NCBI RefSeq assembly: GCF_024124825.1
Contig: NZ_JAMXSS010000002.1
Span: 744,001 to 808,000 of the forward strand
DNA: 64,000 bases
From: Arthrobacter sp. H16F315
Lineage (GTDB): Bacteria > Actinomycetota > Actinomycetes > Actinomycetales > Micrococcaceae
Direction: 5' to 3'
The position numbers and the translations under genes are program-made. Below, one piece after another: positions 1 through 64,000 of the stretch. The notes under the pieces were generated by a model that worked only from the letters and a program-made list of their open reading frames with translations, was not told the DNA's origin and searched no databases. The first letter of the stretch is position 1. Every line of letters begins with the position of its first letter.

Positions 1-435
1 GGCTGGCTGGCTTACACCGAAGCGGGGGTCCGGCATCTCCCGGGCCGCCGCAAGAAGGTGACCATCTCACTGGACGACCAGCCGGAGCAGAGCCGGAAGA
101 TCCGCAGCGTACTGTTCGCGAACTGCGGGCTGATCCCCGGCGGGATTGATTTCATTCCGCAGGCGATGATTGATGACGGGATGCTCGACGTGGTGGTGAT
201 GAGCCCGCGCAGTGCGATCGGCTGGCTGGCGATGTACTGGAAGATTGTGCTCAAACACAAGAGAAACCTGCCGGTGATGGCGTTTTACCGCTCCGGAAAG
301 ATCATCATCCGCTGTCCGGAACCAATGCCCACACAGGTCGACGGCGATCCGTCCGGAGAGGCCACGAAGGTCACCGTACAGGTTGCCCCCGGCTCGCTGC
401 TCGTCCGCGTCAAGGACGGCACCGAGCAAGGCTAG
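1..435 (+). CDS. Diacylglycerol kinase family lipid kinase, C-terminal part (5' end outside window)
   Basis: The reading frame is open from base 1, so the gene begins left of the window and only about 144 residues are seen. They match the C-terminal lobe of the YegS/DgkB lipid kinase family, which phosphorylates diacylglycerol or related lipids with ATP at the membrane. Visible marks are the GGIDFIPQA segment followed by DDGMLDVVV, and the late VDGDPSGEA motif, which is the usual 'QVDGE' region of the lobe. The N-terminal catalytic GGDGT domain is missing from view. The stop codon overlaps the stop of the convergent gene on the other strand by two bases. Confidence 0.85.
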   Translation, partial: GWLAYTEAGVRHLPGRRKKVTISLDDQPEQSRKIRSVLFANCGLIPGGIDFIPQAMIDDGMLDVVVMSPRSAIGWLAMYWKIVLKHKRNLPVMAFYRSGKIIIRCPEPMPTQVDGDPSGEATKVTVQVAPGSLLVRVKDGTEQG

Positions 436-653
436 GCGCTGGTTTCCGTCGCCGCCGCTGCGGACTTTTTCGCCTCCGCGGCAGCCTTGGCGGCGCGCGC
501 CTCGGACTGCTCCCGGATCATTGCCTGCTCCTCTTCGAAGCGCAGCCGGTCTGCACGGTCGGCGTCGTCGCCGTCCCAGTCCTGATTGTCAGCGGTCGGC
601 TTCGGGTTCACGATCATTCCCTGGCCGTCATTTTCAAGGCTGGTATCTGCCAT
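432..653 (-). CDS. Small hypothetical acidic/alanine-rich protein (73 aa)
   Basis: I do not recognise a domain. The 73-residue protein starts MADTSLENDGQG and has a charged middle (DWDGDDADRADRLRFEEEQ) followed by an Ala/Lys-rich tail that probably forms a single helix. The start at 653 is chosen because GGGAGCAGGTT sits directly upstream; an in-frame ATG ten codons earlier has no such site. It ends tail to tail with the lipid kinase gene. Codon use is like its neighbours, so I think it is translated, but its function is unknown. Confidence 0.6.
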   Translation of the reverse strand: MADTSLENDGQGMIVNPKPTADNQDWDGDDADRADRLRFEEEQAMIREQSEARAAKAAAEAKKSAAAATETSA

Positions 654-745
654 AACCTGCTCCCTCGTAGAGGACTTCCCCAATATGGATCAGGCAAGCA
701 TACGCACAGTTGCAGAGGGGCGGAAGTGCGGCATGCGGCATTTGT

Positions 746-1726
746 CTACGCTGTGGGCGAAGCGCCCGGCGTATATACCGGCACCACTGATGCTCCCGAG
801 AGTATGTCTTTTACCCAGGCATGGGCGGCACGGAAGGCCTGGTCCGAGGTGTGCGGCTCCACGATGGTGCGCTGGCCGTCCGCGCGTCCGTAAGACCCGA
901 GGAAACGGGTTGCCGGGCTGATCCGGTGCAGGCCGGCGAGGGCGTCTGCAACCCGGGCATCCGCCACGTGTCCGTCGGCGTCAATGCTGAAGAAGTAGTG
1001 GCCAAGGTATTGGCCGGTAGGCCGTGATTCGATCCGGCTCAGGTTCACACCGCGGGTCGCGAACTGGTCAAGGATTTCCATCAATGCACCGGGGCGGTCT
1101 TCGGGCAGCGGAACCACGACCGTGGTCTTGTCCGCGCCGGTGGGTTCGGTCAGCCGGCCGGGCCGGCCCACCAGCACAAAGCGTGTCACCGCACCCGGAT
1201 TGTCCCCGATATTCTCCGCCAGGACGTGGAGTCCTGACTGCTTCGCGGCCACAATCGGGGCGCAGATGGCGGCGTCGTAGTGGATATCGCCTTCGAGCAA
1301 GCCCATCGCCGCTGCAGCAGTGGAGGAACCCGGGATATATTCAGCATTAGGAATATATTTTTCTGCCCACAGCCGGCACTGCGCCCAGGCGTGGCCGTGG
1401 GTGGAGATCCGGCGGATATCTTCGATCCGGGTGCCGGGCCGGGCCACCAGCACAAAGCTGATCGATACCAGGGCTTCGCGCAGGATCCGGAGTTCCTGTC
1501 CGGTGGCGATTGCGTCCAGGGTTGCCGTGACGCCGCCTTCCACGGAGTTCTCGATCGGCACCATGGCGGCGTCCGCAGAGCCGTCGCGGACCTTATCCAG
1601 CGCCGAGTTGACGTTCGAGGACGGAATACGGATTGCTTCCGCAGCATCGGGAACCTGCATCAGGGCAGCCTCGGTGAAGGTGCCCGCGGGTCCGAGGAAG
1701 GTATACGTCACAGGTAATGCGGGCAT
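746..1726 (-). CDS. pheA: Prephenate dehydratase
   Basis: Converts prephenate to phenylpyruvate, the committed step to phenylalanine, in the cytoplasm. The 326-residue protein has the normal actinobacterial length. It opens with FLGPAGTFTEAAL, the usual N-terminal signature, and carries the catalytic TRF motif at residues 181-183. A C-terminal ACT regulatory domain begins near residue 200 and contains GALMEIL and the phenylalanine-binding ESRP motif (233-236), so feedback inhibition by phenylalanine is expected. There is no chorismate mutase domain, as is normal in this group. A rhodanese gene lies 18 bp upstream on the same strand, so the two may be cotranscribed. Confidence 0.95.
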   Translation of the reverse strand: MPALPVTYTFLGPAGTFTEAALMQVPDAAEAIRIPSSNVNSALDKVRDGSADAAMVPIENSVEGGVTATLDAIATGQELRILREALVSISFVLVARPGTRIEDIRRISTHGHAWAQCRLWAEKYIPNAEYIPGSSTAAAAMGLLEGDIHYDAAICAPIVAAKQSGLHVLAENIGDNPGAVTRFVLVGRPGRLTEPTGADKTTVVVPLPEDRPGALMEILDQFATRGVNLSRIESRPTGQYLGHYFFSIDADGHVADARVADALAGLHRISPATRFLGSYGRADGQRTIVEPHTSDQAFRAAHAWVKDILSGASVVPVYTPGASPTA

Positions 1727-1744
1727 CGGCGCTTCTTTCTTCAG

Positions 1745-2071
1745 CTACAGGATGACGGGCTTGAGTCCGTTGTCGGACACCAGCGGCATTCCGGTTTCCA
1801 GCCACTGGTCCATGCCGCCGGCCACGTTCAGGGCGGAGTACCCCTGTCCGGATAGCCACTGGGCGGCGCGCAAGGAACGGCCACCGGTGCGGCAGATAAC
1901 AAAAACGTCCTCGTCCGGGTCGAGGTCCTCGAGCCGCGCCGGGAGCTGGTCCAGCGGGATGTGGAGGGCGCCGGCCGCGTGGCCCGCCACCCACTCGTAG
2001 TCTTCGCGGACGTCGAGGATCCGGGCCCCTTCAGGGATGTCGGACACGGTCACTGTGTCAAAGTCGCTCAT
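1745..2071 (-). CDS. Single-domain rhodanese-like sulfurtransferase
   Basis: A 108-residue stand-alone rhodanese domain. It contains the CH2A-like ILDVREDYEW segment, AGHAAGALHIPLDQL, and the active-site loop ICRTGGRS with the catalytic cysteine, then GGMDQW near the C terminus. Such proteins carry a persulfide and move sulfane sulfur, often for thiosulfate or cyanide detoxification or cofactor supply. The start at 2071 has GGAAGGA just upstream; the frame continues open further upstream but without family similarity. It sits 18 bp ahead of pheA on the same strand. Confidence 0.9.
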   Translation of the reverse strand: MSDFDTVTVSDIPEGARILDVREDYEWVAGHAAGALHIPLDQLPARLEDLDPDEDVFVICRTGGRSLRAAQWLSGQGYSALNVAGGMDQWLETGMPLVSDNGLKPVIL

Positions 2072-2344
2072 GGTCGTCCTTCCGCAGAATGAATGGTCAA
2101 CCTTCAGCGTATCGCCACCGGCCTGCGCCGCACCCCTACCCGGCGGCAGGTTACGCTTCTGGGATGGCGCACCGGAGACCCACTGGCACAGGGGACATGT
2201 CCAGTACCCACCCGCGCGCATGTCCTCCCCCGATGCGGGGCCTGGGCATACGCCCAACATGTCCGCCCGTGGGCCCGGGGGAGTGGGCATGTGCACCGAA
2301 CCCGAGGTCCACGGCGGCCGGGCGAGCGCTGGAGCCGCGTTTCC
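2072..2344. repeat. Palindrome-rich intergenic element
   Basis: This 273-bp gap between the divergent rhodanese and amidase genes contains the perfect palindrome GGACATGTCC at 2193-2202, further CATGTCC copies near 2219 and 2258, a TGGGCATACGCCCA inverted repeat at 2243-2256 and a CCCC-GATG-GGGG type hairpin near 2228. The GGACATGTCC palindrome occurs again at 3856-3865, just after the amidase. The layout resembles a repetitive extragenic palindromic element, or an array of sites for a dyad-binding regulator. Confidence 0.5.
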
Positions 2345-3787
2345 TTGGCTGAAATCCACGAACTGACCGCCGTCGAGCTGCGCGATGCCCTTCGCCGGGG
2401 CGAACTGTCGGCGCGGCAGGCCGCCGGCCACTTCCTGGACCGCATTTCGGCGATAAACCCGCACCTTGGCGCGCTTATCACCGTCACGGCCGAGCAGGGG
2501 ATGGTCGACGCGGCGGCGGCCGATGACCGCTACGCCCGGTCCGTCCGGGATGGTGCCGGGCTGCCGCTGCTGCACGGGGTGCCGGTGGCGTTTAAGGACC
2601 TGACGGACGTCGCCGGAGTTATCACCACCCACGGCAGCGCAGCGCTGGAGCACAAACCCGCCCTGCTCGACGGCGCCCTGGCTGCCAAGCTCAAAGGCAC
2701 GGGCGTGGTCTCGCTGGGGAAAACGCAGGTGCCGGAGTTCGGGCTGACGGCCTACAGCGAGAACCGGATCGCGCCGCCCTCCCGCAACCCGCATGCGTTC
2801 AGCCGCAGCTCGGGCGGATCCTCCGGTGGAAGTGCAGCTGCGGTGGCCGCCGGCCTGGTGCCGTTCGCGCCGGGATCCGACGGCGGCGGCTCGGTCCGCA
2901 TTCCGGCTGCCGCCTGCGGAATCGTGGGTCTCAAACCGGGGCGGGGTCTGGTTCCCGCGGGGGAAAGCACCGGGGACGCCGCAGGGCTCGTCGTCGCCGG
3001 TCCGCTGGCCCGCTCGGCCGCCGACGCAGCCCTGCTGCTGGACGCGCTCAAGCCCGCCGGTCCGCCGGGGGTCCGCCGGGAGGGCGCACCGGGCTACCTG
3101 GAAGACTCAGCGCGAAAACCGCGGACGCTGCGCGTTGGCGTCACCCTGGACAGTCCGTGGCAGACGATTTTCCCGTTCACCCCGGACCCCGAGGCCCTCG
3201 ACGCACTTGCTGAAGGCGTCCGGTTGCTCGAAGCAGCGGGCCACGAGACCTCCGATGCTTCCATCCGCTACGACAACCGCTACCCGGATGCGTTCACCAC
3301 GGCCTGGACCGCCGCCGTCGGCAGCGCCCGGATCCTGCCCCAGCGCGAGGCGCTCCTGACGCCCCTCACCCGGACCTTCCGGCGCCGGGCCCAGCAGCGG
3401 AGTCCCGCGAAACTCGCCGAATCCCTCGCGTTCCTGCGCCGGTTCCAGCGGGACACGATCGCCCAATACACCGGCTGGGACCTGATCCTGACGCCGGCGT
3501 TGGCCCAGACCCCCCGTCCAGTTGGCTGGTTCACCGGAACTGCCCACGGCAACGGCTACTGGCCAGCGGCCGAATGGGCCGGAGACGCCGACGGCGACTA
3601 CCGCAAGCAGTGCCAGTATGCGCCGTGGTCCTCGATGGTGAACGTATGCGGGCTGCCCGCGATCACCCTTCCGGTGCACTGGACCGGCGGCGCGGCCGGC
3701 TCGGGGCTGCCGATGGGAATCCAGCTGATCGGGCCGATGGGCTCCGAGGCCCTGCTGCTGCAACTTGCCACACAGCTGGGCTTCTAG
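2345..3787 (+). CDS. Amidase signature family amidase
   Basis: An amidase-signature hydrolase of 480 residues, close to the family norm. The Ser-cisSer-Lys triad can be read off as Lys84 (in GVPVAFKDL), Ser159 (in the RSSGGSSGGSAAAVAAG loop) and Ser183 (in SDGGGSVRIP). Family members hydrolyse carboxamides, and some transamidate; the substrate cannot be told from sequence. I place the start at the TTG at 2345, which has GGAG upstream and begins the family-like AEIHELTAVELRDAL helix. The frame is open back to 2093, but that extension is Arg/Pro-rich, overlaps the palindromic element and looks non-coding. Confidence 0.88.
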   Translation: MAEIHELTAVELRDALRRGELSARQAAGHFLDRISAINPHLGALITVTAEQGMVDAAAADDRYARSVRDGAGLPLLHGVPVAFKDLTDVAGVITTHGSAALEHKPALLDGALAAKLKGTGVVSLGKTQVPEFGLTAYSENRIAPPSRNPHAFSRSSGGSSGGSAAAVAAGLVPFAPGSDGGGSVRIPAAACGIVGLKPGRGLVPAGESTGDAAGLVVAGPLARSAADAALLLDALKPAGPPGVRREGAPGYLEDSARKPRTLRVGVTLDSPWQTIFPFTPDPEALDALAEGVRLLEAAGHETSDASIRYDNRYPDAFTTAWTAAVGSARILPQREALLTPLTRTFRRRAQQRSPAKLAESLAFLRRFQRDTIAQYTGWDLILTPALAQTPRPVGWFTGTAHGNGYWPAAEWAGDADGDYRKQCQYAPWSSMVNVCGLPAITLPVHWTGGAAGSGLPMGIQLIGPMGSEALLLQLATQLGF

Positions 3788-3855
3788 CCTGCCGCCCGGA
3801 TGAGCCGGGATGATTTCCGCGGACGCGGCCGATACGGTGGAGCTGGGCAACGCCA

Positions 3856-3865
3856 GGACATGTCC
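3856..3865. repeat. Second copy of the GGACATGTCC palindrome
   Basis: A perfect 10-bp palindrome identical to the one at 2193-2202. It lies 33 bp upstream of the alcohol dehydrogenase start, so it may be a dispersed repeat or an operator. Confidence 0.45.
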
Positions 3866-3897
3866 ACTCTCTGAGGGCTCCCAACTGAAAGGGAACA

Positions 3898-5010
3898 ATG
3901 AAGATCACCGGTGCTGTACTCGAGGAAATCGGGCGCACCCGCCCTTTCGCTGACTCCAGGCCCATCACCATCTCCGAGCTGGAGCTGGAGGGTCCGGGGC
4001 CCACCGAGCTGCTGGTGAAGATCGAAGCCGCCGGCATCTGCCACTCGGACCTGAGCGTGGTGGACGGGAACCGGGTGCGCCCGGTGCCGATGCTGCTGGG
4101 GCATGAGGCTGCGGGACGCGTCGTCGAGGTCGGCTCTGAGGTCAAGGACCTGGTGCCGGGGCAGCGTGTGGTGATGTCCTTCCTGCCGCGGTGCGAGCAG
4201 TGCGGGAACTGCGCTGAGGACGGCCGGCTGCCGTGCAGCGCCGGCTCCCAAAGTAACGGGGAAGGGACGCTCCTGCATGGTTCGATGCGTCTGGACCGAG
4301 CCGGCGAGAGGATCTACCACCACCTGGGCGTCTCCGGCTTCGCCACCCACGCCGTCGTGGACCGTGCCTCGGCCGTCCCGGTCGGTGATGACATCCCGGC
4401 GGATGTCGCCGCCGTCCTGGGCTGCGCCGTGCTGACCGGCGGCGGTGCGGTGCTGAACGCGGCCCGGCCCCGGCCGCAGGACAGTGTGATGATCGTGGGA
4501 CTTGGCGGCGTTGGCATGGCCGCGCTGATCACGGCGGTCTCCCAGGGGGTTTCCCGGATCATTGCCGTGGACACGCTCGAGGAAAAGCTCGAACACGCCC
4601 GCCGCCTGGGCGCCCACGAGACCTACACCCCGCAGCAGGTCCTGGCGGAGGGCATCAAGGCCCGGTACGTGATCGAATGCGCCGGGAACCCGCGTGCCTT
4701 CGAAACCGCTTTTGCCGCGACAGCGGCCGGCGGCACCACCATCACCGCGGGCCTGCCGCACCCGGACGCGCGCGCCCAGATCTCGCCCCTGACCATCACG
4801 GCGGAGGCCCGGACCATCGTCGGCAGCTACCTTGGCTCCGCAGTGCCGGCCCGGGACATCCCGAAGTACGCGCAGCTGTGGCGGGAAGGAAAACTGCCGG
4901 TCGAGGAGCTGATTTCGTCCCGCATCGCACTGGCGGACATCAACCAGGCCATGGACCAGCTGGCCGACGGGAAAGCGGTGCGCCAAGTCATCATGTTCGA
5001 CGCCGGGTAG
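3898..5010 (+). CDS. Zinc-dependent alcohol dehydrogenase (medium-chain, class III-like)
   Basis: A 370-residue zinc MDR oxidoreductase that would interconvert an alcohol and an aldehyde using NAD(P). It shows the catalytic zinc region (AGICHSDLSVVDG and the GHEAAGRV segment), a structural-zinc cysteine cluster (RCEQCGNC followed by a fourth Cys) and the Rossmann motif VGLGGVGMAA. The C-terminal half has the class III/butanediol-dehydrogenase style GTTITAGLP and SYLGSAVPARDIP stretch. The ATG follows GAAAGGGAACA. The neighbours give no pathway clue, so the substrate is unknown. Confidence 0.9.
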   Translation: MKITGAVLEEIGRTRPFADSRPITISELELEGPGPTELLVKIEAAGICHSDLSVVDGNRVRPVPMLLGHEAAGRVVEVGSEVKDLVPGQRVVMSFLPRCEQCGNCAEDGRLPCSAGSQSNGEGTLLHGSMRLDRAGERIYHHLGVSGFATHAVVDRASAVPVGDDIPADVAAVLGCAVLTGGGAVLNAARPRPQDSVMIVGLGGVGMAALITAVSQGVSRIIAVDTLEEKLEHARRLGAHETYTPQQVLAEGIKARYVIECAGNPRAFETAFAATAAGGTTITAGLPHPDARAQISPLTITAEARTIVGSYLGSAVPARDIPKYAQLWREGKLPVEELISSRIALADINQAMDQLADGKAVRQVIMFDAG

Positions 5011-5160
5011 CCTGCCCCCACCCGCCGTTCCCACCGGGTGAGGCTACCGGGTCCCAACGCCGCACCGGAAACATCATCCAGTGACAGCGCACCGCGAAAT
5101 GACTTGCCCCGGGGCGCCGCGAATGTGACAATCCCGCGGCACACTGTCAGCATTAAGTAA

Positions 5161-6630
5161 ATGAGCACAACTCATTTAACTGATCCCCCCGCTACAACGC
5201 CGGGCGATACCTCCTTTTTTGGCCACCCAAAGATGCTGGCCAGCCTCTTCTCCGTAGAAATGTGGGAGCGCTTCTCCTTCTACGGAATGCAAGGCATCCT
5301 CCTCTACTACATGTACTTCACGGCTGCCCAGGGCGGCCTGGAGATTGAACAGGGCCTCGCCGCCAGCCTCGTCGGCGCCTACGGCGGCGGGGTGTACCTC
5401 TCCACCATCCTCGGCGCCTGGCTCGCGGACCGGCTCTTCGGTTCGGAGCGGGTACTGTTCGGCTCCGCCGTGATGATTATGGCCGGGCACATCGCCCTGG
5501 CCCTGGTCCCCGGCATTCCCGGCCTCATCGCCGGCCTCGTGCTGGTGGGTGTCGGTTCCGGCGGCCTGAAGGCCAACGCCACCGCGCTGGTTGGCAGTCT
5601 CTACCGGGAGAAGGACGAACGCCGTGACGCCGGCTTCTCAATCTTCTACATGGGCATCAACGCCGGCGCCCTGATCGGCCCGCTGGTCACAGGCTGGCTG
5701 CAGGAAAGCCAGGGATTCCACTGGGGCTTCGGCGCCGCCGCCGTCGGGATGGCATTGGGCCTCGGCGTCTACGCCCTGGGCCGCAAGAAGCTGCCCGAGG
5801 AATCCCAGCGTGTGGCCAACCCGCTGCCCGCTGCGGAGCGCACCAAGTACGGCCTAGTCTTCGCCGGCATCGCCGCCGTCATTGCTGCGCTGCTCGCCAC
5901 CGGCGCTGTGAACGCGCAAAACCTGGCCATGTCCATGGCCTACGCCGCAATCGGCGCCTCGGTGCTGTACTTCATCCTGATCTTCAGCAGCAAAAAGGTG
6001 GACGGCACCGAACGCCGGCGCGTGGCGGCATTCATCCCGCTGTACATCGCCTCGGCCGCGTTCTGGGCCCTCTTCCAGCAGCAGTTCACCTTCATCGCCG
6101 TGTACTCGGAGGAGAAGCTGGACCGCAACCTGTTCGGCTGGGAAATGCCGGCCGCCTGGGTGCAGTCCATCAACCCGGTGTTTATCATCATCTTCGCCGG
6201 TATTATGGCCGCGCTCTGGACGCGGCTGGGCCGCAGGCAGCCCGGCTCGGCACTGAAGTTCTCGATCGGCCTCTTTGTGATGGGGCTGGCCTTCCTGGCC
6301 TTTATTCCGTTGGCAGGGGAAGGCAAAACCCCGCTCCTGGCACTCGTGGGAATCCTGTTCCTCTTTACCCTCGCGGAACTGTTCCTCTCGCCCATCGGCC
6401 TGTCGGTAACCACAAAACTGGCGCCCAAGGCCTTCCACACGCAGATGGTGGCGCTGTTCTTCCTCTCGGTATCCCTGGGCACCACCCTGGCGGGCATATT
6501 GGCCGGCTTGTACAACCCGGAGGATGAACTTCCGTACTTCATCGGCATCGGCGGGACCGCCATGCTGCTGGCCGTTGGCATGGCAGCTGCCTCACCGGCG
6601 ATCAAGAAGCTAATGGGCGGCGTACGCTGA
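5161..6630 (+). CDS. POT/PTR2-family proton-dependent oligopeptide transporter
   Basis: A 489-residue membrane carrier of the POT family that imports di- and tripeptides with protons. Family marks are the N-terminal EMWERFSFYGMQGILLYY motif (ExxERFxYYG type), the PTR2 signature around FSIFYMGINAGALIGP, and about 14 hydrophobic segments. Length is typical of DtpT-like proteins. No clear ribosome binding site precedes the ATG (GCATTAAGTAA), so the message may be leaderless or weakly initiated. The upstream 150 bp holds no gene. The next gene starts 4 bp after its stop. Confidence 0.93.
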   Translation: MSTTHLTDPPATTPGDTSFFGHPKMLASLFSVEMWERFSFYGMQGILLYYMYFTAAQGGLEIEQGLAASLVGAYGGGVYLSTILGAWLADRLFGSERVLFGSAVMIMAGHIALALVPGIPGLIAGLVLVGVGSGGLKANATALVGSLYREKDERRDAGFSIFYMGINAGALIGPLVTGWLQESQGFHWGFGAAAVGMALGLGVYALGRKKLPEESQRVANPLPAAERTKYGLVFAGIAAVIAALLATGAVNAQNLAMSMAYAAIGASVLYFILIFSSKKVDGTERRRVAAFIPLYIASAAFWALFQQQFTFIAVYSEEKLDRNLFGWEMPAAWVQSINPVFIIIFAGIMAALWTRLGRRQPGSALKFSIGLFVMGLAFLAFIPLAGEGKTPLLALVGILFLFTLAELFLSPIGLSVTTKLAPKAFHTQMVALFFLSVSLGTTLAGILAGLYNPEDELPYFIGIGGTAMLLAVGMAAASPAIKKLMGGVR

Positions 6631-6634
6631 GCCG

Positions 6635-7495
6635 ATGAGTTCCAGGCACCGCCCGTCACTTGAGTCCCGCGTCTACGTCCCCGCCCCCGGCGAGGCGTCC
6701 GACGTCGAACTGATGCCGGCGGGCGATGTCACCGACGGCGTGGTGCGGGTGGGCGGAACCATCCGCCGCCCGCACCAGCCGCAGTCACTGGCTGTCGCGG
6801 CATACCTCGATTGGCTCGAAGACGCGGAATTTGACGCCTCGCCGCGGTTCCTGGGCCGGGATACGGCCGGCAGGGACGTCCTGACCTTTGTGCCCGGGCA
6901 GTGCGCCGGGTCCGTTCCGGAGTTATGGGTGCAGTCCGAGGAACTGCTGGTGTCCGTGGCCCGGATGCTGCGCCGACTGCATACGGCCTCGTCCGGCTTC
7001 ATCCCGAGGGAGCACCCGTTCCCGCCCAAGGCCGTCCGGCCGGACAGTCCGGACAGCGCCGGGCGCACCTTGGTGTGCCACCTGGATGTGACGCCGCAAA
7101 ATGTTGTGGTCCGCGGCGGGGTGGCGGTGGGCCTGGTGGACTTCGACCTTGCCGGGCCCTCAACGGCCATTAAGGATTCCTTTAATACGGCGATGCACTG
7201 GACACCGCTCCACGACCCGGCCGACCTCTGGCCAGGTTGGGAGTACACAGACCCGTTCCGTCGACTCCGGCTCTTCGCGGACGCCTACGGCTGGGATGAC
7301 GGCGAACGACGGCGGTTGCCGGCCGTCGGCATCGAGGCCATGGCACTGAGCCGTGAACGGATGCGGCACAACGCCGCGGCACTCGGCGGCGGCTGGGCCC
7401 GGATGTGGAACGACGGCGTGGGTGAGCTGATCGGCCGCCGCGGGGCGTGGCTCGAAGCAAACGCCGACGCGCTGGTGGCGGCGCTGACGGCCTAG
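6635..7495 (+). CDS. Aminoglycoside phosphotransferase (APH)-fold kinase
   Basis: A 286-residue protein with the APH/choline kinase fold. It has the catalytic loop CHLDVTPQNVV (H-x-D-x4-N) and the metal-binding VDFDLAG segment. Such proteins transfer phosphate from ATP to small molecules; they are widespread in actinobacteria and seldom true resistance genes, so no substrate is assigned. The start is only 4 bp after the peptide transporter stop, which suggests cotranscription. The N-terminal lobe is short, but the loop spacing looks functional. Confidence 0.8.
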   Translation: MSSRHRPSLESRVYVPAPGEASDVELMPAGDVTDGVVRVGGTIRRPHQPQSLAVAAYLDWLEDAEFDASPRFLGRDTAGRDVLTFVPGQCAGSVPELWVQSEELLVSVARMLRRLHTASSGFIPREHPFPPKAVRPDSPDSAGRTLVCHLDVTPQNVVVRGGVAVGLVDFDLAGPSTAIKDSFNTAMHWTPLHDPADLWPGWEYTDPFRRLRLFADAYGWDDGERRRLPAVGIEAMALSRERMRHNAAALGGGWARMWNDGVGELIGRRGAWLEANADALVAALTA

Positions 7496-7514
7496 TTGGC
7501 CGCTGGTCCGGGCT

Positions 7515-8057
7515 TCAGACCGCAACGCCGGTGTAGCGGACACTACCGGCCACGATCGAGATGATCACGATCACCAGGACTGTCAGGGCTATGCCCACAT
7601 AGCCCAGGACAAGCCCGGCGATGGCCATGCCTTTTCCGCCGGGCTCGCGCCTCAGCGCCAGATGCCCCAGGATGACGGCCGCAATTTGGGGCAGGATAAA
7701 AAATCCCAACCCCACAAGGGCGGCGATGCCGCAGCATAAGCTGGCAATGCTCAGGCCCTTGGGTTCGGCGGGGAGCCCGTAATATGCCGGCTGGCCGTAG
7801 GCGTTAAACGCGCCGCCGGCCTGCCCGTACGGGGCGGGCGCGCCGGACGGCGACTGCCCATAGGGCGACTGCCCATAGGGCGGCTGCCCGGACGGCTGTT
7901 GCGGTGCCGCAGCATAGGGCGCGCCGTAGGGTGCGGCGGGCTGGCCATAGCCCGGGGCGGGCCAGCCGTGCTGCCCCACTCCCGGTCCCTGCCCTGTGGC
8001 CGCCGGACCGTAGCCCTCCGGTGTGTCGCCGTTGCCGTGTTTTGGCTGCTCGGTCAT
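7515..8057 (-). CDS. DUF4190 membrane protein with Pro/Gly/Tyr-rich N-terminal tail
   Basis: A 180-residue protein. The first about 100 residues are low-complexity, rich in Pro, Gly, Tyr, Gln and Ala, with repeated PYGQSPYGQ units. Two transmembrane segments follow (IASLCCGIAALVGLGFFILP and GLVLGYVGIALTVLVIVIIS), separated by the LGHLALRREPGGKGMAIAG loop typical of DUF4190. The start at 8057 is backed by GAGGGGAAATCC. Function is unknown; members often sit in the membrane with a disordered cytoplasmic tail. It is divergent from the phosphoglucomutase gene. Confidence 0.8.
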   Translation of the reverse strand: MTEQPKHGNGDTPEGYGPAATGQGPGVGQHGWPAPGYGQPAAPYGAPYAAAPQQPSGQPPYGQSPYGQSPSGAPAPYGQAGGAFNAYGQPAYYGLPAEPKGLSIASLCCGIAALVGLGFFILPQIAAVILGHLALRREPGGKGMAIAGLVLGYVGIALTVLVIVIISIVAGSVRYTGVAV

Positions 8058-8190
8058 GGATTTCCCCTCTTGAAGCCTCTGGACCCAGAGTACCGCCGAG
8101 CTGTTCCGCGGGCAGGCCATTTCTTCGTCATAGGAGCCGCAATCCGCCGAAATCGTGTTGACTGCCCCTTCGGTCTGGCATGCTGGTGCC

Positions 8191-9862
8191 ATGGCTAGCC
8201 GCGCGGGCACTGTTGCCCAACCCCAAGACCTTGTTGACATCACTGCGCTACTGGACGCGTACTACGACGTATCCCCCGATCTGACGGACCCGGGCCAACG
8301 GGTGGCCTTCGGCACCTCCGGCCATCGTGGCTCCAGCCTGAAGGCATCCTTCAACGAACCCCACATCCTTGCCATCACCCAGGCAATCGTGGAGTACCGG
8401 GCAGGCCAGGGCATCACCGGACCGCTGTACCTGGCCAAGGACACCCACGCGCTCAGCGAACCGGCGCAGAATTCGGCCCTCGAGGTCCTCGCGGCCAACG
8501 GCGTGCACGTGCTGATCGACGCCCGGCACGGCTACACACCCACCCCGGCGCTGAGCCACGCGATCCTCACACACAACAACAACTCTGCCGCCGGTGCCCC
8601 CCAGGCTGATGGCATCGTGGTAACCCCCAGCCACAACCCGCCCGGCGACGGCGGGTTTCGGTACAACCCCCGCACGGCGGGCCTGCTGACACCGACGCGA
8701 CCGGCTGGATCGCCAACCGCGCCAACGAACTGCTGGAAAACGGCTTGCGCGGGGTCAAGCGGATCGCCCTCGCCGAGGCCATGGGCGCCGGCACCACGGG
8801 AAAGTTCGACTTCCTCAGCAGCTACGTGGACGATCTCCCCTCCGTCCTGGACCTCAATGCAATCCGGGAGGCCGGCGTCCGGATCGGCGCCGACCCGATG
8901 GGCGGCGCATCGGTGGACTACTGGGGCGAGATCGGCGAACGCCACCACCTGAACCTCACAGTGGTCAATCCCACCGTCGACCCGCAGTGGGCCTTTATGA
9001 CACTCGACTGGGATGAAAAGATCCGGATGGACTGCTCCTCGCCGTCGGCGATGGCATCACTGATCAACAGGATGGCTGCTGGTGCGGACGGGTCCGCAGC
9101 CTTCGACGTCGCCACCGGAAATGACGCCGACGCCGACCGGCACGGCATCGTGACGCCCTTTGTTGATGGACAGGGCGGGCTGATGAACCCGAACCACTAT
9201 CTCGCCGTTGCGATTGACTACCTGTACCGACACCGGACCGGCTGGAACCCGCAGTCCGTGATCGGCAAGACGCTGGTGTCCTCATCCATCATCGACCGGG
9301 TGGCTGAAAGCCTGGGACGCAAGCTGGTTGAGGTGCCGGTCGGTTTCAAATGGTTCGTCCCCGGGCTCCTGTCCGGGGAGGGGCCTTCGGCGGCGAGGAA
9401 TCTGCCGGCGCATCGTTCAACAAAAAAGACGGCAGCGTGTGGACCACGGACAAGGACGGCATCCTGCTGGCCCTGCTGGCCTCGGAGATCACAGCGGTGA
9501 CGGGCAAGTCGCCGTCGCAGCTCTACCAGGGCCTCACCGATCAATTCGGCGACCCGGTCTACGCACGGATCGACGCAGCGGCCACCCGGGAGCAGAAGGC
9601 CGCACTCGGCAAGCTGTCGCCGTCGGACGTTACCGCCACGGAACTGGCAGGTGAAACAATCACGGCCAAGCTGACCGAGGCGCCGGGCAACGGGGCGGCG
9701 ATCGGCGGGTTTAAGGTCGTCACGGAGAACGCCTGGTTCGCGGCCCGTCCGTCCGGTACCGAGGACGTTTACAAAATCTATGCCGAGTCCTTCAAGGGCG
9801 CGGAGCACCTCAAGCAGGTCCAAGCCGAGGCAAAGGCGCTGGTGGACGGCGTCATTTCCTGA
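8191..9862 (+). pseudogene. pgm: Phosphoglucomutase (alpha-D-glucose-specific), interrupted by two single-base frameshifts
   Basis: Interconverts glucose-1-phosphate and glucose-6-phosphate. Read with two frame changes, the sequence matches the E. coli Pgm type from end to end: FGTSGHRGS, the phosphoserine loop [38 protein letters not shown] and [14 protein letters not shown]. The first break is in the C run at 8667-8671; one more C restores [15 protein letters not shown]. The second is in the G run at 9380-9383; one more G restores [12 protein letters not shown]. With two bases added, the gene encodes 557 residues, the normal length. Both breaks are homopolymer losses, so a sequence error is likelier than a dead gene. 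Confidence 0.9.
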
Positions 9863-9880
9863 CCAGGCACACCTGCGGCC

Positions 9881-9907
9881 CTTGGGCCCTGTTTTAGGGC
9901 CCCCAAG
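9881..9907 (+). terminator. Hairpin after pgm
   Basis: GGGCCCT/AGGGCCC forms a 7-bp stem around GTTTT, with an outer CTT/AAG closure and a two-base bulge. It starts 18 bp after the pgm stop. There is no U tract, which is common in high-GC actinobacterial terminators. Confidence 0.55.
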
Positions 9908-9970
9908 AGGGATAAACTCAGGTGCGGCCCCGGATGCGGCCGTGCGCTCAACCGCAGAATTGCGTCCCGA

Positions 9971-10006
9971 GTGCCTCCGGCCTGTCCCCCATGGTGCCGG
10001 AGGCAC
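9971..10006. terminator. Hairpin between convergent pgm and nitroreductase
   Basis: A perfect 10-bp stem, GTGCCTCCGG/CCGGAGGCAC, with a 16-nt loop. It lies 52 bp beyond the nitroreductase stop on the other strand and could end transcription from either side. Confidence 0.5.
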
Positions 10007-10058
10007 CTCCGCGCCTGGACACCGCCGGGACCACCCCCTCGCCAGCGGCGGCTTCCCG

Positions 10059-10664
10059 TCAGAGCGTGCGGACAACGTCCTCGTAGGCGAACTTCGGCTT
10101 CGGGGCACCCCAGGCGTCCGCGGCGGGCTGCCCGATATTAACCACCAGGAAGCTCTTTTGGCTGCCGTCGGGGAAAAACGCCGCATCAATAGCGGTGAAG
10201 TCTGCCCCTGTCATGGGTCCGGCGGAGAAGCCAAGGGACCGGACGGCGAGGATGAAGTAGCCGGCCTGCAGGTGGGCGTTGTTGTTCCCGGTGGCCGCGG
10301 CGAGATCCGGGGCGGCGTCGTACATGGCCTTGGGCGCGTTGTAGCCGGGCAGGAAGTTTTCCCACTGTTCCTGCCAAGACGTGTCGTAGCCCAGAACGGC
10401 GACAAGGGGTGCGGAGGCTGTTTTGGCGCGGTTGCCGTGGGCAAGGGTTTCGACAAGTGCCGCGCGTGCTTGCTCGGACCGGATGTACGTCACCCGAAGC
10501 GGCTGCGAGTTGAACGCGGTGGGACCAAACTTGGTCAACTCGTAGATGGCCCGGGCCTGTTCGTCAGTGACCTCACCGGTAAACGTGCTCGCGGTGCGGG
10601 CCTCGGCAAAGATGGCGTCCACTGCTGCGGCGCCGATTACTGCTTCGTCATGGGCGATGGTCAT
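10059..10664 (-). CDS. RutE-like nitroreductase family protein (malonic semialdehyde reductase)
   Basis: A 201-residue flavin-dependent nitroreductase-fold protein closest to RutE/YdfN, which reduces malonic semialdehyde to 3-hydroxypropionate in the Rut pyrimidine pathway. Family features are KFGPTAFNSQPLRVTYI near residue 45, the AHLQAGYFILAVRSLGFSAG helix and the C-terminal SFLVVNIGQP. The start at 10664 has AAGGAT at good spacing; an ATG two codons earlier abuts that site. It is divergent from a uracil permease gene, which supports a pyrimidine link. No rutA/B or other Rut gene is in the window. A general nitroreductase role remains possible. Confidence 0.82.
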   Translation of the reverse strand: MTIAHDEAVIGAAAVDAIFAEARTASTFTGEVTDEQARAIYELTKFGPTAFNSQPLRVTYIRSEQARAALVETLAHGNRAKTASAPLVAVLGYDTSWQEQWENFLPGYNAPKAMYDAAPDLAAATGNNNAHLQAGYFILAVRSLGFSAGPMTGADFTAIDAAFFPDGSQKSFLVVNIGQPAADAWGAPKPKFAYEDVVRTL

Positions 10665-10721
10665 GGGCATCCTTTTCGCTTGGCGTACCCGCCGGGTCGG
10701 CGGCCACTGAGTGCTGTCTTT

Positions 10722-10731
10722 AGTTGCAACT
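10722..10731. promoter_or_regulatory. Perfect palindrome AGTTGCAACT in the divergent nitroreductase/permease promoter region
   Basis: AGTTGCAACT is its own reverse complement and lies between the two divergent genes. The form resembles MarR-family operators. No MarR gene is adjacent. Confidence 0.5.
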
Positions 10732-10880
10732 TCAACTTCTTTCCGTTCCTTCCCGCAATGCCCTGTGACCTCCGGCACGGACCTGCCGGCAGTGACACGG
10801 GCCGGAATCAGGGGCGCGGTAAAGTTGCTCCGGAAGATTCCTTCCCGCCCCACGCCACATATTCTCTGAAAGGCCCGGCA

Positions 10881-12218
10881 ATGAGCATGCTCGGTACCAA
10901 ATGGAAGCTCCACGGCAACGGCAGGTCGGTCCGCCCCGGTGAGGTTGTGAAGCCCGATGAACGCCTGGCCTGGCCGCTGACCATCGGCATCGGGATGCAG
11001 CACGTCGTCGCCATGTTCGGTGCCACCTTCCTCGTCCCGATCATCACGGGCATGCCGCCGGCCACCACCCTGTTTTTCTCGGGCATCGGCACCCTGCTGT
11101 TCCTGGTAATTACCAGGGGCCGGGTGCCGAGCTACCTCGGGTCCAGTTTCGCCTTTATCGCACCGATCATGGCCTCCCAGCAGCAGTACGGCGTTGCCGG
11201 CGCTCTCGGCGGCGTGGTGCTGGCCGGAGCCGGGCTGGCCATCATCGGCGCCGTAGTGCAGAAGTTCGGCGCCGGCTGGATCAACCGGCTGATGCCGCCC
11301 ATCGTGACGGGCGCCATCGTGGGCCTGATCGGCCTCAACCTCGCGCCCGCAGCGAAGAACAACTTCGATGCGGCCCCCATCACCGCCCTCATCACGCTGG
11401 CCACGATCATCGTCGTCAGCGTCTTTTTCCGCGGCATCCTGGGCCGGCTGAGCATCCTGGTCGGCGTAGTGCTCGGCTACTTCGTGGCGATGATCCGCGG
11501 CGAAGTGGACTTCGCCAAGATGGACTCCGCTGCCTGGGTGGGGCTGCCGTACTTCCAGACCCCGGAATTCCACCTCGGTGTGGTGGGCTTGTTCGTGCCG
11601 GTGGTCCTGGTGCTCGTAGCGGAGAACATCGGCCACGTGAAGTCCGTGTCCGCGATGACCGGCCAGAACCTCGACGGCGTCTCCGGGCGTGCGCTGATGG
11701 CCGACGGCGCTGCCACTGTGCTTGCCGGCTTCGGCGGCGGCTCCGGAACCACCACCTACGCGGAAAACATCGGCGTGATGGCCGCCACGAAGGTCTATTC
11801 GACGGCGGCCTACTGGGTGGCGGGTGTTTTCGCAGTCGTGTTGAGCTTCTCACCGAAGTTCGGCGAACTCATCGCCACCGTCCCGGCGGGCGTGCTGGGC
11901 GGGGCGGCGACGATGCTCTATGGCATGATCGGCGTCCTCGGGGTCAAGATCTGGGTGCAGAACAAGGTTAACTTCGCCAACCCGGTGAACCTGACCACGG
12001 CCGCCGTCGCGCTCATCGTCGGGATCGCCGACTACACCTGGACCATTGGCGACCTGAAATTCACCGGCATCGCCCTCGGCTCCGCCGCGGCCCTCGTGAT
12101 CTACCACGGCATGAAAGCCATCGCAACGGCCCGGGGTACCGTTGCCGAGCCCGAAACCGAGACTGTGGCCCTCGCCGCGGCGACGCCGGGCAGGCGCGCG
12201 CCGAAGAAGCGCCGCTAA
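10881..12218 (+). CDS. Uracil/xanthine permease (NCS2 family)
   Basis: A 445-residue nucleobase:proton symporter of the NCS2 (UraA/RutG) family in the cytoplasmic membrane. It has about 14 hydrophobic segments, the N-terminal GIGMQHVVAMFGATFLVP, the VAENIGHVKSVS region and the family-defining GGSGTTTYAENIGVMAATKV stretch, which contains the substrate-binding Glu. The C-terminal tail is Arg/Lys-rich. The start at 10881 follows GAAAGG; the open frame further upstream overlaps the nitroreductase and is not coding. Pairing with the RutE-like gene favours uracil or thymine as substrate. Confidence 0.92.
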   Translation: MSMLGTKWKLHGNGRSVRPGEVVKPDERLAWPLTIGIGMQHVVAMFGATFLVPIITGMPPATTLFFSGIGTLLFLVITRGRVPSYLGSSFAFIAPIMASQQQYGVAGALGGVVLAGAGLAIIGAVVQKFGAGWINRLMPPIVTGAIVGLIGLNLAPAAKNNFDAAPITALITLATIIVVSVFFRGILGRLSILVGVVLGYFVAMIRGEVDFAKMDSAAWVGLPYFQTPEFHLGVVGLFVPVVLVLVAENIGHVKSVSAMTGQNLDGVSGRALMADGAATVLAGFGGGSGTTTYAENIGVMAATKVYSTAAYWVAGVFAVVLSFSPKFGELIATVPAGVLGGAATMLYGMIGVLGVKIWVQNKVNFANPVNLTTAAVALIVGIADYTWTIGDLKFTGIALGSAAALVIYHGMKAIATARGTVAEPETETVALAAATPGRRAPKKRR

Positions 12219-12247
12219 CGGCCGCTTCGCCCGCCACCTGCAGCCGA

Positions 12248-12293
12248 AAGGCCGGGAGCCGAACACCACCTAAGGTGCACGGATCCCGGCCTT
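12248..12293. terminator. Hairpin between convergent permease and acidic-protein genes
   Basis: AAGGCCGGG (12248-12256) pairs perfectly with CCCGGCCTT (12285-12293). It lies between two stop codons on opposite strands, so a bidirectional terminator is likely. Confidence 0.6.
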
Positions 12294-12329
12294 CGCTGTC
12301 CAAGGTCCCGCTGAATGCGGGCGGCGGCT

Positions 12330-12851
12330 TTAGCCGGCGTCGAAGGCTTCCTTGCTGTCCCCGTCGCGGTCCTTCGGCGCTTTGTCCTCGGGCAGGTCCG
12401 TTCCCGATCCGTCGGGCAGACCCGCCGCGTCCTGCCCGGGCTCCGAGGAGAACGGCCGGCCGGCGTCGGGCCGTTCGGTGTTGCTCTCGTCCATTTCCGC
12501 CTCCGAGGACGGCATCGCCGCCTCGGAATTCTCGTCGGCGTCGGCGTCGTAGCCGGGTGTGGTGCTGGCGTTTTCTGCACTCATTTGTTCCTCCGTTCCT
12601 CCGAAGCGTCCTGCCCCGGGTTCTCCTGCACTGTCTTGGTCTGCGGCACCGAACTGACTCAGGTCCGGGGCCCCGGCCGGGTAGGTCTCCCCGTCCGGGC
12701 TGTCCTGGCTGAGTCCTGCGGCGTCGAACGCTTCTTCATCACGCGGCTGGGCGAACTTGGTGGTGTCGCCGCCGGGCAGTTCCTGTTCTGCAGTCGGCGT
12801 GCCGTAGCCGCCTGCTTCCTCAATCGGTTCCTGCTGCTTTTCCTGAGTCAT
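12330..12851 (-). CDS. Acidic, probably disordered hypothetical protein (173 aa)
   Basis: I do not recognise a family. The protein is extremely rich in Glu, Asp, Ser, Gly, Ala and Pro, with no hydrophobic core, so it is likely disordered. The start at 12851 has AGGGAGGAACAAG upstream. A second equally strong site lies inside the frame and would start an 84-residue C-terminal product at 12584. The two halves are loosely alike (acidic, ending near SKEAFDAG and EEAFDAAG), as if two tandem small genes had fused or the first had lost its stop. Arthrobacter genomes carry several small acidic proteins of this kind, often stress-related; that role is only inference. Confidence 0.65.
   Translation of the reverse strand: MTQEKQQEPIEEAGGYGTPTAEQELPGGDTTKFAQPRDEEAFDAAGLSQDSPDGETYPAGAPDLSQFGAADQDSAGEPGAGRFGGTEEQMSAENASTTPGYDADADENSEAAMPSSEAEMDESNTERPDAGRPFSSEPGQDAAGLPDGSGTDLPEDKAPKDRDGDSKEAFDAG
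12584..12596 (-). promoter_or_regulatory. Internal ribosome binding site and ATG within the acidic-protein gene
   Basis: GGAGGAACAA sits directly before an in-frame ATG at 12584. It nearly repeats the site of the upstream start and would give an 84-residue product. Confidence 0.55.
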
Positions 12852-12862
12852 CTTGTTCCTCC

Positions 12863-13042
12863 CTAGTGGAAATGTGAACTGCATGGACTCCTGGCCTTGC
12901 GGATCCACGCAGCAGCGTCCTGCGCGTCCGGCTCCCCTTCCGGCAGGTAGGAAATGGCGAAGCCGGCGCCCTCGCGGGCGAAGGCGATAGCCGGTAAGGG
13001 TTCTGCGTCGTAGGCGACCCGGGGATCACGCGGCTGTCCCTG
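12863..13042 (-). pseudogene. Open stretch with protein-like composition but no start codon
   Basis: Sixty codons are open between stops, encoding a segment that runs RDPRVAYDAEPLPAIAFARE, then GAGFAISYLPEGEPD and AAAWIRKARS, with third-position GC typical of a gene. No ATG, GTG or TTG occurs in frame and a stop precedes it. It may be the end of a gene whose start is lost, or a small gene hit by a sequence error. The rest of the roughly 320-bp gap (12852-13171) shows nothing else. Confidence 0.35.
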
Positions 13043-13171
13043 CTAACAATTCCACCCTACCTGGAAGTCATAAGCAAGCTTAGCACTGGCTTGAATTTCG
13101 GCTGATTCAAGCCTAAGTTGAAAGATGGCTGCCACCGCAGCCGGATTCGCATTAATCCCGGAGGCCCAGTT

Positions 13172-13708
13172 GTGACCGATCCAACGCCAGGGCGAGGGCC
13201 GGGGCCGGATCCGGCGGCAGGACTCCTCGCGCAGGAACACCGGACCGAGTCCGGGATCGAAAAACTCGACCGCAACTGGCTAGAACTGCTGCAGGAACTG
13301 CGGGTGCTGCAGACCGGGGTGCAGATCCTCGCGGGTTTCCTGCTGACCTTGCCGTTCCAGTCGCGGTTTGAGACCCTCGACCAGTTCCAGAGGACCCTCT
13401 ACCTTGCAAACGTGTCTCTGGCGGCCCTCACCACAGCCTTGATTCTGTTGCCCGTCAGCGTGCACCGGCGCCTGTTCCGCCAGCATCTCCGGTCCGCTCT
13501 TGTCGCCAACGCGGACCGGATCGCGAAGGTTGCCCTGTCCGGCATCGGGCTGCTCAGCGTGGGCACTTCCGCGCTCATTTTCGATGTTACGGCGGGCCGG
13601 GCAGCGGGGCTCACAGCCGGACTCGTGCTGTTAACCGTCTTGTTCGTCCTGCTGGTCCTTGTGCCAAGCCGGCTCCGCCGGCACGCCGCACCAGCAAAAC
13701 GACCCTAG
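13172..13708 (+). CDS. DUF6328 family membrane protein
   Basis: A 178-residue integral membrane protein. The conserved signature DRNWLELLQELRVLQTGVQI is followed by a first membrane span AGFLLTLPFQSRF. Three further spans follow (SLAALTTALILLPVSVHR, ALSGIGLLSVGTSALIF and GLTAGLVLLTVLFVLLVLVP). This is the standard four-helix layout of DUF6328, whose function is unknown. The GTG start at 13172 has GGAGG seven bases upstream. It ends 50 bp before the convergent MFS gene. Confidence 0.82.
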   Translation: MTDPTPGRGPGPDPAAGLLAQEHRTESGIEKLDRNWLELLQELRVLQTGVQILAGFLLTLPFQSRFETLDQFQRTLYLANVSLAALTTALILLPVSVHRRLFRQHLRSALVANADRIAKVALSGIGLLSVGTSALIFDVTAGRAAGLTAGLVLLTVLFVLLVLVPSRLRRHAAPAKRP

Positions 13709-13757
13709 CAAATGGCGCATCCGGAGCGCGGCAACTTGCCGTTCCGAGCCGGTCCGC

Positions 13758-15305
13758 CTAGTCCGCCCGGTTGTCTCCGTGTTCCCGGCGATCGGCGGCA
13801 TTCTCCGGGGGCTTCTCGGCCTCGGCCGGCTCGTAGCTGTGGTCGAATGGCATCTCGCTGAGGTCAAGGTTTTCGTTGGAATCCTGGCCCGCCACCAGCT
13901 CGTGGGCTTCCTCCAGGCTGTCAACGCTCGGCATGGACCCGATCAATGGCCGGCCTGCCGATTCCTTGATGAAATACACCGCAACGGCGCCCACCGCGGA
14001 GGTAGCCATCAAGTAGTAGGCCGGCATCATTTCATTGCCGGAGACAGCAATCAGCGACGCGATAATAAAGGGGGCGGTGCCGCCAAAGATGGCCACGGCA
14101 AAGTTGTAGGCGATGCCCATGGCACCGTAGCGGCTCGCCGTTGGGAAGAGCGCAGGAAGGGTCGAGGCCAGGTTGGCCACGTAAAACGTCAACGGAATCG
14201 CGATGAGCGCCAGTCCCAGCAGCGTGGACCAAATGGCCCCGACACCGATCAGCAGGAACGCCGGGGCCGCGAGCACCACGGTGCCCAGCGAACCGATCCA
14301 CAGCACGGGCCGCCGCCCAATCCGGTCCGAAAGCCGGCCGGTCAGCGGAATCGCGGCGGACATCAGGACCAGGATCGGGATGGTCAGCAGGGTGCCATGA
14401 AGCTCGTCATAGCCCTTGTTGGACGTTAGGTAGGTCGGCATGTAGGAGGTCAACGCGTAGCCGACGGTGTTCGCGGCGGCTACCAGAACCATGGCCAGCA
14501 GGATCCCCCGCCAGTGCGAGGCAAAAATGGCGACCGGACCCTTGGTTTCCACGGCCTCCCCGTCCGGGCGGCCGGACTCCTGCGCGTCCATGCTTGCCTG
14601 GAATGCCGGGGATTCCTCGATCTTCAGCCGGAAATATATGGCAATCAGGCCCAGCGGACCGGCAATGAGGAACGGGACCCGCCAGCCCCACGCCTCCATC
14701 ACATCGCCGCCGAGCGTCACCTGCAGCACTGTCACGAACGCGGCGCCGATGGCGAAGCCCATGTAGCTGCCCAGGTCCAGGAAGCTGGCGAAGAAGCCTC
14801 GGCGGGCATCCGGGGCGTGTTCGCTGACGAAGGTGGTTGCGCCGGCATATTCGCCGCCGGTCGAGAACCCCTGGACGAGCTTGGTGGCGACCAGCAGGAC
14901 GGCGGCCCAGATGCCGAGGACTCCGTAGCCGGGCAACAACCCCACCACAAAGGTTGAGGCCGCCATGATAATAAGGGTCATGGCAAGGACCCGTTGGCGG
15001 CCGACCTTATCGCCAAGCCAGCCGAAGAACACCCCACCCAGCGGTCGCGCGATGAAGGTGGCACCGAAGGTGCCGAGCAGGAACAGGTTCTGGACGGTCT
15101 TGTCCGCTTCGGGCAGGAAGACCGGCCCCATGGTGGTGATCAGGTAGCCGAACACGCCGACGTCGTACCATTCCATCGTGTTCCCGACGATGGTCCCGCC
15201 GAGGGCCTTGCGCATCACCCGACGGTCAACAACGTTTATGTGTTCGACCTCCAGCCGGCGCTCCTGGAGCTTTGCCCGGCGAGGTGTGTTGCGCTTCATG
15301 GACAT
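13758..15305 (-). CDS. MFS metabolite:proton symporter (ProP/ShiA-like)
   Basis: A 515-residue major facilitator transporter of the metabolite:H+ symporter group. Evidence includes the first-helix GNTMEWYDVGVFGYL motif typical of ProP and citrate/alpha-ketoglutarate carriers, the GWLGDKVGRQRVL loop between helices 2 and 3, LVQGFSTGGEYAGATTFVSE and the second-half GRLSDRIGRRPVL loop. The C-terminal 50 residues are acidic and hydrophilic. The substrate is not evident; osmoprotectants or dicarboxylates are typical. The start at 15305 has AGGAGGTCGCA. The glycerate kinase gene lies upstream on the opposite side with a 138-bp gap. Confidence 0.88.
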   Translation of the reverse strand: MSMKRNTPRRAKLQERRLEVEHINVVDRRVMRKALGGTIVGNTMEWYDVGVFGYLITTMGPVFLPEADKTVQNLFLLGTFGATFIARPLGGVFFGWLGDKVGRQRVLAMTLIIMAASTFVVGLLPGYGVLGIWAAVLLVATKLVQGFSTGGEYAGATTFVSEHAPDARRGFFASFLDLGSYMGFAIGAAFVTVLQVTLGGDVMEAWGWRVPFLIAGPLGLIAIYFRLKIEESPAFQASMDAQESGRPDGEAVETKGPVAIFASHWRGILLAMVLVAAANTVGYALTSYMPTYLTSNKGYDELHGTLLTIPILVLMSAAIPLTGRLSDRIGRRPVLWIGSLGTVVLAAPAFLLIGVGAIWSTLLGLALIAIPLTFYVANLASTLPALFPTASRYGAMGIAYNFAVAIFGGTAPFIIASLIAVSGNEMMPAYYLMATSAVGAVAVYFIKESAGRPLIGSMPSVDSLEEAHELVAGQDSNENLDLSEMPFDHSYEPAEAEKPPENAADRREHGDNRAD

Positions 15306-15443
15306 TGCGACCTCCTGGTCAGTGCCACAGTTTCCCGTCGCCCCAGCACTGAGAGCCACGGTCCCCAATCGAGGTCAGCTTATCGGGGCAGGCACTCGTG
15401 TAACCAGAGGCCCACCTCCGGAAGCGCGCAATCCCCCGGCGCT

Positions 15444-16568
15444 TTAGGCCCCTTCAAGCACTTGGCTGGTGGCCCAGGCAAGGTACTTCGCGGCGTTTGC
15501 GACGGCGTCCTCCGGGCTGCCGGCGATATCGAGCAGCTGAGCAGCCGCCACAACACCGTGCCGGGCCAGGTCCTCCGGTGTGACCAGGATCCGCCCCGCG
15601 ACCACAATTACCGGGATGCCGAGGCGCTGTGCGGCGTCGGCGAGCGCAATCGGCGCCTTGCCGGTAAGCGACTGCGAATCGAGCGAGCCCTCGCCGGTGA
15701 TTACCAGATCCGCGTCGGCGAGCTTTTCGGCGAGTCCGGTGAGCCCGGCGACCAGGGCGAACCCGCCTTCCAACGCGGCGTTGCCAAAGGCCAGGAATGA
15801 CGCCGGGAAGCCCCCTGCGGCCCCGGCCCCGGGAACATTGACGTCCCGTCCGGTGGCCTGGCGCAGGATCGAGGCCCAATTGCGCAGCCCGGCGTCGAGC
15901 AACTCCACGGCGTCGGCATCCGCGCCCTTCTGCGGACCGAACACGTGGGCTGCCCCGTCGTTGCCGAACAGCGGGTTCTGCACGTCGACGGCGATCCGGA
16001 ACGTCACAGCGGCCAGCCTGGGATCCAGGCCGCTGACATCGAGCACTGTCACGTCCGCGAGCGAGCCGCCGCCGAGCGGCACCACATTTCCGGCGTCGTC
16101 CAGCGGTTTGAGGCCCAGCGCGCGCAGCGCACCGCTGCCGCCGTCGGTCATCGCCGAACCGCCCAGGCCCAGCACTATCTCGGTGGCGCCGGCGTCGAGG
16201 GCTGCGGCTATTAGCTGGCCGCAGCCGTAGCTGTGCGCGCGCAGCGCGTTGGACGGGGTCGGCGCCATGTGTGCCAGGCCGGAGGCCTGCGCGGTTTCGA
16301 TCACGGCTGTGGCACCGCCGAAAGCGTCCTTTCGGAGTGCCCAGGCTGCTCCAACGGGTGCCAGGATCGGCCCGACGACGGCGTTCAGCCGTTCCTCGTA
16401 CCCCGCGGCGACGGCCGCCTCAAGGGTTCCTTCGCCGCCGTCAGCGACCGGGAACTGGACGGCTTCGGCGTCCGGATAGACGCGCAAAGCACCTTCGGCG
16501 ATGGCAGAGGCGGCTTCGGCGGCCGTCAGGGAGCCTTTGAACTTGTCCGGGGCGATCAGGATGCGCAT
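15444..16568 (-). CDS. Glycerate 2-kinase (type 1, GarK/GlxK family)
   Basis: Phosphorylates D-glycerate to 2- or 3-phosphoglycerate, linking glyoxylate or glucarate breakdown to glycolysis. The 374-residue protein begins MRILIAPDKFKGSLTA, the diagnostic N terminus, followed by VADGGEGTLEA (catalytic region), LGLGGSAMTDGGSGAL and GAGAAGGFPASFLAF, and later VITGEGSLDSQS. All belong to the type-1 glycerate kinase fold, and the length is standard. It stands alone, with no tartronate semialdehyde reductase nearby. Confidence 0.93.
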   Translation of the reverse strand: MRILIAPDKFKGSLTAAEAASAIAEGALRVYPDAEAVQFPVADGGEGTLEAAVAAGYEERLNAVVGPILAPVGAAWALRKDAFGGATAVIETAQASGLAHMAPTPSNALRAHSYGCGQLIAAALDAGATEIVLGLGGSAMTDGGSGALRALGLKPLDDAGNVVPLGGGSLADVTVLDVSGLDPRLAAVTFRIAVDVQNPLFGNDGAAHVFGPQKGADADAVELLDAGLRNWASILRQATGRDVNVPGAGAAGGFPASFLAFGNAALEGGFALVAGLTGLAEKLADADLVITGEGSLDSQSLTGKAPIALADAAQRLGIPVIVVAGRILVTPEDLARHGVVAAAQLLDIAGSPEDAVANAAKYLAWATSQVLEGA

Positions 16569-16619
16569 GGCTCTATCCTGCCAGTCCGGCGGTCCGGGAC
16601 GGTCGACCCGACGCAGTGT

Positions 16620-17429
16620 CTAAGCCCAGCCACCACGTTCCTGCAGGACTTCCTTGAGCAGGTCAGCACGGTCGGTGACAATCCCGTCCACCCCCAGGTC
16701 CAGCAGCCGGTGCATTTCCGCGGGGTCGTTGATGGTCCAGACATGGACCTGCAAGCCGTGACGGTGGGCGCGCCGGACGAAGCCAGGGGTCACGACGGTC
16801 ACGGCACCGTAGCTGGCCGGAACCTGCAGTGCGTGGACCCCCTGCAGCGTCCGGCGCGTTACAGCGGCCATTACCGCCGCCGGGAGCACAGGTCCCAGCA
16901 GGACAAAGAGGGCGTTGGATACCATACCGGCCGAACCAGCCGCAGGACGGCTCAGCTGCCGGAGCACGGCGCGGCGCCGGCGGTCCGAGAAACTGGCGAT
17001 CAGTACACGCTCGTGCAGGCCGAACCGTTCGATCGCCGCCACGAGGGTGTCCACCGAGGTCCAGTCCTTGACGTCCAGGTTGAACCGGACCTCCGGGAAG
17101 GCGGTGGCGAGCTCCTCAAACAACGGAATAGGCTCCGCGCCGCCGATTCTGGCGAGCGCGACGGTAGCCGCCGGGAGTTCCGAGATCCGGCCGCGGCCAT
17201 CCGTGACCCGGTCCAGGGTTTCGTCGTGGAACAACAGCAGGACACCGTCGGCGGTGGTGTGCACATCCGTCTCCAGATAGCGGAACCCGAGGTCGACGGC
17301 GGCGCGGAACGCCGCCATGGAGTTTTCCAGGCCGTCCCGGGAGAAACCGCGGTGCGCCATGGCCACGGGAAGGTCCGGGCCGACACCGGAGGCAGCTCCG
17401 GAGGCGAAAAACGGGTGCGGGGTGCTCAC
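16620..17429 (-). CDS. Glycerophosphodiester phosphodiesterase
   Basis: A 269-residue GDPD-family enzyme that hydrolyses glycerophosphodiesters to glycerol-3-phosphate and an alcohol. Catalytic marks are AHRGFSRDGLENSMAAF near residue 25, ETDVHTTADGVLLLFHDETL (metal-binding Glu and Asp and catalytic His), FNLDVKDW and the C-terminal VWTINDPAEMHRLLDLGVDG. There is no signal peptide, so it should act in the cytoplasm. It lies 51 bp upstream of the glycerate kinase gene on the same strand and could be cotranscribed. Confidence 0.93.
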   Translation of the reverse strand: MSTPHPFFASGAASGVGPDLPVAMAHRGFSRDGLENSMAAFRAAVDLGFRYLETDVHTTADGVLLLFHDETLDRVTDGRGRISELPAATVALARIGGAEPIPLFEELATAFPEVRFNLDVKDWTSVDTLVAAIERFGLHERVLIASFSDRRRRAVLRQLSRPAAGSAGMVSNALFVLLGPVLPAAVMAAVTRRTLQGVHALQVPASYGAVTVVTPGFVRRAHRHGLQVHVWTINDPAEMHRLLDLGVDGIVTDRADLLKEVLQERGGWA

Positions 17430-17488
17430 TCCTGAAGCCTATCGGAGCCGGGGACCGCACCGGACGGGTGCAACCGTCAGGTGCCGGG

Positions 17489-17737
17489 TCAGTTGGCGGG
17501 CGGAAGGATCTGCACGCCGTCACTGCAGTGCAGCAGCGTGCGCCCGCGGCCGCCGTCGAGGTGCACCCAGACAGCTGTGTGGTCCGCCGTGATGGCGTCG
17601 ACCCGGCCTCCGGTCTCGTACCCGGGCGCGAGCCGGACACTAACACGGTCGCCTTGCTGCAGGCTGTTCCAGTGCTCGTCCGGCACCACCCGGCGCAGGG
17701 GCGTGTCGTCCGAGTTGTCCATGCGGTATCTGGCCAT
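17489..17737 (-). CDS. Small hypothetical protein (82 aa), possibly SH3-like
   Basis: I do not recognise the family. The 82-residue protein reads as a compact beta-rich domain with GDRVSVRLAPGYETGGRVDAI and VWVHLDGGRGRTLLHC, suggestive of a small SH3/KOW-like barrel. GGTGGGAAATC precedes the ATG. It is expressed in the same direction as the flanking genes. Role unknown. Confidence 0.65.
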   Translation of the reverse strand: MARYRMDNSDDTPLRRVVPDEHWNSLQQGDRVSVRLAPGYETGGRVDAITADHTAVWVHLDGGRGRTLLHCSDGVQILPPAN

Positions 17738-17838
17738 GATTTCCCACCGTCACTCAACTGATCCGTCGTGAAACTCCACGGTAAAACGCCAAGGTGAACG
17801 TCAGTTGTCCGGAAGCTGGGAGTCCGGTGTCAGTGTGG

Positions 17839-18657
17839 TCAGGGGTGCAGGAGGCCGAGCCCGGCGAGCTTACCCTCGAGAATCTGCGCGACGCCGTCGT
17901 CGTCGAAGTGCGGCGCCTGCTGTCCGGCGGCGCGGATGGCCTCGGGGTGGCCGCTGGCCATCGCGTAGCCGTCCCCGGCCCAGCGAAGCATTTCGATGTC
18001 ATTGGGCATGTCACCGAACGCCACCACGTCGGCGGCGCCGACGCCGAGGGAAGCCGCGTATTCGGCGAGCGTCACGGCTTTGTTGACGCCAGGAAGCGAT
18101 AGTTCCAGCAACGCCATGTTCGGCGCGGAGTGCGTCGCGGCTGCGAGATGGGCGACGGCGGGAGTCACCTCGGCCAGGAAATCATCGGCGCTGCCCTCCC
18201 GGACAATGGCCAGGAACTTCACGACGGAGTCCCCGGCGGTCAGCGTGCTGTGCAACGGTGCAGGGGTGACCTCGGCCAGCAGCCGGCCGGCGCCGTCGTC
18301 GAGGAATCCCGGTTCCAGGTGGAAACCGGTCAGGGTTTCGGCGGCAAAAAATGCCGAAGGGCGCAGCTGCTGAATGATGCGGCGGGCCTCGAACACGGCG
18401 TCGAGCTGGAGGGCCCGGGCCGAGAGCAACCGGTTTGCTTCGAGATCCCAGACCACGGCTCCGTTGGAACAGATCACCGTGCCGGTGTGGCCCAGCTGTT
18501 CCTCGAGGGGGTGCAGCCAGCGCGGCGGACGTCCCGTAACGAAGACCAGTTCGATGCCTGCTTCCCGGCAGGCATGGAACGCACGGACGGTCCGGTCACT
18601 GATTTTCCCGTCGTGCCCAAGGATCGTTCCGTCAATGTCACTTGCTACCAGCCGCAT
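17839..18657 (-). CDS. Cof-type HAD-family hydrolase (sugar or nucleotide phosphatase)
   Basis: A 272-residue HAD phosphatase with a type-IIB (Cof) cap. Motif I is DIDGTILGHDG with the Asp nucleophile, motif II VTGRP, and motifs III and IV lie in the lysine before the GVNKAVTL stretch and in VVAFGDMPNDIEMLRWAG. These enzymes dephosphorylate sugar phosphates, flavins or pyridoxal phosphate; the substrate cannot be read from sequence. Length is normal. It follows the vanB gene end by 51 bp on the same strand but is probably functionally separate. Confidence 0.9.
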   Translation of the reverse strand: MRLVASDIDGTILGHDGKISDRTVRAFHACREAGIELVFVTGRPPRWLHPLEEQLGHTGTVICSNGAVVWDLEANRLLSARALQLDAVFEARRIIQQLRPSAFFAAETLTGFHLEPGFLDDGAGRLLAEVTPAPLHSTLTAGDSVVKFLAIVREGSADDFLAEVTPAVAHLAAATHSAPNMALLELSLPGVNKAVTLAEYAASLGVGAADVVAFGDMPNDIEMLRWAGDGYAMASGHPEAIRAAGQQAPHFDDDGVAQILEGKLAGLGLLHP

Positions 18658-18708
18658 ACTGCCAGTCTACGTGCGCCGCGGGGCCCGGATGTGGCCGGAC
18701 AGCCCCGC

Positions 18709-19713
18709 CTAGAGGTCGATGGAAATCACGGCGCGTTCGGTGGCGGCCGCAGAACGGGCTCCGGTGTCGGAGCTGACTGCCCGTGAGACGCAGCAGCACA
18801 TCTTCGCCGCGGCGTGCTGCTGGCGCTCACTGTAGAAGACGTCCCGGTGGTCAATGGAGCCCTGGACACCAAGAAGCCGGACTTCACAGAGCCCGCATTC
18901 GCCTTTGCGGCAGTCGAACATCACGTCGACGCCGGCATCCTCAAGGGCTTCCAGCATGGACTTGCCGGCGCCGACGGTTGCCTCTACCCCCAGGCGAGGG
19001 ACCCGGACCACAAATTCCTCCGGGTCAAACCAGCCGCTGTTGCCGAAGGTCTCGTACCGCAGGTTCGGCAGGCTGAGTCCGCGCGCTTGCCAGCCGCGTT
19101 TTACGGCATCCATCAGCCGAATCGGCCCGCACATATAAAGCTCCGACTCCGGGTCCACCCCGGCCAGCAGCTCGTCGACGTTCAGCGCCGTGCCTTCATC
19201 GTCCACGTGCACGCGCAGGGCCTCACCGTGGAGCTCCTCGAGCTGCGGCAGGTAGGCCATGGCAGCGCGGCTGCGGCCTGCATAGACCAGGACGTACTCG
19301 GCCTTGATGTTCCTCAGGACCCGGGCCATATTGACCATCGCGGTGATACCGATGCCGCCGGCCAGCAGGACATACCGCGGCGCACCGACCCGGAGCGGAA
19401 AATTCTGCAGCGGCTGCGTGATCTCCAGCCGGTCCCCGACCTGGAGTTCCTGCATAAAGACCGCCCCGCCCCGGGATTGCGGGGACAGGAAGACGCTGAT
19501 GGCCAACTGCTGCCCGTCCTCGCTGGAATCCACGACGGAGTATGAGCGCTTCTGGCGTTCACCGTTTATTGTCACCATCACGTCGATGTGCGTGCCGGGC
19601 TCCGCCCTCCTGGGCAGGGCCGGCGCGATGACCAGGCGCCTGGTCTGCGCGGTAAGGGACTCCGCCTCGACGACGGTGCCCGCCTGCCAGACTTCTGTGT
19701 TTGTTGCTGCCAT
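18709..19713 (-). CDS. vanB: Vanillate O-demethylase reductase component (PDR/VanB family)
   Basis: Electron-transfer partner of VanA. The 334-residue protein has an FMN-binding reductase domain (KRSYSVVDSS), an NAD-binding part (YVLLAGGIGITAMVNMARVL, LYMCGPIRLMDAV) and a C-terminal plant-type [2Fe-2S] domain. Its first three cysteines are in DCRKGECGLCEVRLLG, with a fourth further on in MCCCVSRA. This FMN-NAD-[2Fe-2S] order is the phthalate dioxygenase reductase layout. It starts 46 bp after the vanA stop in the same operon. General PDR enzymes serve other Rieske oxygenases, but the context makes VanB the best call. Confidence 0.88.
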   Translation of the reverse strand: MAATNTEVWQAGTVVEAESLTAQTRRLVIAPALPRRAEPGTHIDVMVTINGERQKRSYSVVDSSEDGQQLAISVFLSPQSRGGAVFMQELQVGDRLEITQPLQNFPLRVGAPRYVLLAGGIGITAMVNMARVLRNIKAEYVLVYAGRSRAAMAYLPQLEELHGEALRVHVDDEGTALNVDELLAGVDPESELYMCGPIRLMDAVKRGWQARGLSLPNLRYETFGNSGWFDPEEFVVRVPRLGVEATVGAGKSMLEALEDAGVDVMFDCRKGECGLCEVRLLGVQGSIDHRDVFYSERQQHAAAKMCCCVSRAVSSDTGARSAAATERAVISIDL

Positions 19714-19759
19714 GTCGTTCTTCTAACTTCTCAGCGGATCCGGAACAGCGGGAAGGCAA

Positions 19760-20863
19760 TCAGGTGGTCGGGATGAGCCGGCCCTCGGCGGCCAGCTGGC
19801 GCTCGATCAGGCGACGGACCCACATCCCGCCGGCATCGATGTTCAGGTTGTAGAACTCGTAATCCGGATTTGCATCAATTGCTTCCTGCTGTGCCTTGAG
19901 CATGGCTTCGTCCTCGCCAAAGACGCCGTGGACGCCGTCGCGCAGCTGGGTGGTGATGAGCTGGCTTTCCAGCCGGTAGTTGCGCATAAAGGCCCAAAAG
20001 TAGTGACAGGTCTTGGCACTTTCCGGCGAGATGGTATTCATCACGAAGCCGTTTACGCCCTGGCTGCGGTCACCTTCGGGCGCCCCGGTACCCGCCTTGG
20101 CGACGCCCACGTCGATGTTGATTGTCGACGGCGACTGGAAGGTAATGATCTGCCAGCGGTCCACCCGGCCTTCGAAGCCCGGGAACTTGTCCCGCATGTT
20201 CTTGAGCCAAAACGGCGGGGCGTCAATATCCAGCATCCAGCGGGAGACCGTGACCGTGTTGCCGTCCTGCGTGACGACGAAGTCAGATTCGCTTAATTCG
20301 TCCTGGCCGATGGACGAGGAATGGACGAACTCCTCGTGGGTGAGGTCCATCAGGTTATCAAGCACCAACTGGTAGTTGCAGGGGGCGAAGATCGTCTCGC
20401 CGTCGCCGGCCCAGCCGTCGGAACTCATCTGGTGCATGTCGGGGATAAGACCCGGATCGGCCCGGGTGGGGTCACCCAGCCAAACCCAGACGTAGCGGTA
20501 CCGTTCAATCACCGGAAACGAGGGCACTGTCGCACTCGGGTTAATGGTTTCCTGGGCCGGCATCGACACGCAGCGGCCCGCGGAGTCGTAGATGATGCCG
20601 TGGTACGGGCACTGGATCTGGTCCTTCGCCAGGGTCTTGCCCATGGACAGCGGGGCCAGACGGTGCCAGCACGCGTCCGCGAGGGCCACTGCCTTGCCAT
20701 CCTCGGTGCGGTACAGGGCCAGCGGCCGGTCGGCGATCCGGCGCGGCATCGGCTTCCTGGTGACCTCGTGGTCCCACGCGGCCACGTACCAGGCGTTCAG
20801 TGGATAGCCCAGCACCTTGTTCGTCGTCGAGCTCACAGACTGCATCATTGCCGTCATGGTCAT
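19760..20863 (-). CDS. vanA: Vanillate O-demethylase oxygenase component (Rieske monooxygenase)
   Basis: Demethylates vanillate to protocatechuate and formaldehyde with electrons from VanB. The 367-residue protein has the Rieske ligands as C65-x-H67 (ACWHRLAPLS) and C85-x2-H88 (QCPYHG), and the mononuclear iron motif DNLMDLTHEEFVH. The C-terminal part is the long helical/beta fold of VanA-type oxygenases. AAGGA abuts the first ATG; an ATG at 20857 has better spacing and may be the true start. It is divergent from vdh, with two operator-like palindromes between them. Syringate or other methoxy-aromatics could also be substrates. Confidence 0.92.
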   Translation of the reverse strand: MTMTAMMQSVSSTTNKVLGYPLNAWYVAAWDHEVTRKPMPRRIADRPLALYRTEDGKAVALADACWHRLAPLSMGKTLAKDQIQCPYHGIIYDSAGRCVSMPAQETINPSATVPSFPVIERYRYVWVWLGDPTRADPGLIPDMHQMSSDGWAGDGETIFAPCNYQLVLDNLMDLTHEEFVHSSSIGQDELSESDFVVTQDGNTVTVSRWMLDIDAPPFWLKNMRDKFPGFEGRVDRWQIITFQSPSTINIDVGVAKAGTGAPEGDRSQGVNGFVMNTISPESAKTCHYFWAFMRNYRLESQLITTQLRDGVHGVFGEDEAMLKAQQEAIDANPDYEFYNLNIDAGGMWVRRLIERQLAAEGRLIPTT

Positions 20864-20880
20864 TCCTTCCGGTTCCGGCT

Positions 20881-20904
20881 ACTATCTACCTTCATAGGTA
20901 GTGT
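20881..20904. promoter_or_regulatory. Candidate PadR/VanR operator 1
   Basis: CTACCT-TCAT-AGGTAG within ACTATCTACC...TAGGTAGTGT, in the vanA/vdh divergent promoter region. It shares the TATCTA core with three further sites in this cluster. Confidence 0.7.
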
Positions 20905-20918
20905 TCTGAATCACAGCA

Positions 20919-20936
20919 TATCTATGAAGATAGATA
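20919..20936. promoter_or_regulatory. Candidate PadR/VanR operator 2
   Basis: TATCTA-TGAAGA-TAGATA is a perfect 6-6-6 inverted repeat, about 80 bp before the vdh start. Confidence 0.7.
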
Positions 20937-21013
20937 GTGACAAGAGCCGGCAACGCCTGACCCCGGCCTCCGCGACGACGCGAGGGCCGGACCATCCACC
21001 GAGAGGCAGCCCC

Positions 21014-22477
21014 GTGAAACTGATGGACCCCACAATCTGGGACGGCAAAATCTTTACCGGAAGCTGGACGTTTTCGGACAGCGGCGACACTGCCGTTGTT
21101 GAACCGGCCACGGGCAAGGAGCTGGGGCGCATCGGCACCGCGTCGGCCGACGACGTCGACGCAGCCTGCAAGGCGGCTGCCGCGGCCCAGCCAGCATGGG
21201 CTGAAACGAGCTTCGAAGAGCGCGCAGCGGTTCTGCGGCGTGCAGGCATGCTGTTCGAACAACACGCCGACGAGATCCACGAGTGGATCATCCGTGAGGC
21301 AGGCTCGATCCTGCCCAAGGCCCAGCTGGAAACCCATACCGCGGCGCAGGAGTGCTTTGAGGCCTCAGCCCTTCCCTCCAGGGGCCAGGGCGAGCTGCTT
21401 GCGGCCGCAGATCCCGAGCGGCTCAGCTTCAGCCGGCGGGTTCCGGTCGGCGTCGTCGGGGTGATCGCACCGTTCAACGTTCCGCTGATCCTGGCCATCC
21501 GGGCCGTGGCCCCCGCCCTGGCCCTCGGAAACGCCGTGGTGTTAAAACCGGACATGCGGACTGCCGTGGCCGGCGGCGTATCGATCGCCCGGGTCTTCGA
21601 GGAGGCGGGCTTGCCGGCCGGAGTCCTGCAGATGCTGCCGGGAGGAGCGGAAGCCGGCGCCTCGCTGGTGGCCAATCCGGAAACCCGCGTCATCGCATTC
21701 ACCGGCTCAACAGCCGCGGGCCGCCGCGTCGGGGCCTCGGCTGCCGAGCATCTCAAGCGGGCGCACCTCGAACTCGGCGGCAACAACGCGATGATCGTCC
21801 TAGCCGATGCCGATGTGGAACTGGCCGCCTCCAACGGCGCCTGGGGCTCTTTCCTCCACCAAGGCCAGATCTGCATGACGGCCGGCCGCCATATCGTGCA
21901 CGAATCCATCGCGGACGAGTATGTGGCGCTGCTTGCCGAGAAAGCCAGGCAACTCACGGTGGGCGATCCCTTCACCGAACAGGTGGCGCTGGGCCCGATC
22001 ATTGACGTGAAACAGCGGGACAACATCCATCGGCTGGTCACCGACAGCGTGGCCGGCGGCGCCACGCTGCTTGCCGGCGGCACCTTCGACGGGTTGTTTT
22101 ATGCGCCCACCGTGCTGGACGGGGTGCGTCCGGATACGCCTGCGTTCTGCTCGGAAGTCTTCGGACCGGTGGCGCCTGTGATCCGCTTCAGCACGGTTGA
22201 GGAAGCCGTGGAATTGGCCAAGGATTCCGAATACGGGCTCTCGGTCAGCATCATAACTTCCGACGCGATGAGCGCCTGGAGCATCGCACGGCACATCCCG
22301 TCCGGGCTGGTCCACATCAACGACCAGACCGTTGGCGATGAAGCCCACATTCCCTTCGGCGGTGTCCGCAATTCCGGGACCGGCGGTCGGATCGGCGGCG
22401 CCGAGGCCAACCTGGAATCATTCACCGAAAACCAGTGGGTCACCATGCAGGCCAAGCCTGCCCGGTACCCCTTCTAA
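21014..22477 (+). CDS. vdh: Vanillin/benzaldehyde dehydrogenase (aldehyde dehydrogenase family)
   Basis: Oxidises an aromatic aldehyde, most likely vanillin, to the acid with NAD(P), feeding VanAB. The 487-residue ALDH has APFNVPLILAIRAVAPALA, the FTGSTAAGRR nucleotide loop, catalytic Glu in HLELGGNNAM and catalytic Cys in HQGQICMTAGRHIV, as in the benzaldehyde/vanillin dehydrogenase subgroup. The GTG at 21014 is chosen for GAGAGG seven bases upstream; an ATG at 21023 is the alternative. The open frame further upstream is antisense to vanA. It is followed by a terminator-like hairpin and the convergent padR gene. Confidence 0.9.
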   Translation: MKLMDPTIWDGKIFTGSWTFSDSGDTAVVEPATGKELGRIGTASADDVDAACKAAAAAQPAWAETSFEERAAVLRRAGMLFEQHADEIHEWIIREAGSILPKAQLETHTAAQECFEASALPSRGQGELLAAADPERLSFSRRVPVGVVGVIAPFNVPLILAIRAVAPALALGNAVVLKPDMRTAVAGGVSIARVFEEAGLPAGVLQMLPGGAEAGASLVANPETRVIAFTGSTAAGRRVGASAAEHLKRAHLELGGNNAMIVLADADVELAASNGAWGSFLHQGQICMTAGRHIVHESIADEYVALLAEKARQLTVGDPFTEQVALGPIIDVKQRDNIHRLVTDSVAGGATLLAGGTFDGLFYAPTVLDGVRPDTPAFCSEVFGPVAPVIRFSTVEEAVELAKDSEYGLSVSIITSDAMSAWSIARHIPSGLVHINDQTVGDEAHIPFGGVRNSGTGGRIGGAEANLESFTENQWVTMQAKPARYPF

Positions 22478-22510
22478 GCCGGAACCCGCGCGACTGGAAT
22501 CAGCATGCCA

Positions 22511-22534
22511 GCGGGCCCCGGACACGGGGTCCGC
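22511..22534. terminator. Hairpin between vdh and the padR gene
   Basis: A ten-base-pair stem, GCGGGCCCCG with CGGGGTCCGC (one G-U pair in RNA) and a GACA tetraloop, between two convergent stop codons. Confidence 0.65.
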
Positions 22535-22546
22535 CGGCGCGCCGGG

Positions 22547-23129
22547 TCAGGCTTCGAGCTTGTCAATCAACTCCAGCCCCCGGCGGGCCCATGCGACTTC
22601 AGCTTCGGCCCGATCGATCATGCCTTCATAGGTGAAGATCTTGTAGCCGGCGATTTTTGCCCGGTCCTCTTCCGGCGCCGACTCCAGGCGCCGGGCCAAG
22701 GTGGGATTGCTGCGGTCCTCGAGGCTGGCGATCATCTCCCGCCATTGCTGTGCCCGTGACGAGTGGTAGTCAATGTGGGCGCGCATCTGCGCCCTGGCCG
22801 CATCTGGTTCAGCCCATTCGAGGTAGGCGGCCTTGAGGTGGATCGGGTCGCGCTCCCGCGCATAGTCGAGCGTGGTGTTCATCCAGGCCCGAAACGCCTC
22901 CACCCCGTCGGGGGGTGATGTGATAGCGCTTTTTCTTGCCCTTTTGGCCCCAGGCTTCTTCCACCCCGCCGAGCAGGCCGTCCTTTTCCATCCGCCGGAG
23001 TTCCGGGTAGATCTGCGAATCCGGAGCGTGCCATACGTAGCCGACCGAGCGCTCAAAGTGCTTGTAGACGTCATACCCGGTGAGGGGCTGGGACGTCAGC
23101 AATGCCAATAGTGCGTACCGCAGGCTCAT
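22547..23129 (-). pseudogene. PadR-family transcriptional regulator (VanR-like), with a one-base frameshift
   Basis: The N-terminal part (MSLRYALLALLTSQPLTGYD, then YPELRRMEKDGLL) is a PadR winged helix. The rest (VEAFRAWMNTTLDYARERDP onward to DKLEA) is the helical VirR-type C-terminal domain in another frame. The break is in the six-base run at 22910-22915 (C6 on the coding strand); removing one base restores ITPDGVEAFRAW and a 193-residue protein of normal length. In Corynebacterium, VanR, a PadR protein, represses the vanillate genes. The position here, between vdh and the permease gene and near four TATCTA palindromes, supports the same job. Probably intact in the organism. Confidence 0.88.
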
Positions 23130-23211
23130 CTGCCGCCGATCCTCTTCGTCAAGAACCCGGTCGGGTGTTTTCCGCCCGCCCGCCGGGGCTCATCCCATTA
23201 AACCCCTTGTC

Positions 23212-23231
23212 AACTATCTATGGAGATAGTT
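23212..23231. promoter_or_regulatory. Candidate PadR/VanR operator 3
   Basis: AACTATC-TATGGA-GATAGTT is a perfect 7-6-7 inverted repeat in the divergent region between padR and the permease gene. Confidence 0.72.
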
Positions 23232-23249
23232 ATGATGTGTGTCACGCCA

Positions 23250-23271
23250 CATACCTATCACTATAGATATG
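23250..23271. promoter_or_regulatory. Candidate PadR/VanR operator 4
   Basis: CATACCTATC-AC-TATAGATATG is an imperfect 10-2-10 repeat (8 of 10 pairs) sharing the core of the other three sites. Confidence 0.6.
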
Positions 23272-23405
23272 CGGCAGTCGGTCCTCCTTCGACGACGAAG
23301 GGCAGGCCCCGACGCCGACGGCCCGGCACAGAGCACCCGCTCGTTTCACGCCAGGGCCCACCCGCCACCGCCGGCCAGTCCGCGGATTCCAGAAAGTAGT
23401 CACCC

Positions 23406-24755
23406 ATGCAATTGCAGGAACGCATTGACGCGTCACGCATGTCGTTGTACCAATGGCTCATCGTCGGTTTGTGCATTGTGCTGAACGCCTTGGACGGCTT
23501 CGACGTCCTGGCCATGGCCTTCACCGCCAACAGCGTCACCCGCGATTTTGGCCTCAGCGGCGCAGAACTTGGTGTCCTGCTCAGTGCCGGGCTGGTCGGC
23601 ATGGCCATCGGTTCCTTGGGCCTGGCCCCCTTCGCTGACGTCATCGGACGCCGGCCAATGGTCCTTGTCTCCGTCGCCCTTGCCGCCGCAGGAATGCTGC
23701 TCGCCTCCCTCTCCCATTCGGCCGTCGAACTCGGGATCTGGCGGATCGTGACCGGCCTGGGCATCGGCGGCATCCTCGCCTGCACCAACGTGATCGCCAG
23801 TGAGTACTCATCCAAGCGCTGGCGCGGTCTGGCTATCAGCATCTACACCGCCGGATACGGCGTGGGGGCAACACTGGGCGGCGCAGCTGCCGTTACCCTG
23901 CAGGCCAGTTTCGGCTGGCGCTCGGTGTTTCTTTTCGGCGGCATCTGCACCGCCGCCGTCTTTGTACTGCTCGCCTTCCTCCTGCCGGAGTCCGTGGACT
24001 TCCTGGCCACCAGAAGGCCCCGCAATGTTGTGGCCAGGCTGAACCGGATCGCCCGCAAGATCGGGCAACCGGCAGTGACTGAACTGCCACCCGCAGCCGC
24101 ACCGGCCGGGCGCAGGAATAAGGTGTCCGAGCTCTTCACCGCCGGAACCCGACGCTCCACCTGGCTTGTCTGGCTGGCCTTCTTCGCCGCCATGTTCGGC
24201 TTCTACTTCGTCAACAGCTGGACTCCGCGACTTCTGGTCACGGCCGGAATGACCGAGAGCCAAGGCGTGATCGGCGGCCTTATGCTCACCCTGGGCGGTA
24301 CTTTCGGGTCGCTGCTCTACGGTTTGCTGACCATCCGCTGGAACAGCCGCAAGGTGATGGTCGTCTTCGCCGTCCTCTCCGCGGCCACCATGGTGATGTT
24401 CATTTCCACTGCGGGAATCCTGGCCCTCGCCTTTGTCGCCGGCGGAGTCGTGGGCATGCTGATCAACGGCTGCATTGCCGGCATGTACACCATCACCCCC
24501 GCCTTGTACGGTGCCTCCATCCGGAGCACCGGCGTCGGCTGGGCCATCGGAGTCGGCCGGGTGGGCGCGATCGTCGCGCCGCTGATCACCGGCGCCCTCC
24601 TGGACGCACACTGGACCGCGTCCATGCTCTACATGGGAGTCGGCGTTGTGGTGCTGGTGGCCGGCGGCGCCGTGGCCGCGATGCGCCCGGGCCCCGCCGA
24701 GACCACAACAGCGGCTACAGCCGCGGCCGAGGAAAGCCTGGCGTCGGCGCCCTGA
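23406..24755 (+). CDS. Aromatic acid:proton symporter, VanK/PcaK-like (MFS)
   Basis: A 449-residue MFS carrier of the aromatic acid:H+ symporter family, likely importing vanillate or protocatechuate. Family marks are the first-helix LDGFDVLAMAFTANSVTRDF with its DGxD core, APFADVIGRRPM between helices 2 and 3, GLGIGGILACTNVIASEY, and the second-half FGFYFVNSWTPRLLV. Twelve hydrophobic segments are visible. AGAAAG lies about 10 bases before the ATG. It is divergent from padR, with two operator-like repeats between, so it is probably controlled with vanAB and vdh. The name VanK fits by context. Confidence 0.88.
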   Translation: MQLQERIDASRMSLYQWLIVGLCIVLNALDGFDVLAMAFTANSVTRDFGLSGAELGVLLSAGLVGMAIGSLGLAPFADVIGRRPMVLVSVALAAAGMLLASLSHSAVELGIWRIVTGLGIGGILACTNVIASEYSSKRWRGLAISIYTAGYGVGATLGGAAAVTLQASFGWRSVFLFGGICTAAVFVLLAFLLPESVDFLATRRPRNVVARLNRIARKIGQPAVTELPPAAAPAGRRNKVSELFTAGTRRSTWLVWLAFFAAMFGFYFVNSWTPRLLVTAGMTESQGVIGGLMLTLGGTFGSLLYGLLTIRWNSRKVMVVFAVLSAATMVMFISTAGILALAFVAGGVVGMLINGCIAGMYTITPALYGASIRSTGVGWAIGVGRVGAIVAPLITGALLDAHWTASMLYMGVGVVVLVAGGAVAAMRPGPAETTTAATAAAEESLASAP

Positions 24756-24784
24756 CGCCGTCCGCGGCAGGCGGCCACCAGAGC

Positions 24785-25318
24785 CTAGTGCTGTTCGTAG
24801 AGCCCCGTCAGCTGCGCCCGGCCAAGAGTGTGGCTAAAGAGCGCAAAACCCAGGCTGGCAGGACTGCCGTCGATGTCGACCTCAAGCTGGTCGACGTCGA
24901 CGGCGTGGACCACGATCAGGTAGCGGTGCGGCCCGTGCCCCTTTGGCGGCGCCGCGCCGATGTAGCCGGCGAAACCGGCGTCGTTCCTCAACTGCAGGGC
25001 CCCGGCCGGAAGGGCCGCGCCGTCGCGGGAACCGGCACCGGCTGGAAGTGAGCTGACATCAGCCCGAATGTTCAGCACGGCCCAGTGCCAGAACCCGCTC
25101 GCCGTGGGGGCGTCGGGGTCATAGACGGTCACCGCGAAGCTCTTCGTCCCGGCCGGTGCACCACTCCAGCTCAGCTGCGGGGACTCGTCCGTGCCGCCGG
25201 CGCCCATAAGGCCGCTGCGCTGTGCCGGGGGAAGGGTTCCGCCGTCCTCGAAGGACTCGCTGCTGACCTCGAAAGCGGCGACGCTGGGAAGTGCTGCGTA
25301 AGGATTATGGGCCGTCAT
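24785..25318 (-). CDS. YbhB/YbcL family Raf-kinase-inhibitor-like protein
   Basis: A 177-residue PEBP-fold protein. It carries the family motifs [40 protein letters not shown] (ligand-site DPD and the HW pair) and [17 protein letters not shown]. The bacterial members bind small anionic ligands, and their biological role is not settled. The start at 25318 has GAAAGGCAGCC upstream. It ends 29 bp from the convergent permease stop and follows the sugar kinase gene on the same strand. Confidence 0.9.
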
Positions 25319-25358
25319 GGCTGCCTTTCTCGTTCTTCCTGCTGTCCGGCAGGGCCTG

Positions 25359-26318
25359 CTAGGGGGTGCCGGAACCCACGCTACCAGCCTCCAGCCGGGC
25401 CAGTTCCGCGCGGGTGGGCGGGTTGGCGCCGGCGCGGGAGACGGTGACAGCGGCGGCCCGGGAGGCATGGGCGAGGAGATCCCGCAGGCTTTCGGCTGAA
25501 AGCCTGCGGAGCTCCTGGCGGTTTTGCGCCCCGTCCAGCCCCCGGTCCACAACCCCCGACAGCAGCGCCGCCATAAACGAGTCCCCGGCTCCAACCGTGT
25601 CCGCGACCTGCACTGACGGCGCGGCGAAGTGGGCTTCGCCGGCGGCATTCACACCCCAGGGCCCCCGGGCGCCGCGGGTCACCACCACCATGGCCGGACC
25701 CACCGAGCCGCCAAGTGCCAGCCAGCGGCGGGCGGAATCAAGCGGGTCCTCGCCGGGGTACAGCCACTCCAGGTCCTCGTCCGAGGCCTTCACCACATCC
25801 GCCAGGCGGACGAATTTCTCCGCCTGGCCCCGCGCATAGTCCACGTCGGTGATGATGCTGGGCCGGCAGTTGGGGTCGAAACTGACGGTCGCCAGGGGGT
25901 GGGCGTGTTCGACGGCGGCAAGCACCTCGGAGGCGCCTGGAGCCAGCATGGTTGCTATCGAGCCGGTATGCAGCAGCGTCGTTGACTGCAGCATCAACGG
26001 CAAGCGGTCAGCGAGGCCGGGCAACTCCCAAGCGAGCTCGAACGTGTAGCTGGCGGCGCCGTCGTCGTCGATCAGGGCGGTGGCGACGGACGTGGGTAGC
26101 TCGTCGGGACCCACCGGGAGCATAACCGAGCTGGACTTCAGGTGTGCCGCCACGGCCTCGCCGTACGCGTCGCGTCCGTAGCGGCCAATGAACTGCACCG
26201 GATGATCCAGCCGCGCAAGTCCGACTGCGACGTTCAGGGGGCTTCCGCCGACATGGGCCTGGATCCCGGAGGAACGCTGGACTACATCTACCAGGCCCTC
26301 GCCAATTACAGTGAGCAT
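25359..26318 (-). CDS. PfkB-family carbohydrate kinase (fructokinase-like)
   Basis: A 319-residue ribokinase-fold sugar kinase using ATP. The N terminus [13 protein letters not shown] and [16 protein letters not shown] form the substrate-binding di-glycine region; [10 protein letters not shown] and the PfkB signature 2, [13 protein letters not shown], hold the catalytic Asp and the anion hole. It looks most like fructokinases, but no sugar transporter or hydrolase is adjacent, so the substrate is unproven. No clear ribosome site precedes the ATG. Confidence 0.88.
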
Positions 26319-26368
26319 GTCAATACTCTGCCAGAGAACGCGGGCCGGCGCGCTGCCGTACCCCGCGG

Positions 26369-27718
26369 CTACCGTGCGGGGCCGTCCTGCTGGTAAACAT
26401 CCGGAATGCCATCGTGGTCGGAGTCGACCTTCTCGGCCTCTTCGGCCTGCCGGTATTGCCGGTTCCGGGTCTTGAGCACCGCCGTTGCCAGCAGGGCCGC
26501 CAGGAGGGAAGCCGCGAGGATCCCCACCTTGGCATGGTCATCGTGAATGCTGCCCTGACCGAAGCTCAGCTCGGCCACCAGAAGCGATACCGTGAAGCCG
26601 ATGCCGGCCAGCAGGGACACGCCAAAGACGTCAACCCACTTAAAGCTGTTGTCCAGCCGCGCCTTGGTGACCTTCGTGAGCAGCCAGGTTGTGCCCATGA
26701 TGCCGATCGGCTTGCCGAGAACCAGCGCCGTGATGATCCCGACGGCCACCGGGTCGGTCAGAGCCGAGAGCAGGCCGTCCCAGCCACCCACGGCAACGCC
26801 TGCGGAGAAGAACGCGAAGATCGGGACCGCGATGCCGGCCGAGATCGGCCGGAACCGGTGTTCGAAGATCTCCGCCAGGCCCGGTCCGGCCTGCGGGCCG
26901 CCGCTGGCTTGGGAGCGCATGACCGGAATGGCGACTCCAAGCAGGACACCGGCTACGGTCGCGTGGATGCCGGAGGCATGGACGAGCGCCCAAGTTACCG
27001 CGCCCAGCGGCAGGAGGATCAGCCACGCGGCTGCGGGCTTGGTCCCGAAGAACCGCCGGTATTTATGCGCCAGGAAGGTATAAAGAGCAAGTGGAATCAG
27101 CGCCAGCAGCAGCGGCAGCGGCATCAGATCGCTGGTGTAGAAGACGGCGATGATGGTGATGGCGATCAGGTCGTCCACCACGGCAAGGGTCAGCAGAAAG
27201 ATCCGCAGTGCACTGGGCAGATGCGAGCCGATGATGGCAAGCACGGCAACGGCAAAAGCGATGTCGGTGGCCGTGGGGATTGCCCAGCCGCGCAGGGTTT
27301 CCGGGCTCGCGAGGTTTACGACAGCGTAGATCACCGCCGGGATGGCGACGCCGCCGACGGCCGCAGCCACCGGAACGATCGATTTGTCCAGCTGCCGCAG
27401 GTCCCCGGCGATGAACTCACGCTTGAGTTCGAGACCGACCAGGAAAAAGAAGATCGCCAGCAGCCCGTCGGCCGCCCACGCCCCGACGCTCAACTCCAGG
27501 TGCCAGGGTTCGTAGCCGAACTTGAAGTCCCGTAGCGCAAAATAGCTCTCGGACACCGGAGAGTTGGCCCAAATCAGCGCGATCACGGCGGCGGCCACCA
27601 GCAAGGCGCCGCCGACTGTTTCCTTGCGGAGGATCTCGCCGATCCGGAGGGACTCGGCGTAGCTGCCGCGGCCGAAGATCGTCAGGCGCGGGCGGGGAGA
27701 GGATGGTGTGGGGCTCAT
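26369..27718 (-). CDS. nhaA: Na+/H+ antiporter NhaA with a calcium-loop-like C-terminal tail
   Basis: Exports Na+ in exchange for protons across the cytoplasmic membrane. The 449-residue protein shows the NhaA core: [20 protein letters not shown], the [13 protein letters not shown] helix, [15 protein letters not shown] and [16 protein letters not shown] with the adjacent Asp pair needed for cation binding, and the [15 protein letters not shown] segment. Unusually, the C terminus ends in [13 protein letters not shown], a DxDxDGxxD loop like those of thrombospondin type 3 or dockerin calcium sites. No regulator is adjacent; the Trk genes follow upstream on the same strand. Confidence 0.94.
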
Positions 27719-27795
27719 GCGGGAGTCCTAAAAGTTGGGTCGACAGAACTATGCCGACCAGACTTCCCGGCGCACCTGTAGTCCAGTCTAGGGGG

Positions 27796-28491
27796 TCAGG
27801 ACATCGTGCTGAAGCGTTCGGCCTGGGCTTTGCTGCCCTGGACGATGATCTGGTCGTCGTCGTAGAGCACCGTTTGCGCCGTGGTGTGGCCCCATTTGCC
27901 GCCCGGCCGTTTGACCGCCACGATCGTGACTCCGTACTTGTCCCTAAGGCCGAGCACACCCAGCGGCCGGTCGCGGATGCCCGACGGCGGGCTGGTCCGG
28001 ACCATAACAAAGTCGTCCTCAAATTCGACATAGTCAAGAATCGAGCCGAGGACCAGGTGCGCGACGCGCTTGCCCATGTCATGTTCGGGCCGGATGACGT
28101 GTTCGACGCCGAGCTGGCCAAGAATTTCGGCGTGCGGTTCGCTGATGGCCTTGGCCCAGATCTGGGGCCGGCGGAATTTGAGGATCCGGGAAGTTGTCAG
28201 GATGCTCGCTTCGATATCCGAGCCGATCCCGACCACCGCCCGGTCGAATTCGTGGACCGAGAGCTGGCGAAGCACCTCTTCCTTGGTGGAGTCCGCCCGG
28301 ACCACATGGGTCAGGCGGCCGTTGAAGGACTGGACGATTTCTTCGCTGGAGTCGATGCCGAGAACTTCGGTTCCCTGCGCCTCAAGTTCCAGGGCCAGCG
28401 AGCCGCCGAAGCGGCCCAGTCCAATAACCACCACCGACGACGCCTTGTCAACGGCTGCAGCGGCATGGGAGGAGAAGATGTTCCTAGCCAA
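27796..28491 (-). CDS. TrkA/KtrA-type potassium channel regulatory subunit
   Basis: Cytoplasmic RCK protein that gates the TrkH/KtrB pore encoded just upstream. The 231-residue chain has one TrkA-N Rossmann domain (VVVIGLGRFGGSLALELEAQ, then DSSEEIVQSF) and one TrkA-C domain (the RDRPLGVLGLRDKYGVTIVA region), as in KtrA/CeoB. The start is a TTG at 28491 with GGAAAGG upstream; it overlaps the end of the trkH frame by 8 bp, so translation is probably coupled. No in-frame ATG fits the family alignment better. Confidence 0.88.
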   Translation of the reverse strand: MARNIFSSHAAAAVDKASSVVVIGLGRFGGSLALELEAQGTEVLGIDSSEEIVQSFNGRLTHVVRADSTKEEVLRQLSVHEFDRAVVGIGSDIEASILTTSRILKFRRPQIWAKAISEPHAEILGQLGVEHVIRPEHDMGKRVAHLVLGSILDYVEFEDDFVMVRTSPPSGIRDRPLGVLGLRDKYGVTIVAVKRPGGKWGHTTAQTVLYDDDQIIVQGSKAQAERFSTMS

Positions 28492-29883
28492 TGAGTGGCC
28501 TTTCCTTGGGGAATTCGTAGAGCACGGGGCGTTCGCGCAGGGCCAGGGCGGCGCCAAGCGTCACCGGGCCCAGCCTCCCGACGAACATCAGCACGATCAG
28601 CACGAGCTGACCCCCGGCGGAATAGCGGCTGTGATGCCGGTGGAGAGCCCGACAGTGGCGAACGCCGAAATGACCTCGAACAGGATCCGTTCCTGCCCGA
28701 AGTCGGTGACCAGCATCAGAAACATTGTCGCGCCCGTGACTAGCGCGATTGCCAGCAGCACGACGGTAATGGCTTGGCGGTGTACTGCGCGGGACAGGCG
28801 TTTGCCGAAGATGTTTACGGCGGTCCCGCCCTGGAGTTCGGTACTGAGAATAAAGAATAGGACAGCGAACGTGGTGATTTTCAGGCCGCCCGCAGTTCCG
28901 GCCGGGCCGCCGCCGATGAACATCAGGATGTCCATGCCCAGCCAGGACACCGGATTCATCTGCCCGATGTCAATGCTGTTGAACCCGGCGGTACGGGTAA
29001 TGACGGACTGGAAAAAGCCTGCGAGCACCTTCTCGGCTGGATGCAGCCCGCCCAGCGTTGCCGGGTTGACCCATTCGACGGCGGTCAGGAACGCGGCGCC
29101 GCCGACCAGGAGGATGGCCGAGCCAACGAGAACGAGTTTGGTGTTCATGCTCCAGTGGATCGGCCGCCGGTATTGGCGCCCGAGCTCAAAAAGTACCGGG
29201 AACCCAAGTCCACCAATGATCACTGCGGCAGCGATCGGCAGACAGATCCAGGGATCGCCGACGAACCCCATGAGGTTATCTGAATACAGGGCAAATCCGG
29301 CGTTGTTGAAGGAGGAGATGGAGTGGAACACTCCGTGCCAAAGCGCTTCGCCAAGCGGATAGCCGTACCCGGCCATAAAGCGGATCGCCAGCACCAGCGC
29401 CAGGACCGCCTCCACCGCCAGGCTGATGGCCAGGACCCCGACGAGTACTTGGCGCACGTCGCCGAAGCCGCTGCTCTTGGTCTCAGCGGCTGCGGAAATC
29501 CGGGACCGCAGGCCCAGCCGGCGGGCAGTCAGGACCCCGAGCAGCGTGCCGAAGGACATCACCCCGAAGCCGCCGATCTGGATCAGGACCAGGATGACCA
29601 CCTGGCCGAATCCACTCCAGAAAACTGGCGTGTCCACGGTGATCAGGCCGGTGACACAGACGGCGGAGGTCGCAGTGAACAAGGCTTCCAGCACGCTCGC
29701 CCCGCCATCGCCTGCCTTGGCCACGGGAAGCAGGAGCAGTCCGGTACCGGCGGCGACGGCCGCGGCAAAGCCGAGCACGATCACCTGGGCCGGGTGGCGG
29801 GGCGCGAACGCACGGATGAACTTCGGGAAGCCCCCTGCCAGGGCGCGCAGGACCGCGGGAGCTTCAACGTGCATAGGGCTCAC
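28484..29883 (-). pseudogene. TrkH/KtrB potassium transporter pore subunit, with a one-base frameshift near the 3' end
   Basis: Membrane pore for K+ uptake, partnered by the adjacent TrkA protein. It has repeated pore loops ATSAVCVTGL, SISSFNNAGFAL, ITRTAGFNSIDIGQM and FATVGLSTGITA. The frame stops early after IPPG, but restoring one base in the run at 28611-28615 continues into GGQLVLIVLMFVGRLGPVT and on to KERPLIG, the conserved last helix of the family, ending at 28484. The repaired protein has 466 residues. The GTG at 29883 or the ATG at 29874 is the start. Probably functional in the organism. Confidence 0.88.
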
Positions 29884-29916
29884 GCTATCACCGGGTGGCG
29901 CATGCCACCGAAGGGC

Positions 29917-30810
29917 TCAGCCCAGCAGCAACTGGACCAGTTCGCGGCACTTCCGGTACGCGCCCGCCTTGGGGTCTATCAGGGCGAAGTGATCGCCCGG
30001 GACTTTCACCAGCTGAACCGGGGCGGCGGCCGACTTTGCCGCCGCAGCGTACGAGTCGGACTGGCTCACGGGAACGGTGTCGTCGTCCATGCCGTGAACG
30101 GCATAGACGGGTACTGTCAGTGGGACCGCGCTGATCGGATCAGCGTATTTATGCCGCTTTGGGTATTTCTCCGAGGAACCACCCAACAGGTTGCTGACGG
30201 CGCCGTTACTGAGGTTCAACCGCTCGGCCTCGGCGAGGTTGAGCACACCCGATTGGCTGACGACGCCGGTCAGCTGCACCGCCCCGTCGTCGCCCCTGCG
30301 CAGCAGCTGGCGGTCCGCGTCCGGGGCCCCAAGCCGGGCGAGGCGGGACCGTCCGGCGGCCCACACCGCGAGATGACCGCCGGCCGAGTGTCCCAGCGCC
30401 ACGACCTTGCCCAGCTCGAGTCGGTGGTCGCCGGCAATGTCGCCGAGCTTGTCGATTCCCGCGAGTACGTCGGAGAAGGTGTGTGGCCAGCCGCCGCCGT
30501 TGCCGGCTCGTCGGTATTCCAGGTTCCACGCAGCCATGCCGTGCGCCGCGAGGTCCTTGGCCAGGGGTTCACCGAGTTCCGCGCCGTACTGCGAGCGCCA
30601 GTAGCCGCCGTGGATGACCACCACCACACCCTTGGCGGCGGCAGTCTCCGGCAGGAAGAGCTCCCCCCACTGGCTTGGGTCATCGCCGTAGCTGTACCTA
30701 TGCCGCTTCACACTGTCCTCCTTGGGGCCCGGCGAGCAGTCGGCGAAGACTGCCCCCAAAGTCACCGTCGCTGCGGCCGCGATCAAAGCCCGACGCCGCA
30801 CATCAGCCAT
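29917..30810 (-). CDS. Secreted alpha/beta hydrolase (esterase-like)
   Basis: A 297-residue alpha/beta hydrolase. An Arg-rich start followed by a hydrophobic stretch (RRRALIAAAATVTLGAVFA) looks like a signal peptide, possibly Tat-type, so the enzyme is probably exported. The oxyanion motif HGGYW lies near residue 70, the nucleophile elbow is GHSAGGH, and the acid and base are likely in HGMDDDTVP and PGDHFALI. These match the carboxylesterase/kynurenine formamidase-like group (BD-FAE). The substrate is unknown. It lies 33 bp upstream of trkH on the same strand. Confidence 0.82.
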   Translation of the reverse strand: MADVRRRALIAAAATVTLGAVFADCSPGPKEDSVKRHRYSYGDDPSQWGELFLPETAAAKGVVVVIHGGYWRSQYGAELGEPLAKDLAAHGMAAWNLEYRRAGNGGGWPHTFSDVLAGIDKLGDIAGDHRLELGKVVALGHSAGGHLAVWAAGRSRLARLGAPDADRQLLRRGDDGAVQLTGVVSQSGVLNLAEAERLNLSNGAVSNLLGGSSEKYPKRHKYADPISAVPLTVPVYAVHGMDDDTVPVSQSDSYAAAAKSAAAPVQLVKVPGDHFALIDPKAGAYRKCRELVQLLLG

Positions 30811-30965
30811 CTGCCGAGCCTACCTTGACCGCCGCGCGGCACGGCGCAAGGCGACTCCGCGCCGATGGCAGGGCCGGACTCCCGCCGAGCCGCAGTTTCA
30901 GGTCGCGCCGCCGGCCCCGGGGGTGTCAGCCCTCCGCCGTCGTACCCCGGCCGTAAGCTGGGACC

Positions 30966-32072
30966 ATGGCGAGCAACTGGGATCGACTGGACCCGAACCT
31001 GCGCGAATCCGTGCAGGAAAACGTAGAACTCTACGAGCGGGTGCGACCTGCCCTGAAGCTGGTCACCCGCGAGGTCCTGCTGACACTTCGGGCCATGCTC
31101 AAGGGCACTGAGGTGACACCGCTGTTCGTCACCGGCCGGACCAAGACGGTTGAATCCTTCCGGGAGAAGATTTCCCGGACCGAGGAACCGCTGGAGCCGG
31201 GCGGTCCGCCGGTGCTGAAGTTCCCGGACCCGTTCCGGACCCTGAATGACATGGTGGGCATCCGGGTGATCACCAAGCTGCCCGCGGAAAACGCCGTCGT
31301 GGCCAACCTGATCAAGCGCCAGCGTCAGCTCTTTGACTGCCGCGGCGACCGCGAGAAGGACATCGGCTCGATCGAGTCGGGGACGTACGGCTATTCCAGC
31401 CGGCACCTGATCCTGCGGACGATCCACAACGAGGCCGTCAAGGAGTATCAGGAAGCCTTTAACCCGGAAGCCCAGCCCAATGGCAGCTACTTCTTCGAAT
31501 GCCAGATCCGCACCGTGTTCGCGCACGCCTGGAGCGAGATCGAGCACGACATCCGGTTCAAGGCCGAGGACCCGCGCGCGTGGACGCCGCACTTCGACCG
31601 CCAGTTCACCGCCACGGCCGCGATGCTGGAAACGGTGGAGGGAGCGTTCGCTGACCTGCACGAACGCTACGAGGAAGTCCGCAGCTACTGGGACATCGAC
31701 GGCGAAGGAGCCGCCCAGCTCACCCCTAACCGGATCCGCGATGTCTGGCGTACACTGCTGCCGCACGTGGACCGGAAGGTCGACGACGACTGGGGCTGGG
31801 CCGCCGAACTGATGGCCGCCCACGGCCTGAACCAGACCATGCAGCTGGCCGGGCTGCTGAGCGCCAACCGGATCACCGAGGTCCGCAGGGCCCTGGACCA
31901 CCGCTACTCCCCCGGCCCGGACCGGCTCTTGGATGACCTGTTGCTCTGGCAGTACGGCACCAAACATGTCGACCTCACCGCCGAACCGGCCGACGCCGTC
32001 CCACACCCGCGGCGGGACAGCCTCCAGCGGCGGCTCAAGCAGATCGAACGCTATCGGCTGACGCAGGGGTAG
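30966..32072 (+). CDS. RelA/SpoT-domain GTP pyrophosphokinase family protein (small alarmone synthetase type)
   Basis: A 368-residue protein with a single RelA/SpoT nucleotidyltransferase domain and no HD hydrolase, TGS or ACT domains. Family motifs are GRTKTVESFREKI, LNDMVGIRVI, GTYGYSSRHLIL and FECQIRTVFAHAWSEIEHD. It should transfer pyrophosphate from ATP to GTP or GDP, although some relatives modify other targets. A C-terminal helical extension of about 130 residues follows the domain. It is monocistronic and converges with the peptidase E gene 7 bp away. Confidence 0.82.
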   Translation: MASNWDRLDPNLRESVQENVELYERVRPALKLVTREVLLTLRAMLKGTEVTPLFVTGRTKTVESFREKISRTEEPLEPGGPPVLKFPDPFRTLNDMVGIRVITKLPAENAVVANLIKRQRQLFDCRGDREKDIGSIESGTYGYSSRHLILRTIHNEAVKEYQEAFNPEAQPNGSYFFECQIRTVFAHAWSEIEHDIRFKAEDPRAWTPHFDRQFTATAAMLETVEGAFADLHERYEEVRSYWDIDGEGAAQLTPNRIRDVWRTLLPHVDRKVDDDWGWAAELMAAHGLNQTMQLAGLLSANRITEVRRALDHRYSPGPDRLLDDLLLWQYGTKHVDLTAEPADAVPHPRRDSLQRRLKQIERYRLTQG

Positions 32073-32078
32073 GAACTC

Positions 32079-32819
32079 CTAGAGCTCGGTCGGATCGAGG
32101 CGTTCCTCGACTACTTCGGCCGTGGAGCCGTCTGACGCGGCCAGCGTCACGCGGTAGGCAGCCTTGCCTGGTGTTTCCGTCACTGCCTCCACCAGCTGGG
32201 TCCCGCGGTAGAGCAGGCCCACACCGTCGTCGGTGCAGTGGGTCTCGCCCAATGTTCCCGCCGCTACCAGACGGTGCACCAGGGGCCGGCGTGCCGCTTC
32301 GGAATCATAATGGACCCCGTTGTCGTAAGGGAGGAGGGCCAAGCCGTTACTCACGGCGCGCAGTTCAGGACCAAACGAGTCGGTTGTCCCGCCGCGGAAC
32401 CAGCAGATCGATCCGGCCGACACGCCCGCCAACACGACTCCGGCCTGCCAGACGCGCCGGAAGATTGCGTCCAGTTCGTGGGCGCGCCAGACGGCCAGGA
32501 GGTTAACCACTGAACCGCCGTTCACCCACACAACGTCCTGGCCGAGCAGGTACTCCTCGATGTTGCCGACGTTGGGCATGCTGAACAGGTTCAGGTGCGT
32601 GAGCCGGAATCCGGCGACGTTGCCCGCTTCGCTGATCTCGGAGTTGAACCACCGCTGGTCCCCGCTGGCGGTGCCCAGGTGGGCGATCCTGGGTGCCCGC
32701 CCGGTGACACCGGACAAATCCACCGCGTAGTGCACGAGTTTGTTGAATTCCAGCCTCGTTCGTGCGCCCGGCTTGTAGCCGCCGGAGGTCGCAAGAATTG
32801 TCGGACTTTTGGACGCCAT
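32079..32819 (-). CDS. Peptidase E / type 1 glutamine amidotransferase-like protein (S51 family)
   Basis: A 246-residue S51-family protein. The nucleophile Ser is in GVSAGSICWFRGG near residue 130, preceded by WVNGGSVVNLLAVWRAHELD, which is the family's substrate and oxyanion region. S51 peptidases cleave Asp-X dipeptides or mature cyanophycin fragments; this subgroup is common in actinobacteria and not well characterised. The start at 32819 is set by AAGGAG upstream; an earlier ATG has no ribosome site. Confidence 0.85.
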   Translation of the reverse strand: MASKSPTILATSGGYKPGARTRLEFNKLVHYAVDLSGVTGRAPRIAHLGTASGDQRWFNSEISEAGNVAGFRLTHLNLFSMPNVGNIEEYLLGQDVVWVNGGSVVNLLAVWRAHELDAIFRRVWQAGVVLAGVSAGSICWFRGGTTDSFGPELRAVSNGLALLPYDNGVHYDSEAARRPLVHRLVAAGTLGETHCTDDGVGLLYRGTQLVEAVTETPGKAAYRVTLAASDGSTAEVVEERLDPTEL

Positions 32820-33021
32820 AGCGGGTTGCTCCTTGGACGGGACAATCATTGCAGTTGAGCCTACCGAAGCCGGCGGCACGCACCGGCGGGGTACCGTTCC
32901 CTTTCCGGGCAGAGGCAACTGGGCAGGAGCGCGCCCGGTCCGGAATGAAACGCTCTAGCGGGGCGGGCGGGCTGTGCTTAGAGTGACGGAGGAACCCGCA
33001 GCCCGATGAAAGGACGCCGAC

Positions 33022-33315
33022 ATGTCGTTCCAGGCCTATCTGGACACCATCGAAGACAAAACCGGCCTCACCCCGCGCCGGCTCGTGCAGATCGCCGAGG
33101 AAAAAGGATTCGCCGATCCTTCAGTGAAGGCTGGGACCATCCTCGAATGGCTCAAAGCGGACTACGGGCTCGGGCGGGGCCATGGAATGGCCCTGGTCCA
33201 CGTCATCAAGAGCGGGCCGCGGATCGATGCCCGGCACATCGGGTCCTCCGGCGTGCACCGCGATGAGGCGGACGTGCTCTGGCTGGACGGCAAAGCAACC
33301 AAACCAAAGCCCTGA
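33022..33315 (+). CDS. DUF4287 domain protein (97 aa)
   Basis: The protein begins MSFQAYLDTIEDKTGLTP and continues with GTILEWLKADYGLGRGHGMA, the two hallmarks of DUF4287, then a 30-residue tail. Function is unknown; the fold is a small helical domain also found fused to DUF5655. It is common in soil actinobacteria. It converges with the SulP gene, whose stop is 17 bp away. Confidence 0.9.
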   Translation: MSFQAYLDTIEDKTGLTPRRLVQIAEEKGFADPSVKAGTILEWLKADYGLGRGHGMALVHVIKSGPRIDARHIGSSGVHRDEADVLWLDGKATKPKP

Positions 33316-33332
33316 CTGCGGAGGGGCCCAGC

Positions 33333-34855
33333 CTAGTGACCGGCGCCGAGCTTGCCGCCGAGGCGTTCGCGCATGAGGGCGCTGGCGTCGTTGAGGCCGA
33401 TGATCTTCACGTCCGTACCGTGGTGGTGATACTTCTCGGTGATGGCGTCCAGGGCGGCGATCGTCGAGGCGTCCCAAAGGTGGGAGGCGTGCATGTCGAT
33501 CACGACGTGCCCGGGATCCAGGGCGTAGTCGAACTGGGTGTAGAGGTCGTTGGAGGACGCGAAGAACAGTTCGCCGTCCACAACGTATTTGGCGGTTTCG
33601 TGGCCGTCGATGTTCACGAGGGACCGTTCAACCGTGACAAAGTGGGCAACCCGGCGGGCGAACATCACCATGGCGACAAGAACGCCGACACCGACGCCGA
33701 TCGCCAGATTATGGGTTGCGACGGTGACGATGACGGTAGCGACCATAACTGCGGTTTCGCTCTTGGGCATCATTTTCACGGTCCGGGGCCGAATGCTGTG
33801 CCAGTCGAAGGTGGCGACGGAAACGAAGATCATCACCGCGACCAGCGCGGCCATCGGAATGATGGAGACGATGCCGCCCAGGACCACAACAAGGATCAGC
33901 AGGAAGACACCGGCGAGGAAGGTCGAGATCCTTGTCCGGGCGCCGGAGGCCTTCACGTTGATCATGGTCTGGCCGATCATTGCGCAGCCGCCCATGCCGC
34001 CGAAGAACCCGGTGACGATGTTGGCCACCCCCTGGCCCCAGGCTTCGCGGGTCTTGTGGGAGCGGGTGTCTGTGACGTCGTCGACTAGCTTCGCGGTCAT
34101 CAGGGATTCGAGGAGTCCGACGAAGGCCATGGCGAGGGCGAAGGGGAAGATAACCTGCAGGGTTTCGAGGCTCAACGGCACGTTGGGAATGAACAGTGTC
34201 GGCAGTGAGCTGGGCAATTCCCCCTTGTCGCCCACGGTGGGGACCGCGACGGCTGCGAACACGGTGATGAGGGTTAGAACTACGATGGCGACCAGTGGTG
34301 CCGGAACGGCTTTGGTCAGCTTCGGCAGGCCGAAGACAATGACCAGGCCCAAAGCAACGAGGGGGTAAACGAGCCACGGGACATCGAGGAGTTCGGGAAC
34401 CTGGGACATAAAGATCAAGATGGCCAAGGCGTTGACGAACCCGACCATAACCGAGCGGGGGATGAACCGCATGAGCTTCGCCACCCCGGAGATCCCTAGA
34501 ATGACCTGGAAGATGCCGGCGAGGATCACGGCGGCGACGAAATAGTCCACTCCGTGGGATTTCACCAGCGGGGCGATGACCAGGGCGATCGCACCGGTGG
34601 CCGCGGAGATCATCGCGGGGCGGCCGCCGACGAAAGCGATGGTCACGGCCATGGTGAAGGAGGCGAACAAGCCGATCCGCGGATCAACGCCGGCGATGAT
34701 CGAGAAGGCGATGGCTTCCGGGATCAGGGCCAGCGCGACAACGAGTCCGGCCAGCACCTCGGTCTTGAGCCGGCGGGGGGACATTAGGGTCCCCGGACGG
34801 ATTGCAACTGCTCGGGCGTGAATGCCGGGGCATTCATGGCTGGTTTGACGGCCAT
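33333..34855 (-). CDS. SulP-family anion transporter with STAS domain; probable one-base frameshift near the start
   Basis: Membrane transporter for sulfate, bicarbonate or similar anions. It contains GLVVALALIPEAIAFSIIAG, a transmembrane core with VGFVNALAILIFMSQVPEL and GGCAMIGQTMINVKASG, and a C-terminal STAS domain (GELFFASSNDLYTQF, VVIDMHASHLWDASTIAALD). The frame is open to an ATG at 34877, but that N terminus looks random and lacks a ribosome site. A different frame starts at 34855 after GGAG with MAVKPAMNAPAFTPEQLQ and joins the transporter if one base is added in the run at 34791-34794, giving 507 residues. I prefer that reading. Confidence 0.85.
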
Positions 34856-34980
34856 TTCTGGCTCCGTTCATGGTCAAGAAGACGCGCGAATGCGGCTTCG
34901 CTTTGCTAATGTCTGGGGCGCAGCGCCGCGCGGGGAGGGGGATTTCGCAAGGAACGTCTCAACCCCACTACCCAAACTCT

Positions 34981-35001
34981 ACCCTAACGTGATGGTAGGG
35001 T
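34981..35001. promoter_or_regulatory. Candidate MerR-type operator between sulP and merR genes
   Basis: ACCCTAAC-GTGAT-GGTAGGGT is an 8-5-8 inverted repeat with 7 of 8 pairs, 28 bp before the MerR start. It sits in the divergent promoter region, so the regulator may control both itself and the anion transporter. Confidence 0.6.
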
Positions 35002-35028
35002 TTAAATTTGAACAGGATGGAGCCCCTC

Positions 35029-35400
35029 ATGACCGCTAAGACCAGCACCATGCACATCGGTGAACTGGCCGAACGCACCGGGCTGTCCCTGCGGACGATC
35101 CGCCACTATGACGAGGTTGGACTCCTGCCCGCCAGCGCGCGCACCGACGGCGGCTTCCGGGTGTACTCGGAGGATGATTTCGAACGGCTTGCTGTCATCA
35201 AGCAGATGAAGCCGCTGGGGTTCTCGCTGGAGGAAATGTCCGAGATCCTGGGCCTGCTCGCGGGTGGACCGGACGCGCCGGGGTCCACTGACCGGCTCGT
35301 GGAAATCCTGGGGCGGGCGACGCATCAGCGCGCCAAGATGGCCCGCAGCCTCGCACAAGCGGATGACTTCATCGCCATGCTTGGCAGCCGCACCGCCTAA
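35029..35400 (+). CDS. MerR-family transcriptional regulator
   Basis: A 123-residue MerR protein. The N-terminal winged helix reads HIGELAERTGLSLRTIRHYD, then EVGLLPASARTDGGFRVYSE, followed by a coiled dimerisation helix. No metal-binding cysteines are seen, so the effector is not a thiophilic metal. The start at 35029 is chosen for GGAG six bases upstream; two in-frame starts just before it lack one. It is divergent from sulP, with a dyad between them. Confidence 0.88.
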   Translation: MTAKTSTMHIGELAERTGLSLRTIRHYDEVGLLPASARTDGGFRVYSEDDFERLAVIKQMKPLGFSLEEMSEILGLLAGGPDAPGSTDRLVEILGRATHQRAKMARSLAQADDFIAMLGSRTA

Positions 35401-35502
35401 CCACCCAGGGTCCGCGCCGGCGGCTCAGCTAAAATCCGACATATTCTCCCGCGCAGCGTTCACGAACTGGCTCCGGAGCGGCCCCGGTGGCACCATGTTT
35501 GG

Positions 35503-36510
35503 ATGCTTGAGGCAACGAAAAACCCGCAGTCCGCCCAGGAGCCCAGCGCTGACGCGGTCCCGATCAACCCCGCCCTCGCCGTTGAGGCCAGGATTGCTCG
35601 CATCGCGGTGACCGTATTCCCGCTGCTGGTCCTCATCGCCGGAGTCGCCGGATACCTGTTCCCGGGCGCCCTCAAACCCCTGAGCCCCAGCGTCCCGTAC
35701 CTGCTGGGAACCATCATGTTCTGCATGGGCCTGACCCTGACCCCGCCCGACTTCGCATCGGTGGCCAAACGCCCCTGGGCCGTGGTCCTCGGGATCGTGG
35801 CGCACTACCTCATCATGCCCGGCGCGGGCTGGCTGATCGCCGGAGCCCTGAATCTGGCGCCGGAACTGGCTGTGGGCCTGATCCTCGTCGGCTGCGCACC
35901 CTCGGGCACGGCGTCCAACGTCATGGCGTTCCTGGCCAAGGGCGACGTAGCCCTCTCGGTCGCCGTCGCCTCCGTGTCCACCCTGATCGCCCCGGTTGTG
36001 ACGCCGCTGCTGGTGCTGTTCCTGGCCGGTTCCTACCTGCAGATCGACGCCGGCGGCATGGTTCTGGACATCGTCAAGACCGTCCTCCTGCCGGTTATCG
36101 CCGGCCTGCTGGCCCGCTTTTTCCTCAAGAAGCTCGTGGCCCGGGTGCTCCCGGCCCTTCCCTGGGCCTCCGCCGTCGTGATTTCACTGATCGTGGCGAT
36201 TGTGGTCGCCGGCAGCGCCGGCAAGATCGCAGCCGCCGGCGGAATTGTGTTCCTGGCCGTGGTGCTGCACAACGGCTTCGGCCTGGGCCTGGGGTACCTG
36301 GCCGGCAAGCTGGGGCGCCTGGACGACAAGGCCCGCCGTGCGCTGGCCTTCGAAGTCGGTATGCAGAACTCCGGCCTGGCCGCCACCCTGGCCACGGCGC
36401 ACTTCAGCCCGCTGACCGCACTGCCGTCAGCCGTCTTCTCGGTCTGGCACAACGTCTCCGGCGCCATCGTCGCGGCCTGGCTGGCACGCCGACCGCTGCG
36501 GGACGCCTAA
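35503..36510 (+). CDS. Bile acid:sodium symporter family (BASS) transporter
   Basis: A 335-residue membrane protein of the BASS family with about ten hydrophobic segments. The core contains GTIMFCMGLTLTPPDFASV, LVGCAPSGTASNVMAFLAKG (the Na+-binding unwound helix with SGTASN) and VGMQNSGLAATLATAHF. Bacterial members move pantoate, pyruvate or other small organic acids with sodium; the substrate here is unknown. The ribosome site is weak. It follows the merR gene by about 100 bp on the same strand. Confidence 0.9.
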   Translation: MLEATKNPQSAQEPSADAVPINPALAVEARIARIAVTVFPLLVLIAGVAGYLFPGALKPLSPSVPYLLGTIMFCMGLTLTPPDFASVAKRPWAVVLGIVAHYLIMPGAGWLIAGALNLAPELAVGLILVGCAPSGTASNVMAFLAKGDVALSVAVASVSTLIAPVVTPLLVLFLAGSYLQIDAGGMVLDIVKTVLLPVIAGLLARFFLKKLVARVLPALPWASAVVISLIVAIVVAGSAGKIAAAGGIVFLAVVLHNGFGLGLGYLAGKLGRLDDKARRALAFEVGMQNSGLAATLATAHFSPLTALPSAVFSVWHNVSGAIVAAWLARRPLRDA

Positions 36511-36548
36511 CGCCGCCGCTCCCCGTCCGGCGCGGCCCGTGCGGGAAA

Positions 36549-37111
36549 CTATTCCGGCAGCCGCGCAAGCAAGGTAGCGACAGCGCGCTCGGCGGGGGCA
36601 CCCGCCGCAGGTGCCCCCGGCGCCAGAGCGTCGACACCATCCGCCTGCGCCGAGTCGGAGAAGACCAGTTGGGCGACACCGCGGGCAGCGAGCTCCTTCA
36701 TCGTCGCAACGTCGCCAATGCTGCGGTTCGCCGGCTTGGAGCCGAGGATAACGCCATCGGCGCCACCGGAGAGCATAAATTGCCGCCAGCCTCGCCCACG
36801 AGGATCACCGGCTGGTAGCCGTGCCCGGGCAGGAGCCGGACGGCCGCCGCGGCGAGCGCACGGTCCCAGGAATCCTCGAGGTCGGTGATGGCGACGGCCA
36901 CCACGTCGGTGCGTCCGCGCCGCATCCCGCGGGCTGCCCGGTTGGGCACGTAGCCCAGGTCTCGGACTGCAGCATGGACGCGGTCCCGGGTGGGCTGGCT
37001 GATCCGGGTGCTGCTGCCGGTGCGGCCGGTCAGCACGTAGGAGACGGTGGTGGGGGAAACTCCTGCGGCCGCCGCCACGTCGCGGATGGTGGGCTTGGAT
37101 CCTTGCCGCAA
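36549..37111 (-). pseudogene. LacI-family regulator, short form, with a one-base frameshift
   Basis: The N terminus is a LacI DNA-binding domain: PTIRDVAAAAGVSPTTVSYV, then NRAARGMRRGRTD with the hinge. After VILVGEAGG the frame breaks near 36783; adding one base continues into QFMLSGGADGVILGSKP and on to VATLLARLPE. The repaired protein has about 187 residues from a TTG at 37111 (GGGAG upstream), or 216 from an ATG at 37198. Either is well short of the usual 330, since only the first half of the sugar-binding domain is present. So it may be a compact regulator or a remnant. It is divergent from an MFS gene. Confidence 0.75.
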
Positions 37112-37274
37112 AGATGACTCCCGGTACTTCTCCGTCACGGAAAGGTGGCGGTGTGGCTGGTTCTCGTTGAACTCTAGCGGGAAGCCGAGGCAGATCATTG
37201 GTGACCGCCGGCGGGCCGACGGTTTCCGGGTCTACGGCGGGGCCAAAAGGTCTTCGTAGCGGGAGTCGCATAAA

Positions 37275-37290
37275 ATACCCCATAGGGTAT
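37275..37290. promoter_or_regulatory. CsoR/CstR-like operator ATACCC-CATA-GGGTAT
   Basis: Six-base perfect arms with a four-base spacer, 54 bp before the MFS start. The layout is that of DUF156-family (CsoR, CstR, FrmR) operators. No such regulator gene is in the window. Confidence 0.6.
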
Positions 37291-37343
37291 ATTGAAGAAG
37301 TCCCCGGCTGCAGGGGCCACGTCCGGGAGCCTAAAGGATCGCC

Positions 37344-38660
37344 ATGAACACGAAGGAACTGCCGGAAGGCTTGAAGCCGGTCCAGGCCAACCGCCCGGGG
37401 CGAAGCGCCACCACGACCCAGCCCGGACTGGATAATCAGCGCCTCCAGCGCCGTGTGGTCTTCATCCTCGTCGGCGGCCAGATCCTCGGCGGCATCGGCA
37501 TGGGAGCAACACTGTCCCTCGGCTCCCTGCTGGCAGCGCAGCTCTCCGGGTCCAACGCGTGGTCCGGCATGGCCGCCACAATGAGTACCCTCGGCGCCGC
37601 CTTCGCCGCCGTCCCCCTCGCCCGGCTGGCCCAGGCCCGCGGCCGGCGGATCTCGCTGTCCACCGGCGCCCTGGTTGCCGGCGCCGGCGCCGTCACGGCA
37701 ATCACCTCCGCCGCGCTGGGCGTCTTCCCGTTGCTGCTGCTGGGCCTCATGCTCCTCGGCTCGGGCTCCGCAGTGAATCTGCAGGCTCGTTTCGCCGCGA
37801 CCGACCTGTCCCGCCCCGGCTCCCGGGGCCGGGACCTCTCGACCGTGGTGTGGTCCACCACGATCGGTGCCGTCCTGGGCCCGAATCTGTTCGGCCCCGG
37901 CGAGACCGTCGGAGGAGCCCTTGGCCTCCCCCCGCTGACGGGCGCTTTCGCCTTCTCCGTGGCCGCGCAGCTGTTGGCCGCCGGCGTCTATGCGACGGGC
38001 CTGCGGCCGGACCCGCTCCTCACCGCGATGGCCGCCCGAGTGCCCGATCTCGAGGCACCCCAGCCCAAAAGCGGTCTGCGGATTCTGCGCAGCAGCCCCC
38101 GGGCTCGGTACGCAGTGGCCGCCGTCGCCCTCAGCCACGCCACTATGGTGGCGCTTATGTCAATGACGCCCGTGCACCTGCGCGACCACGGGGCAAGCCT
38201 GACGGTGGTGGGCCTGACGATCAGCCTGCACATCGCCGGCATGTACGCCCTGTCACCTGTTTTCGGCTGGCTGTCGGACAAAGTCGGGCGACTGCCGACC
38301 ATCCTGCTGGGCCAGGGCATGTTGCTGGTTTCGCTGGTGCTGGCCGGAGTTGCGCCGGATTCCAGCGCTGCCGTGACGGCGAGCTTAATCCTGCTGGGGC
38401 TGGGTTGGTCTGCCTCCGTGGTTGCCGGGTCTGCTTTGGTGGCCGAGTCAGCCCATGTGCAGGACCGGCCCGCGATCCAGGGCGTTTCCGACTTGAGCAT
38501 GAACGCAGCCGGAGCGACCGGCGGCGCGCTGGCCGGTCCGGTACTTGCCGCCGTCGGGTATTCCGGGCTCGGGTTCCTCTCCATCGCCATGGTGGCCACC
38601 GTGATCATCTGGACCGCCCGGCAGCCACGACGTCCCGGCAAAATCCAGGAGCAGCCATGA
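37344..38660 (+). CDS. MFS transporter (probable efflux)
   Basis: A 438-residue 12-helix MFS protein. It has GGQILGGIGMGATLSLGSLL in helix 1, LARLAQARGRRISLSTGALV (loop 2-3), ARFAATDLSRPGSRGRDLST and the second-half FGWLSDKVGRLPTILLGQG. The features fit the drug/metal exporter-like MFS branch rather than sugar importers. AAAGGA precedes the ATG. A CsoR-like palindrome lies in its promoter region, suggesting induction by metal, sulfide or electrophile. Its stop overlaps the next start (ATGA). Confidence 0.85.
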   Translation: MNTKELPEGLKPVQANRPGRSATTTQPGLDNQRLQRRVVFILVGGQILGGIGMGATLSLGSLLAAQLSGSNAWSGMAATMSTLGAAFAAVPLARLAQARGRRISLSTGALVAGAGAVTAITSAALGVFPLLLLGLMLLGSGSAVNLQARFAATDLSRPGSRGRDLSTVVWSTTIGAVLGPNLFGPGETVGGALGLPPLTGAFAFSVAAQLLAAGVYATGLRPDPLLTAMAARVPDLEAPQPKSGLRILRSSPRARYAVAAVALSHATMVALMSMTPVHLRDHGASLTVVGLTISLHIAGMYALSPVFGWLSDKVGRLPTILLGQGMLLVSLVLAGVAPDSSAAVTASLILLGLGWSASVVAGSALVAESAHVQDRPAIQGVSDLSMNAAGATGGALAGPVLAAVGYSGLGFLSIAMVATVIIWTARQPRRPGKIQEQP

Positions 38661-39202
38661 CAAGCAACAGCGGCCCCACAGGGAACGTCGGCACGGGCAC
38701 CCCTGACATACCGGAAAACCGCGGCCGCGCGCGGCAACTCGCGCAGGTGCTCCGCAACTGGTCCCGGGCACGCGTGATCGCAACCATCGTCGCCGCCGGC
38801 CTCGCCGCGCTTTTCCTGCTGGGCGCCAACGGCATGATTGCCGGCGCCGGCACCGGCTGGACGGGCTACGCCCTAGTGGGCGCGGCGTCGATCCTGGCCG
38901 GCTTCCTGGCAGGCAGCTATGTCAACACCCCGATCGGCGCGGCGGCCACCCTGTGCGATCTTCGCTGGCCCGTCCTGGGCCTCTTCGGCGCGGTGTGGGC
39001 GAGCTCGGCGAGGGAGGCAGTGCCGTCGGTCCAGGTCGCCGCGGGCCTACTGTCCCTGGCTGTGATGGCATGGGCCCTGCACGGCCGACTGGAGCTGGAG
39101 CGCAAAGTCACGCTGGGCCGCAGCGGATCGCCTGAATCCGGCGTCGACGTCTGCGCCGACTGCCGCCCGCTGTTCCCCACCAAGCCGCGACCGCAGGACT
39201 GA
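38657..39202 (+). CDS. Hypothetical membrane protein (181 aa) coupled to the MFS gene
   Basis: I do not recognise the family. About 40 hydrophilic residues precede four hydrophobic segments (ARVIATIVAAGLAALFLLGA, YALVGAASILAGFLAG, LCDLRWPVLGLFGAVWASSA and VQVAAGLLSLAVMAWALHG). A soluble tail contains a CxxC pair (DVCADCRPLFP). The ATG overlaps the MFS stop, so it is translationally coupled and may be an accessory subunit. The stop codon lies in the loop of a strong hairpin. Confidence 0.7.
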   Translation: MTSNSGPTGNVGTGTPDIPENRGRARQLAQVLRNWSRARVIATIVAAGLAALFLLGANGMIAGAGTGWTGYALVGAASILAGFLAGSYVNTPIGAAATLCDLRWPVLGLFGAVWASSAREAVPSVQVAAGLLSLAVMAWALHGRLELERKVTLGRSGSPESGVDVCADCRPLFPTKPRPQD

Positions 39203-39217
39203 GCCTGCGGTCGCGGC
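39184..39217. terminator. Strong hairpin overlapping the stop codon of the membrane protein
   Basis: GCCGCGACCGCAGG and CCTGCGGTCGCGGC form a perfect 14-bp stem with a 6-nt loop that contains the TGA stop. There is no U tract. It separates convergent genes and probably ends transcription both ways. Confidence 0.75.
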
Positions 39218-39299
39218 GGCGGAGCGCAGGCCAGAGGCGGCTGTACGCCCAGCCGTCCCGTTGGCGTTTGGCAAGGGGGCGATGGCTGGCAACTCACCG

Positions 39300-40475
39300 C
39301 TAGGGCTTCAGCACAACCTTGATGCAGCCGTCTTCCTTTTTCTGGAAGATCTCGTAGGCCCCAGCGGCGTCGTCGAGGGCGACTTCGTGGGTTTTGAGGT
39401 CCATAACGCCGAGCGGGTCTGCCGGATCCTCAACAAGCGGAAGCAGCTCGTCCGTCCAGCGCCGGACGTTGCACTGTCCCATCCGGAGTTGGATCTGCTT
39501 GTCGAACATGCTCATCAATGGCATGGGGCTTGCGGTGCCGCCGTATACTCCACTGAGCGAGACGGTCCCTCCCCTGCGCACGGAATCCAAAGCTGCATGG
39601 AGGACCGACATCCGGTCGATACCGGCAGTCTCCATGACCTTCCTGGCCAGCGCATCGGGCAGGAGCCCCACGGCGTTCTGCGCAAAGGCGCCCACCGGCG
39701 AACCATGCGCTTCCATCCCGACGGCGTCGACGATCGCGTCGGGGCCCCTGCCATCGGTCATGTCGCGGAGCTGGTCACCAATGTCTTTCGTAAAATCAAC
39801 GGTCTCCACGCCGTGCCGCTCGGCCATCCGGCGGCGTTCCGGAACCGGCTCGACGGCGATGACCCGGTGGCCCAAGTGCCGGCCGATCCGGCTGGCGAAT
39901 TGCCCCACCGGGCCAAGACCAAAGACGGCCAGTGTCCCGCCGTCGGGAACGTCAGCGTAGTGGACCCCCTGCCAGGCCGTGGGAAGTATGTCGGAAAGGT
40001 AGAGGTACCGCTCGTCGGGAAGCTCATGCCCGACCTTCACCGGCCCATAATCCGCGTGCGGAACCCGCAGGAACTCAGCCTGCCCGCCGGGGACCGAGCC
40101 GTACAGCTCGGAGAACCCGAACAGGCTCGCACCGCTGTTGTGGGAGTGGACCTGGGTGGTTTCGCACTGGGACTGCAGGCCCCGTTTGCACATCCAGCAA
40201 TGACCGCACGAAATGTTGAAAGGGATCACAACCCTGTCGCCCGGCTTGAGGTTCCGGACGCCGGAGCCGACCTCCTGAACGATCCCCATGGGTTCGTGGC
40301 CGAGGATATCGCCGGCCTTCATATACGGACCCAGGACCTCGTACAGGTGAAGGTCAGAGCCGCAAATCGCCGATGACGTGACTTTGACGATGGCGTCCGT
40401 CGGCTCCTGGATCACCGGATCCGGAACCGTCTCCACGCTGACTGACCTTTTTCCCTGCCACGTAAGCGCCCTCAT
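39300..40475 (-). CDS. Zinc-dependent alcohol dehydrogenase (formaldehyde dehydrogenase-like MDR)
   Basis: A 391-residue zinc MDR of the glutathione-independent formaldehyde dehydrogenase (FdhA) branch. It shows SSAICGSDLHLYEVLGPYM, GHEPMGIVQEVG, the structural-zinc SCGHCWMCKRGLQSQC cluster and the long insert with GSVPGGQAEFLRVP typical of this group. The Rossmann motif is FGLGPVGQFA. The start at 40475 has GGAGGAGCGGAC. A formaldehyde role would be apt given VanAB, which releases formaldehyde, but that is inference. It lies downstream of the cre-like operon but has its own promoter-sized gap with an inverted repeat. Confidence 0.88.
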   Translation of the reverse strand: MRALTWQGKRSVSVETVPDPVIQEPTDAIVKVTSSAICGSDLHLYEVLGPYMKAGDILGHEPMGIVQEVGSGVRNLKPGDRVVIPFNISCGHCWMCKRGLQSQCETTQVHSHNSGASLFGFSELYGSVPGGQAEFLRVPHADYGPVKVGHELPDERYLYLSDILPTAWQGVHYADVPDGGTLAVFGLGPVGQFASRIGRHLGHRVIAVEPVPERRRMAERHGVETVDFTKDIGDQLRDMTDGRGPDAIVDAVGMEAHGSPVGAFAQNAVGLLPDALARKVMETAGIDRMSVLHAALDSVRRGGTVSLSGVYGGTASPMPLMSMFDKQIQLRMGQCNVRRWTDELLPLVEDPADPLGVMDLKTHEVALDDAAGAYEIFQKKEDGCIKVVLKP

Positions 40476-40491
40476 GTCCGCTCCTCCAGTC

Positions 40492-40530
40492 ACAATCGAG
40501 ATTGATAAGCATACTTGCCATTTCGATTGT
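40492..40530. promoter_or_regulatory. Inverted repeat ACAATCGA/TCGATTGT upstream of the alcohol dehydrogenase
   Basis: Two perfect 8-bp arms separated by 23 bp, starting 17 bp before the dehydrogenase ATG. This may be a pair of operator half-sites. Confidence 0.45.
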
Positions 40531-40590
40531 TCCTTATCCCCGCGTTATTGAAAAGTGAGACCGGGCCCGGGGCGGAGTGCGCGGCGGCCC

Positions 40591-42111
40591 CTAGACCTTC
40601 CGGTGGATCGACTTGTAGCTCAAGTAGGCGGTGAGGCCCTCGACCCCGTACTCGGTGCCCAGCCCGGAATCGTGCCGGCCGCCGAAAGGAGCCGCATGGT
40701 TGGAAGCGAAGAAGTTGATGCCCACCGAGCCGGTGTCCATCCGATCCGCCACGGCCAGCGCTGCCTCCTGATCACGGCCGAACACCAGCCCGCCGAGGCC
40801 GAATTCCGTGTTGTTCGCCAGCGCAACCGCCTCATCAACGCTGCCACCTGCGTCGTTGTATTTGAGGATGCAAATCACCGGACCGAATATCTCCTCCCGG
40901 GAGATCCGCATGTCCGGCGTAACGTCGGCAAACACTGTGGGTTCCACGAAGTAGCCGCCTTCCAGCCCGCCGCCCAGTGCCGCGCGGCGACCGCCGGTGG
41001 TAGCTCGGGCGCCCTCGGCCAGGCCCGACTCCACGAATTCCAGCACGGTCCGGTACTGGGATTCCGTGGCGCACGGCCCGAAGACCGTGTCCGGATCCAG
41101 CGGGTCGCCCTGCTTTCCGGCCGCGATGGTGCTGGTGACCATGGCCACCACCTCCTCGTACCGGCTGGCCGGCGCCAGGATCCGGGTCGAGATGTAGCAG
41201 GTCTGCCCCGTGTTGCGCATGGAGGAGCGGATCAGGACTTTGGACATTTCCTCAAGATCGGCGTCCGGCAGCACGATCGCACTGGACTTCCCGCCGAGCT
41301 CCAGGGTCACGGGACGCAACAGCTCGCCGCAGGCCGCCGCGATCTTCCGGCCAACCGGCGTCGAACCCGTGAAGGCCACCTTGTCCACTCCCGGGTGCTT
41401 CACCAGCGCATCGCCCAACCGTCCGGAGCCGGTGACGAGGTTAACGACGCCGGCAGGAACACCAGCCGCTGCGATCGCATCGATGATCACCCGGAGCGAC
41501 AGCGGGGTGGGCGACGCCGGCTTGATCACCACGGTGCAGCCGGCCAGCAGCGCCGGGGCGAGCTTGATCACCACAAGGTTGATCGGGAAGTTCCAGGGCG
41601 CGATCAAGGCGCAGACGCCGATCGGTTCGCGCCGGACTACGGATTCGCCGCCGCCCCGGGGGAAAGCCCGCACGTCCTCCCGCTCAAGGTAGCCGGCCAG
41701 GCCTGCGAAGTAGCGAAAGATGCCCGCGGCGTTGGCCGCCGCCCCGGCGGACTCCGAGACCGGAGAACCGTTCTCGCGGGTGTTGGTCAGCGACAGTTCC
41801 CCGGCGCGCTTCTCTACCTCTTCGGCAATGCGCAGCAGGTACGCAGCGCGGTCCGAGGGTGACAGCCGCGGCCACTCCCCGCCATCGAAGGCCGTGCGTG
41901 CGGACTCGACGGCGGAGTCGACGTCCGCGGCGGTTCCGTCCGGGACGGAGCCCCATACTTCGCCGGTGGCGGGGTCGGTGACGGGGTTGCGGCCGGTGCC
42001 GCCCGCGGACCTCCAGGCGCCGTCGACGAAGATGTTGTCAACGTGCGTGTACGGCAGCTGAAGGGCGGCGCGGAGGGCCAGGGCAGGGCTGTTTTGTGTG
42101 GCGGCAGTCAT
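40591..42111 (-). CDS. creC: Aldehyde dehydrogenase of the cresol operon (CreC-like, 4-hydroxybenzaldehyde to 4-hydroxybenzoate)
   Basis: A 506-residue ALDH. Visible are APWNFPINLVVIKLAPALLA, the FTGSTPVGRK loop, catalytic Glu in TLELGGKSSAIV and catalytic Cys in NTGQTCYISTRIL, then FGPVICILKYND. It is the last gene of the P450-kinase operon and its ATG overlaps the HD phosphohydrolase stop (ATGA), so it is tightly coupled. In the C. glutamicum cre pathway the equivalent enzyme finishes oxidation of the methyl group to 4-hydroxybenzoate. The substrate is inferred from context. Confidence 0.87.
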   Translation of the reverse strand: MTAATQNSPALALRAALQLPYTHVDNIFVDGAWRSAGGTGRNPVTDPATGEVWGSVPDGTAADVDSAVESARTAFDGGEWPRLSPSDRAAYLLRIAEEVEKRAGELSLTNTRENGSPVSESAGAAANAAGIFRYFAGLAGYLEREDVRAFPRGGGESVVRREPIGVCALIAPWNFPINLVVIKLAPALLAGCTVVIKPASPTPLSLRVIIDAIAAAGVPAGVVNLVTGSGRLGDALVKHPGVDKVAFTGSTPVGRKIAAACGELLRPVTLELGGKSSAIVLPDADLEEMSKVLIRSSMRNTGQTCYISTRILAPASRYEEVVAMVTSTIAAGKQGDPLDPDTVFGPCATESQYRTVLEFVESGLAEGARATTGGRRAALGGGLEGGYFVEPTVFADVTPDMRISREEIFGPVICILKYNDAGGSVDEAVALANNTEFGLGGLVFGRDQEAALAVADRMDTGSVGINFFASNHAAPFGGRHDSGLGTEYGVEGLTAYLSYKSIHRKV

Positions 42112-42881
42112 CGGATGACTGCCGTCTTCAGCAGGGCATTGGAGCGGTCCAGGTCGGCGCTGGCCATGTCGTGGGCGGCCTGGGTGATGAGTTCGGGCAC
42201 TATTTCCGCGGCCAGGCGGTCGGTGTAGGTAGCGGGGTCCAGCTTGAACCAGGACGAGGCCAAGGCAACCCCGGCCTGGTCGAAGCGCCACAGCCGGTCT
42301 GCGTCGCGCATCAACGCGTCCTCAAGGGACTTGGCTACCGGGCGGGTGTCGTGGCCGTCGATGATCTCGCAAACGCGGTCAATGAACTCGGTGTTATAGC
42401 CCAGGCCCGGGAGCACCCGCCGGGCGACCTCGCAGCCCTGCTTCTCGTGTTCGTAGCGGATGGCGGCCTTGCGCCAATCCCCAGCGAAACCCTCTGAGAT
42501 GATGCGGGACTCATCCACGTGGGCCCAGCCGGTATCGTGCAGCAGGGTGGCCACCCGGACCAGCTCAGCGTCAGCGGCGGGGTAAGCCCGGCAGAGCCTT
42601 TCGGCGAAGGCGAGGGAGATCGGCAGGTGGATGTCATTACCGCGGGTACGCGTCTCGTGCACTACGGTGCGCCAGAGCCCGTCGAGATCCCCGAGCGCTG
42701 CCGGGGTGGTGGCGATCGGGGCGGTGTCTACCGGTCCCGGCGCCGGGACCGGCCGGACCGGGTATGCGGCTGCGAACTCCGCAGCCGCGGAATCAACAGC
42801 CGCGGGACTGGTTCCAGCCGGATTTTCGGAAACCGGGTTCGCGGCGCCGGTGGCGGCAGCCGAGGTGTGGGGGGCAGTCAT
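42108..42881 (-). CDS. creD: HD-domain phosphohydrolase (CreD-like, aryl phosphate dephosphorylation)
   Basis: A 257-residue protein with an HD metal-phosphohydrolase domain after a 60-residue Ala/Pro-rich leader. Likely metal ligands are His85, His115-Asp116 (LLHDTGW), His145 (RYEHEKQG), His177 (IDGHDT) and the Asp in MRDADRLWRFD. In the cre system CreD removes the phosphate from the oxidised aryl phosphate, releasing the free phenol. GAAGGAGAATC precedes the ATG. Gene order between ferredoxin reductase and aldehyde dehydrogenase matches the C. glutamicum cluster. The long leader may be an unstructured extension, or the true start may be internal. Confidence 0.85.
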   Translation of the reverse strand: MTAPHTSAAATGAANPVSENPAGTSPAAVDSAAAEFAAAYPVRPVPAPGPVDTAPIATTPAALGDLDGLWRTVVHETRTRGNDIHLPISLAFAERLCRAYPAADAELVRVATLLHDTGWAHVDESRIISEGFAGDWRKAAIRYEHEKQGCEVARRVLPGLGYNTEFIDRVCEIIDGHDTRPVAKSLEDALMRDADRLWRFDQAGVALASSWFKLDPATYTDRLAAEIVPELITQAAHDMASADLDRSNALLKTAVIR

Positions 42882-42911
42882 GATTCTCCTTCGGGTGGGC
42901 AGGCCTGCTGG

Positions 42912-44252
42912 CTAGCTGTCCGTGGTGATCGTTTTGAGGGGCGTCGTTGGGTCGGCAGCGGCGCCGGCGGGGATGTTGCGCCCTTGGGCAAGGGCGTTTT
43001 TGACGGCCATAAAGTCCAGCGGAGCATTAACGCAGTCCGCGGCTATGACCTGGCCCAGGCGGTAGTAGAGAACGCTGAATTTGCCGCGTTCCCTGTCCGG
43101 CCGCAGCACCGTCTGGTCGTAGCCGTTGCAGAGCCCGGCGATCTGGAGTTTCAGCTCGGCCTGGTTGGACCAGAACCAGGGGATGCCGGCGTATTCCTCG
43201 CGCCTGCCGGTGAGGGAGTAGGCGGCCACCTTGGCGTGTTCAATCGCATTGTTCACGCTTTCCAGCCGAATCCGCTCACCCGGTTCCGAGCCGGGCACGG
43301 GGTTGGGCATGTTGGCGCAGTCGCCGATCGCCACCGTGGTGCCGTCCGATGCCAGTGCGAAACGGTCCACAACGATCCCGTTGTCCACGGCGAGGCCAAG
43401 CTGTTCTGCGAGTTGGGTGTTGGGGCTGACGCCGATGCCCACCAGCACGATCTGCGCCGCCAACACCGTGCCGTCCTGGAGCTCGACGCCGGCGACGGCG
43501 ACGGCGCCTGCGTTGCCTGCGGCTGCGGTGAAGCGTTTGGCGCTTGTATTGAGCCGGATGTCCAGGCCGCGGGCGCGGTGGGCCTGCAGGAAGTACTCGG
43601 CGGTTTCCTCGCCGACGGCGCGGCCCACCAGCCGCGGGCCGAATTCCAGCACGGTGACGTTTTTGCCCATTTTTTGCAGGCTCGACGCAGCTTCGAGGCC
43701 GATGAACCCGCCGCCGATCACCACAACATCCTGCGCGTCCCCCACCCGGGCCTTGAGCGCCAGCGCGTCGTCGGCGTTGCGCAGATAGAGCACGCCGTCG
43801 AGGTCGCCGCCCGCTATTTCCAGTTTCCGGGCGCGGGCGCCCACCGTGAGGGCGAGGCGCTTAAAGGGGAATTGCCTGCCCGAGGTGGAATAGGCGACGC
43901 CAGAGCCGTCTGCGTCCTTGTCAATCCTGACAATGTATTCGGCTTTGACCAGCTCCACGTTGTGCTCGGCCCAGTAGTCGTTGGAGCGGAAGATGAGGGA
44001 TTCGCTCCCCACCGTGCCCTGCAGGAACTCCTTGGACAGGGCCGGGCGCTGGTAGGGTCGGTGGTCCTCATCGCCGAGCAGGGTGATGTGTTCCTCGAAA
44101 CCAAGCGCCCGGAGCGATACCGCGAGCTGGACGCCGGACTGGCTGGCGCCGATGATAAGCAGGCCGGTGCGGGTCGGGCTATCAGTTTCGGTACCGGCTG
44201 CGCCGGCGGTTCCGGCGGACGCCTGCTGCGCCGCGGCAACATGGGTGCCCAT
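42912..44252 (-). CDS. creE: NAD(P)H:ferredoxin reductase of the P450 system (CreE-like)
   Basis: A 446-residue FAD-dependent reductase like putidaredoxin reductase. An FAD-binding GASQSGVQLAVSLRALGF starts near residue 35, an NAD-binding VVVIGGGFIGLEAASSLQKM lies near residue 175, and the second FAD motif is VAIGDCANMPNPVPG. It should pass electrons from NAD(P)H to the ferredoxin encoded just upstream. The ATG at 44252 immediately follows the ferredoxin stop (TAGTGATG). The reductase domain order and length are normal; the C-terminal reductase domain begins with the IPWFWSNQ segment. Confidence 0.9.
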   Translation of the reverse strand: MGTHVAAAQQASAGTAGAAGTETDSPTRTGLLIIGASQSGVQLAVSLRALGFEEHITLLGDEDHRPYQRPALSKEFLQGTVGSESLIFRSNDYWAEHNVELVKAEYIVRIDKDADGSGVAYSTSGRQFPFKRLALTVGARARKLEIAGGDLDGVLYLRNADDALALKARVGDAQDVVVIGGGFIGLEAASSLQKMGKNVTVLEFGPRLVGRAVGEETAEYFLQAHRARGLDIRLNTSAKRFTAAAGNAGAVAVAGVELQDGTVLAAQIVLVGIGVSPNTQLAEQLGLAVDNGIVVDRFALASDGTTVAIGDCANMPNPVPGSEPGERIRLESVNNAIEHAKVAAYSLTGRREEYAGIPWFWSNQAELKLQIAGLCNGYDQTVLRPDRERGKFSVLYYRLGQVIAADCVNAPLDFMAVKNALAQGRNIPAGAAADPTTPLKTITTDS

Positions 44253-44254
44253 CA

Positions 44255-44575
44255 CTACACCTGCGTTTCCGGGGTGGTGATGAACAGTTCGAGCTCATCG
44301 GTGAGGCGGAGCTGGCAGGACAGGCGCGAGTTGTCCGCACGGTCCACAGCGGTGCCGTAAAGCATCTCGTCTTCCATGTCCTCCATGGCCGGAAGCTGCG
44401 AGAGGCAGTCCTCCCGGACAAAAACGTGGCAGGTGGCGCAGGAGAGCGAACCGCCGCACTCGGCCACGATGCCGGTGACGCCGTTGCGCACTGCGGTCTC
44501 CATGACCGAGTCGCCGGCGTTGCCCTGGACGTCGCGGACTGCGCCCGCGGCGTCGGTGAAATGAACCGTTGGCAT
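44255..44575 (-). CDS. creF: [2Fe-2S] adrenodoxin-type ferredoxin (CreF-like)
   Basis: A 106-residue ferredoxin with the cluster cysteines C40, C46, C49 and C87 (C-x5-C-x2-C-x37-C), in AECGGSLSCATCHVFV and LSCQL, the putidaredoxin/adrenodoxin spacing. It shuttles electrons from the reductase to the P450. The acidic MEDMEDEML segment between the third and fourth cysteines is the usual partner-docking helix. AAGGAGGACCA precedes the ATG. It lies between the SDR and the reductase genes. Confidence 0.93.
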   Translation of the reverse strand: MPTVHFTDAAGAVRDVQGNAGDSVMETAVRNGVTGIVAECGGSLSCATCHVFVREDCLSQLPAMEDMEDEMLYGTAVDRADNSRLSCQLRLTDELELFITTPETQV

Positions 44576-44622
44576 TGGTCCTCCTTGGATTGAAAAGCGG
44601 AAAGGTGAGGTCAAGGGCGGGG

Positions 44623-45396
44623 TCAGATGAACTGGCGGCCGCCGTCGACCACCATGGTCTGGCCGGTGTAGTAGGAACTGTCCGGACCGGCCAGGAAAAG
44701 GGCCGCGCCCACGATGTCCTCCGGCTGGCTGGCCCGCTTGATGGCGCCCCGGTCCACACCGTAGTTTTCGGCGTCCGCCATCAGCCCGTAGCTTGCTTCG
44801 GTCAGGGTGAAGCCCGGGGCGATCGCATTGACCGTGATTCCCCGGCGGCCCAGTTCCTTGGCCATCACCCGGGTTAGGGCCACCACGCCGCCTTTGGAGG
44901 CGACGTAGTGCAGCCACTGCTCCGAGCCACTGAAAACGGTGGCGCTGGAGAGGTTGATGACGCGCCCGCCCTCGGGCAGGTACGGGCTCGCGGCCCTCGT
45001 GACGAGCCACGGGCCCTTGAGGTTGACGTTCATCACCAGGTCCCATTCGGCCGGGTCGATGTCCTCGAACGGGCTGCGGGTCACTCCGGCGTATACCGCG
45101 GCGTTGTTGAGCACAACGTCGATGCTTCCGCTGCCGAAATCCGCGCAGCTTTTCGCCAGCGCCTCGGTGGAGCCGACGCTGGTAACGTCGGCGTGGAGGG
45201 CGACGGCATCGGCACCGGTAGCCAGGACCAGCCTGGCAGTTTCCTGTGCACCGTCGAGGTTTACGTCCGCCACCGCCACGCGGTAGCCGCGGCGGCCGAA
45301 GCCGAGCGCGAACGCCCGGCCGAGCCCGCCGGCGGCACCGGTGATCAGGACGGTGCGGGCAGGCTGCCCCGCACCGTCCAACTGCGGATCAGACAT
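44623..45396 (-). CDS. creG: Short-chain dehydrogenase (CreG-like, 4-hydroxybenzyl alcohol oxidation)
   Basis: A 257-residue classical SDR. It has the cofactor loop TGAAGGLGRAFALGF, DV followed by NNAAVYAG, the active site Ser in NLSSATVF and the YVASK catalytic Tyr-Lys pair. NAD is favoured because an Asp (VADVNLDG) follows the second strand. In the cre pathway the alcohol dehydrogenase converts 4-hydroxybenzyl alcohol to the aldehyde. The ATG at 45396 overlaps the end of the preceding gene by 8 bp; a GTG at 45414 is an alternative. Confidence 0.86.
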   Translation of the reverse strand: MSDPQLDGAGQPARTVLITGAAGGLGRAFALGFGRRGYRVAVADVNLDGAQETARLVLATGADAVALHADVTSVGSTEALAKSCADFGSGSIDVVLNNAAVYAGVTRSPFEDIDPAEWDLVMNVNLKGPWLVTRAASPYLPEGGRVINLSSATVFSGSEQWLHYVASKGGVVALTRVMAKELGRRGITVNAIAPGFTLTEASYGLMADAENYGVDRGAIKRASQPEDIVGAALFLAGPDSSYYTGQTMVVDGGRQFI

Positions 45397-47257
45397 GGCT
45401 GTGGCTGTGCGCACCCGGTCCGGCGATGACCAGTTCGTCTTCGGCGTCGAGGATCTGGACCGTGCCCTTCGTGCCGTCCACGCGAAGCCGCTGCCCGGTC
45501 TTGATTGTGGTGGACGCCGAGCCGGTGCCGGTCACGGCCGGCAGGCCGTATTCCCGGCAGACGATCGCCGCGTGGCTCATCATGCCGCCGATGTCCGTTA
45601 CCGTGGCCTTGATCTTGCCGAAGATCGGCCCCCAGGACGGTGCCGTGACGGTGGCCACCAGGATTTCGCCCTGCTGCACCTCGGATAGCTGGTCCGCGTC
45701 GGTGATGACGCGTGCCAGGCCTTCCACGACGCCGGGTGAGGCGGCCATGCCGCGCAGACCGCCTCCTTCGACTGCTTCGCCGGCCCCAAGCCATTGCTGG
45801 ACCTGTTCGGTGGTGATGCCCCAAAGCATCCGGGTGAAGGGTTCGGTGATGATCTCCGGCGGGGTGTTCAGTGCCGGGGCGGGCCGGGCGGTTTTGAGCG
45901 CATCCACGATCCCGCGGCGGCGCTCGATTTCCTCCGGCCAGTAGTCCGGACCAATGGGCTTCGCGCCGACACCCCATCCGGTGACGAGGTCGAAGAGCGC
46001 GTCACGGACCTCGTTGCGGCCCAGGTAGAGCAGGTCGTCCGGTTCGGTCCAGAAGCCTTCGGCCTGCATCATGCGGGACAGTTCGCGGATCTTGCGCCAG
46101 AAGACGCCCATGGTCCAGTGCTCGATGTAGAAGTTGTGGTTCTCCACGTACGGGTAGGCGGTGGCGGCAAGGCCGCGCTTGGCGTCGAAAAGTGCCAGGT
46201 TTTCGCCTTCGAGCAGGTCCCGGTATTCCCCGATGATGCGGTCGCGTTCGATGATCAGGGCCTCGACCGGCCGCATGATCTCCTGGCCCTCGTCCACGCG
46301 GCGGATGTAGTCGGCGATGTAGCCGAGCGGGATTTCCTGGTGTTCGTTCCAGTACTTGTCGTGGCCGTAGAAGCCGTTGCCCACGGTGAAGTTGAACCAC
46401 GGGTCCTTGGCGGCCTCGTACTGGGCCGTCCAGCGGTCCCCGCCGGGGGCCGCGGCGATGGCCGCCAGGGTGGACCCGACGTCGTCGGTGTTGCCGAAGA
46501 GCGACTGCAGCTTAAGTTCGACGGCCAGTTTGGCCAGCCCCTTCAGCTCGTCATCCGGGCGGAAGAGTTCCATGTCCACGCCCTGGACCATCGTGGCGAT
46601 GGACTGGTCGGGGATGTTGGGGAAGACCTGCTTGCAGAAGTTGAAGAAGTCCAGGTAGGCAATGTAGCCGAGGTTGAGGAACTCGAAGTGGTACTGCCAG
46701 TTCTGGTAGGCCAGCTGGATCAGCCGGTCGTAGCTCTCAAGCAGCCTCTCGGAGCCGTCCTTGCCCTTGCCGGAGAGGATGTCCTCGATCGGGACCACGT
46801 CCGGGAGCTTGGGGAAGGAGATGGTTTCCATCTCGTCGATGGTCCCCTTGACCTTGATGTGCCACTGCTTGAGGAGCTCGTCCCAGTTCTGGAAGTAGTG
46901 GCCAACCCGCTGCTCGAACAGGGGCACCCGCGCGGCGATCTGGTCCTCGGGCACCGGGATGGGCGACATGTAGAGGTAGCCCAGGTGGACCCGGAATTCG
47001 ATGCCGTTGGCGTTGGGGATCATCAGGTGCCGGGCGTTGTACTGGCCCAGGCACTTGACCGCGAATTCGCCGCCGATGGTCTCGAAGGGCTTGAACACAG
47101 TGGGCCAGTGCTGGCTGTCGCAGAACCAGAACTTGGCGTCCTCCTGCTCCTTGAGCTTGTCCTGGAACACCAGGTAGTAAGGGTAGATCTTTTCCCAGCC
47201 CTCGGCGCCGGCGGGGACCGCAAGCTCGGAGGGCTTGGGGAAGGATTTCAGGGACAT
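45389..47257 (-). CDS. creH: PEP-utilising aryl-phosphate synthase subunit with phosphohistidine domain (CreH-like)
   Basis: A 622-residue protein ending in a PEP-synthase/PPDK-type swivelling phosphohistidine domain: DIGGMMSHAAIVCREYGLPA with the phosphorylated His at about residue 562. The first 450 residues form a separate helical domain that I infer binds the phenol acceptor. Together with the next gene, which has the ATP-grasp part, it forms a split kinase that moves phosphate from ATP via His to the phenol oxygen, analogous to phenylphosphate synthase and the acetovanillone kinases. The C terminus ends in a His-rich HSHSHV. GAAAGGACCGCC precedes the ATG. Confidence 0.88.
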   Translation of the reverse strand: MSLKSFPKPSELAVPAGAEGWEKIYPYYLVFQDKLKEQEDAKFWFCDSQHWPTVFKPFETIGGEFAVKCLGQYNARHLMIPNANGIEFRVHLGYLYMSPIPVPEDQIAARVPLFEQRVGHYFQNWDELLKQWHIKVKGTIDEMETISFPKLPDVVPIEDILSGKGKDGSERLLESYDRLIQLAYQNWQYHFEFLNLGYIAYLDFFNFCKQVFPNIPDQSIATMVQGVDMELFRPDDELKGLAKLAVELKLQSLFGNTDDVGSTLAAIAAAPGGDRWTAQYEAAKDPWFNFTVGNGFYGHDKYWNEHQEIPLGYIADYIRRVDEGQEIMRPVEALIIERDRIIGEYRDLLEGENLALFDAKRGLAATAYPYVENHNFYIEHWTMGVFWRKIRELSRMMQAEGFWTEPDDLLYLGRNEVRDALFDLVTGWGVGAKPIGPDYWPEEIERRRGIVDALKTARPAPALNTPPEIITEPFTRMLWGITTEQVQQWLGAGEAVEGGGLRGMAASPGVVEGLARVITDADQLSEVQQGEILVATVTAPSWGPIFGKIKATVTDIGGMMSHAAIVCREYGLPAVTGTGSASTTIKTGQRLRVDGTKGTVQILDAEDELVIAGPGAHSHSHV

Positions 47258-47325
47258 GGCGGTCCTTTCAGTGCGGGCTCGGCGTTGAGCCTGGGTGAGG
47301 GAGCGGGATAGGGGGTCAGGACTTG

Positions 47326-48387
47326 TTAGATGAGCTGGCGGGGGCTGAGTCCGCTGAAGTAGCCGCCAGCGGCAGCAGCCGACGGGACAGTCGGCTTGGA
47401 GGAATGCACCGTCTCGGGGCGGGACTGGAGCAGGAGCAGGTTTTCGCCGTCGGGCAGGTCGCCGTCGAGTGCCCATTCGATGTCCTGCGGGCATTTGTAG
47501 TGCTTCTCCGCGCGCTTGGCCATCTGCGCGACGGCCGCGAGTTCGGCGTCGCTGAGGCTGCGGCGGCCGCGGCGGTCGGCGTCGACCTCCCGTTCCACCA
47601 GGCGGCCGGCCGCGGCGTCGGGGACGAGTTCGGCGTGCTTGTCGCCGAGGTGTTCGAAGATGACGGCCAGGGTGACCTTGTCCAGCATGATGTTGTCCGG
47701 GGTGACCTGGCCGGAGACCACCATTTCGCCGACCCCGTAGGAGGAGTCGATGGTGATCTTGGAGCGGTCGCCGTTGGTGGGGTCCATGGTGATCGCGACG
47801 CCGGAAACACGGGCGTTGACCATCTTCTGCACCACCACGGCCATCGACAGGCCCTCGTTGGGGATGTTGTTCCGGAGCCGGTAAATGATTGCGCGGGAGG
47901 TAAAGAGTGAGGCCCAGCACTGCCTGATGTGCTCGGTGACGGCCTTGACGCCGTCGAGCCAGAGATAGGTGTCCTGCTGGCCGGCGAAGGAGGCGTCCGG
48001 GAGGTCCTCGGCCGTGGCACTGGACCGCACGGCGACCGGGACCGGCTCCTCAAAGCGGGACATCAGGGCGTTATAGGCTCCGACGGTGAGCTCGCGCATC
48101 GCCTGCGGCACCGGGCGGGAGCAGATGTCCTCGCGGATGGCGGCGGAGACCTTATCCACCTGGCCCATGTCCCCGGGGTCCAGATCGGCAAGGAGCTGGT
48201 GGATATGCCGGGTGATGCCGGCTTCTTCCATAAACGCATCGAACTGCGCGGTGGTGACGACGAAGCCGGGAGGGACTGGCATTCCGGCGGAAGTCATCGT
48301 GACCAGGGAGGCGCCCTTGCCGCCCAAGTTTTCAAGTTTCGGCTCGATGCCGCCGTCGAAGAACTGGATGTATTCGTTGCTTTGCAT
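47326..48387 (-). CDS. creI: ATP-binding subunit of the aryl-phosphate synthase (CreI-like, PPDK ATP-grasp domain)
   Basis: A 353-residue protein made of the pyruvate phosphate dikinase N-terminal ATP-grasp domain alone. It has LGGKGASLVTMTSAGMPVPP near residue 18, VAVRSSATAEDLPDASFAGQ near residue 115, VSGVAITMDPTNGDRSKI and the C-terminal DIEWALDGD and LLLQSRP motifs. It would use ATP to phosphorylate the His of the partner subunit. It lies between the P450 gene (stop 4 bp upstream) and the CreH-like gene. The split of PEP synthase into two proteins is the diagnostic feature of this pathway. Confidence 0.88.
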   Translation of the reverse strand: MQSNEYIQFFDGGIEPKLENLGGKGASLVTMTSAGMPVPPGFVVTTAQFDAFMEEAGITRHIHQLLADLDPGDMGQVDKVSAAIREDICSRPVPQAMRELTVGAYNALMSRFEEPVPVAVRSSATAEDLPDASFAGQQDTYLWLDGVKAVTEHIRQCWASLFTSRAIIYRLRNNIPNEGLSMAVVVQKMVNARVSGVAITMDPTNGDRSKITIDSSYGVGEMVVSGQVTPDNIMLDKVTLAVIFEHLGDKHAELVPDAAAGRLVEREVDADRRGRRSLSDAELAAVAQMAKRAEKHYKCPQDIEWALDGDLPDGENLLLLQSRPETVHSSKPTVPSAAAAGGYFSGLSPRQLI

Positions 48388-48391
48388 GTTT

Positions 48392-49670
48392 TTAGGCCTT
48401 CCAGCTGACGGGGACGGTCTCGGGGACGCGGAAGGAGAGGTTTTCGCGGAAGGTGGTGGCATCCGGCCTCTCCAGCTGCAGCCCGGGGGCGAGCCGGGCG
48501 ACTTCCTCGAGGGCGATTTTGGCCTGCAGCTTGGCGAGCATATTGCCCAGGCAGTAATGGATGCCGAACCCGAAGGACAGGTGTTCGCGGGCATTGGTGC
48601 GGGTGATGTCGAAGTCCTCGCCGGAGCTGAACTTGCCCTCATCGCGGTTTGCGGCGCCCATCAGGAGCAGCAGCTGCGAGCCTTCCTCGATCGCGACGCC
48701 ACCGACTTCGGTGTCTTTGAGGGCTTTGCGCCGCCACCCGACGATCGATCCGGCGTAGCGGAGGACCTCGTCGATGGCGGCAGGGATCGTCTTGGGGTCT
48801 GCTACGAGCTGCTTCCACTGCTCGGGGCGGGCCAGGAGTTCACGGAGGGCGTTGGAAATCAGTGTGGTGGTGGTCTCGTGGCCGGCGAAGAGCAGGCTGT
48901 AGAGGACGGAGGCGATCTCGTGGTCGGAGATCTCGGCGCCTTCCTGCTGCGATTTCACCAGGTCGGCGGTGAGGTTGTCGCCGCCGTCCTGGTGGGCCAC
49001 CCTGACCAGGCGGAGGCATTCCTGCCAGTACTCCACGAGGTTGTGGGCGTGCAGGATCTGTTCCTCGTCGCTGAGGTCGCCCCAGGTCATCGCGGCGCGG
49101 GAATCACTCCAGCGTTTGAAGGTGTCCACCTGGGACACCTCCGCTCCGATCAGGGTCAGGATGGTGATGGTGGGGACGTCGTAGGCGAGGTCCCTGACCA
49201 TGTCGCCGCGGTGGTCCGGGCTGGCAAGCATCTTCTCCAGCAGTTCGACGACGTTCTGCCGGATAAAGGGTTCCAGCGCCTTGTAGCGCCGGGGGAGTGA
49301 AGGCCTTTTGGACCACGGCACGGATGCGGGTGTGCTCCGGCGGCCGGCGGGCGGACAGGCCCGAGTAGGCGGTGAAGCCGCCGTCTTCCATGATCTTCTT
49401 TGCTGCGGCGCCGCGTTCGCGGACGGGGGCCTGGGCATTTTCGCTGGAGAAGGTCTGCCAGTCGTCGAACACGGCTTTGATGTCGTCGTAGCGGGAAACA
49501 ACGTAGAGGCCAATCCGCTCGTCGAACATCACCGGCTGCTCGGCCCGGAGTTCGGCGTACGCCGGAAACGGATCCTTCATCTGGAACGGCTCGTAGCCAT
49601 GGTGCCCGGCGGGGGCTTCGGCGCCGTGACCATAGGGGCAGCGGCCGGCCGTTTCAGTCGACGATGACAT
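48392..49670 (-). pseudogene. creJ: Cytochrome P450 of the cresol operon (CreJ-like), with a one-base frameshift
   Basis: The oxygenase that hydroxylates the methyl group of the aryl phosphate. The N terminus (MSSSTETAGRCPYGHG, then GLYVVSRYDDIKAVF) is in one frame and the rest (ALEPFIRQNVVELLEKM onward) in another. Removing one base from the run at 49291-49295 joins them as QKAFTPRRYKALEPF, giving 425 residues. Key motifs are intact: the oxygen-binding FAGHETTTTL, the ExxR in DEVLRYAG and the heme loop FGFGIHYCLG with Cys373. AGGAGCCCAG precedes the ATG. Likely functional in the organism; the break is a homopolymer insertion. Confidence 0.9.
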
Positions 49671-49765
49671 CTGGGCTCCTAGATTTTTGGTCCCGCCGGC
49701 AGCGGCAGTGCTTGCCGGGGGTTCTTATTCATCAGTGTGGCCCCGATCACCAGCGCCGGACAGGA

Positions 49766-49790
49766 CTGGCTTCCACTCAGTGGAAGCCAG
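49766..49790. promoter_or_regulatory. Perfect 12-1-12 inverted repeat between the IclR gene and the P450 gene
   Basis: CTGGCTTCCACT-C-AGTGGAAGCCAG, 96 bp upstream of the P450 start. The TTCCA/TGGAA core resembles IclR-family operators. It could also fold as a hairpin after the regulator gene, but no U tract follows. Confidence 0.72.
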
Positions 49791-49821
49791 TTGTCTTCCG
49801 TCCCGGTGGGACGGCGACGGC

Positions 49822-50619
49822 TCAGGCCGTGCCGGCGAAGTTGCTGCCGAGCAGCGTTTCCAGCGGGATCCGGGCCGTGGCGCGCTCGATCTGAGCGGCG
49901 ATGCCCCGCAGGACGGGCAGGTGCCGGGTCATCGTGTCGGCCTGGCTGGTGGGCAGCACCAGTCCGATCGAGGCGCCAATCCGGCCGGTATGGAAGACCG
50001 GGACGGCGATCGAGCAGGAGCCCAGCCGGACTTCCTCCAAGGTCGTGGCGTAGCCCTGCTCGCGGATCCGGGTCAGCTCCCCGGACAGCTTCCTGGGGTC
50101 CACGTGGGTGTGGGCGGTGTGCCGCTCCAGCTGCCGGTTCAGGTAGGCCTCGCGGACCCAGTCCACCTCGAAGGCCAGGATGACCTTTCCGACGGCGGTT
50201 GCATGCATGGGCAGCCGGCCGCCGACCCGGGAGGCCCGCGGGACCCGCCTGGAGCCGTAGACACGATCGATGTAGAGCACCTCATGGCCGGCCCGGACCG
50301 CCAGGTGCGCGGTTTCGCCGGTGAGCGAGAACAGATCCTGGACGTAGGGACGGGCCGCATCGCGGAGCTGCCGACCGGTGTTTTGGGCCAGTTCCCAGAG
50401 CCGGATGCCGAGCTGGTAGCGGCCGTTGGGCTCGCGGGAGAGGAGCCCCCAGTCGGTGAGTTCGTTGACCAGGCGGTGGGCAGTGCTCAGCGGCAGCCCG
50501 GACTTTTCGGCAATGTCGGTGAGGCTGAGAGCGCCCCGGGACTTTTCAAAGGCTTCCAGGATGGCGAGGACTTTCGAGGTTACGGTCCTGCCGGGTTCAC
50601 GGCTGCCGCCGGCCATCAT
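49822..50619 (-). CDS. IclR-family transcriptional regulator of the cre-like operon
   Basis: A 265-residue IclR protein. The N-terminal winged helix reads VTSKVLAILEAFEKSRGALS, then LPLSTAHRLVNELTDWGLL. The C-terminal effector domain has RLPMHATAVGKVILA and SCSIAVPVFHTGRIGASIGL. GAGGAGGTC precedes the ATG. It lies directly upstream of the P450 gene, in the same direction, with a perfect inverted repeat between, so it probably controls the operon in response to a phenol or its product. It may be equivalent to CreR, which I cannot confirm from sequence alone. Confidence 0.9.
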   Translation of the reverse strand: MMAGGSREPGRTVTSKVLAILEAFEKSRGALSLTDIAEKSGLPLSTAHRLVNELTDWGLLSREPNGRYQLGIRLWELAQNTGRQLRDAARPYVQDLFSLTGETAHLAVRAGHEVLYIDRVYGSRRVPRASRVGGRLPMHATAVGKVILAFEVDWVREAYLNRQLERHTAHTHVDPRKLSGELTRIREQGYATTLEEVRLGSCSIAVPVFHTGRIGASIGLVLPTSQADTMTRHLPVLRGIAAQIERATARIPLETLLGSNFAGTA

Positions 50620-50727
50620 GACCTCCTCGTCGCGGGCTCAGGGCCGGCCGTCAGCTGGCCGTCCCCTGCCCGGAATCGAGTCTAATCGGCACTGGCCGTG
50701 GCACGCTCCAAACGAGCCACGGCCCGC

Positions 50728-51702
<975 letters not shown>

Positions 51703-52015
51703 AGATTTCTCCTCAGGCAGATCGGCATGGCGGCCACCGGCGTCCGTTCCGGAACCTGATGGGACTTGTGTCCCGGCTGCGGGACGTCGCCCAGGTGGCA
51801 GGTGGCCACTCTAGGCCCATCCGTCCTGGGGTACAACAAAAATCCGATTCGGCTGCGCTTGCGCGGTCCGCTGCGACTCGCGTCCGGTCGAATCGGCGCG
51901 GCGGACGAATCGGCGCGGCGGACGAATCGGCGCGGCGGACGAAGGAACAGCACAGCAAAGCAGGCCCGACGTCGGCCGACCGCAGAGCAGCGCTCTCGGA
52001 CGGGTTTTCTTCGCC
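51703..52015. other. Intergenic region without a recognisable gene
   Basis: This 313-bp gap between the aldo/keto reductase start and the GNAT gene stop is CG-rich and low in coding character in all frames. It holds the 17-bp tandem repeat listed separately, and nothing else that I can identify. Confidence 0.6.
51889..51939. repeat. Three perfect tandem copies of a 17-bp unit
   Basis: CGAATCGGCGCGGCGGA is repeated three times without change, then a partial CGAAGG. The period is not a multiple of three, so it is not coding. Degenerate relatives (GATTCGGCTGCGC) precede it. Confidence 0.85.
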
Positions 52016-52801
52016 TCAGCGCCGCCAATGGTACGGCGTTGTCGTCGACACCCGGAGCAGGCCGTAGCGTTCCAGGATCGGCCGTGAATATTCGGTTGAA
52101 TCGCTGTGGATGAGCGTTTTGCCCAGGGTCAATGCGGCGCGGGCCCGGGCCGCGGTGAGAGCGCGGTAGATGCCCCGGCCGCGCCACTGGCTGAGTGTTG
52201 CCCCGCCCCAGATTCCCGCGAAGTCAGTGCCTGATACCGGCTCGAGGCGGCCCGCGCTGACAATCAGCCCCTGATGTTCGGCGACCCACAATTCCATCCC
52301 GTCGCGGCGAGCCATCCGACGCAGGACTGCTGCAGCGTTTCCATCGGAGACGGGACTGCCAAAAACCCTGTCCTGCATGGCGCTCATGGCCCGGATGTCC
52401 TGTTCCTCGGTCACTTTTCGCAGGCTCACACCTGGTGGAAGATCCACCTCGACGCTCAGTTCGCTGGCCGGCCCGATCATAATCGACTCGGTCTCGTCGG
52501 GCTCGAATCCGTGCTTCAGCAGCGCCTCGTGGAGTCCGGGCGCATGATCGTGACCGCGGGTTTTCCATTCGATCCGCACAATGGCCGGATCGCGGCGGTA
52601 GAACGCCAGCGCTTCGGCCACCCATCGCGCGATCGTCTCGGCGCCGGCCCCAGCAAGGTCTTGGTAGGTGACGAAACCTCGTCCGCCCTCGAAGGTCACG
52701 AGCCGCAAGGGACCCAGCCGCTCCACGGCGGCCGCGCCGGGGGTCTCCGCGTCCGTGCGGAGCTGCTGGTCGTACCTCTTGAGGAGTCCTGAAATCGCCA
52801 T
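52016..52801 (-). CDS. GNAT-family N-acetyltransferase
   Basis: A 261-residue protein with a C-terminal GNAT domain: WGGATLSQWRGRGIYRALTA is the acetyl-CoA pyrophosphate-binding loop (RGRGIY), followed by AALTLGKTLIHSDSTEYSRP and LERYGLLRVSTTTPYHW. The N-terminal about 110 residues form an extra domain common in two-part actinobacterial GNATs. The acceptor is unknown. The start at 52801 is divergent from a TPR-like gene. Confidence 0.85.
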   Translation of the reverse strand: MAISGLLKRYDQQLRTDAETPGAAAVERLGPLRLVTFEGGRGFVTYQDLAGAGAETIARWVAEALAFYRRDPAIVRIEWKTRGHDHAPGLHEALLKHGFEPDETESIMIGPASELSVEVDLPPGVSLRKVTEEQDIRAMSAMQDRVFGSPVSDGNAAAVLRRMARRDGMELWVAEHQGLIVSAGRLEPVSGTDFAGIWGGATLSQWRGRGIYRALTAARARAALTLGKTLIHSDSTEYSRPILERYGLLRVSTTTPYHWRR

Positions 52802-52847
52802 CGCTCCACGGTACAGCGGCCGGAGGGGGCGCACGTAGGATCGGCAC

Positions 52848-53333
52848 ATGACAATTGACGAGTGGGAGCGCAGCGTAGCCGCATTCTGGACGGCCTTCGA
52901 GGCAGCACCGAGTGACGCCGACGACGTCATCGAGGAACTGGACGAGCTCGCTGCGGCTTCGCCGGCAACCGACGGCCGGGCAGACTTCGAACGCGCCTGT
53001 ATCCGCGATTCAACCGGCCGGACTGCAGATGCCGTCTCCTTCTATGACTCCGGGCTTGCTGCCGGGCTCGACCCGATCAGGCAGACCCGCGCCTGGGTGC
53101 AAATGGCCAGCTCCGAGCGCGCACTCGGACACACTGACGAAGCTTTGAGGATCCTCTCCCGCACCGACCCGCACGCCTTGGGCGGAGCCCCCGGCGCGGT
53201 GCGGGCCCTGGCCCTGCGGGACGCCGGCCGGCACGACGAAGCCCTCCGGGTCGCACTCGAAGCACTCATTCCACATCTGCCGAGGTATCAGCACTCCATC
53301 GCGAACTACGCGAGGCTCCTTACAGACGGCTAG
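52848..53333 (+). CDS. TPR-repeat-like small protein (161 aa)
   Basis: An all-helical 161-residue protein. Repeating segments such as FERACIRDSTGRTADAVSFY, VQMASSERALGHTDEALRIL and ALALRDAGRHDEALRVALEA are TPR-like helix pairs. This family occurs singly in many bacteria and is annotated only as tetratricopeptide repeat protein. No catalytic residues are evident; it probably mediates protein contacts. It is divergent from the GNAT gene. Confidence 0.8.
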   Translation: MTIDEWERSVAAFWTAFEAAPSDADDVIEELDELAAASPATDGRADFERACIRDSTGRTADAVSFYDSGLAAGLDPIRQTRAWVQMASSERALGHTDEALRILSRTDPHALGGAPGAVRALALRDAGRHDEALRVALEALIPHLPRYQHSIANYARLLTDG

Positions 53334-53444
53334 CGCCGAACCGGCAACTCCTCCCGAAACCGCGGAACATCCCAATTAATCCACTCGGTGTAGTATCTGG
53401 TACTGCGTGCCGTTTCCGTGTCCGTTGCGTCTGAAGGAGTTCCC

Positions 53445-54494
53445 GTGAGTCACCGCCACAACCGGAGGGTATCCCCCACGTCCGGGGACGAAAGCCCCGT
53501 TGCCGGCTCAAGCGGGGTCCCGGGCGGCATAATGGCGGGACCGGCATCCCGCCAGCAGAAGGTGCCGGCAACGGCGGGCAGGGACACGGCAGCAGCTCTC
53601 CTGATCGGGCTCCTGGCGGGCATCCTCGGCCTGGCGCCGTGGCTGATCACCGGCGCACGCCTGCCGCTGCAGAACCTTTGGGGCTCGCAGCTACTGCCCG
53701 GACAGATGCCCCTGGCCCTTCTGCCGCTTAGCCAGTACGAAGCCACCACACTGGTGTCGTTAATGACCACGGGCGCTGCGGCAGCCGGCCTGGCGGTCCG
53801 GCGCTGGTCCCCGGCGCGCCGTCGCCTGGTCACGTGGTGCGCCGCCGGGGGCGTACTTCTGGTGCAGGCAACAGCAGCGATCCAGGCATTTAATGTGGTC
53901 GGCGAGGGCTTGGCGCCCGGCGCGTTGTCACGCCTCTACCTGGCTGGCCTGCTGGCTGGAGTGCTGGCCGCAATCGCCGCCGGGCTGGTGTTGCTCTTGC
54001 TCCTCGCAGCCCGTTCTCCGGCCTTGGTCGCGTTGGGGGTTGGCCTTGCGGCCGTTCCGTTTGTGTCCTGGGTGGCCTCCGCAGCTGCCGAAGTGGCTGG
54101 GGTGGGCAACGCTCCCGTATGGCTGACCTTGCTGTGGCGCTGGTTCCCCGCGGTGCTGGTCGGCGTTGCCCTGGCGTGGTGCGGGCTGCGCCCTGCGGTC
54201 CGCGCTGTGGTGTGGGCGGTGGACCTGGGCCTGCTCTGGGTGGTCCCCGCAGGGTTCACAGCAGTCAGCAGTGTCCTGGGCACACGGGTGCTGGGAGGTG
54301 ACCTGCAGGAAATGTCAGCAATGGGAAAGCAGGTTTTCGCTGCGGCCCTTGGTCCCGCCGGCGGCGCCGGACCGAAGGTGCTGCTGGCACTGGCGATCGC
54401 TTTGTTGGGGGCTTTCGGTCGATTCCCGGCCAAGAAAGGGTTGAATGCCATTTACCGGACACGGGCGCATGGCTTTCCCCAACCTCCGGGTTAG
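53445..54494 (+). CDS. Hypothetical multi-pass membrane protein (349 aa)
   Basis: I do not recognise the family. After about 45 polar residues there are roughly eight transmembrane segments, for example ALLIGLLAGILGLAPWLITG, ALSRLYLAGLLAGVLAAIAA, LVALGVGLAAVPFVSWVASA and VLLALAIALLGAFGRFPAKK. Similar Ala/Leu-rich membrane proteins of unknown role are frequent in actinobacteria (streptophobe-like). The GTG at 53445 has GAAGGAG upstream and is preferred to the earlier open frame. A lipoprotein gene follows on the same strand. Confidence 0.7.
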   Translation: MSHRHNRRVSPTSGDESPVAGSSGVPGGIMAGPASRQQKVPATAGRDTAAALLIGLLAGILGLAPWLITGARLPLQNLWGSQLLPGQMPLALLPLSQYEATTLVSLMTTGAAAAGLAVRRWSPARRRLVTWCAAGGVLLVQATAAIQAFNVVGEGLAPGALSRLYLAGLLAGVLAAIAAGLVLLLLLAARSPALVALGVGLAAVPFVSWVASAAAEVAGVGNAPVWLTLLWRWFPAVLVGVALAWCGLRPAVRAVVWAVDLGLLWVVPAGFTAVSSVLGTRVLGGDLQEMSAMGKQVFAAALGPAGGAGPKVLLALAIALLGAFGRFPAKKGLNAIYRTRAHGFPQPPG

Positions 54495-54536
54495 AAGATC
54501 CGCGGGGCCAGCCGGGGACCTGTCTAGACTGGCCCA

Positions 54537-55028
54537 ATGAGGTCGAATTGGGGGATCTTTCGCTCTGCCGCCGTGCTGGTGGCTACTGCCCTGCAGCTGA
54601 CCGCCTGCGGCAGCACCGACGTCGTATGCCCTGCCGTCGGGTGGGTCAGCACCATCACTGTGCGGCTCGAAGGCGACCTCACCGCCGTCGACCACGTTGA
54701 GCTGTGCACCCCGGCGGGTTGCTCCGTTCCTGTTGTGGCCTCCGCCCAGCCCGCTGCACCAAAATCTGCGGTTCCCAGCCCGCCGGCTGACCCTTCACCA
54801 TCCGCAGCACCCTTCACCTCAGCCCGGACAGCGATCAATTCCTGGTTGTTCACCGTCCGGGGCCAATTGCCCGAGGACGTAAAAACTCGTGTGCTCACCC
54901 AAGACGGCACCTTGCTCGCCGGGCTGGAATCCCGGCCGGAATGGACCAGGGCGGGTGGGTCGGAAGAATGCGGCGGTCCCATGACCACACCGCCCATCAC
55001 CCTCCAGCTCCCGCGCCGGCAGCAGTAG
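54537..55028 (+). CDS. Hypothetical lipoprotein (163 aa)
   Basis: The N terminus MRSNWGIFRSAAVLVATALQ followed by LTAC is a lipoprotein signal with the lipid-anchored Cys at residue 24. The mature part has paired cysteines (VVCPAVGW, LCTPAGC) and a Pro/Ser/Ala-rich linker, then a small domain. I do not recognise it. It is expected to be anchored on the outer face of the membrane. It lies between two other uncharacterised genes on the same strand, and the three may form an operon. Confidence 0.72.
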   Translation: MRSNWGIFRSAAVLVATALQLTACGSTDVVCPAVGWVSTITVRLEGDLTAVDHVELCTPAGCSVPVVASAQPAAPKSAVPSPPADPSPSAAPFTSARTAINSWLFTVRGQLPEDVKTRVLTQDGTLLAGLESRPEWTRAGGSEECGGPMTTPPITLQLPRRQQ

Positions 55029-55058
55029 CAGCCTTGCCCGCCGACGAAAGGATCAGCC

Positions 55059-55672
55059 ATGACCTTCTTTCAGGACTTCCCGGTACCGCCCACTCCCCCG
55101 CGCGGGCGGGCGGTGAGGTACGTCCCGCCGGTCTGGGCCGGCGCCCCGCCCTACGAGCTTCCGGCGGTTGTCCAGATCGCTCAGTTCCTGCACCGGAGCC
55201 CGACATTGGTGATGGCAGTCAAGAGCGCCGATGTCTTTTCAACGGGTTGTTCGTTCGATGTGTCATGGACCATCCGCCGGGGCGACCAGACCGATGAGGA
55301 GTGGGCGGATCTCAACGACGTGTTTTTCCGGCCCGGACCCGGCCCCCGCAGGGGCTCCGGGGAGCTTCGATGCTGCACTTCGGCGCGGCTTTCCCGGACG
55401 GCTCAAAGTCCAGCACCGGCGCGCATCCGCACGGATTCTTCGAAGGCCCCGGGGAACCTGCTCCGCCGGTCCTCCTGATGCGAAACGGAGGCGGGAGCGG
55501 CGGCGACGACGAGCTCTCCGGCTCCGGCTCGCTCTGGCTCTGGCCGTTGCCACCCGCGGGGAAGCTTCGGCTGGTTGCCGAGTGGAAAGACTTCGGCCTG
55601 GCAGAGTGCTCCATTTTCCTGGACGGGTCCCGGCTGCGTGACGCCGCTGCCGGAGTGCAGAAATTCTGGTGA
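55059..55672 (+). pseudogene. Hypothetical protein (204 aa if repaired), one-base frameshift
   Basis: I do not recognise the family. The first part runs MTFFQDFPVPPTPPRGRAVR to DLNDVFFRPGPG, then the sense continues in another frame as MLHFGAAFPDGSKSSTGAHP and ends AAGVQKFW. Adding one base in the G run at 55359-55362 joins them as RRGSGGASMLHFG and gives 204 residues. A good ribosome site (CGAAAGGATCAGCC) precedes the ATG. No signal peptide or membrane span is visible. Similar unannotated proteins near the lipoprotein gene type occur in actinobacteria; role unknown. Confidence 0.6.
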
Positions 55673-55770
55673 GCTGCGCATCGCAGCGCCCGGGCACCCG
55701 CCTGCGGCACCCCCGCCGGGAAGGCGGCAGACTTGGTCGGGGGAGCTGCACACGACCACAAGGAGAATCC

Positions 55771-56451
55771 ATGACCACCGCAATCTCAGTCATCGTCTTT
55801 GACGTCAATGAAACCCTCTCTGACATGTCCGCGATGGGGGGACAATTCAGCGACGTCGGGGCGCCGGCTGAGTTGGCCAAGCTCTGGTTCGCGACCCTGC
55901 TGCGTGACGGCTTCGCGCTTACAGCCAGCGGAGACAACGGATCGTTCGCCGCGATCGGGGCGGAGGCACTTCGGGGACTTCTGACCGGGGTGGAGCTAAA
56001 CCGCCCAATGGACGCGGCGGTCGACCATGTTATGGCCGGGCTGACCGGTCTCAAGGTACATCCGGACGTCCCCGCGGGGATTACGGTCCTCGCCGCTGCC
56101 GGGTTCCGGCTGATCACCCTCAGCAACGGCTCTGCCCGGATCGCCGCGAAGCTATTCAGCGGGGCTGGGATCCGTGACGAGTTCGAGGCGCTGCTCTCGG
56201 TCGAGGATGCGCCGGCCTGGAAGCCGGCCCGCAGTTCCTACGACTATGCGGCTGCCGCTTCGGGCGCCGACCCGGCGGACATGCTGCTGGTCGCCGTCCA
56301 TCCGTGGGACATCCACGGCGCAGCCCGTGCCGGGCTGCGCACCGCATGGCTGAACCGGTCAGGGAGCAGCTACCCGGGCTATTTCGAGTCGCCAGATTTT
56401 ACGGTCAATGCCCTGACCGAGCTTCCCGGAGTGCTGGCCGCAGCACACTAA
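55771..56451 (+). CDS. Haloacid dehalogenase type II
   Basis: A 226-residue HAD protein of the L-2-haloacid dehalogenase class. The Asp nucleophile is in FDVNETLSDM; the Ser motif is TLSNGSARIA; the Lys lies in PAWKPARSSYDYAA, and the acidic motif in LLVAVHPWDIHGAARAGLRT. It would hydrolyse C-halogen bonds of 2-haloacids, or act as a related phosphatase. AAGGAGAATCC precedes the ATG. It stands alone, with a terminator after it. Confidence 0.88.
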   Translation: MTTAISVIVFDVNETLSDMSAMGGQFSDVGAPAELAKLWFATLLRDGFALTASGDNGSFAAIGAEALRGLLTGVELNRPMDAAVDHVMAGLTGLKVHPDVPAGITVLAAAGFRLITLSNGSARIAAKLFSGAGIRDEFEALLSVEDAPAWKPARSSYDYAAAASGADPADMLLVAVHPWDIHGAARAGLRTAWLNRSGSSYPGYFESPDFTVNALTELPGVLAAAH

Positions 56452-56454
56452 AAA

Positions 56455-56495
56455 AGCAGCGCCGAGCCCCTCAGCTGAGCTGGCCCGGCGCTGCT
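56455..56495 (-). terminator. Rho-independent terminator for the binding-protein gene
   Basis: A perfect 10-bp stem, AGCAGCGCCG/CGGCGCTGCT, followed on the minus strand by a run of six T residues. This classical terminator ends the minus-strand binding-protein gene and also lies just past the dehalogenase stop. Confidence 0.85.
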
Positions 56496-56533
56496 TGCGG
56501 GTCGCAGTCCGGGGCACGAACGCGACGATGCTT

Positions 56534-57472
56534 CTAGCCGGTAAATCCTTTATCTTTGAGCCAGGCGGCAGCCGCATCCCGGGGGTTTACCTTCCGGTCG
56601 CCGGAGACTTCCTCGTTCAACTTCAGCAAGTCCGCCGTCGTCAGAACCCGTGACACTTTGTTCAGCACTTCCGTGCTCTTAGCGTCCAGCCGGTCCTTCA
56701 GCGCCAGCGGCACCACCTGTTGGGCCGCGAAATTGTTCAGCGGATCCGCCAGGGAAACCAGCTTGTTCTGGAGAATCAGCGGTGAGGTGCTGAAGACATC
56801 GGCGGCCTGGATCCTGTCATCGAGCAGCGCCCGGACTGTCACCGGCCCGCCACCGTCGCTAAAGGGGACGAATTCCTTAGGCTCGCAGCCGTAGTTCGCT
56901 TTGAGCCCCGGGAGGCCCTGGGGCCGTTCCTTGGCTTCCGGCGGCATACCGAGCGCAATCTGATCACACACCTTCCCCAGGTCGGCAAGAGTTTTGAGCC
57001 CGAACTTCGCCGCCGTCGCCTCGGTGACCACGATGGAATCCTTGTCCTCCGCTTGGGCCGCTTCGAGCACTGTCAACTCGTCGGGCAGCTTGCCGGGGAG
57101 TGCTTTTATGACCTCGTCGGCACTGGCCGCGGTAGCGGTCTTGTCAACGTAGCGGAGCAGATTGCCGCTGTAATCGGGGACGACGTCGATCGACCTGTCC
57201 TGCAAGGCCCGCACATACACCTCACGGGAGCCAATTCCTGGCTTCGTCGACGCGGGGATGCCAGCCGCGTTGAGCGCACCCGCATAAACCTCGGCCAGCG
57301 TCTCGCTTTCCGGGAAGTTTGCCGAGCCGATCACCAGGGCAGCCCCCGGGGTGCTGCTTCCCGAAGGCTGGGCTTTGTTCAGCGGATCATTTCCGGCGCC
57401 GCAGGCGGCCAGCGAGAGCGTGAGCAAAGTCCCCGCCGCCATCGCGACGGTCCGGGTCAGTGGTTTCATCAT
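56534..57472 (-). CDS. Osmoprotectant/quaternary amine ABC transporter substrate-binding lipoprotein (OpuCC/ProX type)
   Basis: A 312-residue extracytoplasmic binding protein for choline or glycine betaine type ligands. It has a signal ending in LSLAACGAGN (lipid-anchored Cys) and the family start ALVIGSANFPESETLAEVYA, then VVPDYSGNLLRYVD and DLGKVCDQIALGMPPEA. AAGGA is spaced best to the ATG at 57472. Its usual partners, an ATPase and two permeases, are not next to it, so it is an orphan here. The window next to it holds a decayed gene. Confidence 0.88.
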   Translation of the reverse strand: MMKPLTRTVAMAAGTLLTLSLAACGAGNDPLNKAQPSGSSTPGAALVIGSANFPESETLAEVYAGALNAAGIPASTKPGIGSREVYVRALQDRSIDVVPDYSGNLLRYVDKTATAASADEVIKALPGKLPDELTVLEAAQAEDKDSIVVTEATAAKFGLKTLADLGKVCDQIALGMPPEAKERPQGLPGLKANYGCEPKEFVPFSDGGGPVTVRALLDDRIQAADVFSTSPLILQNKLVSLADPLNNFAAQQVVPLALKDRLDAKSTEVLNKVSRVLTTADLLKLNEEVSGDRKVNPRDAAAAWLKDKGFTG

Positions 57473-57593
57473 GTTCATGTTCCTTATTCTTGAACCCGGC
57501 CGGTTCCGGGCCGAATTTTTCGTTCTGATGCGCCTGCACCCGCAGGACCATGGTACTCAGCGCCGTCCGCAACCCCGGCAATGAAATGGCGCC

Positions 57594-57941
57594 TCAAGGA
57601 TGCATTGGTCCGGGAGCGCCGGCCGGGCTGACGGGGTGCAGTGGCAGCATTTTGCGCAAGCCGGCATTTTCTGCCGCGTCCAGGGTCGAGTGCTGGACGC
57701 AGGCGGGCACCAGCCGCCTGACATTCTTGGGCACCGGCGCCAGCGTCAGGACGGCATAGGCCAGGATGAATACGGCAGGTCCCCATCAACCCGTGCTGCC
57801 GAAGTAGTTCCGGATTTCATCGACCGACGGTAACGGGAACAGCAGGGCTGCCGCCGCGGCAGCCACCAGGGCAAGCAGCGGGCCCAGCCGCAGGCCGGCC
57901 CGGAGCCGGCTGCCCGCAATGGGTGCGTTCGCTCCCCTCAT
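57594..57941 (-). pseudogene. Truncated VTT-domain (TVP38/TMEM64) gene with in-frame stop
   Basis: The start at 57941 overlaps the GH15 stop (ATGA). Fifty-one codons read as a membrane-protein N terminus (LLALVAAAAAALLFPLPSVD, then IRNYFGSTG) and stop at a TGA (57786-57788). The same frame resumes at once with WGPAVFILAYAVLTLAPVPKNV, the conserved next stretch of the VTT family, then loses similarity and stops at 57594. So a premature stop and a lost C-terminal two-thirds are seen. Unlike the homopolymer breaks elsewhere, this looks like real decay. Confidence 0.65.
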
Positions 57942-59784
57942 GTGGCGTCTCCGGGGTCCCCGATGCGCGCCCGTTCCTTGTTCTCGGCCGTGTGAATGGC
58001 CCAGGCGGCGTTGATCAGGCCGATATGGCTGAAAGCCTGAGGGAAGTTGCCGAGCAGCTCGCTGCTGTCCGGGGAAACTTCTTCGGCCATCAGACCCAGA
58101 TCGGTGGCAAAGCCGGAGGCCCGTTCAAAAACGGCGCGGGCACGTCCGGTTTGTCCGGCCAACGCCAGTGCGTGCGCCAGCCAAAAGGTACAGAGCAGGA
58201 ACGTGCCTTCCGCACCGGACAGCCCGTCGTCCCCCTGGTAGCGGTACACCAGACCGCGGCTGTCGGTGAGCCGTTCATCGATGGCGTTGATGGTGGCCAG
58301 CATCCGCGGGTCATCGGCCGGGACAAACCCGACGATGGCCAGCATCAGTGCGGACGCGTCGAGCTCTTCGGAACCGTAAGCCTGGGTGTAGGCGTGGGCG
58401 TGGGCGTTCCAGCCGTTCACGCGAATCGAGTCGGCAAGCCGGGCCCGCGCTTGGATCCATTGCGGCACCCGGTCTTCGGCGTCCAGGACCGCGGCGAGGC
58501 CGATGGCACGGTCCACGGCGACCCAGCACATCAGCTTCGAGTGCAGGTAATGCCGGGGGCACCTCGGACCTCCCAGATGCCCTGGTCGGTCGACTGCCAC
58601 AGTGATGCCGCGGTGTCGGCCGCCCCGGCAAGGAACTTCCGGGTCCCGGGCTCCATCGCGGTGAGGTATTCCGGAAGGGTGGCTGCGGCGTCCAGCAGTT
58701 CGCCGTACACATCGAGTTGGCGCTGGTTCCAGGCTCCGTTGCCCACCCGCACCGGGGCACTGTTGCGCCAGCCCGGAAGGTGGGCGAGTTCCTGCTCGGA
58801 CAAGTCCCGTTCGCCGCCGATGCCGTACATGATCTGCAGCGTCGCGTCGCTGTCCGGCCGGCTGGCAGAGACCGTCGCGAGGAAATGGAAGAACTTTCCG
58901 GCCTCATCCGGGCACGCAGCCACCCAGAGCGCCTGCAACGTCATACTCGCATCCCGGATCCAGGTGTAGCGGTAGTCCCAATTCCGGGATCCGCCGGCCA
59001 CTTCCGGTAGTGAGGTCGTCGCTGCGGCCACGATCGCGCCGGTCGGAAAGTAGGTTAGGGCCTGCAGGATCCGGCCGCTGGAAGCCACCAGTTCCTGCCA
59101 GGGCCCCTCGTAACTTTGGTGCAGCCGCGACCAGCTGGCCCAGCCCGCCAGCGTGTCCTCAAGCCGCCGCGCGATCTCCTGCGGGTTCCAGAAGGCCGGC
59201 AAGCCGGCGCCGGAGTCCTCGTGATGGAGGCCGAACTCCAAAACGTCGCCGGAGCGAAGTACCGGATTCGCCCGGGCAGTACCGTCCACCAGCTCGAAAG
59301 GAACGGTGGTGGACAGGGCCAGGATCCGGGTGCCGCCCCGAACAGTGACCCCACCCTCGACCAGGGCCAGCTCCGGCACGTCCCGGCCGTAGTCCGGGCG
59401 GGGAGCGAACACCACTTCCAGTTCGATCTCCCCGCTGCTGCAGACCACGTGACGCAGCAGGGAACCCGGCGCCCCGGCACCAAGCTCGTGGCCCCGGATC
59501 CCGTCCCCGAGCGCCAATGCGTCGGTGACCGTAACGATTCCCGCGGACGTGGTGTGGGTCGTCTCCAACACCATGGTGGGACCCAGGTAGCGCCGCGTCG
59601 AGGAATGCGGCGCAACAGGCCGGATTGACCAGGAACCGGCGGCCTCGCCCAGGATGCGGCCGAAAACGGAAGGGCTGTCGAACCGGGGAAAGCATAGCCA
59701 GTCCACCGAACCGGCCCGGCTCACCAGCGCCGCGGAGTTGCAGTCGGAGAGCATGGCGTAGTTTGCGATCGGTTCGTTGGTCAT
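57938..59784 (-). pseudogene. Glycoside hydrolase family 15 (glucoamylase/trehalase-like), one-base frameshift
   Basis: Hydrolyses alpha-glucosidic bonds from non-reducing ends. In actinobacteria, GH15 enzymes of this length often act on trehalose. The N-terminal part has MTNEPIANYAMLSDCNSAAL, then WLCFPRFDSPSVFGRIL; the (alpha/alpha)6 barrel has NWDYRYTWIRDASMTL with a catalytic residue and later EEVSPDSSELLGNFPQAFSH. The frame breaks in the G run at 58555-58559; adding one base gives WEVRGAPRHYLHSKLMCW and a 615-residue full-length protein. The start is set at 59784 (AGGGGCACCA). Its stop overlaps the decayed VTT gene. Confidence 0.88.
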
Positions 59785-59953
59785 TGGTGCCCCTGCCTTG
59801 TTGCCAACCCTGGCCCGCGGAAAACCGCGGGCGGTTGCCCTTCGTTCTACGACTATAGGCAAGGCCCCGGTCCGGGCTCTGCAAGTGAGGACACATTGCC
59901 GGCCGCAGGGCGCCTGGCCACGGACCTAGCCGTGCCGAAGCATCGTGGATTTC

Positions 59954-60982
59954 CTACCGAGCGGAGGCCAGGGCGTCCCACGCGAAACTTGCCAGCCAGT
60001 GGCTGGACATAAACTCCTCGGTGCTGACTGCGGCCAGGCCGGCGGCCAGCAAAGGTTGCATTGCCAGGTCGAGTACGCGCACGGGCTCAGCCGTTCCCTC
60101 CGCTGCCGAGAGCGCTCGGCGGATCCGGATCAGCTGGCCGGCGCGGGTCAGGTTCAACCCGTTGAGGTGTGCCAGATACCCGTCCGACTCATCGGTGACA
60201 GTGGCTTTGGCAAGGATCCTGTCATCCGGCGCGAGACCCGGCAGGAACGCTGCAAACCACGCGGCAAAGGCATCCGCGTCGAGCACCCGGGCCATCAGGT
60301 CGGCCTCGCTCAAACCGGCGGACAGGAAATCCTGCCCGCTCATTTCCCACTCCCCCGGCCATCCGGCGTCGTCCTTAAACCAGTTCAGTGCCGCTTTCTC
60401 ACAAACGGCGGCAGCCTGGTCCCTGCCCAGGGTGCGGAAGGCGTCCAGCATCATGCCCAGGCCGAACGCGGCATTGGTATGCAGGCCATGCCGGACCGGG
60501 AACTCCGCTTTGGCGGTCCAGCCGGCCACCAGGGAGGCGACAATGTCCACCAGCGGATCCAGGTTCTTGCCCCATTGCCGGATCTGCGCGTCCCGGGAAG
60601 AGGCGGCAGCAGCAGCGAGCCGAACCAGCCAGGCCCAACCGTACGGACGCTCCCAGCTGGGGTTCGCCAGCAGGTAAGCACCTTCGACGGCGAGGTTTTC
60701 CGCGGTGAGGTTCGCTGCCAGCACCGCCCGGAGGGCGCTGTCACGGCCGGCGTCGAGACCATGCTCCACCAGGACGACGCCGAGCCAGCTCATGTGCACC
60801 GAGGAATGCCAGTCGAACGAGGTGTAGAACGCCGGGTGAAGTTCCTGCGGGCTGGCCCGATCCGCCAGGGACGTTTCCACGTGGTGGGAGGCGTAGGGAT
60901 ACTCTCGGGTCAGGTTGTCCAGGACGATGTCCGCGTAGGCCTCGGCGAGGTGGTCCATTTGTTCCGTGGGATTCAGGATCAT
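59954..60982 (-). CDS. DUF2891 family protein
   Basis: A 342-residue soluble helical protein of DUF2891. It has HPAFYTSFDWHSSVHMSWLG near residue 50 (a His- and Asp-rich conserved stretch), SWERPYGWAWLVRLAAAA and ANPSW, and ends SSHWLASFAWDALAS. The toroid-like helical pattern suggests an enzyme, possibly acting on sugar or peptide-like ligands, but none is proven. AAAGGAGCACGC precedes the ATG. It lies 23 bp after DUF979, forming an operon with DUF969 and DUF979, a trio seen in many bacteria. Confidence 0.85.
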   Translation of the reverse strand: MILNPTEQMDHLAEAYADIVLDNLTREYPYASHHVETSLADRASPQELHPAFYTSFDWHSSVHMSWLGVVLVEHGLDAGRDSALRAVLAANLTAENLAVEGAYLLANPSWERPYGWAWLVRLAAAAASSRDAQIRQWGKNLDPLVDIVASLVAGWTAKAEFPVRHGLHTNAAFGLGMMLDAFRTLGRDQAAAVCEKAALNWFKDDAGWPGEWEMSGQDFLSAGLSEADLMARVLDADAFAAWFAAFLPGLAPDDRILAKATVTDESDGYLAHLNGLNLTRAGQLIRIRRALSAAEGTAEPVRVLDLAMQPLLAAGLAAVSTEEFMSSHWLASFAWDALASAR

Positions 60983-61005
60983 GCGTGCTCCTTTGAAGGG
61001 CAAAG

Positions 61006-61977
61006 TCAGTTGAAGGCCAGGAAGTACATCAGTGCTGTGTTGGCGCCCAGCAACGGAATTGCCGTGGCGATCTGGGCCCTGATAACTCCGTATTTGTTTT
61101 TCATTTCCAATAGCGCCGCCGGGACCAGGTTGAAGTTGGCGGCCATCGGTGTGCAGAGCGTCCCGCAGAAGCCCGCCAGCATGCCGATCGCGAAGATGAT
61201 CGCTGGATTCCCATGGAAGCCCTGGACCAGGACCGGCCAGCCGGTGGCGGCTGTCATGATGGGAAACGCGGCGAAGGCGTTGCCCATCAGCACCGTAAAG
61301 AGGAACATCCCAACGGAGTAGACGATCACGGCGGCAATCAGCGAACCCTCAGGAAGTATGCCTTTGGCCAGCGTGCCCACCGCCGTGCCGACGCCGGCCT
61401 GGGTGAACAGAATGCCCAGCGTGGAGAGCATCTGCGGCAGCAGTGCTGCCCAGCCGATGGACTCGAGAATGCGGCGCCCTTCGAAAATCGGGGTCAGCTT
61501 CTGCTTCGGCCGCAGAATAACGACGGCGACGACGGCAGCCGCGACGGCACCGACGGCCAGTGCCACGAGTGTTGTGTTGGTGGGATCGAAGATCGGTTGT
61601 CCACCGATCTTCAGCACCGGAGCGAGCAGCACAATGATCACCGTCACCACCGGCAGGACGAGCGCGGGGATGAAGAGCCTGTTGCCGAACCGGGTGGCGG
61701 ATACGGCGCGCTCTGCCATGCTCGTGGTCCTTGCTTTGCCATCACCAAGGGGTCCCGAGCTGGCAAGAGTCACCAGCACCAGCACGGCCACGCCCAGGAT
61801 CCACGGCGGCGCGGTGCCAGCCTGGACCCAAGTGCCATAGAAGAAGCACACACCCAGCAGTCCCCAAAAAGCCGCACTGCCCCAGCGCTTCGGATGGGTC
61901 GTATCGCGGGCAATCAAGAATGCCCAGGCAACAAAAAGAATGCCAATCAGCCAGAAAACAGCTTCAACCTTGATCAT
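61006..61977 (-). CDS. DUF979 family membrane permease subunit
   Basis: A 323-residue membrane protein with about ten hydrophobic segments, typified by MIKVEAVFWLIGILFVAWAF and GILPEGSLIAAVIVYSVGMF, and ending FNLVPAALLEMKNKYGVIRA. It always occurs with DUF969, and the pair is thought to form a two-part transporter of small carboxylates; proximity to pyroglutamyl peptidase genes in other bacteria suggests 5-oxoproline, which is inference. Its ATG overlaps the DUF969 stop. Confidence 0.85.
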   Translation of the reverse strand: MIKVEAVFWLIGILFVAWAFLIARDTTHPKRWGSAAFWGLLGVCFFYGTWVQAGTAPPWILGVAVLVLVTLASSGPLGDGKARTTSMAERAVSATRFGNRLFIPALVLPVVTVIIVLLAPVLKIGGQPIFDPTNTTLVALAVGAVAAAVVAVVILRPKQKLTPIFEGRRILESIGWAALLPQMLSTLGILFTQAGVGTAVGTLAKGILPEGSLIAAVIVYSVGMFLFTVLMGNAFAAFPIMTAATGWPVLVQGFHGNPAIIFAIGMLAGFCGTLCTPMAANFNLVPAALLEMKNKYGVIRAQIATAIPLLGANTALMYFLAFN

Positions 61978-62702
61978 GCGTTGCCTCCGACCGTGGCGCT
62001 CTGGGCGGTCTTCGCTGCTTGTTGGGTTGCCTGGACGTCCCGGTCCAGCTCGCGGTCGAGCCGCAAGAGACGGAACCCGTGGATCAGGAAGGCGATCCCG
62101 GCGGACGGGATAGCCCAGATGGCCAACTCAAGCGGCTCCAGGTGGAGCCCGTATGTCGCGTCCACGAAGGTGGTGATCAGCAGGATCGAGCCTACTGCGA
62201 CAAAAATGTCCTCGCCGAAGAAGACGCCGACATTGTCTGCGGCAGCGGAGTGGCCCTTGATTTTTTCCCGTACCTTCTCCGGAACCTCGCCGTACCGCCG
62301 CAGCGCGGCGCCTTCTGCCATCGGGAAGACCAATGGCCGCACCGTCTGCGCATGGCCGCCGATGCCGGTCAGGCCGAGGGCAGCCGTGGCTTGGCGGACC
62401 AGGAGGTACCCCAAAAGGACACGCCCGGCCGTGAGCTTGGCGAGCTTGGAAATCAAAATCTTCGCCTGCTCCTGGAGGCCAAACCGTTCGATGATGCCGA
62501 TGACGGGAAGGACCACAACAAAAATCGTGACCGACCTGCTGCTGGCGAAGCCGGAACCGAAGGCGTCGAGGATTTGTAGCGGCGTCAGTCCGCCAAGAAG
62601 GGCCGTGATGATGCCTGAGGCGGTAACAACAATCAGTGGGTTCATTCGGATGGCAAAGCCGACGATGACCAGCAAAACTCCGAATAGTACGAGCATATCC
62701 AT
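61974..62702 (-). CDS. DUF969 family membrane protein
   Basis: A 242-residue membrane protein, the obligate neighbour of DUF979. It begins MDMLVLFGVLLVIVGFAIRM, includes GLTGIGGHAQTVRPLVFPMA with a conserved Gly-Gly-His, and ADNVGVFFGEDIFVAVGSIL. About six spans are visible. It is the first gene of the operon and probably under the GntR regulator encoded 165 bp upstream. Confidence 0.85.
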   Translation of the reverse strand: MDMLVLFGVLLVIVGFAIRMNPLIVVTASGIITALLGGLTPLQILDAFGSGFASSRSVTIFVVVLPVIGIIERFGLQEQAKILISKLAKLTAGRVLLGYLLVRQATAALGLTGIGGHAQTVRPLVFPMAEGAALRRYGEVPEKVREKIKGHSAAADNVGVFFGEDIFVAVGSILLITTFVDATYGLHLEPLELAIWAIPSAGIAFLIHGFRLLRLDRELDRDVQATQQAAKTAQSATVGGNA

Positions 62703-62806
62703 CCACCCCCCGCATGGATCAGGTCCGCTCTGCGGACGCGAGTAGTTATCGTGGCATGGCCGAGCAGGCCCGTGCCGTGAAGGTGGTCCCCCGCAAAGTG
62801 ATGCCC

Positions 62807-62817
62807 ATCACCGTGAT
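62807..62817. promoter_or_regulatory. Palindrome ATCAC-C-GTGAT upstream of DUF969
   Basis: A perfect 5-1-5 palindrome, about 105 bp before the DUF969 start. It is a weak operator candidate. Confidence 0.4.
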
Positions 62818-62832
62818 CCACAGCCTAGGGAT

Positions 62833-62843
62833 TTGTTGAACAA
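62833..62843. promoter_or_regulatory. Candidate GntR operator TTGTT-G-AACAA
   Basis: A perfect 5-1-5 palindrome between the GntR stop and the DUF969 operon. The TTGT/ACAA halves are as in FadR/FCD-type GntR sites. Confidence 0.55.
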
Positions 62844-62867
62844 TGCGCAAGGCGCCGCCGCGTCCGG

Positions 62868-63545
62868 CTAATCGGTCATGGCCTCGAGTAATTGAGCCTC
62901 GGCCCGGTCAAGATAGTGGCGCACGAATTCCGCGGCAGCGGCATTGTCCCCGGCGGCCATCAACTCAATCACGTGCGCGTTGTCCGCCACGTAGGACTCG
63001 TGGAATGCCGGATCGGATCCCATCGAGTGGAACACCAGCCGCATTTCCGCCAAGACCTGCTCCATCAACGAATCAAGCCGCTCACTTGCCGCCCGCGCAA
63101 CCAGGGCCCGGTGGAATTCCTGATTGGCTGCCGCCATCCCGTTGACATCCCCGCTGGAACGGGCCAGCTGGGCCGCGGCGACAATTACCCGCAACTCGTC
63201 CAGCGGCGCTGGTTCCTGCCACAGCACGGCTGCAGGTTCAATAAAGCGTCGCACACGGTAAATTTCACGAACGTCTGCCGCGGACGGTCTCGCGACAAAA
63301 ACTCCGCGGTTGGGAATGCGGGTAATAATATGTTCGGCGTTCAGCGCGGTGAACGCCTCCCGGAGCGTGTTCCGGCTGACACCCAGGGCATCGCCCAGGG
63401 CTTCCTCGGATAACTTTGTGCCGGGCGCGAGCTCGCCGGCAGCTATCCGCTGACGCAGTTGGGCTGAGATCCACACACCGGTGTGGGAGTGGGTTGAGCC
63501 CTTCGCCAGCCGGCGAAGGGAATCCAGTACCGCTTCGAAAGTCAT
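62868..63545 (-). CDS. GntR-family regulator, FCD (FadR) subgroup
   Basis: A 225-residue regulator. The winged helix reads ISAQLRQRIAAGELAPGTKL, then GDALGVSRNTLREAFTALNA. The FCD effector domain follows, with metal ligands likely the Asp in RRFIEPAAV, the His in NQEFHRALV and the His pair region of DNAHVIELMAAGD and VRHYLDRAEA. Such proteins sense small organic acids. It precedes the DUF969/979/2891 operon on the same strand and probably controls it. Confidence 0.92.
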   Translation of the reverse strand: MTFEAVLDSLRRLAKGSTHSHTGVWISAQLRQRIAAGELAPGTKLSEEALGDALGVSRNTLREAFTALNAEHIITRIPNRGVFVARPSAADVREIYRVRRFIEPAAVLWQEPAPLDELRVIVAAAQLARSSGDVNGMAAANQEFHRALVARAASERLDSLMEQVLAEMRLVFHSMGSDPAFHESYVADNAHVIELMAAGDNAAAAEFVRHYLDRAEAQLLEAMTD

Positions 63546-63646
63546 GGCGCCAAGCCTAGTTGGCAGTCTGGGCACCGTTGGCACCGGCTGGCCCCGCGCC
63601 GAGTCGTGACCGCCCTGCCATAACGAATCCGGTTAGGGTGGTGTGC

Positions 63647-64000
63647 ATGACGTTGGGGGACGCGGCCACCGAGCCGCTGGTACACATCAAAGATTTTAGG
63701 ATGGATTTCGGGGACACTACGGTCATCAAAGACCTCTCCTTCGATGTCCGCGCCGGGGAAACTTTTGGTTTCCTGGGCAGCAACGGATCCGGTAAGACCA
63801 CCACCTTGCGGGCCCTGCTGGGGATTTACCAGCCGACGGCGGGGACGCTCCACATCGGTGGCAGGCCATTCACCCCCGAAGACGGGGCCCGGCTCGGTTA
63901 TCTGCCGGAAGAGCGCGGCCTGTACAAAAAGAGTCCGTCATGGACGTTATGGTCTACTTTGGCCAGCTCAAAGGCCTGGACAAAACGCACGCCAAGGCCT
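63647..64000 (+). pseudogene. ABC transporter ATP-binding protein, 5' part, with a one-base frameshift; continues past window
   Basis: The N-terminal ABC ATPase part is visible: MTLGDAATEPLVHIKDF, the P-loop GSNGSGKTTT, and the Q-loop-like LGYLPEERGLYKK of NatA/DrrA-type exporters. After YKK the frame fails; adding one base in the A run at 63926-63930 restores ESVMDVMVYFGQLKGLDKTH, the usual helical segment. The gene runs off the right edge. An ABC-2 permease is expected downstream. Substrate unknown. Confidence 0.82.

Follow-up and report, generated by a model that had tools for sequence, protein, structure and literature searches.

Gene content and organisation of the locus

Within the window, i.e. 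the complete stretch of 64,000 nucleotides of the soil bacterium Arthrobacter sp. H16F315 analysed here, nine minus-strand genes at 40591-50619 correspond by content, order and sequence to the cre (4-cresol) cluster of Corynebacterium. They are listed below in the direction of transcription together with a palindrome lying between the first two genes (percentages are sequence identities).

49822..50619, minus strand: IclR-family regulator (CreR-like), 265 aa; Pfam HTH_IclR and IclR_C
49765..49791, no strand: 27-base perfect palindrome with TTCCACTGAGTGGAA at its core (49771-49785); candidate IclR operator
49293..49670, minus strand: P450 (CreJ-like), N-terminal piece, residues 1-126; 78% to 5xjn over 104 residues
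48392..49294, minus strand: P450 (CreJ-like), C-terminal piece; AGHETTTT and heme loop FGFGIHYCLG; 76% to 5xjn/5gwe
47326..48387, minus strand: CreI-like ATP-grasp subunit of phenol kinase, 353 aa; Pfam PPDK_N; cre group, 100/99
45389..47257, minus strand: CreH-like phosphohistidine/substrate subunit, 622 aa, His562; Pfam PEP-utilizers; cre group, 100/100
44623..45396, minus strand: SDR, CreG-like (4-hydroxybenzyl alcohol dehydrogenase); Pfam adh_short_C2; 74-76% to L104 and L167
44255..44575, minus strand: [2Fe-2S] ferredoxin, CreF-like; Pfam Fer2; 65-69%
42912..44255, minus strand: ferredoxin reductase, CreE-like; Pfam Pyr_redox_2 and Reductase_C; 68-70%
42108..42881, minus strand: HD phosphohydrolase, CreD-like; Pfam HD; 63-64%
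40591..42111, minus strand: aldehyde dehydrogenase, CreC-like; Pfam Aldedh, 513 bits; 71-72%

The Pfam and NCBIfam matches bear out the strand, order and families which the first-pass annotation had given for these genes. Its count of eight becomes nine once the IclR gene is included. Its description of the operon as complete is correct in so far as all gene types are present, but overlooks that the P450 is split between two frames. As it had stated, the HD phosphohydrolase and aldehyde dehydrogenase genes overlap by ATGA (42108-42111), the CreH- and SDR-like genes overlap by 8 bases (45389-45396), and the P450 and CreI-like genes are separated by 4 bases; the "4-bp gaps elsewhere", however, apply to this one junction. 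Of the others, three have gaps of 68, 47 and 30 bases and one has either a gap of about 2 bases or an overlap of a single base. The start codon of the CreE-like reductase is either GTG at 44255 or ATG at 44252. The motifs said to be in place can all be read in the sequence: the heme loop FGFGIHYCLG of the P450, the phospho-His motif TDIGGMMSH (His562) of the CreH-like protein, the CX5CX2C arrangement plus a fourth cysteine of the ferredoxin, and the HD pair of the phosphohydrolase. The latter enzyme and both the alcohol and the aldehyde dehydrogenase belong to one operon of the order J-I-H-G-F-E-D-C.

C. glutamicum itself was compared through structure entries, with the Corynebacterium loci L167 and L104 as stand-ins. 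Since none of six Corynebacterium stretches is identical to 5xjn, L167, whose P450 is 96% identical to it, was used in this role. Alignment of the proteins with the Cre homologues of these stand-ins and with 5xjn/5gwe, a check of the kind suggested by the first-pass annotation, upholds the cre assignment.

The P450 and its interrupted reading frame

The two P450 pieces share 81 of 104 and 227 of 298 residues (76-78%) with the solved P450 5xjn/5gwe, which we take to be CreJ; the C-terminal piece reaches 509-514 bits against these entries and 184 bits against the next structure. The operon accordingly holds a CreJ-type P450 along with ferredoxin and reductase, though its reading frame is interrupted in this assembly. 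Residues 1-126 are encoded in one frame (49293-49670) and the remainder in another (48392-49294), because a run of C near 49295 holds one base too many; the native frame stops there. Read as it stands, the P450 would be cut off at roughly residue 126 of the native protein, which would leave the pathway non-functional.

In a genome of the same species (G208) the P450 is a single frame, as it is in all 74 named loci with both P450 parts, and 8 of the 57 called genes in the window, including the P450, are split relative to G208. These genes were chosen by a crude rule (open frame plus third-position G+C), which yielded 59 in G208, 57 of them matched in the window. The splits lie mostly at homopolymers; one gene carries two indels, and for at least one, an aldo/keto reductase, the split falls only upstream of the likely start. 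The break in the P450 is therefore probably an assembly (sequencing) error, which is likelier than a real mutation. Programmed frameshifting is rejected in view of the single frame in 74 of 74 named loci with both parts.

A genuine break, i.e. a decaying cre operon in a strain unable to use 4-cresol, appears unlikely. The extra base is present in the given sequence, at a C run where a slippage mutation is plausible, and it contrasts with most other one-base differences in the window, which are missing bases. Against this stand the similarly split genes, an assembly completeness of 95.6% compared to 99% for G208, and the remaining genes of the operon, which are intact and 99-100% identical to those of G208. 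The broken P450 calls for caution, as a working pathway could be called dead from one assembly.

Proposed pathway and substrate

The gene content and homologies described above are read from the sequence, as are the placement in the cre clade, the conservation of the candidate operator and the genes of the lower pathway; the reactions in this organism and their substrate we infer, together with the contact between regulator and site and the nature of the P450 break. Very probably, the locus is a cre-type operon which turns 4-cresol, and probably related para-alkylphenols too, into 4-hydroxybenzoate, with the P450 break being an assembly error. The products of creC-creJ are tabulated in PMC7764795. 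CreI would transfer phosphate from ATP to His562 of CreH and from there to the phenol oxygen, and the P450, supplied by ferredoxin and reductase, would hydroxylate the methyl group of the aryl phosphate. After dephosphorylation by the HD enzyme, SDR and aldehyde dehydrogenase would convert the alcohol to the acid, the operon being under the predicted control of the IclR protein via the palindrome at 49765-49791. 4-Hydroxybenzoate would be converted to protocatechuate by PobA, which is encoded elsewhere in the genome, and protocatechuate would be opened through the 4,5-dioxygenase route and not the ortho route.

The genome indeed encodes a PobA scoring 529.9 bits (subfamily cut-off 351), although with 400 bits it falls short of the 538.7 bits demanded by the stricter model TIGR02360, as well as a fused protocatechuate 4,5-dioxygenase (877 bits, cut-off 837). 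Neither of the two genomes of the species has a match to the intradiol dioxygenase family PF00775.

It is improbable that the operon serves another para-substituted phenol such as 4-ethylphenol, 4-propylphenol or a methoxylated alkylphenol, 4-cresol being incidental. This reading is favoured by a C. glutamicum-derived system described as oxidising various p- and m-alkylphenols (PMC9549646) and by a vanillate-demethylase-like gene pair at 18709-20863. Yet methyl-to-carboxyl oxidation fits the SDR plus aldehyde dehydrogenase, and PobA homologues (49-84%) within the retrieved stretch of 18 of 80 named loci, a raw count, point to 4-hydroxybenzoate. Toluene-4-monooxygenase-type genes in locus L173 point to p-cresol, which this enzyme produces; such genes adjoin the cre operon on the R. 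ruber plasmid NZ_CP129900.

Regulator and candidate operator

The best NCBIfam match of the regulator is the PcaR/PcaU/PobR family, with a score below the cut-off of that model, and it is 59% and 64% identical to the cre-adjacent IclR proteins of the Corynebacterium loci L167 and L104. The palindrome core is the only match in the window if up to 2 mismatches are allowed. The group 1 consensus of IclR-family operators is GKTYCRYW3-4RYGRAMC (PMC8222616), which CTTCCACTGAGTGGAAG of the window fits except at its two terminal bases and at the centre of the spacer.

From 109 loci offered to an upstream scan, those with no P450 start, with fewer than 60 bases or with identical last 150 bases were removed, leaving 89 distinct creJ upstream regions. 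TTCCACT-S-AGTGGAA or variants thereof occur in 83 of these, compared to a mean of 1 and a maximum of 5 in shuffles. No candidate site is found in three (L048, L055, L139), and three fail the symmetry rule (L076, L110, L117). A similar site is located upstream of pobA, the next pathway step, which adjoins an IclR gene of its own. The palindrome upstream of creJ is a strongly conserved candidate control site, possibly undescribed, which the IclR protein is predicted to contact.

A reading of the palindrome as a terminator hairpin at the end of the IclR gene, instead of an operator, is very unlikely. In the window it sits just past the IclR stop and is foldable, but there is no T run, a similar site lies ahead of pobA, and the palindrome is retained upstream of creJ without an adjacent IclR gene in L043, L045, L050, L079, L087, L089 and L090, while in L077 and L080, which have no adjacent IclR gene either, it is weaker and in L076 it fails the symmetry rule.

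Taking the palindrome as an operator, we tentatively consider that two IclR regulators, those of cre and pobA, might read a near-identical operator code, TTCCRYTNARYGGAA. The Arthrobacter-type cresol and 4-hydroxybenzoate steps might then form one two-regulator circuit with shared or competing sites, the same code applying to cre across Actinomycetota including Corynebacterium. The inducer of cre in C. glutamicum has been called unknown in one account (PMC7764795); for this operon the present analysis yields a predicted operator. What is new here is the conserved palindrome upstream of creJ, which fits an IclR-family consensus and offers a testable regulatory prediction.

The phenol kinase pair

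In trees of 44 CreH and 49 CreI rows, several on long branches, CreH and CreI each fall into the cre group (support 100/100 and 100/99, respectively). This clade lies apart from the kinases beside biotin-carboxylase (hpe-type) genes and from those beside phenylphosphate-carboxylase genes. The cre rows form one group, and the hpe-labelled rows are not one clade (3 changes); labels had been given before neighbour genes were examined, L058-L062 being named hpe by similarity and L169 "other", and a biotin-carboxylase homologue was later found in every one of L056-L063 and L169-L171. The CreH-like protein matches NCBIfam NF006150, a model of unnamed function, with 1292 bits (cut-off 650). The residue preceding the phospho-His is Ser in 31 of 31 cre rows, and Cys in 9 and Ser in 2 (L170, L171) of the 11 rows with a biotin-carboxylase homologue; PMC12167813 gives Cys for HpeH and Ser for CreH and phenylphosphate synthase.

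An hpe identity is rejected on account of the kinase lying in the cre group, of Ser in place of Cys, and of the window, which contains no biotin-carboxylase homologue at E 1e-20 as against matches in all of L056-L063 and L169-L171. A Pps identity is rejected as well, given that phenylphosphate carboxylase, present in L168, has no counterpart among the gene families of this operon and that the kinases lie apart from that of L168 in the trees. The reading of the two kinase proteins as halves of an ordinary PEP synthase or rifampin phosphotransferase is extremely improbable and, as tested, refuted: PEP synthase is the best NCBIfam match of the CreI-like protein (342 bits, cut-off 598), but all listed NCBIfam models of these two kinds are far below cut-off, the CreI tree sets the 31 cre rows apart from the 5 that are PEP-synthase-like (100/99), and both families match the CreH-like protein over only about 60-140 residues at the swivel domain. 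As the kinases fall into the cre clade, apart from phenylphosphate synthase (L168), from the biotin-carboxylase-linked loci and, in the case of CreI, from PEP-synthase-like proteins, the outcome that the first-pass annotation had named as speaking against its reading, a grouping with PEP synthase or rifampin phosphotransferase, was not seen.

Distribution of cre loci

A cre-type CreH is present in 50 of 295 genomes of the family. Of 80 named loci, 72 have the eight catalytic genes in this order, in line with the cre-type cluster initially claimed. Regulator and all genes occur in order in 64 of 80, a count that takes any IclR match within 9 kb, at least one of which (L077, 38%) is probably not an orthologue. 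Upstream of CreH, L086 and L140 have neither P450 nor CreI although there is room for them; L142 is without ferredoxin and reductase. The operon itself is widespread and, being a known gene set, ordinary in kind. The phosphate-masking 4-cresol route forms a conserved module in many Actinomycetota, joinable to a ring cleavage unlike that of C. glutamicum.

Comparison with known systems

With the hpe pathway (HpeHI, HpeCBA, HpeD; Rhodococcus rhodochrous GD02) the operon has in common a two-part ATP-dependent phenol kinase, the phospho-His motif being the same in both. The hpe-related cluster L056 also has an HD enzyme; since the CreD-like protein is 64% identical to it, creD does not discriminate between the two. 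In contrast, CreH is 45-47% identical to its counterparts of three hpe-type loci and forms a separate clade, and a P450 system takes the place of the carboxylase, in a window with no biotin carboxylase homologue. PpsAB phenylphosphate synthase of anaerobic phenol catabolism is homologous to the kinase pair studied here, which is 45% and 50% identical to that of Azoarcus L168, but its kinases lie outside the cre group in the trees and the present operon is without phenylphosphate carboxylase.

The cre cluster of C. glutamicum (creC-creJ, cg0637-cg0645) differs in that the P450 is split in the present assembly and in that this species has 4,5-cleavage of protocatechuate as its lower pathway, neither of two genomes matching PF00775. 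Both clusters share the eight catalytic gene types and their order. Compared to the Corynebacterium stand-in L167, the CreC-CreI-like proteins are 63-77% and the P450 pieces 74-76% identical, and L167 likewise has an IclR gene and a palindrome upstream of creJ.

Identity of the operon and its kinase pair

Nine genes occupy the minus strand of the window between 40591 and 50619, as profile matches show. The first encodes an IclR protein; the next eight code, in this order, for a P450, an ATP-grasp protein, a phosphohistidine protein, an SDR, a [2Fe-2S] ferredoxin, a ferredoxin reductase, an HD enzyme and an aldehyde dehydrogenase. From the P450 gene onward the junctions comprise, in this order, a 4-base gap, 68 bases, an 8-base overlap, 47 bases, about 2 bases (or a 1-base overlap), 30 bases and an ATGA overlap. 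The tight operon junctions proposed in the first-pass annotation are thus present after the P450 gene but are not uniform, gaps of 68, 47 and 30 bases being among them.

Aligned with the solved P450 5xjn/5gwe, the two pieces of the P450 show 78% and 76% identity, and the C-terminal piece scores 509 bits against it compared to 184 bits for the next structure. These entries are labelled merely “Cytochrome P450”; we take them to be CreJ of C. glutamicum. The P450 of the Corynebacterium cre locus L167 is 96% identical to the same entry. Between L167 and the window, identity is 63-77% for the CreC- to CreI-like proteins, 74-76% for the P450 pieces and 59% for the IclR protein. Trees were built from 44 CreH and 49 CreI rows; in both, the 31 cre rows cluster together (support 100/100 and 100/99, respectively), separate from kinases with a biotin-carboxylase homologue nearby; the phenylphosphate carboxylase-linked kinase of Azoarcus also falls outside it. 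Taken together, the P450, the kinase clade and the likeness to L167 bear out the cre-type identity assigned from the sequence. On the CreI side a grouping with PEP synthase, named in the first-pass annotation as a refutation, is not seen, as the cre group stands apart from PEP-synthase-like proteins with 100/99 support.

The residue preceding the phospho-His is Ser in all 31 cre rows. Among the 11 rows with a biotin-carboxylase homologue it is Cys in nine and Ser in two (L170 and L171). According to PMC12167813, HpeH has Cys and CreH has Ser at this position. Further kinase pairs, whose CreH is 43-47% identical and which have a biotin-carboxylase homologue within the stretch, are found in L056-L063, L169, L170 and L171. 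A distant pair (38% and 42%; L172) is plasmid-borne in the archaeon Haladaptatus, neighboured by Rieske dioxygenase, metallophosphoesterase and dehydrogenase genes, and possibly represents another phosphate-masking aromatic pathway.

The split P450 gene

Residues 1-126 of the P450 and the remainder sit in different reading frames, a break in this assembly which the first-pass annotation overlooked when it called the operon complete. In G208, a genome of the same species, the P450 is a single frame of 425 codons (locus L035), and a C run near 49295 is one base longer in the window than in G208. Eight of the 57 genes called in G208 which have a match in the window are split there, among them the P450 gene and one gene with two indels. 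Most of these indels lie at homopolymers and a few elsewhere; that of the aldo/keto reductase lies upstream of its likely start. Since the P450 forms a single frame in all 74 loci holding both its parts (among 80 named loci, the best of 401 relatives scanned), since eight of 57 genes are split, and since assembly completeness is 95.6% versus 99% for G208, an assembly error appears likelier than a real mutation. In comparison with G208 the window shows many one-base length differences, chiefly at homopolymers, at 2233-9384, 22915, 34795, 34942, 55363, 55715, 58560 and other positions; like the split genes, they hint at base-calling that went wrong systematically in this assembly.

Distribution and gene order

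Of the 295 genomes in the family, 51 have a CreH match at E ≤ 1e-50; the top match is cre-type (68-100% identity) in 50 of them, among these the window's own, and the sole match of G001 is 46% identical. Of the eight Micrococcaceae genomes with the other kind of kinase pair, the one found with a biotin-carboxylase homologue, seven also hold cre. In Corynebacterium, the genus of L104, 14 of 201 genomes have a match at 1e-100. The eight catalytic genes keep the same order in 72 of the best 80 loci; five of the eight exceptions are truncated by a contig boundary, P450 and CreI are missing from L086 and L140, and ferredoxin and reductase from L142.

A second HD-domain gene, at least 50% identical to that of the Rhodococcus ruber plasmid locus L173, occurs in the stretch of 41 of these best 80 loci, in 37 of the 80 at most 700 bases from an IclR homologue (L069, L075, L126 and L173 are examples in which it is close to the IclR gene of cre). 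In L115 and L118 it has the candidate operator on one side and the P450 gene on the other. It is absent from the window, where the sole match is creD (38%).

A candidate operator upstream of creJ

A perfect 27-base palindrome with the core TTCCACTGAGTGGAA is located between the IclR and P450 genes of the window, where it is the single match at up to two mismatches. A site rule drawn up after palindromes had been seen (15 bases, at least 7/8 end bases TTCC...GGAA, at least 5/7 symmetric pairs) finds a site in 83 of 89 distinct creJ upstream regions (200 shuffles: mean 1.0, maximum 5), and a stricter rule in 52 of 89 (shuffle maximum 2); as the shuffles preserve nothing beyond base composition and the loci are related to one another, these figures are not probabilities. 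In some loci the arms vary together (ACT/AGT in the window and Corynebacterium locus L104, GTT/AAC in L118 and L127, GTC/GAC in L119), while others show one or more unmatched pairs. The site is retained upstream of creJ also where IclR is not adjacent. The cre operon of genome G104 (L043), for instance, lacks an adjacent IclR gene and still carries the candidate operator upstream of creJ; an IclR homologue of 76% identity is encoded about 53 kb away, within a few kb of the hpe-type cluster L057. PMC8222616 gives two consensuses for the IclR family, and the window site fits that of group 1 except for its two outermost bases and the central base of the spacer. A literature text search, which did not cover the 2014 cre genetic study, returned no earlier description of the site or of creR with cresol in Corynebacterium. 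From its sequence the palindrome is a strong candidate operator and as such a testable prediction.

In the window's whole genome the pattern occurs at up to two mismatches in 10 places versus 2 for a reversed control. One other place (two mismatches) is where another IclR gene stops, directly before pobA; the site overlaps the final codons of that gene as called. The degenerate form TTCCRYTNARYGGAA, selected after those sites had been seen, occurs in 39 places across 59 genomes, the window's own among them, versus 2 for the control. Of these places 26 were examined, each in a different genome other than the window's: 19 lie directly before a PobA homologue, two beside another IclR homologue and five beside neither. 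The cre and pobA-side IclR proteins are 31% identical and share STAHRLV in the region of the family's recognition helix.

Substrate, lower pathway and comparison with C. glutamicum

Rhodococcus ruber has a cre operon on its conjugative plasmid NZ_CP129900, adjacent to toluene-4-monooxygenase-type genes, and in 18 of the best 80 loci the fetched stretch includes a PobA homologue (identity 49-84%), a count without a background rate. These neighbours point to p-cresol as probable input and 4-hydroxybenzoate as probable output. The PobA of the window's genome, about 192 kb off on the same contig, scores above the cut-off of NF006091 (4-hydroxybenzoate 3-monooxygenase subfamily) and below that of TIGR02360. 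The window also contains vanillate demethylase-like genes for a VanA_C/Rieske oxygenase and a ferredoxin-type reductase (18709-20863) and, at 23406-24755, a gene resembling those of aromatic-acid MFS transporters that scores below the cut-off of that family.

A table in PMC7764795 places creC, D, E, F, G, H, I and J of C. glutamicum at cg0637-cg0645, and their products are those expected for the window operon. The operon at 40591-50619 is a genuine, widespread and already characterised type, here in a new genome. Downstream of it the two organisms seem to part. Ring cleavage in C. glutamicum follows the ortho route. An intradiol dioxygenase (PF00775) was detected in neither of the two genomes of the window's species, while the C. 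glutamicum genome, used as control, gave a match; TIGR02422 has no match in the own genome. Present instead is a fused protocatechuate 4,5-dioxygenase (877 bits, cut-off 837), accompanied by an aldolase of the LigK type that also passes its cut-off. Because of this absence and these two enzymes, the cre module would thus feed a ring-cleavage route other than the ortho route of C. glutamicum.
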